In this document: positions 1 to 42,651 of the stretch, in pieces
How positions within the stretch are numbered: the first letter of the stretch is position 1
Layout: each line of letters starts with the position of its first letter
Virus record (IMG/VR): IMGVR_UViG_3300009537_000045
Location: 1 to 42,651 of that record
From: a virus
Reading direction: 5' to 3' (one strand)
DNA: 42,651 nucleotides
Notes under the pieces: generated by a model
The model's database searches: none
Seen by the model: the letters and a program-made list of their open reading frames with translations, nothing else
What the model was told of the DNA's origin: nothing
Position numbers and translations under genes: made by a program

Positions 1-114
1 ATCGCCAACTTCTTGCCTTCAAAATATCGGGCGGTGTATCAGTATTTTTACATAGGCTATGAGTACGGGTTTGTGTCTAACAACTACCGATTAGGCATCA
101 AGATGGAGTTTTGA
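1..114 (+). CDS. C-terminal part of a small hypothetical protein, cut by the window edge
   Basis: Frame 1 is open from the first base to a TGA at 112-114, giving 37 residues rich in tyrosine and phenylalanine and ending in KMEF. No domain is recognised. The frame matches that of the truncated ORF at 42568-42651, so if the contig is circular the two pieces form one protein of 65 residues. The next gene starts 11 bases downstream behind a strong Shine-Dalgarno, which suggests an operon. Confidence 0.5.
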   Translation: MANFLPSKYRAVYQYFYIGYEYGFVSNNYRLGIKMEF

Positions 115-125
115 TAGGAGGTCTC

Positions 126-272
126 ATGTACATACTCAATCTCAAAACCAAAGTAGCGCACTCGTCAAGACCTTACGAGTCGTGTAATACAGACCAGATC
201 GAGAAACGAAAGAAGGCTATGGGAATTCCTAAAGGTTTCAAAAGATGTAAACGATGTCTACGGATCAACTGA
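126..272 (+). CDS. small Cys-containing phage protein (48 aa)
   Basis: The ATG at 126 is preceded by GGAGGT with good spacing. The product begins MYILNLKTKV, carries RPYESCNTDQI, and ends in a basic segment with a CxxC pair (KRCKRCLRIN). This short ESCNTD-type protein recalls small uncharacterised phage proteins, and the CxxC could be half of a metal site. Its function is unknown. It lies 11 bases after the preceding stop. Confidence 0.6.
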   Translation: MYILNLKTKVAHSSRPYESCNTDQIEKRKKAMGIPKGFKRCKRCLRIN

Positions 273-533
273 TTCCAACGCACCGGAGGCACTAGGCCAT
301 GATCGACATGTACCGCTTAAATCTACCGAGGCTAAGCCCGGTCCGCATTCTCCTGGTGTTGATGTTTGTCCTGGTGATTGCGGTCCCGTATTTACTGGCG
401 ATGACGTGTGATTTTCTGGCCCACAGCTTGAGAGGGCTAAAGCGAGGATTGCGATGACGCTGACATTCAGTTCCGTGAGCATCAAAGCCAAGCTCAGTAT
501 TTTGTACTGGTGTTTTCGTTGGCTATTCTCCAA
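258..533 (-). CDS. possible Rz1-like small lipoprotein (doubtful, overlaps rightward gene)
   Basis: A 91-residue frame from a TTG, or 74 residues from an internal ATG. It has a hydrophobic stretch ending in a lipobox-like LSSC, followed by a Pro/Ser/Thr/Gly-rich tail, as in outer-membrane spanins. It lies downstream of the lysis cluster on the same strand, where an o-spanin could be expected. Against it, no start has a convincing Shine-Dalgarno, and the Pro/Ser-rich part is exactly opposite a hydrophobic rightward ORF, which tends to create such a shadow. Confidence 0.25.
   Translation of the reverse strand: MENSQRKHQYKILSLALMLTELNVSVIAILALALSSCGPENHTSSPVNTGPQSPGQTSTPGECGPGLASVDLSGTCRSWPSASGALESVDP
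299..457 (+). CDS. small single-pass membrane protein (52 aa)
   Basis: A GGAGG lies 9 bases before the ATG at 299. Residues 15-37 form one strong hydrophobic segment (RILLVLMFVLVIAVPYLLA), followed by a basic tail (LRGLKRGLR), so a single transmembrane helix is likely. It sits in series with the two small rightward genes before it. A leftward lipoprotein-like ORF (258-533) overlaps it on the other strand, and only one of the two is likely to be real. The Shine-Dalgarno favours this one. Confidence 0.5.
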   Translation: MIDMYRLNLPRLSPVRILLVLMFVLVIAVPYLLAMTCDFLAHSLRGLKRGLR

Positions 534-583
534 AACCGCAAAGCTAGTTATACCAGATGAAATGGTGTCGGTAGAGCGATCTT

Positions 584-838
584 TTATCGCTTCACCCCAT
601 CCACGACCAGATCAGGACATTTCACGGGCTGAGGACATGCCGGAATCTTGAGCTTCGAGAAGTCCACGTTAACGATAGGGGCGGGACAGGAAAGGGCTAT
701 TTTTGAGGGTTCTGGCTGTACAGGAACCTGCGTGGGAGCAGATCGCATCTTTTCCGCACCAACCCCTAGGCCAGTGCCAAAAGCTACGTATACAGCGGCT
801 TGGGCGATTTTAGACCAGGGTAAATTTCGGAGGTTCAT
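584..838 (-). CDS. small membrane-anchored, proline-rich protein (84 aa), possibly lysis-related
   Basis: It begins MNLRNLPWSKIAQ and has one hydrophobic segment at about residues 12-28. The rest is a proline-rich, presumably periplasmic domain with three cysteines (ALSCP, IPACP, VKCP). It follows the lysis genes on the same strand. There is no clear Shine-Dalgarno. The start codon lies in CATATG, which also holds the start of the rightward gene at 839. A spanin-like role is possible but there is no coiled coil, so function is left open. Confidence 0.45.
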   Translation of the reverse strand: MNLRNLPWSKIAQAAVYVAFGTGLGVGAEKMRSAPTQVPVQPEPSKIALSCPAPIVNVDFSKLKIPACPQPVKCPDLVVDGVKR

Positions 839-1168
839 ATGCTTGAAATCTCTGTTTCCAAAGCAGAAGAACTTGCAGGATGTCGTTTGGACCGCCGCAG
901 AAAATATGCAACAACAAACGATGGTAATCCATGCGAAATTTCAGGTTCATTTTTGTTTATGATGGCAAAATGGTCAGGATTTTGCACTGGATGCACAGAA
1001 TTCGGAGACTACGGAACAATGTATGGACCTTTTGGATGTCGTGAATGCGGCTACACCGGACGCCGGCGATATGCCAACTGGGTTCCAGTAGAGACATTTG
1101 GTTGTCATCTGTCATCCCCTGCTTGGGATCGAACCTTAAACGTTGCGGGTTCTTTCCAGCATTCCTGA
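839..1168 (+). CDS. cysteine-rich phage protein, putative zinc-binding (109 aa)
   Basis: GGAGG lies 7 bases before the ATG. The N-terminus (SVSKAEELAGCRLDRRRKYATT) is followed by a cluster FCTGCTEF...FGCRECGYTGRRR at about residues 48-76. The two CxxC pairs and the GYTGRR ending resemble a small zinc-ribbon/treble-clef fold seen in uncharacterised phage proteins. The last 64 bases converge on and overlap the leftward gene ending at 1105. The tail after WVPVET looks less constrained. Function unknown. Confidence 0.6.
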   Translation: MLEISVSKAEELAGCRLDRRRKYATTNDGNPCEISGSFLFMMAKWSGFCTGCTEFGDYGTMYGPFGCRECGYTGRRRYANWVPVETFGCHLSSPAWDRTLNVAGSFQHS

Positions 1169-1362
1169 TACCAGCAAATGATACCGGCGGTAATAACCAT
1201 GCCGAAAAACAGATGCTTTGATTTGTCGTTGTCTTTCACGGTTACGGTTTCCGTCCGTGTCTCCACTCGGACCTCGGGAGGCGGCTGCTTAGGAGGTGGC
1301 TTATGGTAGCCAGTCGCAAAAGCGAGAGAGGGGAGAAGCAGTAGGATTGATAAGTATTTCAT
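1105..1362 (-). CDS. small exported or membrane protein of the lysis cluster (85 aa)
   Basis: The ATG at 1362 overlaps the stop of the holin-like gene (ATGA), so a longer in-frame start further upstream was not used. Residues 1-16 (MKYLSILLLLPSLAFA) form a signal peptide. A Pro-rich linker and a charged TETVTVKDNDK segment follow, then a second hydrophobic stretch (LFFGMVITAGIICWY). Its place after muramidase and holin-like genes suggests an envelope role in lysis, but no family is recognised. Confidence 0.6.
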   Translation of the reverse strand: MKYLSILLLLPSLAFATGYHKPPPKQPPPEVRVETRTETVTVKDNDKSKHLFFGMVITAGIICWYQECWKEPATFKVRSQAGDDR

Positions 1363-1862
1363 TCCTTTTTCCCTAAGAGAAGGTTTTTCGCTGCCGATCC
1401 GGCAGATGAGCCAAAGTAGTACGTCATAATAGTTGCTTGTGCTGCCGTCAGGACTCCTAAAAGACCAATCAAAATATCCTTCATATCTACCGGCATTCCG
1501 TATTGCCAAACTGCCCAGAGCGATCCAAAGTAGCCGGCTGTATACAGATAAGCCAGCCTTTTTACCGTCGGGTCTTGAGTCTGGACTTCACGCTGTCGCG
1601 CACTTGAGCGATCCTCTTGAGCAATCTTTTCAAGATTGACCCCAGCGTCGACCATTTGCTTTTTGAAAGCATTATCGGCTTCCTTGATTTTCAGTAAAGC
1701 TTCAGGGTTATTGATAGCCTGTAGGAGTTCTTCATCTGTTCCGTCAGGCTTTCCTAATACAGCCGCTGAAACAGCTTTTACGGCCATGCCTGCCAGTGGG
1801 CCACCGAGAGCTGTTGCTATCGTTGGGGCTATGGCACCGATGATATTTTTCCAGTCGCTCAT
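1359..1862 (-). CDS. putative holin, GTA_holin_3TM family (167 aa)
   Basis: It begins MSDWKNIIGAIAPTIATALGGPLAGMAVKAVSAAVLGK. This AIAPTIATALGGPLAG segment is typical of the GTA-type 3TM holin-like family. Hydrophobic segments lie near residues 6-36 and then at about 107-125 and 133-153, with a charged helical linker between (NPEALLKIKEADNAFKKQM). I chose the ATG at 1862, which overlaps the previous stop and has GAGGT upstream, over a GTG one codon earlier. The family is known to sit by phage and GTA endolysins, and the role here is to permeabilise the inner membrane. Confidence 0.8.
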   Translation of the reverse strand: MSDWKNIIGAIAPTIATALGGPLAGMAVKAVSAAVLGKPDGTDEELLQAINNPEALLKIKEADNAFKKQMVDAGVNLEKIAQEDRSSARQREVQTQDPTVKRLAYLYTAGYFGSLWAVWQYGMPVDMKDILIGLLGVLTAAQATIMTYYFGSSAGSAAKNLLLGKKE

Positions 1863-2128
1863 CACTTACCTCGCTTGTTCAATTCATTAAGCTGCCGCTT
1901 ATACCTGTTCAAAAACGCTTGCTCTTCAGCGGAAAGTTTCTTTTTTATTTCCAACGCAAAAATCTTGTCTTCCAGATCCAGTCGTTTTTTGTCATCGGTA
2001 TACTGTTTGAAGTCGGCTACGTGTAAGTAACGGCTGTCAAAGGATAATGCGGTTCCAACAAATGTAACCAACAAGGCTATCGACACCATGATGGTTTTCA
2101 TTGTGTTGGATATGGTTGCGATGTTCAT
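1862..2128 (-). CDS. membrane-anchored coiled-coil protein, i-spanin-like (88 aa)
   Basis: The ATG at 2128 overlaps the muramidase stop (ATGA), with AGAGGG just upstream. One transmembrane segment lies at about residues 10-28 (MKTIMVSIALLVTFVG). A highly charged helical region follows (DDKKRLDLEDKIFALEIKKKLSAEEQAFLNRYKRQL). This N-terminal anchor plus coiled coil is the architecture of Rz-type inner-membrane spanins. No sequence family was identified with certainty, so i-spanin is an inference from architecture and position between endolysin and holin-like gene. Confidence 0.65.
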   Translation of the reverse strand: MNIATISNTMKTIMVSIALLVTFVGTALSFDSRYLHVADFKQYTDDKKRLDLEDKIFALEIKKKLSAEEQAFLNRYKRQLNELNKRGK

Positions 2129-2661
2129 AATACCCTCTGAAACCATCCGAAGATGAAATCCTCCGACGACTCTCGCTTATCCGCTATTTCGAGGTATCGC
2201 GCTCCCTGGAGGACGTTTAGAATCTTAAAAAGCACATGCTCTCCCTGATGCCCACGGAATTTCAAAAAATTATTCAACACGGATATTGTCATGGGGCCAA
2301 TAATCCCATCCACTTCAATATCCGTAAAGTCCTTCCCTCCGCGATTCAAGGCGTTAAGGGCTCTTTGCAAGAATTTACCGGCTACCGAAATGCCCATGTT
2401 GTAACCAGTATCGAATAATTCCTCAGCAACAACAGGAGAAAGATTGTCTATCGGGGTTAGATTAAGCGCATCCCAGTATTGCGAACGGGCAATCGACTGA
2501 GCATCTACTAGTTCAAGGTCTTTCATGTTGCCGCTAAAGCCGTTAGCTCTAGCGACTCTCTCGGTGATTCCGTATTTCGTCTTCCCACCAGGATCGCTGG
2601 GGTTATCCGAATAAACCCCTTCATGTCCAAGAGTTCGCTTGAAAGCGGATGCGAAGCTCAT
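2125..2661 (-). CDS. endolysin, glycoside hydrolase 108 N-acetylmuramidase (178 aa)
   Basis: Residues 1-90 match the GH108 domain. The catalytic glutamate is E14 in GHEGVYSDNPSDPGGKTKYG, the family's EGGY-type motif. The C-terminal half has VDGIIGPMTISVLN, typical of the peptidoglycan-binding domain usually joined to GH108. The 178-residue length is normal. There is no signal peptide, so export through a holin is expected. The start overlaps the upstream stop (ATGA), and downstream come the TM/coiled-coil and holin-like genes. It cleaves the glycan backbone of peptidoglycan to release progeny. Confidence 0.93.
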   Translation of the reverse strand: MSFASAFKRTLGHEGVYSDNPSDPGGKTKYGITERVARANGFSGNMKDLELVDAQSIARSQYWDALNLTPIDNLSPVVAEELFDTGYNMGISVAGKFLQRALNALNRGGKDFTDIEVDGIIGPMTISVLNNFLKFRGHQGEHVLFKILNVLQGARYLEIADKRESSEDFIFGWFQRVL

Positions 2662-2927
2662 TCCCTATTCCTGAAATAAAAGTGAATGCCCCCGTTGGTT
2701 TCGTGCTCTCGTAGGTTTTCGCGTATTTCTTTTTGACCGACCATCAAGACTTTTATCTGTTCGGTCTTAACGGCGTTGTCTATTTGCAAAACGATGTACC
2801 CGCCTCCGGCTCCAGCGATCAATGAACCTACAATCATGCCTGTTATTTGGAGAGCGAACCGGCTCCAATTTTCTTTAGCGGTAAGCATGACACTAGGCAC
2901 TAAATCAATAAGACTTTGTGGGTCCAC
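2658..2927 (-). CDS. small membrane protein upstream of endolysin, possible holin/antiholin (89 aa)
   Basis: GTG start with GAGG 8 bases upstream; the ATG two bases earlier is in another frame. There is one long hydrophobic segment at about residues 26-48 (ITGMIVGSLIAGAGGGYIVLQI), then a charged tail (EIRENLREHETNGGIHFYFRNRE). It overlaps the endolysin start by four bases, so they are co-translated. Position suggests a lysis-timing membrane protein, but the single helix does not identify a family. Confidence 0.6.
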   Translation of the reverse strand: MDPQSLIDLVPSVMLTAKENWSRFALQITGMIVGSLIAGAGGGYIVLQIDNAVKTEQIKVLMVGQKEIRENLREHETNGGIHFYFRNRE

Positions 2928-2967
2928 ATGATATTCCTCATAGCTCCTCCTTGAAGTTTGTGATCAT

Positions 2968-3813
2968 TTAATACCACCATGTTATTTCATATTCGATAAA
3001 TCCTTGAAGGATTACCGTCCCCGTCGTCGGCATGTCCGACGCTCCTATAGTCGCGATGTTTTGCCCCGAACCGCTGGCTTTTAGGAGAAAATACGTCTGT
3101 GAAGTCACGGGGACAATACTAACACTTGTGTAATTTGCCTTGGTAATGCCTTGAAAAATCAAGTTACCGGAGAAAAGCTGTGTGCCGGTACTACCGGTAA
3201 GCGGAGATAGAATTTGAAGATTCCCACTAGCCGTTGTGTGCGTGAAAGTCGATGTTTGAATTAGAAAACTCACCAACGCGCGTTTTCCGTAACGCAGGTA
3301 TTTACCGCTTTGGGTTGTATAAGCGACTGATAAATCACCGGCTGTTGAAAAAGTTATTGTCGGGGTCCAAGCTTTCCACGGTTTCCAGCCAACCAGAGAA
3401 TCGCCTAAAAATTCATTCGTGGTATTGGCTATTTCTTTTAAAGTGATAACCCGGTCACGAATGATCGGAAGTTTGCGAGGTAACGTCGGGGATGGCGACG
3501 CCCCGGCTTGTGGGGTTCCTGAGTCTTCATTCGACTCATCCGATTCCGATTCATCGTCTTCGGCGGTAGCCACGTAGTAGTACGTGGTACTGTTGCTTAA
3601 ACCGGTATGCTGATAGGGGCTGGTTACACCGGTAATCAACGTCCCGTTTAACTTCGTAACGGTTGCCGATGTTTTCCAGTAAAGATTGTAGCCAGTAGCT
3701 CCTGCTACCGCGCTAAATGTTATCGTGTTTTGTTCATCACCTGCCGCTACGTCCGTGATCGTCGGTGTTCCTAGTCCGTCCGATTGAACTGCACCTACAT
3801 CTACAGCACTCAT
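2968..3813 (-). CDS. tail fibre-type protein: FnIII-like domain plus receptor-binding-like C-terminal domain (281 aa)
   Basis: Residues about 15-105 look like a fibronectin type III module (VAGATGYNLYWK...SNSTTYYYVATAED). A linker (PSPTLPRKLPIIRDRV) leads to a C-terminal domain from about residue 145 (WTPTITFSTAGDLSVAYTTQSGKYLRYG). That last domain is closely similar to the C-terminus of the protein at 5803-6879. Domains with this W-P-I-F...G-x-Y pattern are common at the ends of phage fibres. It starts immediately after the lipoprotein gene's stop (TGAATG). Confidence 0.7.
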   Translation of the reverse strand: MSAVDVGAVQSDGLGTPTITDVAAGDEQNTITFSAVAGATGYNLYWKTSATVTKLNGTLITGVTSPYQHTGLSNSTTYYYVATAEDDESESDESNEDSGTPQAGASPSPTLPRKLPIIRDRVITLKEIANTTNEFLGDSLVGWKPWKAWTPTITFSTAGDLSVAYTTQSGKYLRYGKRALVSFLIQTSTFTHTTASGNLQILSPLTGSTGTQLFSGNLIFQGITKANYTSVSIVPVTSQTYFLLKASGSGQNIATIGASDMPTTGTVILQGFIEYEITWWY

Positions 3814-5679
3814 TCATAAACCCGGCGTGAACGTAGAGCAAAGCTCATCGTCGATGCCTATCCCCGTGCGGTTACCACAGGTTGCAGGGCAATAACCCAA
3901 TTCAATGGTCTTCGGTGTCTCGGTCAACGTGGCGTTAAGCGTTTGCGTGGCCTTGGCGAGGCGCGCGTAAGGGATGAATCGCTGTACCGGGGTTGTTAGA
4001 AGATTCGTATAGAACGAGTACACCGTGCGATACGCGATCCACTTTACCGTTCCATCGGTTGTCACGGAATTCCCGCGATAGTTAAAAGTTGGTACTGATC
4101 CTGCGCTGGTTCCAGCCTGTACGGCGACGTAAAGAACGCAATCAGTGTCGGTCGCGGAAGTGCAAGACGACGGATCGACATTAAGCCGCATTTTGTCGCC
4201 GAGACTATAAGCGGTCGAATTGGCTCTTGTCTTAAGCGTGTAATTGCCTAAATCATTATCCGGCGACTCGGTTGTTAATTCAGTGGTCGCAAAGAAGGCG
4301 TTGTAATCTATCTGTGTTCCAGTCCCCGCCGTGCCTCCATGGGTATCCGAATCGATAACCGTATTGCATCGAATGTCTGCGTTTGCGTCTTCGCCTAAAC
4401 CTAGCCAACCGTTATCCGATCGAATATCGATGAATGTGTTTAAGTATAGTTCCGTCGTGTTACAGGTACCGGCGTTGCAATAGAAAAACCAACCCGTCCC
4501 GGCATAACCACCCACCGATCTGAAGTCTCGGTGTTTGTAGAAAATATTTCCGATGACAGAAACGTTGTCACTTCCATCGGCGTTGTTAAATTCAAGTCCA
4601 TTTCCTTCGCCATCAAAACTAATGTTGTTTTGTACCAAGATATAGTCAGCCGTATTCGCCCCGCCACCGACGCTTATCAAGCCGCCGGTTGCGCCACCAC
4701 CATCACAACAAACAGTAGTGTCTGAAGTCCGCCCTCCCCAAAAACGGTTGTGGATTACGCGATACGGCTTACCGGCTGCGCCATTGGCTTTCGTTGACCA
4801 TCCTGCGGATTCGCCTTTTGAACAATTTCCCGACGTGTCAGGAGTCCCCGAACAATTAGTGTAGAAAGCAGTTGTGAAATAACCGTCGTTGTTTTCAACG
4901 ACAATATCTTCATGGTTGTTAGAGGTTTGATGCGTGTAGTAATTGATTGAACAATCGTATATTTCATTATTGACGATGTAGATTCGGTTACCGGCGAATT
5001 GCAGTGCAATCGACGAACTACCGGCGGCGGTTCCGCAATTACGGATGACGGAGTTTTGGAACCAAATATCGGACGGGAACCCACCGATTAAATCCGTAAT
5101 CAAAACAGCCTGACTCGTGCCAGACGGAACAGTAAAATTTTCAATCAGGATGTTGTTAAAGATATCGAACGTCGAACCGGCATTGACGTAAATTCTTTGC
5201 GTTCCGTTGGACGCATTCATCGTCAACTTATCGACGATCCAATAGTCCCTCGTGTCGGTTTCCAACCCTATAATTCTGGCTCGATTGGCATCTGTGGTGT
5301 TTACGGGGTCAGTGCAAACCGCCCCACCCGTCGTTACGCAACGCAGTATTTTTCGAGTACCGGCAGTACCCGAACTCGCTAGGGTCAAAATACCGCGCGC
5401 CGAATGGTTACCTGCTTCAATACAAATGACCGTATTCGTCCAGGTAATCGCCGACCAATCATTAGTCGGGCTCGTGGACGTGGTTATAGTCTGATCGCAG
5501 GCCGCTGCTGTCAGCGGAGCTATATCGACGTTACAGTTTGCCCCTCCTGATTTGCATTCATAAAGAGCCGTATAGCCGTTTAGATCGGCGGCATGGACAG
5601 ACGTGAATACGGGAATCCCAGAATTCTGCGATCCGCAAGCGATGACAAAGAGCGCGATGATGCTTATGTATTTTTTCAC
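3814..5679 (-). CDS. secreted lipoprotein with parallel beta-helix (pectate-lyase-like) fold (621 aa)
   Basis: A GTG start opens a lipoprotein signal peptide, MKKYISIIALFVIAC, with lipobox VIAC at residues 12-15. Residues about 130-480 are full of right-handed beta-helix turns: repeated N/D-rich steps such as IYIVNNEIYDCSINYY, EDIVVENNDGYF, DYILVQNNISFDG and NVSVIGNIFYKH. This fold is typical of polysaccharide lyases, hydrolases and phage depolymerases. A lipoprotein signal is unusual for a virion spike, so it may act on, or be displayed from, the infected cell. It lies between two genes sharing a fibre C-terminal domain. Catalytic residues could not be assigned. Confidence 0.7.
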   Translation of the reverse strand: MKKYISIIALFVIACGSQNSGIPVFTSVHAADLNGYTALYECKSGGANCNVDIAPLTAAACDQTITTSTSPTNDWSAITWTNTVICIEAGNHSARGILTLASSGTAGTRKILRCVTTGGAVCTDPVNTTDANRARIIGLETDTRDYWIVDKLTMNASNGTQRIYVNAGSTFDIFNNILIENFTVPSGTSQAVLITDLIGGFPSDIWFQNSVIRNCGTAAGSSSIALQFAGNRIYIVNNEIYDCSINYYTHQTSNNHEDIVVENNDGYFTTAFYTNCSGTPDTSGNCSKGESAGWSTKANGAAGKPYRVIHNRFWGGRTSDTTVCCDGGGATGGLISVGGGANTADYILVQNNISFDGEGNGLEFNNADGSDNVSVIGNIFYKHRDFRSVGGYAGTGWFFYCNAGTCNTTELYLNTFIDIRSDNGWLGLGEDANADIRCNTVIDSDTHGGTAGTGTQIDYNAFFATTELTTESPDNDLGNYTLKTRANSTAYSLGDKMRLNVDPSSCTSATDTDCVLYVAVQAGTSAGSVPTFNYRGNSVTTDGTVKWIAYRTVYSFYTNLLTTPVQRFIPYARLAKATQTLNATLTETPKTIELGYCPATCGNRTGIGIDDELCSTFTPGL

Positions 5680-5802
5680 TAAGCAATCCGATGAGCTACC
5701 AGAAAGGAGCCCTTTTTAGCGATAGTCGGCGTTCCGCTAGTGTAGTGGTCCATTTGTTCATGTGGATAACTTGCCGGTTTATGCGGCTCTACGGGCCACC
5801 AT
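5680..5802. other. short non-coding gap between fibre gene and lipoprotein gene
   Basis: About 120 bases without a well-supported gene. Leftward frames give only a 24-residue ORF from an internal ATG ending just before the lipoprotein start, and a 7-codon ORF. Neither has a good Shine-Dalgarno. It may be the join left by insertion of the lipoprotein gene. Confidence 0.4.
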
Positions 5803-6879
5803 TTACACGGAAAACGCAAGCGTGCCAAGTAAATTAATCGTGCCACCAGTCGGCATATCACTAGTCGTAATTGCAGATATTGCTTGCCCGGAACCAGAAG
5901 CGTAAAAATTAAAGTATGTTTGCGAACTGACGGTATATATAGAAACTTGAGTGTAGCTTGCTTTCGTAATACCTCTCCACGTCAAAGCACCAGGAACCCC
6001 ACCACCCATTACAGGCGTGAAAGACAGCCCGGTTAAACGCAGATTTCCGCTCGCAGTTGTATGAGTAAATGTTGTAGTCGAAATTAAAAATTCTATTAAA
6101 ACCATTCGACCAATCTTTGTATAGTTCCCAGATTGAACACTATAAGCAACCGACAAATCTCCAGCCGTGTCGAAAGTAATCACTGGGGTCCATGTGCCTT
6201 CCTCATAATCATCTAATGTATTTGCATCGGCCGATGCCGATTGTGTTGCCGGGAAAGCAACACCGGATGCCACGTCAATAGTTGCCCCGGTAATTGTCGG
6301 GCTAGTGATCGTCGGTGTACCAGCGAGCGTATAGGTTCCGGTTGCGCTGCCGCTCAGAACAGGGGCGGTGAGGGTTTTATTCGTCAGCGTTTCCGTGTTA
6401 TCGAGGGTAACAAAGGTAATCGCCCGAAAACCAGTGGCGGCGGCGATAACAAAAACATCGATCGTCGATAGAATCCCGAGTGTGATGTCGGCGGCACTAC
6501 CGTTGATCGTATCTCCACCCGTCGCACGGGCAATCGTGATGGTGTTCGAGGCGTCGATATTGATAATTCTGCAATACCATCCCGCCCCAAGTGTTGAGGC
6601 GTCGGTTAAGGTCAAGGTAACGGACGATCCAGAAACTTGTATGATCTGATTGTAATGCGTGGCGCCAAGCGTGGTGTTCGTGGTGATCGCTGTCGGGCCG
6701 ACGTCGAAATGAGTAACGAGTTCGGTGTTGATGAGGTCGGCTAAATCCTTGACGGGATCGGCGAGCTTTGTTTTAACAGTAGAGTATTTTATTTTATTGG
6801 CTTCCGAGACCGTACCGTTGTCATCGGGTGGGGTCGAGTTATAGCCGGAGGTTGAATTGCTGGAGTATTTACTGCCCAT
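5803..6879 (-). CDS. tail fibre/appendage structural protein (358 aa)
   Basis: The start has GAGGG upstream. The N-terminus (SKYSSNSTSGYNSTPPDDNG) is followed by a beta-rich region (TNTTLGATHYNQIIQVSG, VTLDNTETLTNKTLTAP). A Thr/Ile repeat region comes next (TPTITSPTITGATI), and the C-terminal domain starts near residue 230 (GTWTPVITFDTAGDLSVAYSV). ETLTNKTLTAP is a hallmark of phage fibre-type proteins. The C-terminal domain recurs in the protein at 2968-3813. It follows the ejection proteins, where P22-like phages carry tail appendage genes. Confidence 0.75.
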   Translation of the reverse strand: MGSKYSSNSTSGYNSTPPDDNGTVSEANKIKYSTVKTKLADPVKDLADLINTELVTHFDVGPTAITTNTTLGATHYNQIIQVSGSSVTLTLTDASTLGAGWYCRIINIDASNTITIARATGGDTINGSAADITLGILSTIDVFVIAAATGFRAITFVTLDNTETLTNKTLTAPVLSGSATGTYTLAGTPTITSPTITGATIDVASGVAFPATQSASADANTLDDYEEGTWTPVITFDTAGDLSVAYSVQSGNYTKIGRMVLIEFLISTTTFTHTTASGNLRLTGLSFTPVMGGGVPGALTWRGITKASYTQVSIYTVSSQTYFNFYASGSGQAISAITTSDMPTGGTINLLGTLAFSV

Positions 6880-6888
6880 GTAAATCCC

Positions 6889-8604
6889 TCATTGTTGATT
6901 TAATCGTTGTTGCTGATAGGCCAAGATTCCGGTTCCGCGTCCAATGGGCGATGTTATCGCTTTACCACCCGCCCCCAATGCGATACTTAAACCCCCGACG
7001 ACTTTCGGTGAAGCTAGTGGAAGTAGAAGCATCACTTTAGGACTCCCTGCCAAAATGCCGCCGAATAGACTCCCACCGGTAATCGCCATGGAACCTAAAC
7101 TCTTCGAGGCTAGTGGTCGCATTAACGCTCCCGAAACAGATGAGCTAACATCACCGGCGCCGGCTTCGTCCAATACCTGTAACAGGTCTCTGCGGAATGC
7201 TTTGTCTTCCATCACCGCGTTGGTCAATTTTCGTAAAGCGGTGTCGGCGGCGCTGCGGGTACCAAGCGACAAAGCCCGCTCGATTTCATTGGCGACTTTC
7301 GTAACGCGCTCGTAGTCCTTGGTCATCTCCGCATACTCGGGTACGGATTTTACGATCTTGTCTTTAACAGCCTTCTCCAGAGACGTAACCATGACTCTTG
7401 ATATTTCAGTAGAACTATATGAATTAGAAATCGTGCGTTTCAGAGTGTCTAATTCAATAGGGGTTTTCAATTTCCCTGGCTTAACAATGGTTCTCTCTGG
7501 AATAGTTTTAGTAAATGGTTTTGATGATTCATCCAAAATTTGCGATGTAATAATTTTTTCTGGTATATTCGTTGTCTTATTAATTTGATCGCTGAAATAA
7601 TCGTTCACGGCACTGTAAACTTCTTTTACTTCCGCTGACGCCGTTGGATTTCCTCTTAATGAAGACCTGCTGAAATCCAAAGTACCATCTGGTGCTATAG
7701 ATACGTCATACCTAGATAGCCAGCTATCGGCTAATGACTTGATATCGTCTATCGGTATTTCTTGTTTGGCGGATTTCAGGTTCGCCAATCGTGCCCGGTA
7801 AGTGGTTCCACGCGCTTGCTTGATATTATCCAAAGCGTCGCGGGCTTTATCGACGACCTGGCCTTCGGAAGTCTTGCCCAGGTAGGCTTTTAGAAAATCG
7901 GTGTTGGCATTAAGTGCTTCTTCGATTGGCCTAACCCCTCGTCCGGTCGTGGTTCCCACCAACGACGTAAAGGCCGGTTTACTGACAGCCCCGACAGCTT
8001 TAACTCCTTGGTAAAGCGGGTCGGCGGCCTTACTGACATCTGTCAACGCGCCGCCTATTTGTTTAAGGCCAGACGCTCTTAACCCAGCCCCGGCACCTCC
8101 GAACAACAGGGAAACATCGGCCGCCATACCGATCGGGTCTTCACCGAACGTTCGTTTGATGTTTTCTAATCCACCGTAGCGTTCTTTGTAGACATTTCCA
8201 AGAGCCTCCACTGTACGTTCTGGGACCGTCGGGTCTTCGTTTAACAAACTCGCTATTCCTTGATACGGCTTTCGAGCCAAACCGAGCACCGGCCCGAGAA
8301 CATCGCGTGTATTGACTCCAGGCCCTAATGGAATCTGCGGAACGTTTTCCGGGTTAAAGGCTTTAATACCAACTCCCGTTACTAAATTGGCAACGCCTTT
8401 GGCGGTATCGATGGGGTGTGCCGCCATACTGGCAATGTTTCCGGCAAAATTCGATGCGGATTTTAAAACATCCTCACCGGTGTACTGCCTGTTAGATTTG
8501 TTTTGTATGGCTTCGAGTTTACGCATGGCGGCAATCGCAACCTTTCGGTCTCCACGTTCATCGGCCATACGCGCCAGTTCGCGAAGCTCATCGGTCTCGC
8601 TCAT
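6889..8604 (-). CDS. large internal virion / DNA ejection-type protein (571 aa)
   Basis: Mostly helical, with Ala/Gly-rich hydrophobic patches near the C-terminus (GGSLFGGILAGSPKVMLLLPLA, VGGLSIALGAGG). The N-terminus is charged (MSETDELRELARMADERGDRKVAIAAMRKLEAI). It is the third and largest protein in a run of three (9731-10546, 8601-9731, this), matching the order and trend of P22 ejection proteins gp7, gp20 and gp16. Assignment rests on position and composition, not a recognised domain. Its start overlaps the previous stop (ATGA). Confidence 0.6.
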   Translation of the reverse strand: MSETDELRELARMADERGDRKVAIAAMRKLEAIQNKSNRQYTGEDVLKSASNFAGNIASMAAHPIDTAKGVANLVTGVGIKAFNPENVPQIPLGPGVNTRDVLGPVLGLARKPYQGIASLLNEDPTVPERTVEALGNVYKERYGGLENIKRTFGEDPIGMAADVSLLFGGAGAGLRASGLKQIGGALTDVSKAADPLYQGVKAVGAVSKPAFTSLVGTTTGRGVRPIEEALNANTDFLKAYLGKTSEGQVVDKARDALDNIKQARGTTYRARLANLKSAKQEIPIDDIKSLADSWLSRYDVSIAPDGTLDFSRSSLRGNPTASAEVKEVYSAVNDYFSDQINKTTNIPEKIITSQILDESSKPFTKTIPERTIVKPGKLKTPIELDTLKRTISNSYSSTEISRVMVTSLEKAVKDKIVKSVPEYAEMTKDYERVTKVANEIERALSLGTRSAADTALRKLTNAVMEDKAFRRDLLQVLDEAGAGDVSSSVSGALMRPLASKSLGSMAITGGSLFGGILAGSPKVMLLLPLASPKVVGGLSIALGAGGKAITSPIGRGTGILAYQQQRLNQQ

Positions 8605-9731
8605 CGCCCCCCCAAATACTTGCGTTTCAAACGATCATACTCGTCATCTTTTTTATTGTCTTTTGGTGCTTCTTTAGGTTTTGAATTCTTGAGTGTCGGC
8701 GCACGAAAATCCGTAATTACGTCTTTGGGATTAATTCCAGATCGTACGGCAATCTCGCCATACTGCGATCGAATTTGCTCATAGTTGCGATTCATTGCGC
8801 CGAATAGCATGTTTGATCGATCAACAAAATCTTGCCGTACTTCGGGTGCAAGTCGTTGGCCATTAGTCGCCCGTTCAACGAGACCCTGAATGCGCTCCCC
8901 AAAACTTCCAGTAGCAGCCGCCGTAGCAAATTCAGATTCACGTACCACAGAACCGGGATCAAGCATTTTCATATAATTAAATATCAAAGACAGATCGCCA
9001 GCCGCACTCGGCTCGCTAGCCGATGATTTAATTCGTTCGTAAGAGTCATTAACCGCGCGGAAGTCCTTAGTCAAGGAATTAAAGTTATCGCGCAACTTTT
9101 CCGCGTTTCCAAACAGCTTATCGGCTCTTGCTGGGTCTGGACCACCCTGAGCGACAGGCTTATTATCAGTTCCGAACCGAATATCCCCAGGCTTTAAGAT
9201 ATAAGGTTGTTCTTTCGATTCGCTGATTTTCTTGAGCTTATCGGCTAACTCGATATTGCCGACTTGAAGAGCGCGATTAATAGCATTCGCATAATCGGCT
9301 TTCGCGGCTTGCGGGGCGATATCGGGATTGATGTTTTTCCCTCCGGCCGTGAGGTTAAACGCGGGTAAACCTTCACCCGGCGACAAAGCGGGATTCCCCG
9401 GCATCTCTGGGGAAAAGTACTGACCGAGAATATTTTGCGTTTGTCTTTGCCGCGAAACTTCCGGATTCACTCCGACAGCGGAAAACAACGTCGCCGCGTT
9501 GGGGTTTCGCTGTATAAGCCTATTCCAAGCGCGGTCGGAAATGGCTCCTGATTGTCGAGCTTGGGCATAGAACTGAATCTGTGGAATGTCTTTTTGTCTC
9601 GATGGATTTAGTCCACCGTTTCGAGTTCTCGGGTCATCATCGGGTAACGGCTGGCCAGATTCGAGACGCGACAGCATGTCGGATTGCTCGACCGGCTTTC
9701 GCATTGACGTACCCATACCGAATCCGGCCAT
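8601..9731 (-). CDS. internal virion / ejection-type protein (376 aa)
   Basis: Charged and largely helical. It carries DLSLIFNYMKMLDPGSVVRESEFATAA at about residues 247-273, a segment I associate with phage internal or ejection proteins of podoviruses. The C-terminus is very basic (KEAPKDNKKDDEYDRLKRKYLGGR). It is translationally coupled to both neighbours (TAATG and ATGA). It occupies the P22 gp20 position. Confidence 0.65.
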   Translation of the reverse strand: MAGFGMGTSMRKPVEQSDMLSRLESGQPLPDDDPRTRNGGLNPSRQKDIPQIQFYAQARQSGAISDRAWNRLIQRNPNAATLFSAVGVNPEVSRQRQTQNILGQYFSPEMPGNPALSPGEGLPAFNLTAGGKNINPDIAPQAAKADYANAINRALQVGNIELADKLKKISESKEQPYILKPGDIRFGTDNKPVAQGGPDPARADKLFGNAEKLRDNFNSLTKDFRAVNDSYERIKSSASEPSAAGDLSLIFNYMKMLDPGSVVRESEFATAAATGSFGERIQGLVERATNGQRLAPEVRQDFVDRSNMLFGAMNRNYEQIRSQYGEIAVRSGINPKDVITDFRAPTLKNSKPKEAPKDNKKDDEYDRLKRKYLGGR

Positions 9732-10546
9732 TAGCCAGTTCCTCCACCACCGCCAAAACCGTAGCCACCCGATGAAGTGTGAGATCGATCCCTTTCCTCG
9801 GTATTGGAACTACCTTGGCTTTGAGAACCGAGCCCGAAGGCATTTAGTTCTTGCAGCAACCTCGCCTTGGCAACTTCCAAAGTTTCTCCCGTAATTTGCG
9901 CCCTCTGTTGTGCCTGCTGATTAAGTGCCGCTAGTTCCTGCCCATTTAATCCGGCTTCAAAATTAGCCAATTCGCCTGCTAATGCCGCGTCAAACTGACT
10001 TGATTGACCAATAAGTCCGGATTCAAACTGTGCGCCTTCGTTCGTTGCCAAGGCTCTGGCGTCCGCTTCTTCGCGCGCCGCCTGAGTATCCACGTCTCGT
10101 AACGACCCGAAGGCAAGACTCGATCCACCCAATCCTCGTCTACCTAAATCCTGAGAAACCTGCCCACGTAAAGCAGCAAATCTTTCCTTAACCGGATTGA
10201 CCCTGGCATTGATATAACTGCCTTGGTTGCCTAGATAACGACTTCGTAAATCTTCATAGGCTCCCGCTGTCCGGCTTCGGATACCGCCGATATCGTTCGC
10301 CGTTCTCGAACGCAACGAACCGCTTTGCCCAAGGAACCTATTTGTGTAATTTCCTATGTCTCCGTAAATATCGCCATAGCGCTGAAGTGCATTGTCCTGA
10401 ATCGATCGAATCGAGGGATCGAAATTTATGGTATTCCCATTAATGGAGCTATACCCGGTATTTGTAAAATACGGTCGATTCGACGATTGTTGTGTCGTAC
10501 CGGTGGTTTTGCGGCCAAGAAATGTTTTCCCGCTTATTGATCCCAT
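9731..10546 (-). CDS. internal virion / ejection-type protein (271 aa)
   Basis: Gly/Ser/Gln-rich N-terminus (GKTFLGRKTTGTTQQSSNRPYF), then long helices rich in Ala, Glu and Gln (REEADARALATNEGAQFESGLIGQ), ending in a flexible GYGFGGGGGTG tail. GAGGTAGGA precedes the start. It is first of the three putative internal proteins and sits in the P22 gp7 position. Exact function is unproven. Confidence 0.6.
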   Translation of the reverse strand: MGSISGKTFLGRKTTGTTQQSSNRPYFTNTGYSSINGNTINFDPSIRSIQDNALQRYGDIYGDIGNYTNRFLGQSGSLRSRTANDIGGIRSRTAGAYEDLRSRYLGNQGSYINARVNPVKERFAALRGQVSQDLGRRGLGGSSLAFGSLRDVDTQAAREEADARALATNEGAQFESGLIGQSSQFDAALAGELANFEAGLNGQELAALNQQAQQRAQITGETLEVAKARLLQELNAFGLGSQSQGSSNTEERDRSHTSSGGYGFGGGGGTG

Positions 10547-10550
10547 TTTC

Positions 10551-11111
10551 CTACCTCACAGTAGCCTTACGTTTTGGGTTTGCTTTCCCCATGATGGAAT
10601 AGATCAACTCATCGCCATTTACATTACCACCGACAATTTTCCCCACATAAAAAAGCACGCCGTATTTACTGCAATGGTCGAAAAGGTTCTTGGAACTCTC
10701 TTCGCACTTGATGACGCAAACCCCTATTTTTTTATACTGTATCCAATGAAGCAAGGATACCGCCACCCTCAAGATGTTCTTCTTTGTAGCCCATGGGAAT
10801 GTGTCGGAATGCGGTTCCACCTTCCAGCCATCATTGAAAATGCCAATTAAAGAAACCGGGCCTCTTTCGCTTTCAAAAGAACGGTTATCGTCTTCGATCA
10901 TAAAAAAATCTACTTCCCCAGCCATCTCTTCAAAAGCTTTCGCGAAGTCTTCCTGAGGCATATCTTCCGGTATTGACGGAAACGGTTTCAATTGATGCGC
11001 CGACCATAGAATTCCAATATCTTTATGATACCCGCTACCATTGTAAATCTGTAATGGTCGGATGATCGGGCGATTTTTCAACAAGCGATCACGCCTTTGT
11101 TTCGGGGTCAT
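10551..11111 (-). CDS. conserved virion-cluster protein, possibly GNAT-like (186 aa)
   Basis: The segment VSLIGIFNDGWKVEPHSDTFPWATKKNILRVAVSLLHWI, then IGVCVIKCEESSKNLFDHCSKYGVLFYVGKI, has the strand-helix spacing of acetyltransferase-like folds, as suggested for T7 gp13-type internal virion proteins. It lies between the nozzle gene and the internal proteins, the position of P22 gp14. No acetyl-CoA motif is clear, so enzymatic activity is doubtful. The start overlaps the nozzle stop (ATGA). Confidence 0.55.
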   Translation of the reverse strand: MTPKQRRDRLLKNRPIIRPLQIYNGSGYHKDIGILWSAHQLKPFPSIPEDMPQEDFAKAFEEMAGEVDFFMIEDDNRSFESERGPVSLIGIFNDGWKVEPHSDTFPWATKKNILRVAVSLLHWIQYKKIGVCVIKCEESSKNLFDHCSKYGVLFYVGKIVGGNVNGDELIYSIMGKANPKRKATVR

Positions 11112-12658
11112 ACACGAAGTTTAAGAATGTCGAATGTCTGAGTCGATTGTACGCTGGTGGTTAAGTAAAACCCCGGTCCTCGACCGACCGGACTGAAGCC
11201 ACGGGTCGAGGTTCTTAAAGACAATTGAAACCCTTCGTTCCAATAAAACGCACCGTTCCAATAGGCGCTTCCACCCCAGTAGGTGGCCGTGTCGGCGGAG
11301 CTGGGTCCCGAAAGGGGGACCGTACAGCGGTTTATGGAGTAGTCGTCAGCCCACTCGAAGTCCATGATCAGATCGACTTCCGAAACACGTCGAAATTCGA
11401 CCCTACCGCTTAACTGCATTAGTTCCGGGTTATATCCTTCGATATCGTCTATATATCTGGTTTTTCTGGAGGTCTCGATCGCATCGGTTCCGGCGTCCCC
11501 GTCTCCTGTGCCTTCGAGCTGGTAGATATTTCCCGAGTCATCCCCCCAGTACACAAAGTAATTTCCGGTTTCATCCGTACCGGGTTCTCTAAGATAAGCC
11601 GCTGCGGCTGTTGTAAATCCGGAAGAGTTACTTGTTTTATACACGCTCCAAGGACTCATGTTGTAGGGCAACATCTCCTTGAATAGCACCAAAACTTTGT
11701 TCGTAGAGACAAAGAAATAAACCTTCTGCCGGGATTGATCGTAGACCGTTATACAATCGGTCGAACCTGACGTGGTATCTCGAATCCAACGTGAAAGATC
11801 GTCGGTCTTCACGTCTCCGAACGTCTGGGTAGATCGAAACGATTCGATCACCCCATCTTTTTTCATGTAAACAACGTCATCACCGATATTTAACATCGTC
11901 TCGGTGCCTATGGCAGAAGAACCTGAGTAAAACGGCTCCCAGGCAAAACTGGTCGCATCGACCCCTGTTAATCTCCATAAATACCCGCCGGCGGTCGATA
12001 TCACGATGGTGTCAAAAAATAACGATACCCCGTTGATCGGGTTTAAATCCGGGGTCACCATAAAAAACGCTTCTTCACCCGTGGTAAAACTGGCGTCTTG
12101 TGCTCTTAACGCGACATCGTAAGACGTAGGGTCTTCAAAAGCGGACACCACGAGTAAGTGTGGTGTATCGGTCGTCGTCTTGACGTTAAATAACCAGACT
12201 CTCCCTAAATGGACTAACGCATACTTTGCATAGAGGGTCGCGGGAGTAAGACCTGTGGTTAAGGTTGAAAACGTAGTCCCATCCCAGGTTTTAACCACTG
12301 TCTGCTTTGCGGTATCGACGATGACCGAATAACCACCGAGGGTCCAGGTCACTCCGCGAAGACGCGAGCTTGATGAAACAGAACCTTCCGAGGTAAACCC
12401 TGTTGTACCGTCCCAGGAATATACCGTGTCGTCGGCTTGTATGAGGGTCGTTTCGGTATTGTCGTTTTTTATGAGTTGGATAAACCCGTTGATCTGTCCG
12501 GCGTTCGTTGCCGTACCTAACAGATCAAAAGGTTTACGTGGATTAAAATGAGTATTTTTAGAACCCAGCTCGAAATTATAGCCCTCGATGCATTCCTCTT
12601 TTTGAACGAGCGAAATATCTTGTTCGTTCAGTCCACCTTCAAAAGTCAGTTGCGGCAT
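11108..12658 (-). CDS. tail nozzle / stabilisation protein, P22 gp10-like (516 aa)
   Basis: Beta-rich protein with propeller-like blades: VYSWDGTTGFTSEG, VVKTWDGTTFSTLTTG, GGYLWRLTGVDA, KVYFFVSTNKVLVLFKEM. The N-terminal FEGGLNEQDISLV is typical of nozzle-type proteins of short-tailed phages. Length is near that of P22 gp10 and its relatives. It follows the adaptor gene with a TAATG overlap, the usual order. It should form the distal part of the tail channel. Confidence 0.75.
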   Translation of the reverse strand: MPQLTFEGGLNEQDISLVQKEECIEGYNFELGSKNTHFNPRKPFDLLGTATNAGQINGFIQLIKNDNTETTLIQADDTVYSWDGTTGFTSEGSVSSSSRLRGVTWTLGGYSVIVDTAKQTVVKTWDGTTFSTLTTGLTPATLYAKYALVHLGRVWLFNVKTTTDTPHLLVVSAFEDPTSYDVALRAQDASFTTGEEAFFMVTPDLNPINGVSLFFDTIVISTAGGYLWRLTGVDATSFAWEPFYSGSSAIGTETMLNIGDDVVYMKKDGVIESFRSTQTFGDVKTDDLSRWIRDTTSGSTDCITVYDQSRQKVYFFVSTNKVLVLFKEMLPYNMSPWSVYKTSNSSGFTTAAAAYLREPGTDETGNYFVYWGDDSGNIYQLEGTGDGDAGTDAIETSRKTRYIDDIEGYNPELMQLSGRVEFRRVSEVDLIMDFEWADDYSINRCTVPLSGPSSADTATYWGGSAYWNGAFYWNEGFQLSLRTSTRGFSPVGRGPGFYLTTSVQSTQTFDILKLRV

Positions 12659-13353
12659 TAGTAATACGAATGCCCGTAAAACTTAGCCGGATTGGTGGGA
12701 CGCATCAGACTGTAAAGCCTAGACTTGGCGTTATTGTAAGAGGCGTCATCCGTCAACAAACCTTCGGGTTGCATGCTCTTGTAAAAGTAAAAACGTCTGG
12801 AAGCGCAACTGATAAACGCCTGGTATTCCTCGGTCGTAATCAACGGGATCGTATCCGTGGAATTCGTGACCGTCACGGACTTTTCGTAATCGTAGGAAAG
12901 ACTACGATTGTTGTAAGTGGAGCTGGGGACATAATAGAACGCCACCTGCTTGGTCGTGGTTTCGTGCCAGTACCACCACTGTGGATTGCTTTCGGTGGTT
13001 TTGTACTGATAGTCAATATCCCGTAAATTGTCTTCGCCGCCTTTCCATTCGTAAATTCGTATGTTATCCGTCGCATCATAAAACGACGGATGGGTACCGT
13101 AAAATCTTATAAAATCGCTTGCTAAGGCGTAAGTACGCGTCGAGGTGAGCAAGGTGATCGTCGATGTGGTTTTTTCGTAACTCAGCAATCTATCCGAGAC
13201 CAGTTCCGCGAGTTCGTCTTGAACCGCGATCTGCGCCAAGGAAATCCAAGCGGCATGTTGGGTATCGGAAAACGTCGTGATGTTATCGTCATCGCCGGTA
13301 ATTACACCGTTGATTCTGAGTAACCGATTTACACCATCGATGAAAGTCGCCAT
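12658..13353 (-). CDS. head-to-tail adaptor protein, P22 gp4 / T7 gp11-like (231 aa)
   Basis: The N-terminus ATFIDGVNRLLRINGVI..DDDNITTFSDTQHAAWISLAQIAVQDELAELVSDRL is the helical repeat typical of podovirus adaptors. A beta-rich part (STITLLTSTRTYALASDF) and a helical C-terminus follow. GGAG lies 5 bases before the ATG. A terminator separates it from the capsid gene upstream. It should bind the portal and the nozzle encoded next. Confidence 0.75.
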   Translation of the reverse strand: MATFIDGVNRLLRINGVITGDDDNITTFSDTQHAAWISLAQIAVQDELAELVSDRLLSYEKTTSTITLLTSTRTYALASDFIRFYGTHPSFYDATDNIRIYEWKGGEDNLRDIDYQYKTTESNPQWWYWHETTTKQVAFYYVPSSTYNNRSLSYDYEKSVTVTNSTDTIPLITTEEYQAFISCASRRFYFYKSMQPEGLLTDDASYNNAKSRLYSLMRPTNPAKFYGHSYY

Positions 13354-13360
13354 GGGGCTC

Positions 13361-13391
13361 CAAAAAATGGGGGGCCTTTAAAGCCCCCCGT
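13361..13391 (-). terminator. rho-independent terminator after the major capsid gene
   Basis: Read leftward: GGGGGGC, loop TTTAAAG, GCCCCCC-type arm, then ATTTTTT. The stem is 7 G-C pairs (13369-13375 with 13383-13389) and the U-tract is opposite 13362-13367. It sits 2 bases past the capsid stop and before the adaptor gene. It would make capsid and upstream transcripts more abundant than the tail genes. Confidence 0.85.
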
Positions 13392-13393
13392 CT

Positions 13394-14476
13394 TTACTGA
13401 ATTTCCTTCGCCAAGGTCTTTGCGATCACCAACCAATTGCCGTTCAGAATTTTGGTTGCGTGCCACGCTTTCCAGGCAATGGAACCGATTTCATCGAACA
13501 TATCACCAATGCCGGATGATCCAGGCTTTTTCTGGATCAGCATGATGGCCTGCTCTTTGCCTTCGTACATCTTCTTAACACCGGTGGAGTAACCTACCCC
13601 CAAACCAACGGTACCGACCGCTTCTTTACCGTAGATGTAAGAGGTATACACGTCGTTGGTATCGACCGAGGTTCCTCGGAACACATTCGAGGTCGAGGTC
13701 GTACCGGCACCGGTCTCGATCGGTGCTATTTCCGACATGCACCACCTCACACCCCCAATGGCACCGAACTCCCCGACGATCGTTTCGGTATAACCGCCGT
13801 ATTGCTCGACGCCGATAAACCCGGTGAGGTTTCGAATATCTCTCTCGACATCGGGATGACAAACCCCGAAGAAGCTGGACCGAACCGTTGACGTGTTTAT
13901 ATTCGTACTACCGGTTTGCATGGTGAACATCTTCATCGCGGAATTTCGCTGAAGCTTGTTCACCGCCCACTCAACGTCGACGACCTTTAATTCCGCGATC
14001 ACCGCCGATTTATTGGCGGCCCCGGAGGCGTAGCGAATCTGTGAAGCGTTGTCGAATTCCAGCCTTGCTACGGAGTTCAACGACTCGCCGGCATTCGCAC
14101 CCAATGTTTCCATCAGGTCCATCGTTCCCGAGTTGATGTTGAATAAATCGACTTCCTCGGTGGTGATGATCGCGTTACCGTATTTCGCAATCGCCTTGGT
14201 GACGTTAAAGATTGTCGGGCGAACCGCCGAACGGCCTACGCCAAACGTCGCGGTGGCGCCGGGTGAGAGTTCCGACAGCGCCGTGGTAACGGCGGCGAGG
14301 TTTTCGATACGCCGCCATTTTACCGTTGCCGACCCTCCTGTTTTTTCCAACACACCGGGCATAGTCCCATTAAAAAACGGCAACGTCTTACGCGCGGCGG
14401 ATAACAGACCACGCATGTAGACGTTGTTAATGGGTGCCGGTATGTCACTACCAAAGTTACTAGTGACTTGTGCCAT
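13394..14476 (-). CDS. major capsid protein, N4-gp56 family (360 aa)
   Basis: Family-like blocks include RKTLPFFNGTMPGVLEKTGGSATVKWRRIENLA near the N-terminus. Others are the central ITTEEVDLFNINSGTMDLMETLGANAGES and the C-terminal YIYGKEAVGTVGLGVG. The length fits this HK97-fold capsid family. I chose the ATG at 14476 (GAGG 10 bases upstream), while a TTG two codons earlier is possible. It follows the scaffold gene and ends at a strong terminator, as expected for the most abundant virion protein. Confidence 0.85.
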   Translation of the reverse strand: MAQVTSNFGSDIPAPINNVYMRGLLSAARKTLPFFNGTMPGVLEKTGGSATVKWRRIENLAAVTTALSELSPGATATFGVGRSAVRPTIFNVTKAIAKYGNAIITTEEVDLFNINSGTMDLMETLGANAGESLNSVARLEFDNASQIRYASGAANKSAVIAELKVVDVEWAVNKLQRNSAMKMFTMQTGSTNINTSTVRSSFFGVCHPDVERDIRNLTGFIGVEQYGGYTETIVGEFGAIGGVRWCMSEIAPIETGAGTTSTSNVFRGTSVDTNDVYTSYIYGKEAVGTVGLGVGYSTGVKKMYEGKEQAIMLIQKKPGSSGIGDMFDEIGSIAWKAWHATKILNGNWLVIAKTLAKEIQ

Positions 14477-14478
14477 AC

Positions 14479-15156
14479 TCAATATCCTCGTTTAATCCTA
14501 GTCCATTCCCGTTCGAATTCAGCATCGTTCATATTCATCATACGTTCATCGATGCTGTCTTTCGCCGAGGTGGACTGGCGTGTTTGGGTGGATGCTTTTG
14601 CCGCGCGGATATTTTCCTGTAACTGGGGGTCGGTCTTGATCTGAAAGATTCCCTTGGCTTCATGGGTGATGACTTCCAGAGCTTCATCCAATGCCTTCGG
14701 GTTCAGTTTCCGATTATCCCAGATACTTTTGAACACCTGATCGTCGCGATACCGTTTCTCCAAAAGAATCTCGGTATACGACTTGTCGATGTTCAATTTT
14801 GAATTTACCTTCGCGACCGCCTGATTGACTTCGGCATCAAGCTCCACTTGTTGCGCGCGCTTTGAAATCTGCTGAACCTGTTCCCCTAATTCCCGAAGCG
14901 TTCCAGTAACGTATTGCTGTTGCTGGAGGTTGTATTTAGAAAACTCCTCGGGTTGCGTAATAGGATCAGGCACCGGGGGGACGTACTGTACCGGTGGGGA
15001 TTGCGGCGTATTGGGCTTGGCGACAAACTCCGTGGACAGTTTGTCCACGTTGTACTTTTTGGCCACATCGGCCATTGAAACTTCCGCAGTCTCTTCTGCG
15101 ACGGGTACTTCGGTTTCAGTCGCTTTGTCAGTCGGCTGATCGTCTACGTTTTCCAT
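14479..15156 (-). CDS. putative scaffolding protein (225 aa)
   Basis: Acidic N-terminus (ENVDDQPTDKATETEVPVAEETAEV), Pro/Gln-rich middle (PNTPQSPPVQYVPPVPDP), long helical segment (LRELGEQVQQISKRAQQVELDAEVNQAVAKV) and a basic C-terminus (EFEREWTRIKRGY). This composition, and the place between portal and major capsid genes, are typical of tailed-phage scaffolds. It overlaps the preceding small gene by 13 bases and couples to the capsid start. Confidence 0.75.
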   Translation of the reverse strand: MENVDDQPTDKATETEVPVAEETAEVSMADVAKKYNVDKLSTEFVAKPNTPQSPPVQYVPPVPDPITQPEEFSKYNLQQQQYVTGTLRELGEQVQQISKRAQQVELDAEVNQAVAKVNSKLNIDKSYTEILLEKRYRDDQVFKSIWDNRKLNPKALDEALEVITHEAKGIFQIKTDPQLQENIRAAKASTQTRQSTSAKDSIDERMMNMNDAEFEREWTRIKRGY

Positions 15157-15353
15157 TGTTCATGCTCCAAATTGATATTTAAGTAACTCAACCAAATATC
15201 GAAACCACGCTGTTCGGCGGAGCGGCTTTTCCACTCCTCGGTGTTGTCTTTCTGAAAACTATGTACCGGGATCATCGGACGTTGTTTTAGAACGTCACGG
15301 ATCAACTTCACCACACGTTCATCCGAATAGAGTTCCAGTAGAATTTCTTTCAT
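15144..15353 (-). CDS. small protein between portal and scaffold (69 aa)
   Basis: It starts in an ATGA overlap with the portal stop and ends 13 bases inside the scaffold gene, so it is firmly part of the head operon. The sequence is helical and charged (LLELYSDERVVKLIRDVLKQRP ... GFDIWLSYLNINLEHEQWK). No family recognised. It could be a head-assembly accessory. Confidence 0.65.
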   Translation of the reverse strand: MKEILLELYSDERVVKLIRDVLKQRPMIPVHSFQKDNTEEWKSRSAEQRGFDIWLSYLNINLEHEQWKT

Positions 15354-17539
15354 TGGATAGTCGAGGTCGCCCCCGTTATCTGACCGTTACTGCGTTTCAA
15401 ATCAATAACGCGCGTTTTCCCGAGCTTGCTCACGGTCTGAGCAAGTAATTCGTTGTTGGAATTAAGTTTCTCCGCCATTTGGAGAATCGCTGTTCCAATT
15501 TGTTCCATCGGTCCTTTCATCGAAGAGTCCATGACGTTCACGGAAGCCGGTTCCTTGGACTCCCTCGATATACTCATAGCTTTCATTTCGTCCATGGAAC
15601 ACTTGTGAGCGGTTTTAATCTCATCCATGTCGTTCTTCAAACCGGCGGTTTGCTCGGCGATAGCAGCGGTGGTCATGGCTTTGAACTCAGCGAGTTCCGC
15701 CGCCTTCTGGGCTTTGAATTCCTCGACCTGCATTTTATGTTCGGCTTTAACGGTCTCCAATTCAAGTCGGCTTTCGGCCTTCCCCAGTTCTTCACGTAAT
15801 TTGGCGATTTCTTCCTCATGCGCCTGCATCTGTTCTTGGAACTGCGCCTTCAACTGCTCGGGGTCTTCCTCCTGACCGGTGATAATTAGATTCTCCGGCT
15901 GTTTCTCGCCGGCATCCTGGTAAGCGTCCTTCAATAGCTGTTCACGATTTAAAAGTTTACTAAACCCCGGCGACTGGTCCGCCCATATGGTCACGGCGGA
16001 TTTCTTCTCCATACGATTCTTTTCTCCCAAAACACCCCGGGAGCCCACGACTTCAAATTGACAAATAGCCGGTAATTGATCCCGTGTAACCCGCATAAAA
16101 TCCGGCGCGTCCATCTCCGGGTTGTAGAACTCGTAATTCTCCATATACAGCTTGTTCAACTCATGTTGACAATAGAGAAACGGTCTAAGTGCATGGCGTT
16201 CCTGTTTATCCACGAATTCCGCAGTTCGTATTTCGGCCTTGGCTTCGGTCGTCTGAATCTCGGTCGCGGTTTTATCGGATACATCTCCACCGGCTCCCGC
16301 GCGGATGGCGTTAATCCCCAGTCCTTGGTTCATTTGCGCGATGATTAATTCGAGTCCACGCAATGCCTCTTGGGGGTCTCCGATTTTAAGCTCCGACCAC
16401 GCCGCCGAGGACTTCGATCCAGTCTGTGCTCCGGGGGCTATTCTTGGGCCGCCGTTCAAAACAAACTGGGGATCGTTGGCGTCGTAAATACCCGGTGGTT
16501 CCACACGCAACCAAACCGCGTCGAGATACTTGTTCGCCAACTGCGAAGCCAGCTTTTGCATCGGCGATAGTTTTATCAACGGCGAGGTGTAGTACGGGTC
16601 TCGAACGTCCATACGTTCATACCCTGAAAAGACCACCGGCGGATACGGAAGATCGTTCGATTCGGCATAGACAATCACGCCGTTCGCCAGAATGCATTTA
16701 TAATTGGGAAGCGTGATATCACCGTCGCCGCGCTCCATCACCAAATCCCCGTAGCGTTTTATCAACTCGATATCTTGAGTATCGACATCCTTGTTCTGGT
16801 TCGTTCGCTTGGGTATTTTGTCTATGTTCTCGGGCATCCAGCCATCGCCACGCGCGATTTCCTTCAACTGATAAAGTGGAATGTAATCTCTAAGAATCAT
16901 GGACCCGGTATAGAACAAATCCGTTCCGATAACCGACGGACTGGGGTCTGGATAGGCGTTCCACATAGAATACGGCACCCACACCGGCGCGCCCATGACC
17001 GAGACTCCGCCTTGGGCGTTGTAGTATTTATTTCTATACTCGAAACGTATTTCCGACACGTAACTACCGTGGTGAAGTGCTTCTTTTACCGATAATTCAT
17101 AACGCGCTTTAACCCCGAAGTCTTCGTGTTGTTGGACTAACAACGCCCTCAAGGCTTTATCGGTGAATTCCTGACGTTTTTGATCGACCAGCTTTTGTCC
17201 TGAAACAGGATCAAGATCCCCCTGAACTTCAGAGTGGACTTCAAACCATGATCGGGTCGACGGGAAGGTCAAACGCATGACATCGGCGGTGATGATTTCC
17301 GACGCCTTTGCTAATTCCCCCATCTCAAGTACCGAACGCCATTCCTCGTCGACCACGGAGCCGTCCTTATTTTTCCTACGTAAGGGCTCCATAACAATTT
17401 GACGATCGACTTCCTTCCAGATCGTCTCGTGGAGTTTGCGAAAAGAATCACGTTTGCGCTCATCGTATTCCTTGTTGACAAGCTCCTGGACCTTGGCCCA
17501 ATCTTTTTTCGTGATCTTTCTCTTCTTAACGTCTACCAA
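15350..17539 (-). CDS. portal protein (729 aa)
   Basis: Large helical protein with portal-type blocks: MWNAYPDPSPSVIGTDLFYTG, YPPVVFSGYERMDVRDPYY, KLSPMQKLASQLANKYLDAV and a long C-terminal coiled coil (EEIAKLREELGKAESRLELETVKAEHKMQ). I set the start at a TTG at 17539, overlapping the terminase stop and 8 bases after GGAG. The frame is open further upstream but that part lies inside the terminase gene. It sits directly after large terminase, as usual. It forms the dodecameric DNA entry channel. Confidence 0.85.
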   Translation of the reverse strand: MVDVKKRKITKKDWAKVQELVNKEYDERKRDSFRKLHETIWKEVDRQIVMEPLRRKNKDGSVVDEEWRSVLEMGELAKASEIITADVMRLTFPSTRSWFEVHSEVQGDLDPVSGQKLVDQKRQEFTDKALRALLVQQHEDFGVKARYELSVKEALHHGSYVSEIRFEYRNKYYNAQGGVSVMGAPVWVPYSMWNAYPDPSPSVIGTDLFYTGSMILRDYIPLYQLKEIARGDGWMPENIDKIPKRTNQNKDVDTQDIELIKRYGDLVMERGDGDITLPNYKCILANGVIVYAESNDLPYPPVVFSGYERMDVRDPYYTSPLIKLSPMQKLASQLANKYLDAVWLRVEPPGIYDANDPQFVLNGGPRIAPGAQTGSKSSAAWSELKIGDPQEALRGLELIIAQMNQGLGINAIRAGAGGDVSDKTATEIQTTEAKAEIRTAEFVDKQERHALRPFLYCQHELNKLYMENYEFYNPEMDAPDFMRVTRDQLPAICQFEVVGSRGVLGEKNRMEKKSAVTIWADQSPGFSKLLNREQLLKDAYQDAGEKQPENLIITGQEEDPEQLKAQFQEQMQAHEEEIAKLREELGKAESRLELETVKAEHKMQVEEFKAQKAAELAEFKAMTTAAIAEQTAGLKNDMDEIKTAHKCSMDEMKAMSISRESKEPASVNVMDSSMKGPMEQIGTAILQMAEKLNSNNELLAQTVSKLGKTRVIDLKRSNGQITGATSTIQ

Positions 17540-19014
17540 TTTCCCACTCCTACAACCGAAAGGCGCGGCTTCATTTTCACGGGCTTGGTCGTGGCAAACC
17601 TTCGCATCATCACGGCATAACGAGTAGCGGAGCACAAGTCATCGTTGACTTTAACGACTTGTCCGCCTTTTCGATGGTACATCCGCCATTCGTCGAACCA
17701 ATCTTTGAGATGCGAAAATACTTTAAACCTTCCGGTTTCCATCAGTGTCAGGATTTCAACAAGACCGACCTCCACCCCATTCCCACCTTGGCCTTCTTTC
17801 TGACCGGGACTCGGCGGGTTTGAAAAGCATTCGCGATGCATATTGACTCCGTCATTACGGTACCAGTCGGCAAACGGCTTTCCGGATTTGGGATCGTTTT
17901 TCATGCCGTCGTGCGGCCACATAACGGGAATCCAGTCTCCATGCGCCTTTAAAGTCGTCGATAGAACCGGCATCAGCGTCTTTGACTGCTTAAAAGCGTC
18001 GTATATATAAATCGCATCTTTATCCCTATCGACCGCGCACCACACAATAGCAGCAGGATGGTCATAACCGATATCGAAGCCGCAAATCCTGGCCCAATGG
18101 GAGGGTAAATCGAAGGGCGCGATGGATATTTGATCCTCGTGGACAGGCCAAACTAGACCTGTCCCCACCATGGGAATGCCTTTCTCACGCATTTCCCGTT
18201 CATGGACGGGGTATTGCATGAGCTTTTGACGTCTTTTATCCGGCGTCATGTGCGGTGCGTCATCCCATGAGGCTGTGATTAACGCCCACCCCGGTTTAGG
18301 GTCGTGCATAACTTCGTGAACGACTTCGGTCATGCCTTCTTCTGGGGTATAGGTTAGATATCCTATTCCATCAGTAGCAATACAAGAACGCAACTGCTGG
18401 GATAAAATCTCCCTGGGGGGTTCTTCGTCGTTCCAAAACCCGTGTAATCGATAACCCATGAACTTCTTGGCCCCCTGGTCATACGATTTAAAATAACACT
18501 TTGACCATCCGTCAAATAGACCTTTGGTGAAGTGTTTCACCATTAAGGACTCACAGGCATTGGGAACACCGGGCTTTCGGGTCTGTTGCCCCAGGCAGTA
18601 TTTAGGGACGGAGCCGGTGCCTATGGCGGAGTCATCCGCCGGGTCACCCATCAATTCCGTCTGGCAGCGGTCTTTTGTAGTCTCGTTGGTCGTCGAGGAG
18701 CATAACCACTCCACGGGATGATCGAAATAATGGCCTTGCCAATTTTCAGGATAAAGCCCGGTAAGGTGGTAAGCCGTTTCCATTCCCCCGCAAGTGCTTT
18801 TCCCAATTTGATTACCGCATTGAAGCGCGCGAAGAATCGCCAGCCCCAATTTTTTAGGGTCGGACCTTACCGGGACGAACTCGCCGGTGCCTAACGCCGT
18901 GTGAAATTTAATCTGGAATTCATAGGGCTTGTAGAACTCGATTTTATGCGTATTTTTATATGCATCGATATCAGCCAAAAGTTTAACGACTTCAGGAAGT
19001 TTCTTTTGGTCCAT
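17533..19014 (-). CDS. terL: terminase large subunit (493 aa)
   Basis: ATPase domain: Walker A CGNQIGKST at residues 66-74 and Walker B LHGFWNDEE with acidic residues D196-E198. The nuclease domain begins near residue 305, with D314 in ICGFDIGYDHPAAIVW, then WPHDGMKND, and the acidic DDLCSATRYAVMM near the C-terminus. GNQ-type Walker A is common among large terminases of short-tailed phages. It is separated from its presumed small subunit by the sugar cassette, which is unusual. It packages DNA into the prohead. Confidence 0.92.
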   Translation of the reverse strand: MDQKKLPEVVKLLADIDAYKNTHKIEFYKPYEFQIKFHTALGTGEFVPVRSDPKKLGLAILRALQCGNQIGKSTCGGMETAYHLTGLYPENWQGHYFDHPVEWLCSSTTNETTKDRCQTELMGDPADDSAIGTGSVPKYCLGQQTRKPGVPNACESLMVKHFTKGLFDGWSKCYFKSYDQGAKKFMGYRLHGFWNDEEPPREILSQQLRSCIATDGIGYLTYTPEEGMTEVVHEVMHDPKPGWALITASWDDAPHMTPDKRRQKLMQYPVHEREMREKGIPMVGTGLVWPVHEDQISIAPFDLPSHWARICGFDIGYDHPAAIVWCAVDRDKDAIYIYDAFKQSKTLMPVLSTTLKAHGDWIPVMWPHDGMKNDPKSGKPFADWYRNDGVNMHRECFSNPPSPGQKEGQGGNGVEVGLVEILTLMETGRFKVFSHLKDWFDEWRMYHRKGGQVVKVNDDLCSATRYAVMMRRFATTKPVKMKPRLSVVGVGNW

Positions 19015-19068
19015 ACATATTTCTTGCTGTATCTTCAGTTTCTTCTTCGAGTTTCTTTTGGCCTAAAT

Positions 19069-20010
19069 TCACGTCACGCACGCTTCACATATAGTTCCTT
19101 GAATTTTCTTAGATAAATGTGCCGATCGAAGACTTTGAAATGTATCTGAATTCCATGCTTCCATAAAAGATTGCTTACTCAAATCTCCTACATCTACTTC
19201 ACAGGTTGTGTCTACGCAACAGATAGACATTTTCCCATTAGAAGTAATATGACCTTCGGTAAAAAGCGACCAACACGGTACTGGTTCTCGTAAAGACCCT
19301 AAACGTCCTTGATTCCCCGCACTAGACTTGAAACCTAAACGTTCTTCGCGCTCAGACGAAGAAGTGCTCAACGAATAAAGTGGAAGCCAGTAATGTTCAT
19401 CGACATACGGTAGAACATGATCCGCCAATAGGCGTTCCATTTTTACTTGTTGTTCACCGTCGTAACTAATGGAGGAAGCATAGAGTTTAGTTTTGTAGTT
19501 TTTTGCCGTTCTAATGGCCCAGGCAGATTTTACGTTATTGATTGATTTGTAAAATAACTTATCCGAGACTCCCATCACCTTTTTAAACTGTTCTTCGTTC
19601 TCGGCATTAATCGACCATTTGAGAGAATCTAAACCAGCTTTCATGCAATCTTCAACTTCGTTTGGAAAGGCTAACGAAGCGTTAGAGGTAAGAAAAATAT
19701 AAGGGATTTTTATCTTTTTCAAATAAGAAATACAATCTACTAATAGGGTCGGGTTCATAAAAGACTCGCCAATGTAGAAGACGCCAACCTCTTCAACATC
19801 GAGAGACTTTAAATCATCGGCTATTTTCTTGAACAGACTAAAATCCATATCTTCCGTATGTAACGGTCTTTCTGTAAACGTACAAAACGAACATCGAAAG
19901 TTACATCTTGGAGAGATTTCTATTTTCACCGATTTGGGTGCCGGCGGGTCGGTACGTAAATACTTTTGCGAAATACCGGTAATCTCATCGATACGCTTAG
20001 TAATGCTCAT
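19069..20010 (-). CDS. radical SAM protein with SPASM-like C-terminal domain (313 aa)
   Basis: The CxxxCxxC cluster motif is C36, C40, C43 in ISPRCNFRCSFC. GVFYIGESFMNPTL and FLTSNASLAFP follow the radical SAM barrel pattern. A cysteine-rich C-terminus (PVPCW...MSICCVDTTCEVDVGDL...ICEACVT) resembles a SPASM auxiliary cluster domain. GGAG precedes the ATG, which abuts the preceding glycosyltransferase stop. The substrate is unknown; in this cassette it may alter a sugar or a glycosylated peptide. It is the last cassette gene before large terminase. Confidence 0.85.
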   Translation of the reverse strand: MSITKRIDEITGISQKYLRTDPPAPKSVKIEISPRCNFRCSFCTFTERPLHTEDMDFSLFKKIADDLKSLDVEEVGVFYIGESFMNPTLLVDCISYLKKIKIPYIFLTSNASLAFPNEVEDCMKAGLDSLKWSINAENEEQFKKVMGVSDKLFYKSINNVKSAWAIRTAKNYKTKLYASSISYDGEQQVKMERLLADHVLPYVDEHYWLPLYSLSTSSSEREERLGFKSSAGNQGRLGSLREPVPCWSLFTEGHITSNGKMSICCVDTTCEVDVGDLSKQSFMEAWNSDTFQSLRSAHLSKKIQGTICEACVT

Positions 20011-20670
20011 TTACTCTCCTTCGAGTTCCAACGCTTCGTCTTTCCAGTTGCCATTAAACGTGCACTTCGAATAGGTTTCGATCCACGGTCCGCCAATCGT
20101 ATAGTGAAACAAGGAGCTATTCGGATCGGGGATATCGTAGTCTACGAGATGATTCCAATAATTCGGCAGTTCGCCTACCTCATGTTCTTCAAGCCATTTG
20201 AATTGATGAAGATCGAGACCGGGTGCGGTGTTTACATAATCCAGCGTCAACGTTTTGCATTTTTCATTGTTGAACAACATTAGACTCGACCAATTTTTCT
20301 TGCCGTAGTTGATTTGTGCCTTACCTGTCGATTTTACCGTTTCCGACGCGACGTGGTTATGTTTAACCACGCGTAATGACTTATCATCACGCCACGCCCA
20401 AAGTCTGGCAATATCATCGACGCATAACATATCCTGGTCCATGAAAATTGCATGACCCCGGTAATTGCACAAGTAGGGTACCAGAAACCGGGAAATCGAG
20501 AAGTCGCTTGAATCGAGTTCCGATCGATGACGGGTAAAAATCCCCCTTAAGGATTTGCGGTTGATAAACGAAATCGACGGCGTGATCGAGGCACGGTTCT
20601 GAATCGAGTGCGCCAACACATAAGCCGCCTTGGCTTCGGTTTTATCAAATCCGATAAAGACGTTAATCAA
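20011..20670 (-). CDS. glycosyltransferase, GT8-like (219 aa)
   Basis: GT-A type fold signs: N-terminal INVFIGFDKTEAKAAYVLAHSI, DXD motif D78-Q-D80 in HAIFMDQDML, and a late GGPWIETY loop. The TTG start has GGAG upstream and overlaps the ColD-like stop by 8 bases. It should transfer a nucleotide-activated sugar. It is the fourth glycosyltransferase-like protein of the cassette. Confidence 0.78.
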   Translation of the reverse strand: MINVFIGFDKTEAKAAYVLAHSIQNRASITPSISFINRKSLRGIFTRHRSELDSSDFSISRFLVPYLCNYRGHAIFMDQDMLCVDDIARLWAWRDDKSLRVVKHNHVASETVKSTGKAQINYGKKNWSSLMLFNNEKCKTLTLDYVNTAPGLDLHQFKWLEEHEVGELPNYWNHLVDYDIPDPNSSLFHYTIGGPWIETYSKCTFNGNWKDEALELEGE

Positions 20671-21748
20671 GCCAACTCCAATCGATCGGGTAATGATGAT
20701 TACCGATAAAAATGGCGTGCTGATCGATCCAATCGGCGTTTTTTAGCTCTCCATGAATCGAGTAATCGTAATGAACGATTGATTTCGATTTGGTGAAGTT
20801 TCCCGACATGATGGGTCGGTAATCAACCTTACCGTCGAACTTTTTCTTAACCGATTCAAAGTGCGAGATATCGTCCACTATTAGCGCAAAACCAAACCAA
20901 GAGGATTTACCGTGAGTCGGTTCTTTTTGCGTTTTCCATCCGTGAATCTTGCTGACCTCTTTCCATAGATCAGCGTTCTTACGACGCTCATCGATGAATC
21001 TAGGGAGCTTTTCAAGTTGTTTAAGACCGATGGCACACTGAATTTCGGTCGGTCTTACGTTGTAGCCTGGATAGATAAATTCAAAGCTGGACGGTTTGAT
21101 ACCATGTTTATTGCCTTTCGGTAAATGCCGGGTCCAGCCGTGCGAACGTAAACATAATAACATTTCGTAATAAAATTCATCATCGGTCGTTATTAGACCA
21201 CCTTCCATGGTGGAGATGTGGTGGCTGAAAAATGTCGAATGGCTGGACAGTCGTCCGAAATTCCCGGTCTTCATACCGGCGTACTCGGCGCCCATGGCTT
21301 CGCAGTTGTCTTCCAATAATTCCATGGAGGGGAACTCGGTAAAGTCATTGGGATTACCGAGAAGGTTGACAGCTAAAATCAATTCATGACCTTGATAGGC
21401 TTGTTTTAACGCCTGAAGATCGTAGTTCAACGTTTCCCGGTCGATGTCGACAAACTTCAACTTCCAGCCGCATTGAACGAACGGGCTGTAGGAAGTAGAC
21501 CAAGCGACCGCCGGGACGATAACCTCTCCGACCCCTTGGCGAAGTGAAAGAGCGGCGGTCATCAACAGATTGGCCGATGAACCGGAATTCACCGCCACGC
21601 AGTATTTAGAATTTACATAACTAGCGTACTGCTGCTCGAAACTCGATGCTTTCTCGCCCATCGTGAAGTTTCCGGACTTCACCACTTCTTGAATCGCTTC
21701 TATTTCCTCTTGCCCCCAACTCGGGGAGGCCAACGGATGTAAGCTCAT
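20663..21748 (-). CDS. colD: ColD-like PLP-dependent GDP-4-keto-6-deoxymannose 3-dehydratase (361 aa)
   Basis: DegT/DnrJ/EryC1 fold throughout: PLASPSWGQEEIEAI at the N-terminus, VNSGSSANLLM, VPAVAWSTSYSP, LLEDNCEAMGAEY, HGWTRHLPK, PGYNVRPTEIQCAIGLKQLEKLPRF. The usual PLP lysine is replaced by histidine: FFSHHISTMEGG, with H176 aligned to lysine by spacing to EGG. This His substitution defines ColD, which removes the 3-OH of GDP-4-keto-6-deoxymannose instead of transaminating it; perosamine synthase keeps lysine. The GDP-mannose 4,6-dehydratase encoded immediately upstream would supply the substrate. No ColC-type reductase/epimerase is seen. It overlaps that gene by 128 bases. Confidence 0.88.
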   Translation of the reverse strand: MSLHPLASPSWGQEEIEAIQEVVKSGNFTMGEKASSFEQQYASYVNSKYCVAVNSGSSANLLMTAALSLRQGVGEVIVPAVAWSTSYSPFVQCGWKLKFVDIDRETLNYDLQALKQAYQGHELILAVNLLGNPNDFTEFPSMELLEDNCEAMGAEYAGMKTGNFGRLSSHSTFFSHHISTMEGGLITTDDEFYYEMLLCLRSHGWTRHLPKGNKHGIKPSSFEFIYPGYNVRPTEIQCAIGLKQLEKLPRFIDERRKNADLWKEVSKIHGWKTQKEPTHGKSSWFGFALIVDDISHFESVKKKFDGKVDYRPIMSGNFTKSKSIVHYDYSIHGELKNADWIDQHAIFIGNHHYPIDWSWLD

Positions 21749-22646
21749 TATTTAACATTTCCTCTATCAAGGATTCGAAATCATACATAGGTTTCCAGCC
21801 AATCGATTTTATTTTGGATGAATCGCCGACGAGATCGCCTACTTCGGTCGGCCTGAAGTTGTCTCGGGTAACGTCTATGTATTCACGCCAACGGAGGCCA
21901 AGGCGTTCGAAAACGTACCCACAAAGGTCTTGAACCGAATGTTGTTTACCGGTGGCAACCACATAGTCTTGCGGGTTTTTTTGTTGAAGCATCAGCCACA
22001 TTGCCTGAACGAAATCTTCCGCATGACCCCAATCGCGTTTCGCTTCGAGATTGCCAAGCGTGAGTCTTTCCTGAAGACCTGCTTTTATTCTTGCGGCAGC
22101 TTTGCAGACTTTTCGCGTAACGAAATCTTCTCCACGCCTGGGGCTTTCGTGGTTAAAGAGAATTCCGTTACAGGCAAACAGCCCACGCTCTCTATAATTC
22201 ACCGTCGCCCAGAAAGCCGCGAGCTTGGAAATACCATAGGGGCTGCACGGGCGAAACGGCGTTCGTTCGTTTTGCGGTCCCGGCTGATCGCCGAATAACT
22301 CGCTCGTGGATGCTTGATAGAATTTGGAATCAACGTTTTTCGCCGCCTGTAACACGTTCAACGTGCCCATCGCGTTTATCGAAAAGGTTTGTATTGGTAT
22401 TTCGAAGGAATGCCCAACGTGGCTCATTGCCGCAAGGTTGTATACCTCGTCCGGTTTTATCGCTTCGACAACCTTAATGAGCGATGGATCGCAAACATCA
22501 CCATGGACAATCGTAACGTCCTTCGGGAATTGATGGGCCTGAGAAGTCCGCCTAATTAACCCGAAAACCTCGTAGTTCTTCTCCAATAAAAGCCGGCTAA
22601 GGTAATAACCGTCTTGTCCGGTTACTCCGGTAATGAATGCTTTCAT
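21621..22646 (-). CDS. gmd: GDP-mannose 4,6-dehydratase with overprinted C-terminal tail (341 aa)
   Basis: Extended SDR: TGVTGQDGYYL nucleotide-binding motif at residues 7-14, NLAAMSHVG, catalytic triad T114/E116 in QASTSELFG plus Y137 and K141 in SPYGISK. NHESPRRGEDFVTRKV is diagnostic of this enzyme. It converts GDP-mannose to GDP-4-keto-6-deoxymannose. The family normally ends near FESLIEEML. Here residues from about 300 to 341 are extra and are read in another frame of the ColD-like gene, so they are probably not functionally needed. Confidence 0.93.
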   Translation of the reverse strand: MKAFITGVTGQDGYYLSRLLLEKNYEVFGLIRRTSQAHQFPKDVTIVHGDVCDPSLIKVVEAIKPDEVYNLAAMSHVGHSFEIPIQTFSINAMGTLNVLQAAKNVDSKFYQASTSELFGDQPGPQNERTPFRPCSPYGISKLAAFWATVNYRERGLFACNGILFNHESPRRGEDFVTRKVCKAAARIKAGLQERLTLGNLEAKRDWGHAEDFVQAMWLMLQQKNPQDYVVATGKQHSVQDLCGYVFERLGLRWREYIDVTRDNFRPTEVGDLVGDSSKIKSIGWKPMYDFESLIEEMLNNELTSVGLPELGARGNRSDSRSGEVRKLHDGRESIEFRAAVR

Positions 22647-22649
22647 TTT

Positions 22650-23393
22650 TTAAGCCACATGGAGCATTTTTCTAGGACCCTTTTTGTGAACCAGATACTG
22701 TCCCAATTCCGATGTTCCGATAACATCCAGAAAATCGGAAGGTACCTCGAACTGCCCGAGGTCGTTGCGCGTTACGGTTGCGAGATCGAACCAAGGACTC
22801 AGGTTTTTCTGTGAGGTCAAGTTAAAAGACCTTGCCCAATCGAAGGCTTCGCAGTCGTGCCAACGTCTTAAGGTGAAGAGAACCCCCCGTTGCAGACACT
22901 CGATGTACTTCGCTAGGAATTCCTTGAATCCATCTGCTTCGGTATCGAAACCTATAAAACCGGTCTCGGTATAGAACCCCAGCCTACCGAAAAAAACCAA
23001 ACCAACCGTACCCATTAAATTTTCCAGGAACGGCTGTGAGATATTTTTTTCGATCAAGCAGTCGGCATCGACCCAGAAAACTTTACCCTGGTAGTCTTTC
23101 AATACGTCGTGTTGAGCAAAGACCTTGCGGGTGAACTTCCAGGCGTCGTAGTTGTAGTTGTAGCCTTTCGGCGTCTTTCCCATCGCGAGCGGAACATTCT
23201 TCAGGTATTGGTAGAACGTCGGTACGGCTTCGATACCAAAGAAGTCGCGCTCTTCGATCTTCTCGTGTTTTAGATCGATCGGACTTTCCGAATACACGAT
23301 GATTTTTGTCGGCCAGTGTTCGACCATCGACTTCAGCATGGCTTTGGCATAGTGAGTATAGCCGGTGGCTGAAAACGTCGTTACAGCTATCAT
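22650..23393 (-). CDS. glycosyltransferase-like protein, GT-A type (247 aa)
   Basis: I chose the ATG at 23393 because it overlaps the previous stop (ATGA) and begins a typical strand, MIAVTTFSATGYTHYAKAML; an upstream in-frame start lies inside that gene. A DXD-type motif D109-A-D111 is in KVFWVDADCLI. The later FTLRRWHDCEAFDWAR region is plausible for acceptor binding. Cassette position supports a role in glycan assembly. Family not assigned. Confidence 0.7.
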   Translation of the reverse strand: MIAVTTFSATGYTHYAKAMLKSMVEHWPTKIIVYSESPIDLKHEKIEERDFFGIEAVPTFYQYLKNVPLAMGKTPKGYNYNYDAWKFTRKVFAQHDVLKDYQGKVFWVDADCLIEKNISQPFLENLMGTVGLVFFGRLGFYTETGFIGFDTEADGFKEFLAKYIECLQRGVLFTLRRWHDCEAFDWARSFNLTSQKNLSPWFDLATVTRNDLGQFEVPSDFLDVIGTSELGQYLVHKKGPRKMLHVA

Positions 23394-23959
23394 AATTTCT
23401 CGATACAGGTTTTTAACTGAAGTTGTTTCAACAAGACATTTTCCGCCTTCCAATCGTGATTAGGGTAGTCTCCAACTCCGGTTCGCGGAATATCCGGGTT
23501 CCGCGAGAATTCCAGTTCCGGGTCCAGGAGAGTGTCGAATCCGGCAAGCGCGATCTTTTCAGGTTTTAAAGCGACGGCATAGAGAATCGCCGCCATACCC
23601 AATGATACATTCGGGTGGCTGGCGGTCTTCTTGAACTCCCAGTTGGCCCTGTTTATATAGTTCAGGGGGATCCATAGAACCCCTAGTAATTTTTCGATCT
23701 TGCAGATGATTTCTTCATCGAACCATCCATATTTCGGGTATGCCCAATAATCTCCCTTAAAATCATGGAGCCCGCCGTTTACGAAACATCCCAGCGTTTC
23801 GGTCGAGGTCATCAGGTAATCCGACCGGGTTCCATAGTCTTGCGGGTTTTCAACACACTGCTTCCACCCCTGCTTGAGTCTGACGACTTTATGCGAATCG
23901 ATCTGTGCGCCTTTTCTTGCCCCCAATAGACTCGGGCCATGACCGACAATACAAATCAT
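23390..23959 (-). CDS. sialyltransferase-like protein (GT29-type motifs, 189 aa)
   Basis: It starts MICIVGHGPSLLGARKGAQIDSHKVVRL, resembling the L-sialylmotif (V-G-x-G/S ... ID-x-H/D-x-V-x-R). HPNVSLGMAAILYAVALKPEKIALAGFD at about residues 115-142 resembles the S motif. HDWKAE (H168-E173) fits the H-x4-E VS motif. The sugar donor need not be sialic acid. Shorter than typical family members. The activity is inferred from motif spacing only. Confidence 0.6.
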   Translation of the reverse strand: MICIVGHGPSLLGARKGAQIDSHKVVRLKQGWKQCVENPQDYGTRSDYLMTSTETLGCFVNGGLHDFKGDYWAYPKYGWFDEEIICKIEKLLGVLWIPLNYINRANWEFKKTASHPNVSLGMAAILYAVALKPEKIALAGFDTLLDPELEFSRNPDIPRTGVGDYPNHDWKAENVLLKQLQLKTCIEKL

Positions 23960-23960
23960 G

Positions 23961-24956
23961 CTAGTGGCACGATTGCCAATCGGAAATCGAGTTGAAAACT
24001 TTCTGGTTCCCGTAAATTAGATGGTCTCCACCCGTTCCGTAGTACCACAGGATAGAGTCTGTCTCTCCCGTGCCTTTGGGGGGTTTAATGGCATCACACG
24101 CGACGCCTAAGGAACCGGCTTCATGGCAAAGCGTCTGGGTAACGCTAACAACTTTGTCCATACATGACACCAGCGCCATGTGGTCGTCCATATTCGTGAG
24201 CGCGTCACATTCAAGCTCAACGGCCCCTGGTGTTGTTTCACCGTACTGCAAGTTTATGTACGTCCCCTTTTCTTTCATCAAGTCTTTTGGGTCAAGTGAT
24301 CCATGACGTGATTTCCAGCCAATGCCTATCAAAGGGCGTTCAAAGTGAGCGAGTTTCGATTCCCAGTAATCCTGGAGTTCTGGATTCACCTTAATGAAAG
24401 GTTTTTTCGGGAAGTGATATTTATCCCGTCGATAGAACATGAAAAGATCGGCCAGCGCCACCACCGCATCGGCATCCGTTATGTCGGATAGAACTTTTCG
24501 TGGTGTGCAAGTTATCCTGAAAGAACGCTCGAACAACGGGATGAGACGTGGATGACATTGAAGCTCTAACGGTTCATGGCCAAGCCTGACAATTAGTTCA
24601 GGAATAGCCGAGGCATAACAGATTTCATCTCCTATCCCTTGTTCAGAAGCTATAACCAGCTTATTAACGGGTTTCCCGTTCCACTTCGGAACTTTCAACC
24701 TGAAACCATTCCACCCCTGAAATGTTATCGACCAGTTGGAGCGGTATTCCCACCCATCCCAGTTATCGAACTTCCCCTGAGATAACCTGGAAGAGCACAA
24801 ATGCCATCGGAAGGTAGGTGGGAATAGCTGATAATCGATGTCACCTTTTTCCTCAAATAGCTTATAGGCATCATCGCGTATTTCTCTAAACTTATCCTCT
24901 GTGTAGTCCTGCCAGTGACAGTGCTTCAGGTCTTCGCAGAATGCTTCGAAGTTCAT
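23961..24956 (-). CDS. glycosyltransferase-like protein, GT9/GT-B heptosyltransferase-like (331 aa)
   Basis: The central PVNKLVIASEQGIGDEICYASAIPELIVRLG is the G-x-G-D block of GT9-type and TPR-linked GT-B transferases. IGIGWKSRHGS and VSVTQTLCHEAGSLGVACDAI match the C-terminal donor-binding half. The N-terminal 90 residues are aromatic-rich (WEYRSNWSITFQGWNG). The ATG at 24956 overlaps the previous stop (TGATG). Probably adds a sugar in the glycan made by the cassette. Confidence 0.7.
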   Translation of the reverse strand: MNFEAFCEDLKHCHWQDYTEDKFREIRDDAYKLFEEKGDIDYQLFPPTFRWHLCSSRLSQGKFDNWDGWEYRSNWSITFQGWNGFRLKVPKWNGKPVNKLVIASEQGIGDEICYASAIPELIVRLGHEPLELQCHPRLIPLFERSFRITCTPRKVLSDITDADAVVALADLFMFYRRDKYHFPKKPFIKVNPELQDYWESKLAHFERPLIGIGWKSRHGSLDPKDLMKEKGTYINLQYGETTPGAVELECDALTNMDDHMALVSCMDKVVSVTQTLCHEAGSLGVACDAIKPPKGTGETDSILWYYGTGGDHLIYGNQKVFNSISDWQSCH

Positions 24957-25249
24957 CAATGTTGTGTCTGTGTAGGCCCTAGAAGTAAATCAATCACTTC
25001 TACACATGGCACGAAGTGGCTTCTCAGGTACTCTGGGTCCATTTTTAGTATGTCTACCAGGTAAGCTCTCAAATCCTGTAGGTCATCGATCATTACAGCA
25101 ACTTGTTGCGCTGTTGGGGGTTTTTCCAAAACCTTTTTCAGGTTAAATATCGTGTGTTTTACCCTGACTTCTGTGTCTGGGAAGTTCACTCTGATAGCTG
25201 AAAGTCTTCCGATTAGCTCTTCACATTCTGAGACTATTTGGCTTAGCAT
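24956..25249 (-). CDS. hypothetical helical protein opening the cassette (97 aa)
   Basis: Helical, Leu-rich sequence (LSQIVSECEELIGRLSAIRV ... QVAVMIDDLQDLRAYLVDILK) with no recognised domain. No Shine-Dalgarno is visible before the ATG at 25249. It overlaps the next gene's start. It may mark the upstream edge of the sugar cassette. Confidence 0.55.
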   Translation of the reverse strand: MLSQIVSECEELIGRLSAIRVNFPDTEVRVKHTIFNLKKVLEKPPTAQQVAVMIDDLQDLRAYLVDILKMDPEYLRSHFVPCVEVIDLLLGPTQTQH

Positions 25250-25496
25250 TTGTGTGGGTTAAGGATTAGTCTCGTAAAATTGTGGGTGGTGAATAGCCAT
25301 ATCCTCTGTACCTTAAAGGGGGGTGTACCCCTATAAACCTAGCCTATAGATCAATTCTGCTATACTACGCATGCCTAGATAATGCCTTATGTATCAATGG
25401 CTTGTATATCTATTTAACATAATGGCTATTACGCGACACTTTAGCTTTTCTGCTGCATGGAAAGAGAGATTGACAGGTGCAACCTCTAATCGCCAT
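25250..25496. other. AT-rich intergenic segment at the cassette border
   Basis: 247 bases without a gene between the small membrane protein and the first cassette gene, more AT-rich than its surroundings. It holds a G-run/C-run inverted pair (GGGGGGTGTACCCC) and several TTGATA/TATAG-like strings leftward. No full promoter could be fixed. A leftward cassette promoter is plausible here. Confidence 0.4.
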
Positions 25497-25640
25497 CTAA
25501 TCCATCTCTAACGCTATCTCATACACCCAGCTAATCAAATAGCCAGCTGCGGTAGACGATACGATCATTGGATCGCTCTCAATCCCTAGTACTGAAGCTA
25601 CCCCCATTGCGATGAGTGCCAGCAATATAATCAGTCTCAT
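25497..25640 (-). CDS. small membrane protein (47 aa)
   Basis: AGGAGAGG lies 4 bases before the ATG at 25640. The N-terminus RLIILLALIAMGVASVLGI is strongly hydrophobic, and a second weaker segment (STAAGYLISWVYEIAL) follows. A longer in-frame version from 25775 exists but has no good ribosome site. Its location after the small terminase recalls small holin-like or accessory membrane proteins. Function unknown. Confidence 0.6.
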   Translation of the reverse strand: MRLIILLALIAMGVASVLGIESDPMIVSSTAAGYLISWVYEIALEMD

Positions 25641-25795
25641 TAGCCTCTCCTTTGCTGTTGTGGTTTTTAGGTGTCCAGCGTCGCTCTTTGTCCAGCGTAT
25701 CACATGCTGCAAGCACTTATCTAGGTGGGACTGCTGGTGTTTTGGCGTCACCGGCGCGATCCGTTCCAGTGCCATCGCTTTTAGTCCCTTACTCT

Positions 25796-26143
25796 TTACT
25801 GTGTCTGTTCTGGGGCTTCGTGGGTTTGGTCAGACTTACCAAGCAACCGGTAGGCTAATTCCTCGCCCACTAATGATATAAGCTTAGCCTCTACGTCCTG
25901 CAATCCTTCCTCTTTGTGTTGTTCGATAATCTCACTACTCGACAGTAACGGTAGTGTTCTGCCTAGCAAGACCTCACCGGCTTTAATTTGCGTGGTCGTC
26001 AGCTTTACATATTCTTCGCTGTCCTCGTTGTTAAGTACATGTTTTTCAAACCTTTTTACGATGAGACCGGTCTGGATACTATCTCTTATCTTTTCTCTGG
26101 TCTTGTTGGTTTGCCAGTTACGTTTTCGTGTGGTGTCTCGCAT
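25796..26143 (-). CDS. terS: putative terminase small subunit (115 aa)
   Basis: RDSIQTGLIVKRFEKHVLNNEDSEEYVKLTTTQIKAGEVLLGRTLPLLSSSEI matches a pattern common in phage small-terminase-like proteins (helix, then S/T-x-x-Q-x-x-A-x-x-x-L-x-R/K-x-L-P-x-L). The N-terminus is basic. GAGGG precedes the ATG. It is the first leftward gene of the late block, 6.8 kb from the large subunit because of the intervening cassette. Confidence 0.7.
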   Translation of the reverse strand: MRDTTRKRNWQTNKTREKIRDSIQTGLIVKRFEKHVLNNEDSEEYVKLTTTQIKAGEVLLGRTLPLLSSSEIIEQHKEEGLQDVEAKLISLVGEELAYRLLGKSDQTHEAPEQTQ

Positions 26144-26186
26144 ATCAAACCCTCATTGTTAGAACAACACGGTATAAAACTAGTGC

Positions 26187-26215
26187 TTGACACTATATGT
26201 CTATGCACATATATA
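26187..26215 (+). promoter_or_regulatory. sigma70-type promoter for the rightward small-gene cluster
   Basis: -35 TTGACA (26187-26192) is a perfect consensus. The spacer is 17 bases and the -10 is TATATA (26210-26215). It lies in the divergent region between the small terminase and the first rightward gene, about 68 bases before that gene's start. Confidence 0.65.
26195..26212. promoter_or_regulatory. operator-like palindrome inside the promoter spacer
   Basis: ATATGT and ACATAT form 6-base inverted arms around CTATGC, exactly between the -35 and -10 of the rightward promoter. A dimeric repressor bound here would block polymerase. The regulator is not identified. Confidence 0.4.
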
Positions 26216-26243
26216 TGGTAGAGTACATGTAGATACACCGATA

Positions 26244-26261
26244 CCGCCCGGGCCTAGGCGG
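26244..26261 (+). promoter_or_regulatory. leader hairpin before first rightward gene
   Basis: CCGCC and GGCGG (5 pairs, loop CGGGCCTA) form a hairpin about 10 bases upstream of the ribosome site CTTGGAGA. It could protect the 5' end of the mRNA or affect initiation. Confidence 0.4.
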
Positions 26262-26282
26262 GACTACTTGGAGATTAAGACA

Positions 26283-26579
26283 ATGGCACATTTTACCGAA
26301 AATAATCTCAATGAACCGCTTGAGTGGGAAGACTTGTGGGCGACCATGAAGACGAAGCCCTATCCATGGGTAGAAACGACAGAGAACATGTATAACCAAA
26401 TGTTAGACGTCTTGCCGCCTGCCGCAATGGGGGAAAACGCTTTCCTAGTCGGTGAACCGTACACGCACAACGAAAAAAATGAGCCCGTGTTCGCTTGTTT
26501 CGTTCATTCTGGCAAGCACTATCAAGCTAGATACATGACCCTTAACGAATTCGACCACTACCGGAGAATACGACTATGA
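26283..26579 (+). CDS. hypothetical phage protein (98 aa)
   Basis: The ATG at 26283 follows TTGGAGATTAAGACA. The sequence is acidic and aromatic (EPLEWEDLWATMKTKPYPWVETTENMYNQML), with a beta-rich second half (VFACFVHSGKHYQARYMTLNEF). No family recognised. First gene behind a strong promoter, so probably expressed early. Confidence 0.65.
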   Translation: MAHFTENNLNEPLEWEDLWATMKTKPYPWVETTENMYNQMLDVLPPAAMGENAFLVGEPYTHNEKNEPVFACFVHSGKHYQARYMTLNEFDHYRRIRL

Positions 26580-26731
26580 CCGAATGTGAAGAGGTAGCCG
26601 AGACCATGCGCGGCCGTTTTGACGGATGCGTAACCATGGATGACGTGCGCCGCGTTGTCCGGCGATTAATGCCGGACGAATCGGAGCAGGTAATCGACAA
26701 TGTAACCGAAGCGGCCTATCGATCACTGTAG
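26576..26731 (+). CDS. small acidic helical protein (51 aa)
   Basis: Starts in an ATGA overlap with the gene before it. Sequence MTECEEVAETMRGRFDGCVT, then VRRVVRRLMPDESEQVIDN, suggests two or three helices. No domain recognised. Confidence 0.5.
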   Translation: MTECEEVAETMRGRFDGCVTMDDVRRVVRRLMPDESEQVIDNVTEAAYRSL

Positions 26732-26741
26732 CCCGCTCCCC

Positions 26742-26780
26742 CTGCGCCTATTCGTGGGCGCAGTGTGGGCAAGACTGCCC
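26742..26780 (+). promoter_or_regulatory. two adjacent hairpins in the intergenic leader
   Basis: CTGCGCC (26742-26748) pairs perfectly with GGCGCAG (26757-26763), and GGGCA (26767-26771) with TGCCC (26776-26780). No U-tract follows, so they are not classical terminators. They lie just upstream of a second copy of the CTTGGAGA leader. An mRNA-processing or stability role is possible. Confidence 0.5.
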
Positions 26781-26801
26781 TTAACCTTGGAGACTACGAC
26801 A

Positions 26802-27002
26802 GTGAGAAACCGCGATTTGTTGAAAGCAATCATTCGGAACGGCAATCAAGCATTGGGCGGCCCTCTCGGGTATCGCGAGCGCGAGGAGGTTATTGCGAAC
26901 CTCAAAGAGGCTCAGGCAGAGCTTGACGCCTACAAGCCGAAGGTATGCCCTGTCTGCGAAGATTCTGCCTGTGAAGTCAAAAGCTTCGAGTGCGGGCTGT
27001 AG
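26802..27002 (+). CDS. small protein with Cys pairs (66 aa)
   Basis: I chose a GTG at 26802 because CTTGGAGACTACGACA precedes it, nearly identical to the leader of the gene at 26283. Helical N-terminus (DLLKAIIRNGNQALGG ... EREEVIANLKEAQAELDAY), then VCPVCEDSACEVKSFEC, which may bind zinc. Function unknown. Confidence 0.6.
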   Translation: MRNRDLLKAIIRNGNQALGGPLGYREREEVIANLKEAQAELDAYKPKVCPVCEDSACEVKSFECGL

Positions 27003-27040
27003 TCCGACCCCCATCGCCAAAGCTACGGAGTAACCAGACC

Positions 27041-27229
27041 ATGAACATGTATGAATTACAGCAAGAATGGGAACAACTATTGGATCGAGCCGAAGCCGGC
27101 GCATGGGAAGATTATAAGTCCGACAATGCGCATCGGCTCAATGACTACGATCCATCCCCGTATTGCCAATACTGTGGCGCACTGAAACGTGCGTACTGCC
27201 ATTGCGGGCCTATATCGGCTAATCACTAA
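27041..27229 (+). CDS. small putative zinc-ribbon protein (62 aa)
   Basis: ATG at 27041 with CGGAG upstream. Helical start (MYELQQEWEQLLDRAEAGAWEDYK) and a C-terminal CQYCGALKRAYCHC cluster. This CxxC...CxC pattern suggests a metal site. No family recognised. Confidence 0.55.
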   Translation: MNMYELQQEWEQLLDRAEAGAWEDYKSDNAHRLNDYDPSPYCQYCGALKRAYCHCGPISANH

Positions 27230-27237
27230 TCGATCAC

Positions 27238-27322
27238 GGCCGGTTTGAGCGCGACTCCAAGCGCGCGAGCATCCCGCAAGGGGTCGCCGGCCACCTAACC
27301 TAGTGCGCGTCTTGGAGCGCGC
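27238..27322 (+). ncRNA. candidate structured RNA or cis-regulatory element with long bulged stem
   Basis: A gene-free gap holds GCGCG-A-CTCCAAG-CGCGC (27249-27266) and GCGCG-T-CTTGGAG-CGCGC (27305-27322), which pair over 17 base pairs with one bulged base on each strand. The enclosed part contains a CCC-GCAA-GGG tetraloop hairpin (27273-27282). GGCCGG (27238-27243) can pair with CCGGCC (27287-27292), which would cross the main stem as a pseudoknot. No U-tract follows. It ends about a dozen bases before the start codon at 27335. Confidence 0.5.
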
Positions 27323-27334
27323 CAAGGTGAAACC

Positions 27335-27493
27335 ATGAAAGTACACGCTAAGATTGTTCCACGTGGAACCTGGGCTGGTGATCCGAATCGCTGGGAATGT
27401 CTGGTGTTTTTGTGGTCGGCACGATCAAACGTCGTGCGTTGCTTTCGGATGCTCGCCAGAGACTTACCTGCTCATGTGTGTCACATGCCATGA
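27335..27493 (+). CDS. small hypothetical protein (52 aa)
   Basis: ATG at 27335 with AAGGTG upstream, directly after the long-stem structure. Begins MKVHAKIVPRGTWAGDPNRW, then LVFLWSARSNVVRCFRML. Basic with several Trp and Cys. Stop overlaps the start of the next gene (ATGA). No family recognised. Confidence 0.5.
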   Translation: MKVHAKIVPRGTWAGDPNRWECLVFLWSARSNVVRCFRMLARDLPAHVCHMP

Positions 27494-27618
27494 AGTTAAA
27501 CCGTCACTGTCTGCGCTGTGGGCATAAGTGGATCGCGCGTAGTTACGCGAAGACTAAACAATGCCCGCGTTGTCATAGTCCCTACTGGGATAGGCTACGA
27601 AGAAAGATTTTTCATTAA
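27490..27618 (+). CDS. small zinc-ribbon protein (42 aa)
   Basis: CLRCGHKWIAR followed by CPRCHSPYWDR is a two-knuckle C4 zinc ribbon of the FmdB-like kind often seen in phage and bacterial small proteins. ATGA overlap with the previous gene supports this start. Probably a nucleic-acid or protein adaptor. Confidence 0.7.
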   Translation: MKLNRHCLRCGHKWIARSYAKTKQCPRCHSPYWDRLRRKIFH

Positions 27619-27628
27619 CACTATTAAA

Positions 27629-27651
27629 CTTACCAGGATGTAAGAATTTTT
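27629..27651 (+). terminator. weak rho-independent terminator of the rightward cluster
   Basis: CTTAC / GTAAG (5 pairs, loop CAGGAT) followed by AATTTTT. It lies just after the last rightward gene and before the convergent leftward operon ends at 27658, where a terminator is expected. Confidence 0.4.
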
Positions 27652-27657
27652 CGTTAC

Positions 27658-27822
27658 CTATTTTGGTTTTTGCATTGAAAGGCTCATAGGCCCGTGGTTG
27701 TTTACGCCTAGAGCAGTTTCGGGCGACCTTGATTCCGCCGATGACTTTTGTTTTCGCTCGTTGTCCTTTGGTGTGCCTTTGCTGTTAGGCCCGTTCTGTA
27801 TTGGTGATTTACTGGTTTTCAT
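27658..27822 (-). CDS. small hydrophilic protein at the end of the leftward operon (54 aa)
   Basis: The ATG at 27822 is one base after the preceding stop, with GAGG upstream. Sequence is Ser/Lys/Asn-rich (MKTSKSPIQNGPNSKGTPKDNERKQ), low-complexity and likely disordered. Coupling is the main evidence. Confidence 0.5.
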   Translation of the reverse strand: MKTSKSPIQNGPNSKGTPKDNERKQKSSAESRSPETALGVNNHGPMSLSMQKPK

Positions 27823-27823
27823 G

Positions 27824-28255
27824 TCATGCCTCGTAGGTTTCGGATGCCATTAGGATCGCTATTACCGCGTTCTGTTCTTCCGCCAGATTCTTCTTTAGCT
27901 CGGCGGCGATCTGGTTTTCAACGCTCAAACTCAATAGTTTTCGCTGTGTATCTTGAGCGGTTCTTACCGATAATTCCAGTAGCGCCGCTTGCCGTGCCCG
28001 TCTTCGCGCTTCCTCTATTTGTTGCCTTGATTCTAGCCGCTCGCGCTCGATAAGTTCTTCTGTTTTCCTTTCTGTGGCTTCCCTTATCTGTCGTTTGATT
28101 TCATCGAGGTGAATTTCCCGCTCCGATGAGATAGTCGGCGCGTACATTAACGGTCGGCTGTACCGTCTTCCCCCGCCGGCTGTTGTCGCAGGAGGAATAA
28201 CTGGGGTAACGGCTCCACCTGCTGCAAAACCTAGATTCAAAACCCAGGCTAACAT
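27824..28255 (-). CDS. virion-module protein with charged helix (143 aa)
   Basis: N-terminal hydrophobic/Ala-Pro part (MLAWVLNLGFAAGGAVTPVIPPATTAGGG), then a long Glu/Arg/Gln-rich helix (IREATERKTEELIERERLESRQQIEEARRRARQ), probably coiled coil. It overlaps the preceding structural gene (TAATG). Likely a virion-associated protein. Confidence 0.55.
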   Translation of the reverse strand: MLAWVLNLGFAAGGAVTPVIPPATTAGGGRRYSRPLMYAPTISSEREIHLDEIKRQIREATERKTEELIERERLESRQQIEEARRRARQAALLELSVRTAQDTQRKLLSLSVENQIAAELKKNLAEEQNAVIAILMASETYEA

Positions 28256-29718
28256 TACACATACCCGACGTTAACAATACAGGCATTCGCTCCTGGTGCG
28301 CCGGTGTCGTTGTCTGCCACACCTGTCGTACAAGCAACTGTAATTGCTGTACCAAAAGCAAAGCCTATTTCGTTGTTCCAGACAAATCCGGAACCATCCG
28401 AATCCGCGTTTCCCGGCACGACAAAGGTAAGAACTGGTGTCGTTGTTCCTACTACCACACTTGCCACGGTTCCGTTGTAGAATTTTAGGAAAAGCGGAGC
28501 GGCGGTTGTGTTGAAGGCCGTTATACTAAAGACTTGCCCCGCCGAGGCTTTAACGGCTTCTTCGGTTTCGTCTATATCGATAGACCTAAATATCGACATT
28601 CCACCGGACGTTCTACCAACTAATCCTACATTGCCTACGGAGTTAGTCCCGGCAGGTAACGCGGCGTCGACCGTGGCGGAAGTGAAAAGTCTTCCGTTGG
28701 AACTTGATACCGAAAGGGGCTGATAGTCCCCCGCTGTCCCTGCTCTCGCGGTTGCGGTCGCAGCACTAACTGCCAAAGACATCACTCCTACATCGCCGCT
28801 GGTATGTCCGGCGTCTTCGGCTTTTCCTAAATTAGCCGCTGCGGTCCCCGGCGTTATACTCGTGGTGACACTCGATACCGCTACTGTCCCATCAACAGTT
28901 AAAGACCCGGCATTGTCGTCTATGGAAACAACGCCTGTTGAGTCGTTGGCTAATGTGACACGTAACGCCGTCGCTTCTGTTCCTCCGCCCGTAGTACTCA
29001 ACGGAGCCGGAACCGTTACGATATCGACGTTACCGATATTGTTATCTCCCGCTGGTAGAGCGTTTGCAATAGCCGTAACTGACGCGACTGTCGTAACGGT
29101 ATCTATTGTTCCGCTGGCGGGGTTTGCGGTGACTGTCCCATCAACGGTAATACTACCGGCGTTGTCCGTTATGGGAATGGCGTCTACGTGTTTTACATAG
29201 AGTTCGCCCTTATCCGTGCCTCTTGCGGCGACATTATCTCCGTCTGTCGTCGTTTGGCCTGATAACGCGTCATCCCTGACCATGATAAGCGCATTACCAA
29301 CGGGGTCAGCAGCGGCGGCGGCGTCTTCGGTGTATTGAGTCCCGCCACCGATTCCGACGTTATCGGCTTCAATCGATACTTTGACGTTTGTGGCCGATAC
29401 CGCACCGGCTAACGTCGTTGTGTTTGTGTCAATCGAATCTAAAACATCATTGTCGGTAGCGCCTAGATTAGCAGTAACCGTTCCCGAGACGGGCTGGGTT
29501 ACGCCACTCCCGTCTACCGTTACTGTTCCCGTAACCGTAACGTCGTTGTTCGTGCCTAAATTAACTAAGAGACCACCCGCATCAGCAGTAATAGGCGATG
29601 CCGAGGCATCAGCCGATTGAGCTAGTTTTACTATCTGCACATGACCGGAGACGCCAGCGTCATCTGTGGCTAGCGTCGCCCCACCCGATCCCGCGTTTAG
29701 TTCTAAGCCATCAGCCAC
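28255..29718 (-). CDS. repetitive beta-rich virion protein (487 aa)
   Basis: GTG start. Very rich in Thr, Val, Ala, Asp and Gly, with recurrent motifs: SITVDGTVTAN / SLTVDGTVAVS, and LPAGDNNIGNVDIV / LPAGTNSVGNVGLV. The C-terminal 110 residues form a more ordered domain (FSITAFNTTAAPLFLKFYNG). This is typical of phage decoration or fibre proteins, though I could not fix the family. Almost no Lys/Arg in the repeats. Confidence 0.6.
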   Translation of the reverse strand: MADGLELNAGSGGATLATDDAGVSGHVQIVKLAQSADASASPITADAGGLLVNLGTNNDVTVTGTVTVDGSGVTQPVSGTVTANLGATDNDVLDSIDTNTTTLAGAVSATNVKVSIEADNVGIGGGTQYTEDAAAAADPVGNALIMVRDDALSGQTTTDGDNVAARGTDKGELYVKHVDAIPITDNAGSITVDGTVTANPASGTIDTVTTVASVTAIANALPAGDNNIGNVDIVTVPAPLSTTGGGTEATALRVTLANDSTGVVSIDDNAGSLTVDGTVAVSSVTTSITPGTAAANLGKAEDAGHTSGDVGVMSLAVSAATATARAGTAGDYQPLSVSSSNGRLFTSATVDAALPAGTNSVGNVGLVGRTSGGMSIFRSIDIDETEEAVKASAGQVFSITAFNTTAAPLFLKFYNGTVASVVVGTTTPVLTFVVPGNADSDGSGFVWNNEIGFAFGTAITVACTTGVADNDTGAPGANACIVNVGYV

Positions 29719-30792
29719 TTAACTCACTCCGAGAGTTGGTAGATATGATCGAACGGTAGCGCCACCTGCCGCCGCAGGTTTAACAGAAACCCCACACGTT
29801 AACCAGTCGGGAATGTCTCCAGCGGTTCCACTCCAAGACATTGTAACCGTCGTTGCTCCGGCTTCCGTAGAGGCTCCACCTGAGTTTAGATACGGTGCAC
29901 TACCTATGCCTTCTTCTTCCCATCGTGAAGTCTGGCCAGTACCTACAGCTATATCGGAAAACCCACCGTAAGCGAAGTCGACTACAATTTCGTCTGTCGC
30001 CGAGGCTACATTAACTGTCGGTGTTCCTGTCGTTCCTGTAGCGACTGTGGGTACCGTACCATGAGGCGTCGTTTGATCAACGCCTTCAAACGGTATCCCT
30101 CCCAAACACATTTCGTCCTGTGTTCCGGCTAATGTAGCCGTGAGTGTGTTCGTGCCACTGGCGGGTGCTACTAAATCTCTACCTACGGACCGGTGATAGC
30201 TTAACGAGGTCGGTGTCGACCATAACGACGTCGTTGCTACCCCGTTGTAGGTACAAGAACTAAACCCTACCGGACTACCGGCGGACCAACCTACACCAAC
30301 TTTCAGCCAAGTGTTCGTGCCTGAGACCGTGACGGAAACGCCTAGCGTGCTGACACTGGTTCCTTGAGTTGACCCAGGTGTGCCTACGGTAACCGAGTTC
30401 TCGGCCTTGAGGGTCGTAGAAATATCTTCAATGGCCTCGATACGGATTCGGCCTTTTCTATTTTTACCGGGCTGGAGCCCTATCCTCGCACTAGAGACTT
30501 GGGCTAAGCGAAAGTCAGGCGTCTGTCCGGTCCCGGTCCTGACAAAATAATCCCCGCCCTCGGATTCAAAAAACCCCTCGACTTCCCATCCTCGTCTCTG
30601 GACTTCAAGGACGACTCTTACGGAAGGCGCGGGTAAGTCTTCGTTTTGTTTCTGGGCTTTCGGCCAAGAATCTCTTGAGACCGAAATCAGTATTGACTTA
30701 GCGTCGTCAGAAATGTCAAACGGTACGGGAGCGCTGGACTTACCCTTACCGGGTCTAACAGAGACGTTGTCTACAAGGATCACTGCATCCAC
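29719..30792 (-). CDS. beta-rich virion or appendage protein (357 aa)
   Basis: Two-part protein: an N-terminal 130 residues (SILISVSRDSWPKAQ ... VVLEVQRRGWEVEGFF) and a C-terminal Ig/lectin-like region (NTWLKVGVGWSAGSPVGFSSCTYNGVATT). The frame opens with GTG at 30792, but a second in-frame GTG at 30783 is better placed relative to GAGTGG and is equally likely. It follows a secreted LamG-like protein. Role inferred from neighbours. Confidence 0.55.
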   Translation of the reverse strand: MDAVILVDNVSVRPGKGKSSAPVPFDISDDAKSILISVSRDSWPKAQKQNEDLPAPSVRVVLEVQRRGWEVEGFFESEGGDYFVRTGTGQTPDFRLAQVSSARIGLQPGKNRKGRIRIEAIEDISTTLKAENSVTVGTPGSTQGTSVSTLGVSVTVSGTNTWLKVGVGWSAGSPVGFSSCTYNGVATTSLWSTPTSLSYHRSVGRDLVAPASGTNTLTATLAGTQDEMCLGGIPFEGVDQTTPHGTVPTVATGTTGTPTVNVASATDEIVVDFAYGGFSDIAVGTGQTSRWEEEGIGSAPYLNSGGASTEAGATTVTMSWSGTAGDIPDWLTCGVSVKPAAAGGATVRSYLPTLGVS

Positions 30793-31748
30793 TCAAGAGA
30801 TGTAGTTCCCTGCCACTGTGGATGATGAGGAGTCCCTACGTCTTTTTTATCCGTAACGTCAGTGGGTCTGGGATTGACGTTGAGATACCAGATTGAACTA
30901 GCGCCTTTCGTGGTGGACTTCGGAGTCGTTATCTCTTGTGCTATTTCGGCCGTGCTGAGCTTGTCCGTGTAGATTTGAATACCACGAATGATGCCGTTGA
31001 ATTCCTCCCAACCATCGTAGCCACCCCATGATTGAGTACCGCCTTGTCCATTGGTAGGAGCCTGTCCCATGACAATAGCGGGATTAGGTGGCTGTGCTCT
31101 CGGGTAGCCTCTGTTCGTGACCTTCTTGTTCAGATCAGGTAAGTCGTAATAGAAATCCACGAAGACCGCACTGGAACTGTTGGGGTCGCGATAAATAACC
31201 ACAGCTTGTATAAACCACCTGTTCCACTGAACCTCACCCGGTGCGGTCTCGTCTATACAGTCAAACCCGACTTCCCAGCGTCCGGCTCCACTCGGAGCTG
31301 GTACAGGATAAGGGTGGGCTCCGTAGTAGAGATAATTGCAACTAAAGGCACCGTTGTTGCCCCAAAAGAACGTCGTGAAATATGCGTCGTGGTTGGTTTT
31401 CTTTCTGGGAAAGACCTTGAAAATATAGGTCATGGGATACGCTGGGGGAGGGTTATCCCAATAAAGCATTCTACGGACACCGGTTACATGAGCATCACCC
31501 GGCCATTCCAATCCAAACACCGATCCCGGTGGAGGCGGGGGAGGTTGTACGAAAGTACATTCAAAAGCCGCTGTGTACCCCCCAATAACTACGCCCCGGT
31601 AATCTATTCCACCGTTGCTATAGACCACCGAATCACTACAAGCGGTCCCCAATGGGGTTGTGAGGACGGCTGAATTTGGGTTAGAGACTTCCCAGCCTGC
31701 CGAGACGGGGAGACAAACAAACGCGAGTACGAATAGGATTCGTTTCAT
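30780..31748 (-). CDS. secreted LamG-like (concanavalin-fold) protein (322 aa)
   Basis: ATG at 31748 begins a signal peptide, MKRILFVLAFVCLPVSA, with cleavage likely before GWEV. No lipobox cysteine. The C-terminal third (WEEFNGIIRGIQIYTDKLSTAEIAQEI) is the ending typical of LamG-like jelly-roll domains, and VGFDCIDETAPGEVQWNRWF fits the core. A Pro run (PPPPPPG) separates the first domain. Sec export is unusual in a virion protein. It is the first gene after the late-promoter-like region. Confidence 0.65.
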   Translation of the reverse strand: MKRILFVLAFVCLPVSAGWEVSNPNSAVLTTPLGTACSDSVVYSNGGIDYRGVVIGGYTAAFECTFVQPPPPPPGSVFGLEWPGDAHVTGVRRMLYWDNPPPAYPMTYIFKVFPRKKTNHDAYFTTFFWGNNGAFSCNYLYYGAHPYPVPAPSGAGRWEVGFDCIDETAPGEVQWNRWFIQAVVIYRDPNSSSAVFVDFYYDLPDLNKKVTNRGYPRAQPPNPAIVMGQAPTNGQGGTQSWGGYDGWEEFNGIIRGIQIYTDKLSTAEIAQEITTPKSTTKGASSIWYLNVNPRPTDVTDKKDVGTPHHPQWQGTTSLEWMQ

Positions 31749-31772
31749 AGGCTCAAATGAATTTTTAATGCG

Positions 31773-31791
31773 AAAACCCGCACGTGACGGG
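31773..31791 (-). terminator. terminator shortly after the putative late promoter (tR'-like)
   Basis: Leftward: CCCGTCACGTGCGGG then TTTT. The stem has 4-5 pairs, with the U-tract opposite 31773-31776. It lies about 25-43 bases after the predicted transcription start and before the first virion-module gene, so read-through would need antitermination. Confidence 0.5.
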
Positions 31792-31803
31792 CTCAGGGGT
31801 GAC

Positions 31804-31826
31804 AATTGCTATAGATTTTAGCAATT
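31804..31826 (-). promoter_or_regulatory. 8-bp palindrome overlapping the late promoter -10 and start
   Basis: AATTGCTA and TAGCAATT form perfect 8-base arms around a 7-base spacer. It overlaps the -10 hexamer and predicted transcription start. It may be an operator, or a hairpin in the very first transcribed bases that causes pausing. Confidence 0.5.
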
Positions 31827-31852
31827 TACCCCCTTGCGCTCCGCGACGTCAA
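31823..31852 (-). promoter_or_regulatory. putative late promoter after the Q-position gene
   Basis: Leftward -35 TTGACG (31852-31847), 18-base spacer, -10 TAAATT (31828-31823). The -35 overlaps the TGA of the zinc-finger gene. Placement after that gene and before the virion module mimics lambda pR'. Confidence 0.5.
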
Positions 31853-32400
31853 GCGATTAATGCGCGCCTCGCCTCGCCTTCCCAAGTCAATGGAATGGTT
31901 AATATCTGCATGTATAGACGACCATGGTGGCGCTTCCAGGTCTCGTGGTGCATGTGGCAACACTTGGCCCGCGCGTAATCAGTCCAATACACGCGGCCGT
32001 TGTCGCAATTCTCGGGACACAAAACATTTTTTCCCGTGAGTTTCCCGGATTCCGCGACCTCAGGGAGATTGCCAACACCTAAACAGACCCGACATACACG
32101 GTCGTCCAGAGCCTCGGTTATCGCGGTATCGCAGAGATCGGCATGTATCTGCATAGTGGATTTAACTAGGTCGTCGAACACTTCGACCTTTAACCAGTGC
32201 CTCAGATCGTGGTCGAAATTGTACTGACCAGCGTATTTGACTCTGACAAATAGAGAGGCACCACGGCTTAGCCTCGCTAGTCTCCCAGCTATGTCTATGC
32301 CGGTTTCTCGCATGTGTCCAGGTGGCAACGGCCTTAGCTCCTTGGCGCTCGGCTCCAACAGCTTTAGCTTTTCCAGGGGGTCGAAATCAGTCAAGTTCAT
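31849..32400 (-). CDS. zinc-finger protein in the lambda-Q position, possible late antiterminator (183 aa)
   Basis: The N-terminal 90 residues are helical (ETGIDIAGRLARLSRGASLFVRVKYAG). A cysteine cluster follows, CRVCLGVGNLPE ... VLCPENCDNGRVYW, resembling DnaJ-type or Q-type zinc fingers. The C-terminus YARAKCCHMHHETWKRHHGRLYMQI is His/Cys-rich and basic. It follows NinB and NinG homologues and is followed at once by a promoter and a terminator, the context of lambda-type Q. No direct Q signature is certain; a plain zinc-finger DNA-binding protein is the alternative. Confidence 0.55.
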   Translation of the reverse strand: MNLTDFDPLEKLKLLEPSAKELRPLPPGHMRETGIDIAGRLARLSRGASLFVRVKYAGQYNFDHDLRHWLKVEVFDDLVKSTMQIHADLCDTAITEALDDRVCRVCLGVGNLPEVAESGKLTGKNVLCPENCDNGRVYWTDYARAKCCHMHHETWKRHHGRLYMQILTIPLTWEGEARRALIA

Positions 32401-32545
32401 TGTTGCTCCTGTTGTCTGGATTATTCTCTACCCTTCTCTGTTCTCGTCTCTCGATACGCTCTTTGATTCTCACTATACGCTGCGGGTCTACACCGTGCTT
32501 GATGGCTATAGATTCCAGCAGTTCTTGCAGATGATCGGGTCTCAA
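32387..32545 (-). CDS. small charged helical protein (52 aa)
   Basis: A TTG start overlaps the NinG stop, and the TGA overlaps the next gene's start, so the gap is filled in perfect nin-region style. Sequence MRPDHLQELLESIAIKHGVD, then RIVRIKERIERREQRRVE, predicts a coiled coil. No family recognised. Confidence 0.55.
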   Translation of the reverse strand: MRPDHLQELLESIAIKHGVDPQRIVRIKERIERREQRRVENNPDNRSNNELD

Positions 32546-32931
32546 AACTTAGAAATCCTTTCCTTGTAGCTTTCGATCTTCTCAAGTAGTTCGGATCGGG
32601 TCCATTTCTTTCCTACCCGCTTCATAGACAGAAGTATTTCAAGAGTTTCGGCCCCATACTTTCCGGCGATGTAAGCAGCGTGCTCGTGGACTGCTCCGCG
32701 TCTCGCTCCGTTACAAATACCGCACTGACTATTGCAGTTACGTTCGTCCCAACGAGTGCCGTTGTATTGCCTTTTAATGTAATGACCGCATTGAAAGTCT
32801 TTCCAGTTTCCTCTCGCTCCACAGGTGACACATTGACCTCCATCTCGTTGGCGGATGAATATAGAAAATACTCTATCTAATTCATCGCGTAGCTTCAGTC
32901 GAATTGATTTCGGTTTGCGTTTCTTTCTCAT
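32542..32931 (-). CDS. ninG: NinG-family recombination protein (129 aa)
   Basis: CVTCGARGNWKDFQCGHYIKRQYNGTRWDERNCNSQCGICN is the NinG/Rap zinc-binding, HNH-like core. The N-terminus is basic (MRKKRKPKSIRLKLRDELDRVFS). I chose the ATG at 32931; the longer open frame runs through a terminator. Rap/NinG is a structure-specific endonuclease of phage recombination. It belongs with NinB upstream as a lambda nin-like cluster. Confidence 0.88.
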   Translation of the reverse strand: MRKKRKPKSIRLKLRDELDRVFSIFIRQRDGGQCVTCGARGNWKDFQCGHYIKRQYNGTRWDERNCNSQCGICNGARRGAVHEHAAYIAGKYGAETLEILLSMKRVGKKWTRSELLEKIESYKERISKF

Positions 32932-32935
32932 CTTC

Positions 32936-33034
32936 TTAAAAAATAGGCCGGCCCTTCGACCGGCCCCAAGCCACCACAAGCGTCGACGGGTAGTTTCGAC
33001 TGACGACACGGAGGGAGAGGCCGCGCGTTTTCAT
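32936..33034 (-). other. ninG leader with possible 32-codon peptide and inverted repeat
   Basis: Between ninB and ninG, an ATG at 33034 opens a 32-codon frame whose stop lies 5 bases before ninG and which runs through the terminator hairpin. CCACCACA and TGTGGTGG arms (around 33034-33042 and 32970-32978) can form a long stem. No Shine-Dalgarno precedes the peptide, so its translation is doubtful; an attenuator is one reading. Confidence 0.3.
32938..32965 (-). terminator. rho-independent terminator just upstream of ninG
   Basis: Leftward: GGCCGG, loop TCGAAGGG, CCGGCC, then TATTTTTT. The U-tract ends 7 bases before the ninG start, so ninG and the Q-position gene depend on read-through, antitermination or another promoter. 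Confidence 0.75.
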
Positions 33035-33044
33035 GTGGTGGAAA

Positions 33045-33443
33045 TTATTTGTGCTCATGCGGGTCTTTGAATTTTACTCCATGATCGACGCCCCAAGCAT
33101 AGATGTATTGAATTAATTCTCTGCACTCAGCCTCGGTCAATTTACTGGTTCGTTGGTACAAAACGTCTATACCGTTTCCATCGATAGCCGGAATAAGTTT
33201 GATCTTCCTATCCGTGGCTCTCATCCATCCAGCGGTTAAAAGTCTTTTCCAATCTTCAATGTCATAGTATTCACCGTGCCACTTAACTTGTTTGGTAATG
33301 TCCGTGAGAACGGCATGTAGTTGATCATTACGAACGAGTGTGCGCGTTGATTCCCTAACCTCGACAATGACTTTGTTATCGCCGTATTCCTCCAGGTGTT
33401 GAAAGAGGGATTGCATACCGACGGGTAAAACGAAAGAGCGCAT
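33045..33443 (-). CDS. ninB: NinB-family recombination protein (132 aa)
   Basis: RNDQLHAVLTDITKQVKWHGEYYDIEDWKRLLTAGWMRA is a close match to the NinB/Orf family, as is TSKLTEAECRELIQYIYAWGVDHGVKF. Length is near that of lambda NinB. Lambda NinB binds ssDNA/SSB and aids recombination. The start codon lies in the middle of a 16-base perfect palindrome. NinG follows downstream after a terminator. Confidence 0.92.
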   Translation of the reverse strand: MRSFVLPVGMQSLFQHLEEYGDNKVIVEVRESTRTLVRNDQLHAVLTDITKQVKWHGEYYDIEDWKRLLTAGWMRATDRKIKLIPAIDGNGIDVLYQRTSKLTEAECRELIQYIYAWGVDHGVKFKDPHEHK

Positions 33444-33450
33444 GCGCTCT
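33435..33450. promoter_or_regulatory. perfect 16-bp palindrome over the ninB start codon
   Basis: AGAGCGCATGCGCTCT is fully self-complementary and its centre contains the ninB ATG. It could be a protein site or fold back in mRNA and limit initiation. Confidence 0.45.
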
Positions 33451-33709
33451 AATCCGCGTTGGGCCGCAAATGCTTCAATAGCTTCATCTTGAATACCTCA
33501 AAACCGCCAGCATACTTGTGCCCCTCTTGGTCAAGAGCAACACCCAGGCCATAGAGCACATCATCTATAAATGTCTCATCTCTATAGGTATCGTACATAG
33601 GCTGATCTGTGTAACTAGCCATATACTTTTGGAGCGAGGCAACTATTGCTTTCATGCGTTCGCGGCCAACAGGCACTTCAACCGGACTCGCTTCGTCATC
33701 GGTACTCAT
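33449..33709 (-). CDS. hypothetical protein (86 aa)
   Basis: Overlaps the zinc-ribbon gene before it (ATGA). Sequence STDDEASPVEVPVGRERMKAIVASLQKYMASY then ETFIDDVLYGLGVALDQEGHKYAGGFEVFKMKLLKHL is helical. Common style among phage nin-region proteins; no function assigned. Confidence 0.65.
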   Translation of the reverse strand: MSTDDEASPVEVPVGRERMKAIVASLQKYMASYTDQPMYDTYRDETFIDDVLYGLGVALDQEGHKYAGGFEVFKMKLLKHLRPNAD

Positions 33710-33921
33710 TTTTCCTCCGTACGCTCGCCGGTTAAGGCGGCGTTAGGTTTCACTTTTATACATACATGAAGCAGCGGTTCGGCCCACTCAACAACGACAT
33801 CGGCTCCGCAGTTTGGGCACTCGCGTTCCGTCCCCTCCTGCACATCGTAGTAGTCATCCCACTGCCAATCTTTATTGCAGGCTGGGCATTCCATCATGGG
33901 CATATAGCCATAAGTTTTCAT
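33706..33921 (-). CDS. zinc-ribbon protein (71 aa)
   Basis: MPMMECPACNKDWQWDDYY and ERECPNCGADVVVEWAEP give two CxxC knuckles of a zinc ribbon. Acidic overall. Overlaps both neighbours by four bases. Possible role in protein or nucleic-acid contacts. Confidence 0.7.
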   Translation of the reverse strand: MKTYGYMPMMECPACNKDWQWDDYYDVQEGTERECPNCGADVVVEWAEPLLHVCIKVKPNAALTGERTEEK

Positions 33922-34043
33922 TTCGGTTCTATCTCAACGCCTCGATATTTTCCATCCACGATCGGTACGTCTGCATTGGCATCGGGGAAGTCTCTTTTCT
34001 TGTTCACGATCTGTTTTCTGAGCCTGACCTTTACCGGCGTCAC
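33918..34043 (-). CDS. small basic protein, or 3' end of a frameshifted gene (41 aa)
   Basis: From a GTG at 34043 the frame gives MTPVKVRLRKQIVNKKRDFP, then ADVPIVDGKYRGVEIEPK, and its stop overlaps the next start (ATGA), which supports it. The frame is open upstream to about 34105. A second frame from an ATG at 34122 (MTKKKIIELTETQQARFDRCWSVYPRR) resembles the start of phage replication-type proteins but degenerates in composition and ends at 33934. Either two overlapping genes or one gene broken by a frameshift. Confidence 0.45.
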   Translation of the reverse strand: MTPVKVRLRKQIVNKKRDFPDANADVPIVDGKYRGVEIEPK

Positions 34044-34122
34044 GCCTCGGGTAGACCGACCAACAGCGGTCAAACCTAGCTTGCTGGGTTTCGGTGAGTT
34101 CTATTATTTTTTTCTTAGTCAT

Positions 34123-34316
34123 GGTCAAAAAACGAAAGAACCAGAAACCCACAAGTCCCCCCTTTCCCCCCGAGGGAAGAAAGGGCGCCAATGGCGGAAG
34201 CCCGAAAGAAAAGAAAGAAAAAACAATAGACGACTCGTGGAATAGGCTAGTGTTTTGCCCTTCTGGTATCGCGAGACTTCAGTCAGCCGGGGGCCGAAAG
34301 ACGCACCAGTGCTGAG
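34123..34316. other. gap without a supported gene, part of a doubtful 108-residue ORF
   Basis: A leftward frame 34125-34451 starts behind AGGAGAC but has biased composition (REAGSGIVSGLN ... LLFFLSFLSGFRHWRPFFPRG) and runs antisense through the RNA candidate at 34353-34443. I treat it as a likely shadow. A run of A/G repeats and C-runs occupies 34150-34220. Confidence 0.4.
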
Positions 34317-34346
34317 TTGACGTGAGTTTGAATAACGCGGTAGGAT
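34317..34346 (+). promoter_or_regulatory. promoter for the antisense RNA candidate
   Basis: -35 TTGACG (34317-34322), 18-base spacer, -10 TAGGAT (34341-34346), oriented rightward, opposite to the operon. Followed about 60 bases later by a strong terminator. Confidence 0.5.
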
Positions 34347-34352
34347 GCTCAT

Positions 34353-34443
34353 CGTCGGATTCAGCCCTGACACAATGCCTGATCCAGCCTCCCTGGTCAA
34401 GCGTGGAGAAGCCTCAAGTTGCCAAGCATCTTGGGGCTTTTTT
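34353..34443 (+). ncRNA. candidate ~90-nt small RNA antisense to the leftward operon, possibly C4-like
   Basis: A promoter at 34317-34346 and terminator at 34409-34443 frame an RNA of about 90 nt with no rightward ORF of note. A first hairpin pairs GGATTCAG with CTGATCC (about 34357-34384, one bulged base); the second is the terminator stem. Its general form (two hairpins, phage regulatory region) recalls C4-type antisense RNAs of P1-like phages, but identity was not tested. Being antisense to the operon mRNA, it could control its translation or termination. Confidence 0.5.
34409..34443 (+). terminator. strong rho-independent terminator, rightward
   Basis: AAGCCTCAAG (34409-34418) pairs with CTTGGGGCTT (34430-34439) over 10 pairs including one G-U; the loop can form a further TGC/GCA step. 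Six T follow (34438-34443). No rightward gene precedes it, so it most likely ends a small RNA. Confidence 0.75.
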
Positions 34444-34553
34444 ACGTTCATTTGTCTCCTAACCCATCACGTCCTGCCCTCTCCCGGTCCCGGCAGAGAC
34501 CCCGGATAGTCGCCCTTTGTGAGACTTCCGGCGGAGAGGACAGGCGTCATGTG
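34444..34553. other. gap with no supported gene
   Basis: Contains only a 27-codon leftward ORF (34467-34550) rich in Gly, Pro and Ser without a clear ribosome site. Lies between the small RNA terminator and the small membrane genes. Nothing else recognised. Confidence 0.35.
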
Positions 34554-34634
34554 TCAGAAAAGCCTCGCGAGTATGTGAACCGCGAAGATCGCGATGACGA
34601 CCGCTAGCGCGGTGTAGGCTATGGTGTTGCCCAT
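34554..34634 (-). CDS. very small membrane peptide (26 aa)
   Basis: The ATG at 34634 overlaps the end of the previous membrane gene. Product MGNTIAYTALAVVIAIFAVH then ILARLF is nearly all one transmembrane helix. Supported only by overlap and composition. Confidence 0.35.
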   Translation of the reverse strand: MGNTIAYTALAVVIAIFAVHILARLF

Positions 34635-34816
34635 ATATTTTCCATCGCCTGTATTAGCGCAATCACGCCTATAACCCAGATCGTCGCGACGGCGAGCGTG
34701 ACAATCGTAATCCCCGCGTAAAGGATGACCAGTTTCCAATCAACACGCAGCAGAACGCGAAAAAACAGATCGCCAAAAGTGCTAGTAAGTCCGTACTGTC
34801 CATAGTTTCGCCTCAT
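34619..34816 (-). CDS. small membrane protein (65 aa)
   Basis: GGAG precedes the ATG. One long or two close hydrophobic helices (LVILYAGITIVTLAVATIWVIGVIALI, about residues 30-56) after a basic N-terminal part (FRVLLRVDWK). No family recognised. Confidence 0.55.
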   Translation of the reverse strand: MRRNYGQYGLTSTFGDLFFRVLLRVDWKLVILYAGITIVTLAVATIWVIGVIALIQAMENIWATP

Positions 34817-34826
34817 GGTTGGCTCC

Positions 34827-35036
34827 CTATTTACGTTTGCGTTTTGGTTTTGTGGCTTTTACTAAAGCCAGACCGAGTTTGCGTAATCTGGCGTTGCCAG
34901 ACAAATGCGCGTAACACGGTCCATGTTCTCCACCGACCCAAATATACCCATGCTTGAAGGAAATTACTGGTGGCTGAAGATCGAAATCCTTTCCAAAAAA
35001 GGAAACTAAATGACCACGAACCATTTTGATTTTCAT
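34827..35036 (-). CDS. small basic beta-rich protein (69 aa)
   Basis: Starts in an ATGA overlap with the zinc-ribbon gene. KMVRGHLVSFFGKDFDLQPPVISFKHGYIWVGGEHGPCY suggests a small beta fold; the C-terminus is very basic (ALVKATKPKRKRK). Could bind nucleic acid. No family recognised. Confidence 0.6.
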   Translation of the reverse strand: MKIKMVRGHLVSFFGKDFDLQPPVISFKHGYIWVGGEHGPCYAHLSGNARLRKLGLALVKATKPKRKRK

Positions 35037-35218
35037 GTCGCGTTACCTAGAAATTTAATCAGCTTCGTATGGCTCTTGCCTTCCCACTTGCTAGGCTTGA
35101 AGGGCGTTCGGCAGAAATGACATACCTTTTCACGTCCTAAGCGCGTTCTTTTGTTCTCATGGAACAAGGTAGAGTCCCTGAGATTTTCACAACGCGGGCA
35201 TTTGATTTTCTTAGCCAC
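35033..35218 (-). CDS. small zinc-ribbon protein (61 aa)
   Basis: GTG start. KIKCPRCENLRDSTLF and EKVCHFCRTPFKPSKW give two CxxC pairs, a basic zinc ribbon. Overlaps both neighbours. Likely a nucleic-acid-binding accessory. Confidence 0.65.
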   Translation of the reverse strand: MAKKIKCPRCENLRDSTLFHENKRTRLGREKVCHFCRTPFKPSKWEGKSHTKLIKFLGNAT

Positions 35219-35444
35219 GATAAGTACCGATTATTTTTTCAAGAATGTTTATCTTTACTCTTTCCAGAGTTAAGAGCACCCACAACAAAACCACCCACAG
35301 ATAAGCAACACCATGAAACCATGAAGGCAAGTCTATAAAAATAAAAATCAGGCCCAGCGTTATAAACATTATTGGTGTTCTTATGTCTTTAATCGCCTCT
35401 TCCCGCCACATATGAAAAACTTCTTGGTTATCTGTTTTAGCCAC
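35211..35444 (-). CDS. membrane protein with two helices (77 aa)
   Basis: GTG start with CGGAG upstream. Helices at about residues 24-40 (IMFITLGLIFIFIDL) and 45-60 (VAYLWVVLLWVLLTL). Termini charged. Function unknown. Confidence 0.6.
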   Translation of the reverse strand: MAKTDNQEVFHMWREEAIKDIRTPIMFITLGLIFIFIDLPSWFHGVAYLWVVLLWVLLTLERVKINILEKIIGTYRG

Positions 35445-35460
35445 GGCTTAGCTCCGCTTA

Positions 35461-35847
35461 TCAATTATCAAACCAGAACACGAGCCGATAGTGACCGACT
35501 TGCACTTTCTCATCGTCTATATCGAAGAAGTAAGATAGGGGGTATTTATTTTTGAAATCTCCATCTCTATCGAAGTCTGTGGCAAGGAAAATCTTTGCTG
35601 CTTCGGTAAGCTCTAAAAATGAATGGCTGTGTCCATCCCCTTCCCATTCTTCAACGAATAACTTTGCGCTTTCTGAAATGTCTTCCGGCAGCCCTTTAGG
35701 GTCTGGTCCTGTGCCACGGACTCCAGCAAGTGCTGAAAATCTTTTGTAGTTTCTTTCCACTGCTTTTTGCGGGTACTCAAGTCTATCTATCATTACCCAG
35801 TGGTCGCCAACCTTCTTTTCTACTGCTGCATGTATATCGCATCCCAT
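35461..35847 (-). CDS. conserved phage protein of the MGCDIHA type (128 aa)
   Basis: Begins MGCDIHAAVEKKVGDHWVMID, a start shared by many uncharacterised phage proteins. FSALAGVRG and GHSHSFLELTEA are further conserved-looking blocks. GGGGGT precedes the ATG. The D-x-H and HSHS motifs could bind a metal. Function unknown. Confidence 0.75.
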   Translation of the reverse strand: MGCDIHAAVEKKVGDHWVMIDRLEYPQKAVERNYKRFSALAGVRGTGPDPKGLPEDISESAKLFVEEWEGDGHSHSFLELTEAAKIFLATDFDRDGDFKNKYPLSYFFDIDDEKVQVGHYRLVFWFDN

Positions 35848-35849
35848 AT

Positions 35850-36026
35850 TTACCCCCTGCTCAACTCGGCTATCTCAACGAGCTTCGCGCGCTGGCTTTC
35901 TATGTTCGGCAGTCCTCTGGATTTCGCGAGTTGAATGCAGCACTCCGCGAAGGCTTCGCATATCGTTTTGTCGAACTCTTTTACGGGTTCGGCGAGGGTT
36001 ACGGAGGACTGGAAGTCTTGGTTCAT
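35850..36026 (-). CDS. small helical protein (58 aa)
   Basis: ATG at 36026 with GAGGG upstream; the stop lies two bases before the next start. Sequence MNQDFQSSVTLAEPVKEFDK, then CEAFAECCIQLAKSRGLP, suggests helices. Coupling and ribosome site support it. Confidence 0.6.
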   Translation of the reverse strand: MNQDFQSSVTLAEPVKEFDKTICEAFAECCIQLAKSRGLPNIESQRAKLVEIAELSRG

Positions 36027-36144
36027 TTCACCCTCGTTTTATAGCTCTTAAGCCTCACCAGAAGCCCCAGAATCAACGATCTCCTCGCACCCCTGGTCAG
36101 TAGCCACATTCATATAAATCATGGCTAATAGCTCACCTATATCG

Positions 36145-36366
36145 TCATCGCAGACGACGTGCAGGTTTTGGCCTACCGCGAGACTTCGCAGGAGGGTTAG
36201 GGGTATTACTCTTTCCAATGCTTTCACGTTTTAGTATTGCCTGTACTCGTTGATATTTAACGTCGAACTCGTTTGCTATTGCTTGAAGGGTTTCGCCCCG
36301 CTTTCGCATCGCGACGATCTGTTTATTTCTCTCGGCGTATAACGCCATTGTTTCTTTCCAGTTCAT
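36145..36366 (-). CDS. helix-turn-helix DNA-binding protein (73 aa)
   Basis: KQIVAMRKRGETLQAIANEFDVKYQRVQAILKRE is a helix-turn-helix of the resolvase/sigma-region-4 kind. The C-terminus is basic and Pro-rich (PPAKSRGRPKPARRLR). No Shine-Dalgarno precedes the ATG and promoter-like sequence lies close by, so the mRNA may be leaderless. First gene of the leftward operon at a divergent promoter region; a candidate regulator of both directions. Confidence 0.7.
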   Translation of the reverse strand: MNWKETMALYAERNKQIVAMRKRGETLQAIANEFDVKYQRVQAILKRESIGKSNTPNPPAKSRGRPKPARRLR

Positions 36367-36494
36367 GGGCGTATACTCTCACAACACAAGATGCGGTGCA
36401 AGTACTAAAAGATGCCGCCCGTCGGGAAGTGTTGCAATGACTGTTGTGTTGTGGTACCTTGTATTTGTAAGATCAACCGGCAGAGGAGATAAAC
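36367..36494. promoter_or_regulatory. divergent promoter/operator region
   Basis: Between the HTH gene and the rightward module. CACAACACA (36380-36388) and TGTGTTGTG (36445-36453) are exact inverted copies 56 bases apart. Rightward, TAAGAT (36468-36473) with TTGTGT 18 bases upstream is a candidate promoter whose -35 overlaps the right half-site. Leftward, TTGCAC lies 17 bases from GAGTAT near the HTH start. Confidence 0.5.
36460..36483 (+). repeat. 24-base leader repeat, copy 1
   Basis: TGTATTTGTAAGATCAACCG followed by GCAG, just upstream of AGGAG and the ATG at 36495. An exact second copy lies at 36820-36843 before the next gene. Confidence 0.8.
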
Positions 36495-36767
36495 ATGAAA
36501 AGCATCGAAAGACAGATTATCGGCGAACTAATCTCAAACCTTGTGGAGAACGGATTCAGGATTGAAATAAGTGATCAGGACGGTGGCGGATTGTTTGTTT
36601 ACGCCGCGCCGTATGACGAAGTAAAGCCAGACGACGGTTACAAATACTGGGTGCGATTGGTGGAGGGCAACGGGTGCGACATTATCGTTGACTACTCTAC
36701 GTGCACAAAGCAATACATAGAAGGTGCTCTTGATCTTGCCGATACGCTCGAAAAAGTTGAGGCGTAA
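36495..36767 (+). CDS. hypothetical early protein (90 aa)
   Basis: AGAGGAGAT lies before the ATG. Sequence KSIERQIIGELISNLVENGFRIEISDQDGGGLFVYAAPYDE then a helical C-terminus (IEGALDLADTLEKVEA). Alpha/beta small protein, common in phage early regions; function unknown. First gene of the rightward module. Confidence 0.7.
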   Translation: MKSIERQIIGELISNLVENGFRIEISDQDGGGLFVYAAPYDEVKPDDGYKYWVRLVEGNGCDIIVDYSTCTKQYIEGALDLADTLEKVEA

Positions 36768-36819
36768 GGGTAGTTACCGGCTAAGCAGTGGTTTTAAGTA
36801 AGGTTTAATCTGTGCTCAC

Positions 36820-36843
36820 TGTATTTGTAAGATCAACCGGCAG
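36820..36843 (+). repeat. 24-base leader repeat, copy 2
   Basis: Identical over 24 bases to 36460-36483, again directly before the ribosome site (GGAGAC) of a gene. Flanking bases differ, so the repeat itself is under selection or recently copied. Confidence 0.8.
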
Positions 36844-36852
36844 GAGACAAAT

Positions 36853-37263
36853 ATGAGAATCACAGTAAGTGCGACTTACCCGGAAAGTGAGGTACGCGAA
36901 ATGCTTTCATTCGCTGCTAAGCATGTTGAACTAAAACATTCAAAGCTCCGTGTGAAGGTAAAGAACTCAAGAAGCCAATTCCGAGGAATGGCTTATCGCA
37001 TAGCTTACCTACATTCTGATCGTGCTTCGGGAAGTGAAGGGCTTGTAACGATTGGTATCGGTAAGCCGGACAAGTTTCCTTATTCGAGTAATTCAACTCA
37101 CGAGCTTCGAGACTGGAAAGAAGCACTCGTGTTTGTTGCGGCACATGAATTTTCCCATCAGGTAGATTTCAAGGCCGGACGGAAAACTTCCGAAGTCTCT
37201 GCTAATCGCGATGGCCGAACGGCTGTCGCCGCGTGGCGGAATAAACAGACTGGCCTAACTTAA
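36853..37263 (+). CDS. small HExxH putative zinc metalloprotease-like protein (136 aa)
   Basis: VFVAAHEFSHQVDF holds H98-E99-x-x-H102, the zincin motif, and E114 in KTSEVSAN is well placed as a third ligand. The N-terminal half is beta/alpha (MRITVSATYPESEVREMLSFAAKHV). A compact single-domain zincin; substrate unknown. GGAGAC precedes the ATG after the 24-base leader repeat. Confidence 0.65.
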   Translation: MRITVSATYPESEVREMLSFAAKHVELKHSKLRVKVKNSRSQFRGMAYRIAYLHSDRASGSEGLVTIGIGKPDKFPYSSNSTHELRDWKEALVFVAAHEFSHQVDFKAGRKTSEVSANRDGRTAVAAWRNKQTGLT

Positions 37264-37278
37264 CTGGAGGATGGAACC

Positions 37279-37479
37279 ATGAACGACAAGGCAAGTCGCG
37301 AGGTACATAAAGAATGTACACACGGATACGATATCAGGGCAACTTGTGTTCATTGCTTATTGAAGCAACGCGACGAATTGCTGGAAGTGCTACAACGTGC
37401 GCTGCCGGAAATATCAGTGTACGGGGGCGCTGAAATGCTTGCTGAGGCACGCAACGCCATCGCCAACGCCAAAGACTAA
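37279..37479 (+). CDS. small protein with CxxC (66 aa)
   Basis: GGAGG-type site before the ATG. ECTHGYDIRATCVHCLLKQRDELLEVLQRAL, with Cys/His residues followed by a helix. Typical small phage early protein; function unknown. Confidence 0.65.
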   Translation: MNDKASREVHKECTHGYDIRATCVHCLLKQRDELLEVLQRALPEISVYGGAEMLAEARNAIANAKD

Positions 37480-37483
37480 AGCC

Positions 37484-37834
37484 ATGACATTCACAGACAA
37501 AGCCTATTGGAACCAAGCGCAACGCGAATACGAGGCCGACGATATGCGAGAAGAAGCAATCAACAAGCGCGCCGCAAAGCTCTACGACTCCACGATGTCA
37601 CGGCTTCTCGAAAACAAGGCCGATGTCGGCGAAATCCTCTATCAACTCGTCGAGTCCGATTGTCTATCCGTGGACGTGGCTTGCGTGTGCCAGCTGATTT
37701 TCGAATCTAAGCGACGTCGCGACCCACTGCCGAGAGAAGCATGCACCGCCTTCGCGGATTCTGTTTACGAATTGGTGGCGCAGCGAATCTACAGACAATG
37801 CAAAGACCAAGCAGAGAAGGAGATAGAGCAATGA
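37484..37834 (+). CDS. hypothetical helical protein (116 aa)
   Basis: ATG at 37484, five bases after the previous stop. Charged helices ([40 protein letters not shown]), then [19 protein letters not shown]. Stop overlaps the pentapeptide gene start. No family recognised. Confidence 0.6.
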
Positions 37835-38454
37835 AATTTGAGATAAAGCATAAAATATCTGGATCGGTTTTATTTTCTTTAGAAACTGAAAATATAAAGC
37901 TGTGTCTGCAAGCAGCAATTGAATCTGGTGCGAACCTGGGCGGTGCGGACCTGGGCGGTGCGAACCTGGGCGGTGCTGACCTGCGCGATGCTGACCTGGG
38001 CGGTGCGAACCTGCGCGATGCGGACCTGCGCGATGCTGACCTGCGCGGTGCGTACCTGGGCGGTGCGTACCTGGGCGGTGCGGACCTGGGCGGTGCGAAC
38101 CTGGGCGGTGCTGACCTGGGCGGTGCGTACCTGGGCGGTGCTGACCTGCGCGGTGCGTACCTGCGCGGTGCGTACCTGGGCGGTGCGAACCTGGGCGGTG
38201 CGAACCTGCGCGGTGCGAACCTGCGCGATGCTGACCTGCGCGGTGCGTACTGGGTAATCAATGCTGGTCAACCAAACGGGTGGGCGTCATTCGGTTGGAT
38301 AAAAGACAAAACGATCATGGTCAAGGTCGGATGTCGAAACTTCACGTTATCGGAAGGGCGCGAATACTGGAAAGACAAAACCGATCGCCGCGAAGTATTA
38401 GCCGCCTTGGATTACATAGAGCGAGTGGCTGAATTACGAAAGTGGCTTAAATGA
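37831..38454 (+). CDS. pentapeptide repeat protein (207 aa)
   Basis: I chose the ATG at 37831 (AAGGAG upstream, ATGA overlap). After a 32-residue cap come 21 perfect A(N/D/Y)L(G/R)(G/D) repeats at residues 33-137, a right-handed quadrilateral beta-helix. The C-terminus ([33 protein letters not shown]) is a recognisable non-repeat cap seen with phage pentapeptide proteins. Such helices can mimic DNA, as MfpA and Qnr do with gyrase, but the target here is unknown. Neighbouring genes are early-type. Confidence 0.88.
37927..38256 (+). repeat. 15-bp tandem repeats encoding pentapeptides
   Basis: About 22 units of 15 bases built on GCGNACCTGGGCGGT, differing at only a few positions. The nucleotide-level uniformity means recent amplification. 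It also opens long shadow ORFs in other frames. Confidence 0.9.
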
Positions 38455-38645
38455 TGGCCCTTGAACCCATCGCCCGCCTCACCGAGGCACTTGCCAAACT
38501 TGGTATCCGCGAAAGCGATGTCTTGATACTAGTCGATATGTGGCGTGACGATGCCGAAGTGGGAAGGTTTTTCAAGAAAATCGTGATCGCAGAAATATCG
38601 AAGCGAACGAAGAACCATCGGAGTGCTGACAGGAGGATTTTCTAA
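38451..38645 (+). CDS. small helical protein (64 aa)
   Basis: Overlaps the pentapeptide stop (ATGA). [44 protein letters not shown], a helical, possibly DNA-binding fold. Function unknown. Confidence 0.6.
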
Positions 38646-39328
38646 TGCATTATCACTTAGAAATAATTATGCCACCTACTACAGATATAGAAGGTGCGGT
38701 GAAACAAATCCTTGAGCCTTTCAATGAGCAACCGGAAAAGGAAGACGAAGACACGGATACTAGTAACGCATTCTGGGATTTTTTCGTAATCGGCGGTCGG
38801 TGGGCTGGGCAAAAGTTACTAGCTGGATACGACAAAGAAAAGCTCGAAGAATTTGAAAGATGGCTACATGAGCAGAAATTTACTGTCTCTGGACTTGTAG
38901 CCGGTAAACAAGAATTAAAACCGGAATCACAGATACCCATAGTTGATGCTAAGTGGAACGAAATGTTCCCGTTCGATCCGCCTATGGCGTGCCCGTTGTT
39001 CGCTCATTCCAACGATCAATACGGTCGCAATGGGCGCGGCACGTTGCCCATGGATGTGATTACGTTGGAATCGTTGCCTGAAAATCTTGAATGTTCTCGG
39101 GTAATTTTAGCTTGCCCCGACTGGAAAGGCGAAACGATAAAAGCGACTTACATGCTCTGCCAAGATCAGTGGAATGGCGTCAACCATATGCCTGTTAAAT
39201 GGGATGGGAAAATATCAACGGCACTCTCAATGTTTCGCGATAAACATAAAAATTATTCAGAAGAATACATTAACAGGACTGACCCAAAACCCAATTGGCT
39301 CGTGGTCACTATCGATTATCACAGTTAA
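38645..39328 (+). CDS. conserved hypothetical phage protein (227 aa)
   Basis: AGGAGG lies before the ATG. Starts [19 protein letters not shown], with NAFWDFFVIGGRWAGQKLL, a block I associate with uncharacterised phage and bacterial proteins. Later VILACPDWKGETIKATYML. Function unknown. Confidence 0.7.
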   Translation: MHYHLEIIMPPTTDIEGAVKQILEPFNEQPEKEDEDTDTSNAFWDFFVIGGRWAGQKLLAGYDKEKLEEFERWLHEQKFTVSGLVAGKQELKPESQIPIVDAKWNEMFPFDPPMACPLFAHSNDQYGRNGRGTLPMDVITLESLPENLECSRVILACPDWKGETIKATYMLCQDQWNGVNHMPVKWDGKISTALSMFRDKHKNYSEEYINRTDPKPNWLVVTIDYHS

Positions 39329-39340
39329 GGAGATTCATGC

Positions 39341-39466
39341 ATGAGGCTCCTACGCTACGACTACAACGAATCAATAGCCGTCTTTCGTTACCGTCAAGAT
39401 AACGTCTACACGCTCTATTGGGTGAAGGCTCCTTGGAGTGTGTTGAAGAATTTGGAGGTTAAATGA
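39341..39466 (+). CDS. small hypothetical protein (41 aa)
   Basis: AAGGAG lies 10 bases before the ATG at 39341; its TGA overlaps the next ATG. Sequence MRLLRYDYNESIAVFRYRQD then VYTLYWVKAPW, basic and aromatic. An out-of-frame ATG four bases earlier gives only 21 codons. Confidence 0.5.
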   Translation: MRLLRYDYNESIAVFRYRQDNVYTLYWVKAPWSVLKNLEVK

Positions 39467-39657
39467 CCGACTGGCGAATGTATCAACACCTGGAAGAACA
39501 GGAAAGGAGAATCTGCGACACACTAGATATTGTCCACCGTGAACTGGTGGAGACTGGAGTTATCACACTCGAAACCTTTACTGAACTTGTCTACAAAACT
39601 GGAGCACGCTATGACAAATGTAAACGACATCTACCCAGCCAAGGGCAACGCACTTAA
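39463..39657 (+). CDS. small helical protein (64 aa)
   Basis: ATGA overlap and TTTGGAGG upstream. MTDWRMYQHLEEQERRICDTLDIVHRELVETGVITLETF, helical. Its 3' end overlaps the SSB-like gene. Function unknown. Confidence 0.6.
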   Translation: MTDWRMYQHLEEQERRICDTLDIVHRELVETGVITLETFTELVYKTGARYDKCKRHLPSQGQRT

Positions 39658-39958
39658 AGCAGCAGATTTGAATGGTCGGACCTACGAACTCGAAATTTCC
39701 GGTTACGAGACCGTTACTTTCGAGAACGGCAAAAAGCTGGTTCTCAAATTCGCGGGTCGGGAAAAGACGTTGGTATGTAACAAGACCAACGCCATGATTA
39801 TCGCCGCTGCGCATGGGAGCAATCCCGATTCATGGGTGAACAAGAAGATTGACGTGTACCCGGACAAAACTACTTTTCAGGGATCGTTGGTTGATTGCAT
39901 TCGCGTGAGAATTCCGGCACCGAAAGCAGAACTAGACGATTCAGACATTCCATTTTGA
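39611..39958 (+). CDS. SSB-like single-strand DNA-binding protein (115 aa)
   Basis: The OB-like core, LKAADLNGRTYELEISGYETVTFENGKKLVLKFAGREKTLVCNKTNAMIIAAAHG, matches a phage family with this NKTNA block. The acidic C-terminal tail ends DDSDIPF, the tip bacterial SSBs use to recruit repair and replication proteins. Start chosen at the ATG giving MTNVNDIYPAKGNALKA. Paired with the Gp157 gene downstream, a frequent phage recombination neighbourhood. Confidence 0.75.
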   Translation: MTNVNDIYPAKGNALKAADLNGRTYELEISGYETVTFENGKKLVLKFAGREKTLVCNKTNAMIIAAAHGSNPDSWVNKKIDVYPDKTTFQGSLVDCIRVRIPAPKAELDDSDIPF

Positions 39959-39983
39959 TCCCATTTTAAGTAGAGGCTAAGCC

Positions 39984-40481
39984 ATGACACTGCCAGCACT
40001 GTATGAAATTGCGAATGAATACCGGGAAGCCCTGGAAAAGCTCGCCGATATGGACCTACCACAAGAAGTTATAGCTGACACCTTGGAAGCGGTCACCGGC
40101 AATCTTGAAGTTAAGGCAACCAATGTCGCAATGTTCGCAAGAAATCTGGAATCGTTGGCGGAGTCGATCAAGGAAGCCGAAGCCCAGATGGCGCATCGAC
40201 GTAAAGTGATCGAGAACCGTGCCGATTCCATACGCAGTTACATTAAGACCTGTATGGAGTCGGCCGGTGTTTCGAAGATCGATTGTCCGTATTTCAGTCT
40301 GGCAATCAGAAAGAATCCTCCGGCGGTAATCATTGAAGGTAATGTGCCAAAAGAATACATGCGCTTCCCTGAACCACCGCCACCAACACCGGATAAGACG
40401 GCTATTGCCAAAGCACTAAAAGAAGGCAAGACAATTGAAGGCGCTTATCTATCGCAAGGGACGAGGTTAGACATCAAATAA
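39984..40481 (+). CDS. siphovirus Gp157-family protein (165 aa)
   Basis: LPALYEIANEYREALEKLADMDLP, then AMFARNLESLAESIKEAEAQMAHRRKVIENRADSIRSYIKTCMESAG, is the Gp157 family pattern of coiled helices. FSLAIRKNPPAVIIEG and PPPPTPDKTAIAKALKEGK complete it. Usually found by SSB/recombinase genes. Role poorly known; linked to phage resistance in streptococci. Confidence 0.88.
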   Translation: MTLPALYEIANEYREALEKLADMDLPQEVIADTLEAVTGNLEVKATNVAMFARNLESLAESIKEAEAQMAHRRKVIENRADSIRSYIKTCMESAGVSKIDCPYFSLAIRKNPPAVIIEGNVPKEYMRFPEPPPPTPDKTAIAKALKEGKTIEGAYLSQGTRLDIK

Positions 40482-40499
40482 AGAAGGCTGGTTTATAAG

Positions 40500-40619
40500 A
40501 TGCGACTAGAACTGCTTCTAGTAATCATCTTGATGATCGCTGCATTGGTTTGGAGTGTACTTTACTTTCCTCAATACCAGTGCAGACAATTGGCGAATAG
40601 CGTGGAGGTGTGCAGGTGA
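40500..40619 (+). CDS. small membrane protein (39 aa)
   Basis: GAAGG upstream of ATG at 40500. MRLELLLVIILMIAALVWSV is one transmembrane helix; a short Cys-containing tail follows. Similar to small phage membrane peptides; function unknown. Confidence 0.5.
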   Translation: MRLELLLVIILMIAALVWSVLYFPQYQCRQLANSVEVCR

Positions 40620-40690
40620 ATTTCAGACGTACCCGGAACCATGTTTCGTTTTCTGTGCTTAGCCGAGACGGTACGGTAGGCGGCCCCTAA
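40616..40690 (+). CDS. possible 24-residue peptide
   Basis: GTG start overlapping the previous stop with GGAGG upstream; MNFRRTRNHVSFSVLSRDGT. Too short to judge beyond coupling. Confidence 0.3.
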   Translation: MNFRRTRNHVSFSVLSRDGTVGGP

Positions 40691-40800
40691 TGTGCGGCTG
40701 GAGTAATCGCGCTACGAGAACGCCTGGAAGCAGGAGCGCACGATACGGCGTGACTTTGTGGGTGGGAGAGAAACCCTCAATGAATCCGCCCGCAACCTAA
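40690..40800 (+). CDS. possible 36-residue basic peptide
   Basis: ATG overlaps the preceding stop (TAATG). MCGWSNRATRTPGSRSARYG, Arg/Ser-rich, ends NPPAT. The segment may instead be an untranslated leader of the next gene, which has its own GGAG. Confidence 0.25.
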   Translation: MCGWSNRATRTPGSRSARYGVTLWVGEKPSMNPPAT

Positions 40801-40809
40801 GGAGAAACA

Positions 40810-41178
40810 ATGATCGACTACACGAAACCAGTACGCACTGTCGGTACTCCAGGAAGACCGGAAACAAAGCAATCCGTAGAGATTAAGTTTACGGACGGGC
40901 GCGGGGATTACTCAGTAGCCGGATACGTTGGCGACGATGACGTGCTACTAAACTGGATGGCATCTGGAAAGTATGGCGCAGGTAGCAAGGCGGACGATTT
41001 TGACCTCGAAAACTACGAACCTGAACAGTACGAGTGGCGGAATATTTACGAACGCCCTGATGGGACGCGGTACACAGCGCCGACATATGGCGACGATGAC
41101 GGCACACGGTACAGAATCATCCGACACAAACTAATCGGCCGTCGCAAAATCAAACTTGACGCGACGTTTGATGAATGA
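40810..41178 (+). CDS. hypothetical protein (122 aa)
   Basis: AAGGAG precedes the ATG. Acidic beta-rich sequence (VEIKFTDGRGDYSVAGYVGDDDVLLNW) with several Asp/Tyr runs. No family recognised; standing behind a clear ribosome site. Confidence 0.65.
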   Translation: MIDYTKPVRTVGTPGRPETKQSVEIKFTDGRGDYSVAGYVGDDDVLLNWMASGKYGAGSKADDFDLENYEPEQYEWRNIYERPDGTRYTAPTYGDDDGTRYRIIRHKLIGRRKIKLDATFDE

Positions 41179-41181
41179 ATC

Positions 41182-41328
41182 CACCCGCAAGGGTGTTTTG
41201 GGATAGCGGCTGCTGCGAAATGCGCGGACTTAAACCACGTCCCGGTTCCTAAGGGCTTGCCGAAAGGCTCGCGATCCGACCGAACCAGCAAGAATAGGGC
41301 GCCGTAGTAGCGAACGGCCAGCAGCCGC
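41182..41328 (+). ncRNA. candidate multi-branched structured RNA
   Basis: A 176-base gap between two genes contains a perfect 10-pair closing stem, GCGGCTGCTG (41206-41215) with CAGCAGCCGC (41319-41328). Inside are GGAC/GTCC (41226-41229 with 41239-41242), GGTTC/GAACC (41244-41248 with 41282-41286) enclosing a GCC-GAAA-GGC hairpin, and GCCGT/ACGGC (41301-41305 with 41314-41318) stacked on the closing stem. A separate CACCC-GCAA-GGGTG hairpin (41182-41195) precedes it, followed by TTTT. A 25-codon ORF overlapping the upstream stop (41175-41252) is the only coding alternative. No known RNA family recognised. Confidence 0.5.
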
Positions 41329-41354
41329 GATTCTCAAACTGAGTAGGAGGAAAG

Positions 41355-41531
41355 ATGAAAAAGCAGTGGTTTGTCCGTTTCCAAGAGAACGGCGGTGAAT
41401 ACGAAGGCTGTCTACTTGTGACCGCTGAAAAGATTAGGCGTTGTCGTAATGATGGACGAGCATTTATCGCAGACAACGTTCACATACAGATCGATGAAGC
41501 AATAATCGAAATAAGGCGAGCCAGAGACTAG
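41355..41531 (+). CDS. small protein (58 aa)
   Basis: AGGAGGAAAG directly before the ATG. MKKQWFVRFQENGGEYEGCL then EIRRARD; beta-rich and basic. Immediately downstream of the structured RNA candidate, which may be its leader. Confidence 0.6.
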   Translation: MKKQWFVRFQENGGEYEGCLLVTAEKIRRCRNDGRAFIADNVHIQIDEAIIEIRRARD

Positions 41532-41533
41532 CC

Positions 41534-41710
41534 ATGCCCTGCAAATTCATCTGCGACGACGATAAGCCAGTGTGCCGAGAATGCGGCGGAACGGGCGTTA
41601 CTCCCTGTACCTGCGAGGAGGAGTGCGCGATCTATCCGTGCTCCACAAGTGGACCATGCGGTTGTCAAAGCGCCAACCAAACCACCAAGACTGAGAGGAT
41701 GAAATGGTAA
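41534..41710 (+). CDS. cysteine-rich small protein (58 aa)
   Basis: Ten cysteines: PCKFICDDDKPVCRECGGTG, then TPCTCEEECAIYPC and PCGC. The CRECGGTG element resembles a DnaJ-type zinc knuckle. Starts two bases after the previous stop. Confidence 0.55.
   Translation: MPCKFICDDDKPVCRECGGTGVTPCTCEEECAIYPCSTSGPCGCQSANQTTKTERMKW
41687..41700 (+). repeat. AAGACTGAGAGGAT initiation repeat, copy 1
   Basis: Identical 14-base element holding the ribosome site GAGAGG, found again at 41878-41891 and 42051-42064, each before a small gene. Confidence 0.8.
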
Positions 41711-41874
41711 ACATAGAAGATGTAGTTCTCAAACTTTGCGACGCAGTAGATTTTTTGGCCGATAAGGTTCAGGAACTCAACCCAGGTTGCGATCTGAGTC
41801 CCGTTCGAGACTATTTAAGCGCGGCCCAAGAGTACGCAAGGATGTTTGGGGAGAAATCCAAGGCAAATAACTGA
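41704..41874 (+). CDS. small helical protein (56 aa)
   Basis: Start follows the AAGACTGAGAGGAT element; overlaps the previous gene. MVNIEDVVLKLCDAVDFLAD, then VRDYLSAAQEYARMF, helical. Function unknown. Confidence 0.55.
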   Translation: MVNIEDVVLKLCDAVDFLADKVQELNPGCDLSPVRDYLSAAQEYARMFGEKSKANN

Positions 41875-41877
41875 ATC

Positions 41878-41891
41878 AAGACTGAGAGGAT
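41878..41891 (+). repeat. AAGACTGAGAGGAT initiation repeat, copy 2
   Basis: Exact copy, five bases before a GTG start at 41897. Confidence 0.8.
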
Positions 41892-41896
41892 TAACA

Positions 41897-42058
41897 GTGA
41901 ATAGATATTTCCCAGTGGCGTGCCCTAAGTGTGGATGGGAAGGTTCAAGCGAGCATGTTGAAGGCGGCGGTCAGATCGCTGATACAGGAGATTACGACGA
42001 TATGTTCTGCCCGGATTGTTTCAAGAAAGGCGAATTGGTAATTGTAGATGAAGACTGA
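41897..42058 (+). CDS. zinc-ribbon protein (53 aa)
   Basis: GTG start behind copy 2 of the initiation repeat. VACPKCGWEGSSEHV and DMFCPDCFKKGEL give two CxxC knuckles with an acidic tail (VIVDED). Small zinc ribbon. Confidence 0.65.
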   Translation: MNRYFPVACPKCGWEGSSEHVEGGGQIADTGDYDDMFCPDCFKKGELVIVDED

Positions 42059-42064
42059 GAGGAT
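42051..42064 (+). repeat. AAGACTGAGAGGAT initiation repeat, copy 3
   Basis: Exact copy whose first bases encode the end of the previous zinc ribbon and whose end is the ribosome site of the next gene. Confidence 0.8.
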
Positions 42065-42067
42065 GAG

Positions 42068-42157
42068 ATGATGGCCGTCCTAGAATTCGTTCCATACGCG
42101 ATTTTGTATTCTATTATCGGAATTCTGCTCGTGATCTGGGCAAGGAGGATGAGATGA
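42068..42157 (+). CDS. very small membrane protein (29 aa)
   Basis: Start behind copy 3 of the repeat. MMAVLEFVPYAILYSIIGIL then LVIWARRMR, one transmembrane helix with a basic end. Stop overlaps the next start. Confidence 0.45.
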   Translation: MMAVLEFVPYAILYSIIGILLVIWARRMR

Positions 42158-42564
42158 ACGAGGAACTGCGACAAAGATTCGCAATAGCGGCATTACAAGG
42201 AGAATTAGCCTCTCAGGACGCCCGCAACGACGGGAAAGGGACCGGTGTCGTAACGTCAGACTATGCGCAAGATTTCGCTAAGAGAGTTTGGGATATTGCC
42301 GATGCGATGGTAGCTACTCAATCCCCCGCCATTGCGCCGGAGGGGGAGATGCCGAGAACTGACTGGATCAGCGTGAAGGATCGGCTTCCTGAAGAATCTT
42401 CTTCCGGAAAGAGGAACATAGTTCTGATTTGGTTTTGTGATCCCGACGGATGGCACGTGAACTTGGGAGAAATATCTACAGGGCATTGGCGGCCAATAGG
42501 CGGGAATGGAAATTTTGATGATCGAGTTACGCACTGGATGCCGCTACCAACAAAACCGGAGTAA
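42154..42564 (+). CDS. DUF551-domain protein (136 aa)
   Basis: C-terminal TDWISVKDRLPEESSSGKRNIVLIWFCDPDGWHVNLGEI ... HWRPIGGNG, ending VTHWMPLPTKPE, is the DUF551 pattern common in phages. The N-terminal half (LRQRFAIAALQGELASQ ... YAQDFAKRVWDIADAMV) is also a common phage module. AAGGAGG precedes the ATG. Function unknown. Confidence 0.85.
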   Translation: MNEELRQRFAIAALQGELASQDARNDGKGTGVVTSDYAQDFAKRVWDIADAMVATQSPAIAPEGEMPRTDWISVKDRLPEESSSGKRNIVLIWFCDPDGWHVNLGEISTGHWRPIGGNGNFDDRVTHWMPLPTKPE

Positions 42565-42567
42565 CCC

Positions 42568-42651
42568 ATGACTGATGGCTGGCTAGGCAAGCAACTCGAA
42601 TCGGCGAGCGATGAAGTGCGGCGGCGTAAAGAGTGTTGCCCGCATAGCTTT
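42568..42651 (+). CDS. N-terminal part of a small protein, cut by the window edge
   Basis: ATG three bases after the previous stop; 28 codons (MTDGWLGKQLESASDEVRRR...) run to the last base with no stop. In frame with the ORF at 1-114 if the sequence is circular. Confidence 0.5.
   Translation, partial: MTDGWLGKQLESASDEVRRRKECCPHSF

Follow-up and report, generated by a model that had tools for sequence, protein, structure and literature searches.

A predicted ColD-type sugar 3-dehydratase in a phage glycosyltransferase block beside the large terminase gene

In bacteria, the product of the 3-dehydratase ColD is converted by ColC into GDP-L-colitose. Together with E1 and SpnQ, ColD is one of the well characterised sugar 3-dehydratases, in which a histidine replaces the lysine of aminotransferases; a [2Fe-2S] centre bound by four cysteines is present in E1 and SpnQ and absent from ColD (PMC8987622, accessible part of the text). 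Here, we describe a ColD-like protein encoded by a viral contig of 42,651 nt, the whole of which is referred to as the window. The window protein shares with E. coli ColD (PDB 2gms, 3gr9 and others) the catalytic histidine, the active-site letters and the absence of the E1 cysteine motif, but is phage-borne, has 361 residues as opposed to 390 in the PDB chain, and is encoded beside the large terminase gene (terL) without ColC. RfbH/E1 (CDP-4-keto-6-deoxyglucose 3-dehydrase) has the same fold and the same substitution of histidine for lysine but differs in possessing the E1 cysteine motif and in falling into a separate clade.

Phage-borne relatives occur in named genomes. The Synechococcus phages ACG-2014f (L027:7944-9137) and S-CAM7 (L028:7980-9113) carry genes in the order gmd, fcl and His-type DegT, so that, as in the window, a DegT protein with His at the key column is encoded with Gmd upstream; however, these proteins are 28-31% identical to the window ColD, form a separate clade and are accompanied by an fcl/ColC-like gene. 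The cyanophage DegT proteins are named in their records as hypothetical protein, aminotransferase or putative CDP-4-keto-6-deoxyglucose 3-dehydrase, and the E1 cysteine pattern was not found in those of ACG-2014f and S-CAM7. Because the S-CAM7 protein is without this pattern, its name, CDP-4-keto-6-deoxyglucose 3-dehydrase, appears doubtful, and a GDP-colitose route would fit better. The nearest named genome by terL (47% identical) is that of Podoviridae sp. ct7QV12 (MW202713; 42.7 kb), in which genes for a GT-A fold glycosyltransferase (hereafter GTx), a GT9-like protein and a DegT protein likewise lie beside terL. Its DegT (MW202713 36117-37106, equivalent to L278:8118-9107), next to terL at the place of colD, has Lys at the key column, though, and no gmd or GT8-like match was found in the 14.7 kb examined. 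Since the same slot holds a Lys-type DegT in ct7QV12, the enzyme encoded at this site can be of the lysine or of the histidine type among relatives. Phage-coded glycosyltransferases of the mycobacteriophages Che8 and Rita are linked to glycans on the capsid protein (PMC11256854, accessible part, citing Freeman 2023).

The window colD lies in a minus-strand block that runs into the packaging and head genes in the following order, the major head protein lying further on:

24956-25249, minus strand: 97-aa ORF, function unassigned, with relatives in several blocks (blastp)
23961-24959, minus strand: GT9-like (heptosyltransferase-like) protein (profile match to a MW202713 gene, 150 bits)
23390-23959, minus strand: GT29 (sialyltransferase)-like protein (PF00777: 7.3e-11 for the L009 relative, 0.0016, below cut-off, for the window copy)
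22650-23453, minus strand: GTx, GT-A fold glycosyltransferase (AlphaFold2 pLDDT 78.6 and Foldseek; no Pfam match)
21621-22646, minus strand: gmd, GDP-mannose 4,6-dehydratase (PF16363, 1.5e-110; solved Gmds, 7.7e-102 to 7.5e-84)
20663-21748, minus strand: colD, predicted PLP/PMP-dependent GDP-4-keto-6-deoxy-D-mannose 3-dehydratase, an ORF with exactly these coordinates and an ATG start (phmmer, His column, active-site letters and tree)
20011-20670, minus strand: GT8-like glycosyltransferase, 219 aa, adjoining colD (PF01501, E 4.6e-4, 20.3 bits, cut-off 24.3)
19069-20010, minus strand: radical SAM/SPASM protein, present in some of the related blocks (PF04055, 5.8e-13; PF13186, 1.2e-11)
17533-19014, minus strand: large terminase, terL, directly downstream of the block (PF03237, 1.5e-18; PF17289, 9.9e-14)
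15350-17635, minus strand: portal protein (phrog_1216, 2.7e-8)
13394-14482, minus strand: major head protein (phrog_1357, 1.1e-41)

Elsewhere in the window, a 115-aa ORF (25796-26143), with relatives located either ahead of the block or within it, has no PHROGs match and resembles by eye, at the level of a guess, a small terminase; were it one, the sugar block would be inserted between the two terminase genes. A pentapeptide-repeat protein of 237 aa is encoded at 37741-38454 (PF00805, 8.6e-34), and NinG- and NinB-like genes adjoin at 32542-33443.

The window ColD matches the Pfam family DegT_DnrJ_EryC1 (2.2e-59), and a phmmer search against PDB returns four ColD sequences first, the best being E. 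coli ColD (4.9e-103; 50.3% identity over 348 aligned columns), followed by an E1 dehydrase (5.5e-36) and then by entries named aminotransferase (6.3e-32 or worse). The segment FFSHHISTMEGG begins at residue 173, and the first His of its pair is residue 176; in the alignment, the His176 column holds K in PseC and in the E. coli K-12 proteins ArnB and WecE, and H in ColD and RfbH. Histidine occupies this lysine column in 21/21 phage-clade rows and 17/17 bacterial ColD rows, some of the rows being near-copies. Given the E-values and this conservation across rows, the ColD assignment is not a matter of chance. Nine residues, S57, W88, D159, E162, S183, H188, R219, N248 and R331, belong to the PMP and substrate sites of ColD; their numbers run two below the PDB chain, the letters of which fit at a shift of two. 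All nine are identical in the window protein, in 21/21 phage-clade rows and in 17/17 bacterial rows, and five further columns (V78, E150, W205, F224 and N350) never vary among the ColD rows, their residues occurring in none of six RfbH, PseC, ArnB and WecE rows. The four-cysteine motif of E1-type [2Fe-2S] enzymes was not found in the window ColD by a simple pattern that matches 3/3 RfbH rows, nor did the alignment reveal a catalytic lysine at the active-site column. These results bear out the sequence-only reading, which had proposed a ColD with the DegT fold and a histidine in place of the PLP lysine; a functional lysine, which would have spoken against it, is lacking at the active-site column, and the other ColD active-site letters tested are kept.

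A quick tree of 75 rows chosen out of all loci, with SH-aLRT support only and no bootstrap, tells the same story. The window ColD sits in a phage clade of 20 rows (SH-aLRT 100), which is nested in a set of 36 rows (SH-aLRT 97) to which E. coli ColD and numerous ColDs of bacteria also belong. Outside this set fall nine lysine-type rows (PseC, ArnB, WecE and others, with no perosamine synthase among the rows of the tree or the alignment) and three RfbH/E1 rows (28-29% identity to the window ColD). A position among aminotransferases would have contradicted the earlier reading, and the protein is instead found inside the ColD set; the His column and the tree, with these lysine rows for comparison, likewise agree with its dismissal of a perosamine synthase. 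By every sequence test made, the window enzyme is an ordinary ColD, even though its PHROGs match, phrog_3139, is to a family named aminotransferase.

As that reading also had it, gmd is located directly upstream of colD. The two genes share 128 nt (about 42 codons; 21621-21748) at the 3′ end of gmd. The window Gmd scores 373 bits with the NCBIfam gmd model, below the 415-bit cut-off. It has 341 aa, compared with 308 aa for the Gmd of the related contig L002, the extra tail of about 33 residues lying over the start of colD. Gmd is the one match of the contig to the Epimerase family. ColC was not found in the contig, as noted previously: the ColC/Fcl profile gives only a 29-bit match, inside Gmd. 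The window contig is linear and may lack some sequence; the nearest named genome is circular, 42,697 bases long, and called complete. When 40 whole records were searched with the ColC profile, strong matches (3.1e-105 or better) were obtained in five, namely L146 and four records of another type (L007, L045, L060, L072), and the other 35, including the window, gave either no match (25 records) or at most 34 bits (10 records). The profile found no match in three related contigs of 41 to 43 kb in which ColD is present (L139, L141, L147). Near bacterial ColD, a ColC/Fcl-like gene is found at 13/17 loci in the stretch examined, three of these being among the profile's own rows. Gmd, too, is sometimes missing: no Epimerase-family protein, and so no gmd, was found in three ColD-bearing phage-clade fragments of 5 to 24 kb (L004, L005, L006), and none was found in the stretch examined of L044, where ColD is present.

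The remaining genes of the block resemble glycosyltransferases to varying degrees. GTx, for which profile comparison with PDB gave no match, was modelled from the start at 23396, and its model retrieves solved glycosyltransferases in Foldseek with a best E of 3e-7 and modest TM-scores of about 0.4-0.57. The GT8-like protein, of which seven copies were aligned, also matches phrog_28018 (unknown function); its profile reaches a best E of 0.088 against PDB, and its AlphaFold2 model was unsuccessful (pLDDT 43.6). The GT29-like profile matches a solved sialyltransferase at 0.0013 over about 55 residues. The MW202713 gene matched by the GT9-like profile is annotated as glycosyltransferase tibC, and the GT9-like gene is conserved in the block; its window copy matches no Pfam family and its profile has no match in PDB. 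From the radical SAM to the GT9-like protein, Kyte-Doolittle hydropathy stays at or below 1.34 in every 19-residue stretch. The block therefore contains no evident flippase, polymerase or membrane anchor, and its transferase-like proteins look soluble.

To define the distribution of the block, we used 100 loci with a ColD match of at least 200 bits, of which 99 are viral contigs and one, L009, belongs to a metagenome-assembled genome. Seven further loci were excluded: six duplicated a contig already included, and L001 is the window itself, so that the window stands outside the 100. ColD fragments below 200 bits, for example in L121 and L132, were left out as well. ColD is encoded within 7 kb of terL at 21 loci besides the window (20 viral contigs and L009), with near-copies, judged by similar profile scores, among them (L124/L125/L128; L040/L123/L136; L130/L131). 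These loci carry gmd in 20 cases, GTx or GT8-like genes in all 21, and a ColC/Fcl-like gene in one (L146). Gene order in the block is much alike across viral contigs, and also in a single contig that was binned with the genome of a gammaproteobacterium. Some related blocks have the GT8-like and radical SAM genes swapped, and in others one or the other was not found. Portal and head genes accompany the related blocks wherever the contig extends that far.

What occupies the colD place is variable. At 4392-5554 of L149, judged by eye, methyltransferase-like and cytidylyltransferase-like ORFs are found there, and L150, examined at the level of its gene map, gives the same map; in L230, a long methyltransferase-like ORF (8045-9001, by eye) stands at the colD place and separates gmd from the GT8-like gene. 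Some blocks contain extra genes between GTx and gmd, such as oxygenase-like, hydrolase-like and FkbM-like methyltransferase ORFs in L002:2429-4208 (by eye). The gmd of L009 (4729-6663) is interrupted in frame, between FNHE and SPMRG, by about 330 residues that start with Cys and end with His-Asn before Ser, and that match a LAGLIDADG-like family below its cut-off (PF14528, 4.6e-4); the insert has the appearance of an intein, here within an enzyme of sugar metabolism. Just upstream, ORF 4331-4732 is HNH-like by eye.

We considered whether the GT8-like protein is a dedicated dideoxy-sugar transferase. This idea is weakened by the best 80 GT8-like loci, 76 of which are without ColD; since only 4 have ColD in their available flanks, three of them on contigs already found, the family is a phage glycosyltransferase of general occurrence, not tied to this sugar. 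Mutual exclusion between ColC and the transferases was also considered and set aside. The GTx/GT8-like pair occurs at 1/30 ColD loci with ColC and at 43/70 without it (Fisher 1.2e-8), but the association is not significant on the tree with independent pairs: among 10 pairs on starred branches, the second trait differs in 1.3 on average (median p 1), and among 7 pairs from 86 better-flanked rows, in 2.6 (median p 0.25). Many of the available flanks are also short.

Beyond these blocks, 72 of 50,697 named-phage records match the window ColD, none at 60% identity or more, and megablast of window positions 17000-26200 against named phages gave no match. The key column, seen in 8 of the 72, is His in five (L027, L028, L029, L031, L032) and Lys in three (L030, L034, L278). 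Viral metagenomes contain many relatives of the His type. A pattern scan of IMG/VR yielded at least 594 relatives, and the best 80 loci, and thus a set selected for likeness, each have a His copy; they contain 82 DegT segments, of which 80 have His and 2, second genes in L096 and L111, have Lys. Over all loci, controls and duplicates included, the count is 146 segments (133 His, 11 Lys and 2 gaps).

In the ColD cycle, pyridoxamine phosphate (PMP) is renewed from glutamate. By the proposed pathway, Gmd would convert GDP-D-mannose into GDP-4-keto-6-deoxy-D-mannose, from which ColD, with PMP and with His176 as acid/base, would expel the C3 hydroxyl; hydrolysis of the imine would then give GDP-4-keto-3,6-dideoxy-D-mannose. 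The ColD reaction is established for the family, and we infer it for the window protein, which is very probably a ColD-type 3-dehydratase making this product together with Gmd. The families of the two enzymes thus support the route that the sequence-only reading had drawn up to this keto sugar. Colitose itself is not predicted from the phage genes alone, because the contig is without ColC. The soluble glycosyltransferases of the block may place the sugar, either keto or reduced, on a cytoplasmic acceptor, the reduced form being one that a host ColC/Fcl-like enzyme would make. Such a host reductase probably performs the last reduction; a different phage enzyme acting at this step is rather unlikely, and direct use of the keto sugar less likely still. 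Improbable, too, is a bolder version in which a podovirus lineage has a shortened pathway deliberately ending at the 4-keto stage, its own transferases putting the reactive keto sugar on the virion; ColC would not be needed there, since the keto sugar itself would be what goes on the virion.

The identity of the enzyme could be read in other ways. A GDP-perosamine synthase or other sugar aminotransferase, or an E1/RfbH enzyme with a CDP-sugar as its substrate, would have the same fold, and RfbH provides the top NCBIfam score of the window protein, but this score, 187.7 bits, is far below the 423-bit cut-off. The ColD-only columns argue against these readings, and the Lys-type DegT in the ct7QV12 slot makes the His and Lys states distinguishable at a single site; in view of the His column, the missing E1 cysteine motif, the tree and the neighbouring GDP-mannose dehydratase gene, we rejected the perosamine synthase and E1/RfbH assignments, which would be highly unlikely. 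We give equally little credence to the view that ColD is a relict derived from a host, either inactive or moonlighting. The enzyme that normally completes the pathway is indeed missing from the stretch examined in 20/21 related blocks, and gmd from some phage-clade records, but the active-site letters are kept in 21/21 phage-clade rows, all of them stop-free segments above 400 bits.

As to the acceptor, we favour a virion protein, with about an even chance of being right, because the transferases look soluble, GTx has a GT-A fold, the neighbours are packaging and head genes, and PF00303 is missing. This last family (thymidylate synthase/hydroxymethylase) bears on whether the sugars end up on DNA, a modification found in phages whose pyrimidines are hypermodified: DNA is a known target of phage glycosyltransferases (PMC12619734, accessible part), but PF00303 is found in 0/7 records (the window and six related records, some of them fragments), compared with 9/14 control genomes, and the block is located with packaging and head genes. 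On these grounds DNA glycosylation was rejected, and DNA would be a most improbable acceptor; an acceptor of yet another kind is unlikely. The second candidate, credible if less probable than a virion protein, is a host surface glycan: the same enzyme would serve another acceptor, the block remodelling the lipopolysaccharide or another surface glycan of the host, either in lysogens or at a late stage of infection, for example as a barrier to other phages, and the virion would never carry the sugar. GT8 enzymes work on lipopolysaccharide. GT9 enzymes act in its synthesis (PMC10980836), ColD and Gmd serve the O-antigen in bacteria (PMC8987622), and gmd and fcl are interpreted as genes for the cell wall in a study of cyanophages (PMC9602691), each according to the accessible part of the source; the frequent ColC/Fcl-like gene at bacterial ColD loci (13/17) fits as well. 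Against remodelling of the host stand the position of the block beside terL in 21 further loci, which makes late expression likely, the lack of an evident membrane protein in the block, and the absence of an integrase family among the profiled part of the window ORFs.

In the part of the open-licence literature listed, no title or opening of an abstract describes a phage ColD. Within that literature, and as far as the searches show, what is new is a ColD in phages and its recurring place beside terL, mostly without ColC. Phage sugar chemistry of this kind is easily misread, since phrog_3139 and named records say aminotransferase or hypothetical protein. With ColC missing, the identity of the transferred sugar and that of its acceptor become a concrete biochemical question, and the switch between His and Lys at one slot beside packaging genes should decide the product. 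Phages carry C3-deoxygenation genes for GDP-sugars, here in a block of sugar-transfer genes next to those for DNA packaging, an arrangement suggesting that such phages coat themselves with an unusual sugar.

Follow-up and report, generated by a model that had tools for sequence, protein, structure and literature searches.

A long-range stem in a non-coding gap of a phage operon as a possible cis-acting intercistronic element

Introduction

Does a gene-free gap in the small-gene operon of a tailed phage hold a functional structured RNA, or is it a GC-rich spacer in which two complementary stretches happen to lie? The question was raised by the prediction, made from the letters alone, of a multi-branched RNA in which a 10-pair stem closes over several smaller helices. 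Our answer is a tentative one. We give a probability of roughly 0.4 to a lineage-specific intercistronic element, the stem, that would act in cis on the operon mRNA, and see in the gap no more than a weak candidate for an element of RNA control or processing rather than a demonstrated new RNA.

The window, by which we mean the whole stretch of DNA analyzed, is the complete IMG/VR virus record IMGVR_UViG_3300009537_000045 (42,651 bases, linear class). It belongs to a tailed phage whose structural arm, with the terminase large subunit, is on the minus strand, and whose plus-strand arm of small genes starts at approximately 36.4 kb and contains the gap. A Gp157/Gam-like gene (39984-40481) is located slightly upstream. 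The features that delimit the gap are the following:

41179-41354, plus strand: non-coding gap of 176 nt between a 122-codon ORF (40810-41178) and a 58-codon ORF (41355-41531)
41345-41350, plus strand: Shine-Dalgarno sequence AGGAGG of the 58-codon ORF, outside the closing stem
41175-41252, plus strand: 25-codon ORF MNPPARVFWDSGCCEMRGLKPRPGS, whose ATG overlaps the TGA of the 122-codon ORF (ATGA)

Results

The gap and its closing stem

The gap has a GC content of 58.5%, against 48.8% for the window, and terminates in the strong ribosome site TAGGAGGAAAGATG. The original prediction had placed the element in a gene-free gap directly before a strong ribosome site, and both parts of that description hold: no coding signal was found in any of the six frames of the gap, and the AGGAGG of the 58-codon ORF follows the element. 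Moreover, GCGGCTGCTG (41206-41215) and CAGCAGCCGC (41319-41328) are perfectly complementary and lie 103 nt apart, as had been described. The extent of the stem had been underestimated, since a further 7-bp outer helix continues it across a 2x3 internal loop, and the full closing stem of 10 + 7 bp runs from 41197 to 41338:

41206-41215, plus strand: closing stem, 5' strand GCGGCUGCUG, pairing with 41319-41328
41319-41328, plus strand: closing stem, 3' strand CAGCAGCCGC, pairing with 41206-41215
41197-41203, plus strand: outer part of the closing stem, 5' strand UUUGGGA, pairing with 41332-41338
41332-41338, plus strand: outer part of the closing stem, 3' strand UCUCAAA, pairing with 41197-41203

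Both parts were predicted at every flank length folded, with pair probabilities of 0.95-0.99 for the inner 10 bp and 0.65-0.87 for the outer 7 bp. The complementary arms are thus present in the DNA, they are improbable for this gap, and the 3' end of the stem lies 6 nt upstream of the Shine-Dalgarno site of the 58-codon ORF.

How improbable the arrangement is depends on the frame of reference. Within the phage, the ungapped long-range helix 41195-41339 is unique among 2124 windows of 176 nt, and dinucleotide shuffling of the gap equalled it in only 2 of 2000 trials. Across the genome, local shuffling gives an expectation of 0.15 windows with a stem this good, and 6 of 40 shuffled genomes had one. 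The closing stem is unusual for the gap, yet not astonishing for the genome. A reading in which the gap is a neutral GC-rich spacer, where two complementary 10-nt stretches coincide or a slip has produced a quasi-palindrome, and in which the structure has no function, is nearly as likely as a cis-acting stem: besides the shuffled genomes, it draws on the 16 perfect 10-bp stems (loops up to 200 nt) found in the window against 6.9 expected, on the weak folding of the element described below, and on the lack of conservation in any of the data searched. What speaks against chance is the rarity of the stem among shuffles of its own gap, together with its position in one of about 20 gaps rather than in the mostly coding remainder.

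Interior helices and overall folding

All the helices that had been proposed are found where they were placed, including the hairpin with a GAAA tetraloop:

41182-41195, plus strand: 5' hairpin CACCC-GCAA-GGGTG, pair probability about 0.8
41215-41225, plus strand: small interior hairpin GCG-AAAUG-CGC, at chance level and competing with the tenth pair of the closing stem
41226-41242, plus strand: interior hairpin GGAC-UUAAACCAC-GUCC, at chance level
41244-41286, plus strand: interior stem GGUUC/GAACC enclosing the hairpin GCC-GAAA-GGC (41259-41268), at chance level
41301-41318, plus strand: interior hairpin GCCGU-AGUAGCGA-ACGGC, at chance level

The argument that had been built on "at least three further helices" nevertheless falls, as random sequence of the same composition yields such helices. 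When folding energy was compared with that of dinucleotide-shuffled sequence, the interior (41216-41318) proved less stable than its own shuffles (z +0.86). The element at 41182-41328 reached z -1.03, with 27 of 200 shuffles equally stable; the value was -1.55 with added flanks, -1.76 when trimmed to the outer stem (14 of 200 shuffles equally stable) and -1.73 for the exact gap. In a composition-corrected structure scan of the window, the plus strand at the element ranks 686th of 5668. Altogether, the claim of more structure than chance stands for the closing stem, fails for the interior and is not confirmed for the element as a whole (z between -1.0 and -1.8). The only above-chance feature of the gap is the long-range stem.

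The ribosome site and the 25-codon ORF

The unpaired probability of AGGAGG (41345-41350) ranged from 0.39 to 0.84 with the flank length folded, so that the ribosome site of the 58-codon gene is predicted to be partly to mostly open. This bears on a reading of the gap as a new riboswitch or attenuator leader of that gene, in which the 25-codon ORF or a ligand would choose between the closing stem and a pairing of 41324-41352 with 41370-41396. The ORF starts in the ATGA overlap with the upstream stop and traverses the 5' strand of the closing stem, and folding 41170-41400 gives this pairing with the gene start as the structure of minimum energy, although the closing stem keeps a probability of about 0.95 there. 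With more flank (41170-41531), however, the alternative pairing is not predicted and the Shine-Dalgarno sequence is unpaired at 0.84; the 25-codon ORF has no Shine-Dalgarno site, family match, relatives or coding signal; and the leader has no Rfam match. We consider such a leader improbable.

Comparison with known RNA families

Searching the whole window against Rfam 15 (4227 families) at gathering cut-offs gave no match, and a local search with E up to 10 returned only two chance-level matches. The only leader match at relaxed thresholds was on the opposite strand and scored 16.4 bits against the 34.7 required. Gathering and relaxed thresholds applied to the window, the gap, the corresponding gap of the related phage L082 and a second gap of the window near 34.5 kb yielded nothing credible, which bears out the earlier statement that the element could be matched to no known riboswitch, ribozyme or phage RNA. 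In addition, ARAGORN detected no tRNA or tmRNA cloverleaf, and the gap holds no intrinsic terminator or attenuator of the type of a GC-rich hairpin followed by a T run. A likeness of GCCAGCAGCCGCG to the 530 region of 16S rRNA was dropped, GCCAGCAGCCGCG being one stem arm with no rRNA model match.

The operon transcript might alternatively release a self-cleaving RNA, or a separate small RNA of roughly 145 nt that acts in trans; a stem-closed, self-contained domain that is non-coding and GC-rich relative to the genome would be in keeping with either. No promoter- or terminator-like site around the element rises above background, though, Rfam offers no ribozyme or small-RNA match, and the interior structure is at or below chance; this origin seems very unlikely.

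Search for relatives

A distant-mode search of annotated phages and plasmids with the gap DNA revealed no homologue. Neither of the proteins of the 122- and 58-codon ORFs has relatives in IMG/VR or in annotated phages, and the 122-codon ORF has none in one-per-species genomes or in 40 related records. A covariance model made from a single sequence, that of the window, recovered its own source, but about 2 Mb of loci and 40 whole records of related phages yielded no credible match. Scanning IMG/VR for patterns taken from the closing stem, from two loops and from interior 15- and 16-mers, and one-per-species genomes for the two-loop pattern, returned chance matches or coding sequence only, and the candidates failed the covariance model; these scans are blind to homologues diverged beyond approximately 80-85% identity. 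One covariance-model match, in loci L165-L166 from the closing-stem scan of IMG/VR, was rejected, as it sits in alanine-rich coding sequence. Since no homologue was found, covariation is lacking for the stem.

The same searches bear on whether the repeat acts as DNA, either as a MITE-like inverted-repeat mobile element or as a replication or recombination site. An imperfect inverted repeat of 21 nt flanks the 103 bp, and genes of recombination type (Gp157/Gam-like) are near. Against this, the element is single-copy in the phage with further copies absent from plasmids and annotated phages, no target-site duplication flanking it is seen in the sequence, and it is GC-rich, not AT-rich. A role as a DNA element is thus unlikely, if somewhat less so than a leader switch. 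The most far-reaching reading would make the window the sole known sequence of an orphan class of multi-branched phage RNA, specific to this lineage and serving as a leader switch or a released small RNA; we regard it as just as improbable as the released small RNA itself.

Syntenic gaps in related phages

Two phages, L134 and L082, carry a Gp157 that is 58-61% identical to that of the window, and a GC-rich non-coding gap lies downstream of it in each (1361-1527 in L134 and 5499-5714 in L082). As in the window, these gaps occupy the same part of the operon and precede a Shine-Dalgarno sequence (ACTGAATAGGAG, against ACTGAGTAGGAG in the window). They differ from the window gap in lacking significant similarity, a covariance-model match and a comparable long stem. 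With the ribosome site excluded, 170 of 1000 and 221 of 1000 shuffles were as similar to the window gap. Neither gap has an unusual long stem (291 of 500 and 307 of 500 shuffles as good). Furthermore, a covariance model of the two gaps matches the window at its ribosome site only, and the reverse direction gives no match. The two gaps had been taken up as candidate homologues on the basis of a shared GGCCAGC(A)GCCG and a ACTGARTAGGAG tail, a reading that the shuffle tests and the two-way covariance models do not support; the tail ACTGARTAGGAG shared by all three gaps is the ribosome site. In a third Gp157 relative, Gp157 is followed by coding sequence at the position compared and no such stem is present. 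As significant similarity does not extend beyond the ribosome site, no comparable stem exists and the third relative is coding at this position, these relatives were not counted as homologues.

Between themselves, the L134 and L082 gaps share blocks of 55 nt (94.5% identity) and 38 nt (100%) around middles of 31 and 82 nt, respectively. The two Gp157 proteins have 93% identity, and the DNA that encodes them matches roughly as well as the shared gap blocks do, so that the blocks carry little information on selection. An internal loop of the GAA/GUA type could arise in these gaps from CCGAAGGCGC..GCGCCGUAGG.

Other features of the window

Of all RNA structures predicted for the window, the strongest is on the minus strand at 34452-34618 (z -4.75 and -5.82). 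There, a gene-free gap before UAGGAG is occupied by a long, bent hairpin, CCUGUCCUCUCC...GGAGAGGGCAGG, that carries two sub-hairpins. The stretch 34456-34615 (minus strand) is the foremost of the places that stand far above the element at 41179-41354 in the composition-corrected scan. The structure at 34452-34618 has no Rfam match and no relative in annotated phages or the loci compared, and by these predictions it would be a better structured-RNA target than the gap studied here. Beside it, an intrinsic-terminator-like AAGCCTCAAG..CTTGGGGCTTTTTT (34412-34445, plus strand) lies inside the start of a minus-strand ORF (34125-34451) that may not be a gene. A long hairpin is also found in the gap 31749-31848, where both strands score z about -3.4 and a terminator-like CCCG..CGGGTTTT is close by.

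Several repeats were also observed. The exact 24-nt repeat TGTATTTGTAAGATCAACCGGCAG occurs at 36460-36483 and 36820-36843, each time immediately upstream of the ribosome site of an early gene, and is perhaps a phage-specific promoter or leader. The ribosome-site leader AAGACTGAGAGGATGA recurs at 41687-41706, 41878-41897 and 42051-42070, before three successive small genes. In the early region, 37741-38454 encodes a pentapeptide-repeat protein through 15-nt DNA repeats (19 registers). Finally, an aminotransferase-like gene for a PLP enzyme (20663-21748, minus strand) lies near the terminase gene; three of the related phages have kept it, with identities of about 60%. In an annotated spring-water phage, a putative PLP enzyme overlaps the terminase match.

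Discussion

The reading that we tentatively prefer takes the gap to be a spacer between two genes of a rightward small-gene operon, in which a stem of 10 + 7 bp, almost two helical turns, would close over about 103 nt of weakly ordered sequence. Such a stem could keep the upstream spacer off the ribosome site used by the 58-codon gene, so that AGGAGG just downstream of the stem stays single-stranded, and may in addition be a double-strand processing or stability site of the RNase III-like kind. Its formation in the cell, its action in cis, and its cleavage or effect on translation are what we infer. By analogy with known intercistronic stems, a role in cis on the operon mRNA, insulating the start of the next gene or marking a processing site, would be the most economical function. 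The rarity of the stem, its place in a non-coding gap of a compact operon, the strong ribosome site just after it and the lack of a predicted terminator between stem and site favour it. Weighing against it are the weak overall folding, the chance expectation for such stems across the genome, the lack of homologues, the related Gp157 phages without such a stem, and the varying openness of the ribosome site.

In T7-like phages, RNase III processing stems separate early genes, and in bacterial operons such stems surround rRNA. The stem described here resembles them in being intercistronic, in spanning nearly two helical turns with a small internal loop, in standing beside a ribosome site and in closing a larger domain. 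It differs from them in that it has only 10 + 7 bp and shows no conservation in the data searched. Beside the near-continuous duplex of about 20 bp expected of an RNase III-type stem, 10 + 7 bp across a 2x3 loop is a borderline case. The riboswitch and ribosomal-protein leaders of Rfam likewise place a structured gap directly before a ribosome site, whereas the present gap has no family match at gathering score.

PMC8250186 cautions that structure prediction from a single sequence is not evidence of functional RNA structure, and the numbers obtained for the window agree with that caution. In a phage of 42 kb, chance comes close to producing several small hairpins enclosed by a perfect 10-bp stem. 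If the stem is functional, it would add one to the cis-acting intercistronic stems of phage operons, a finding of modest interest.
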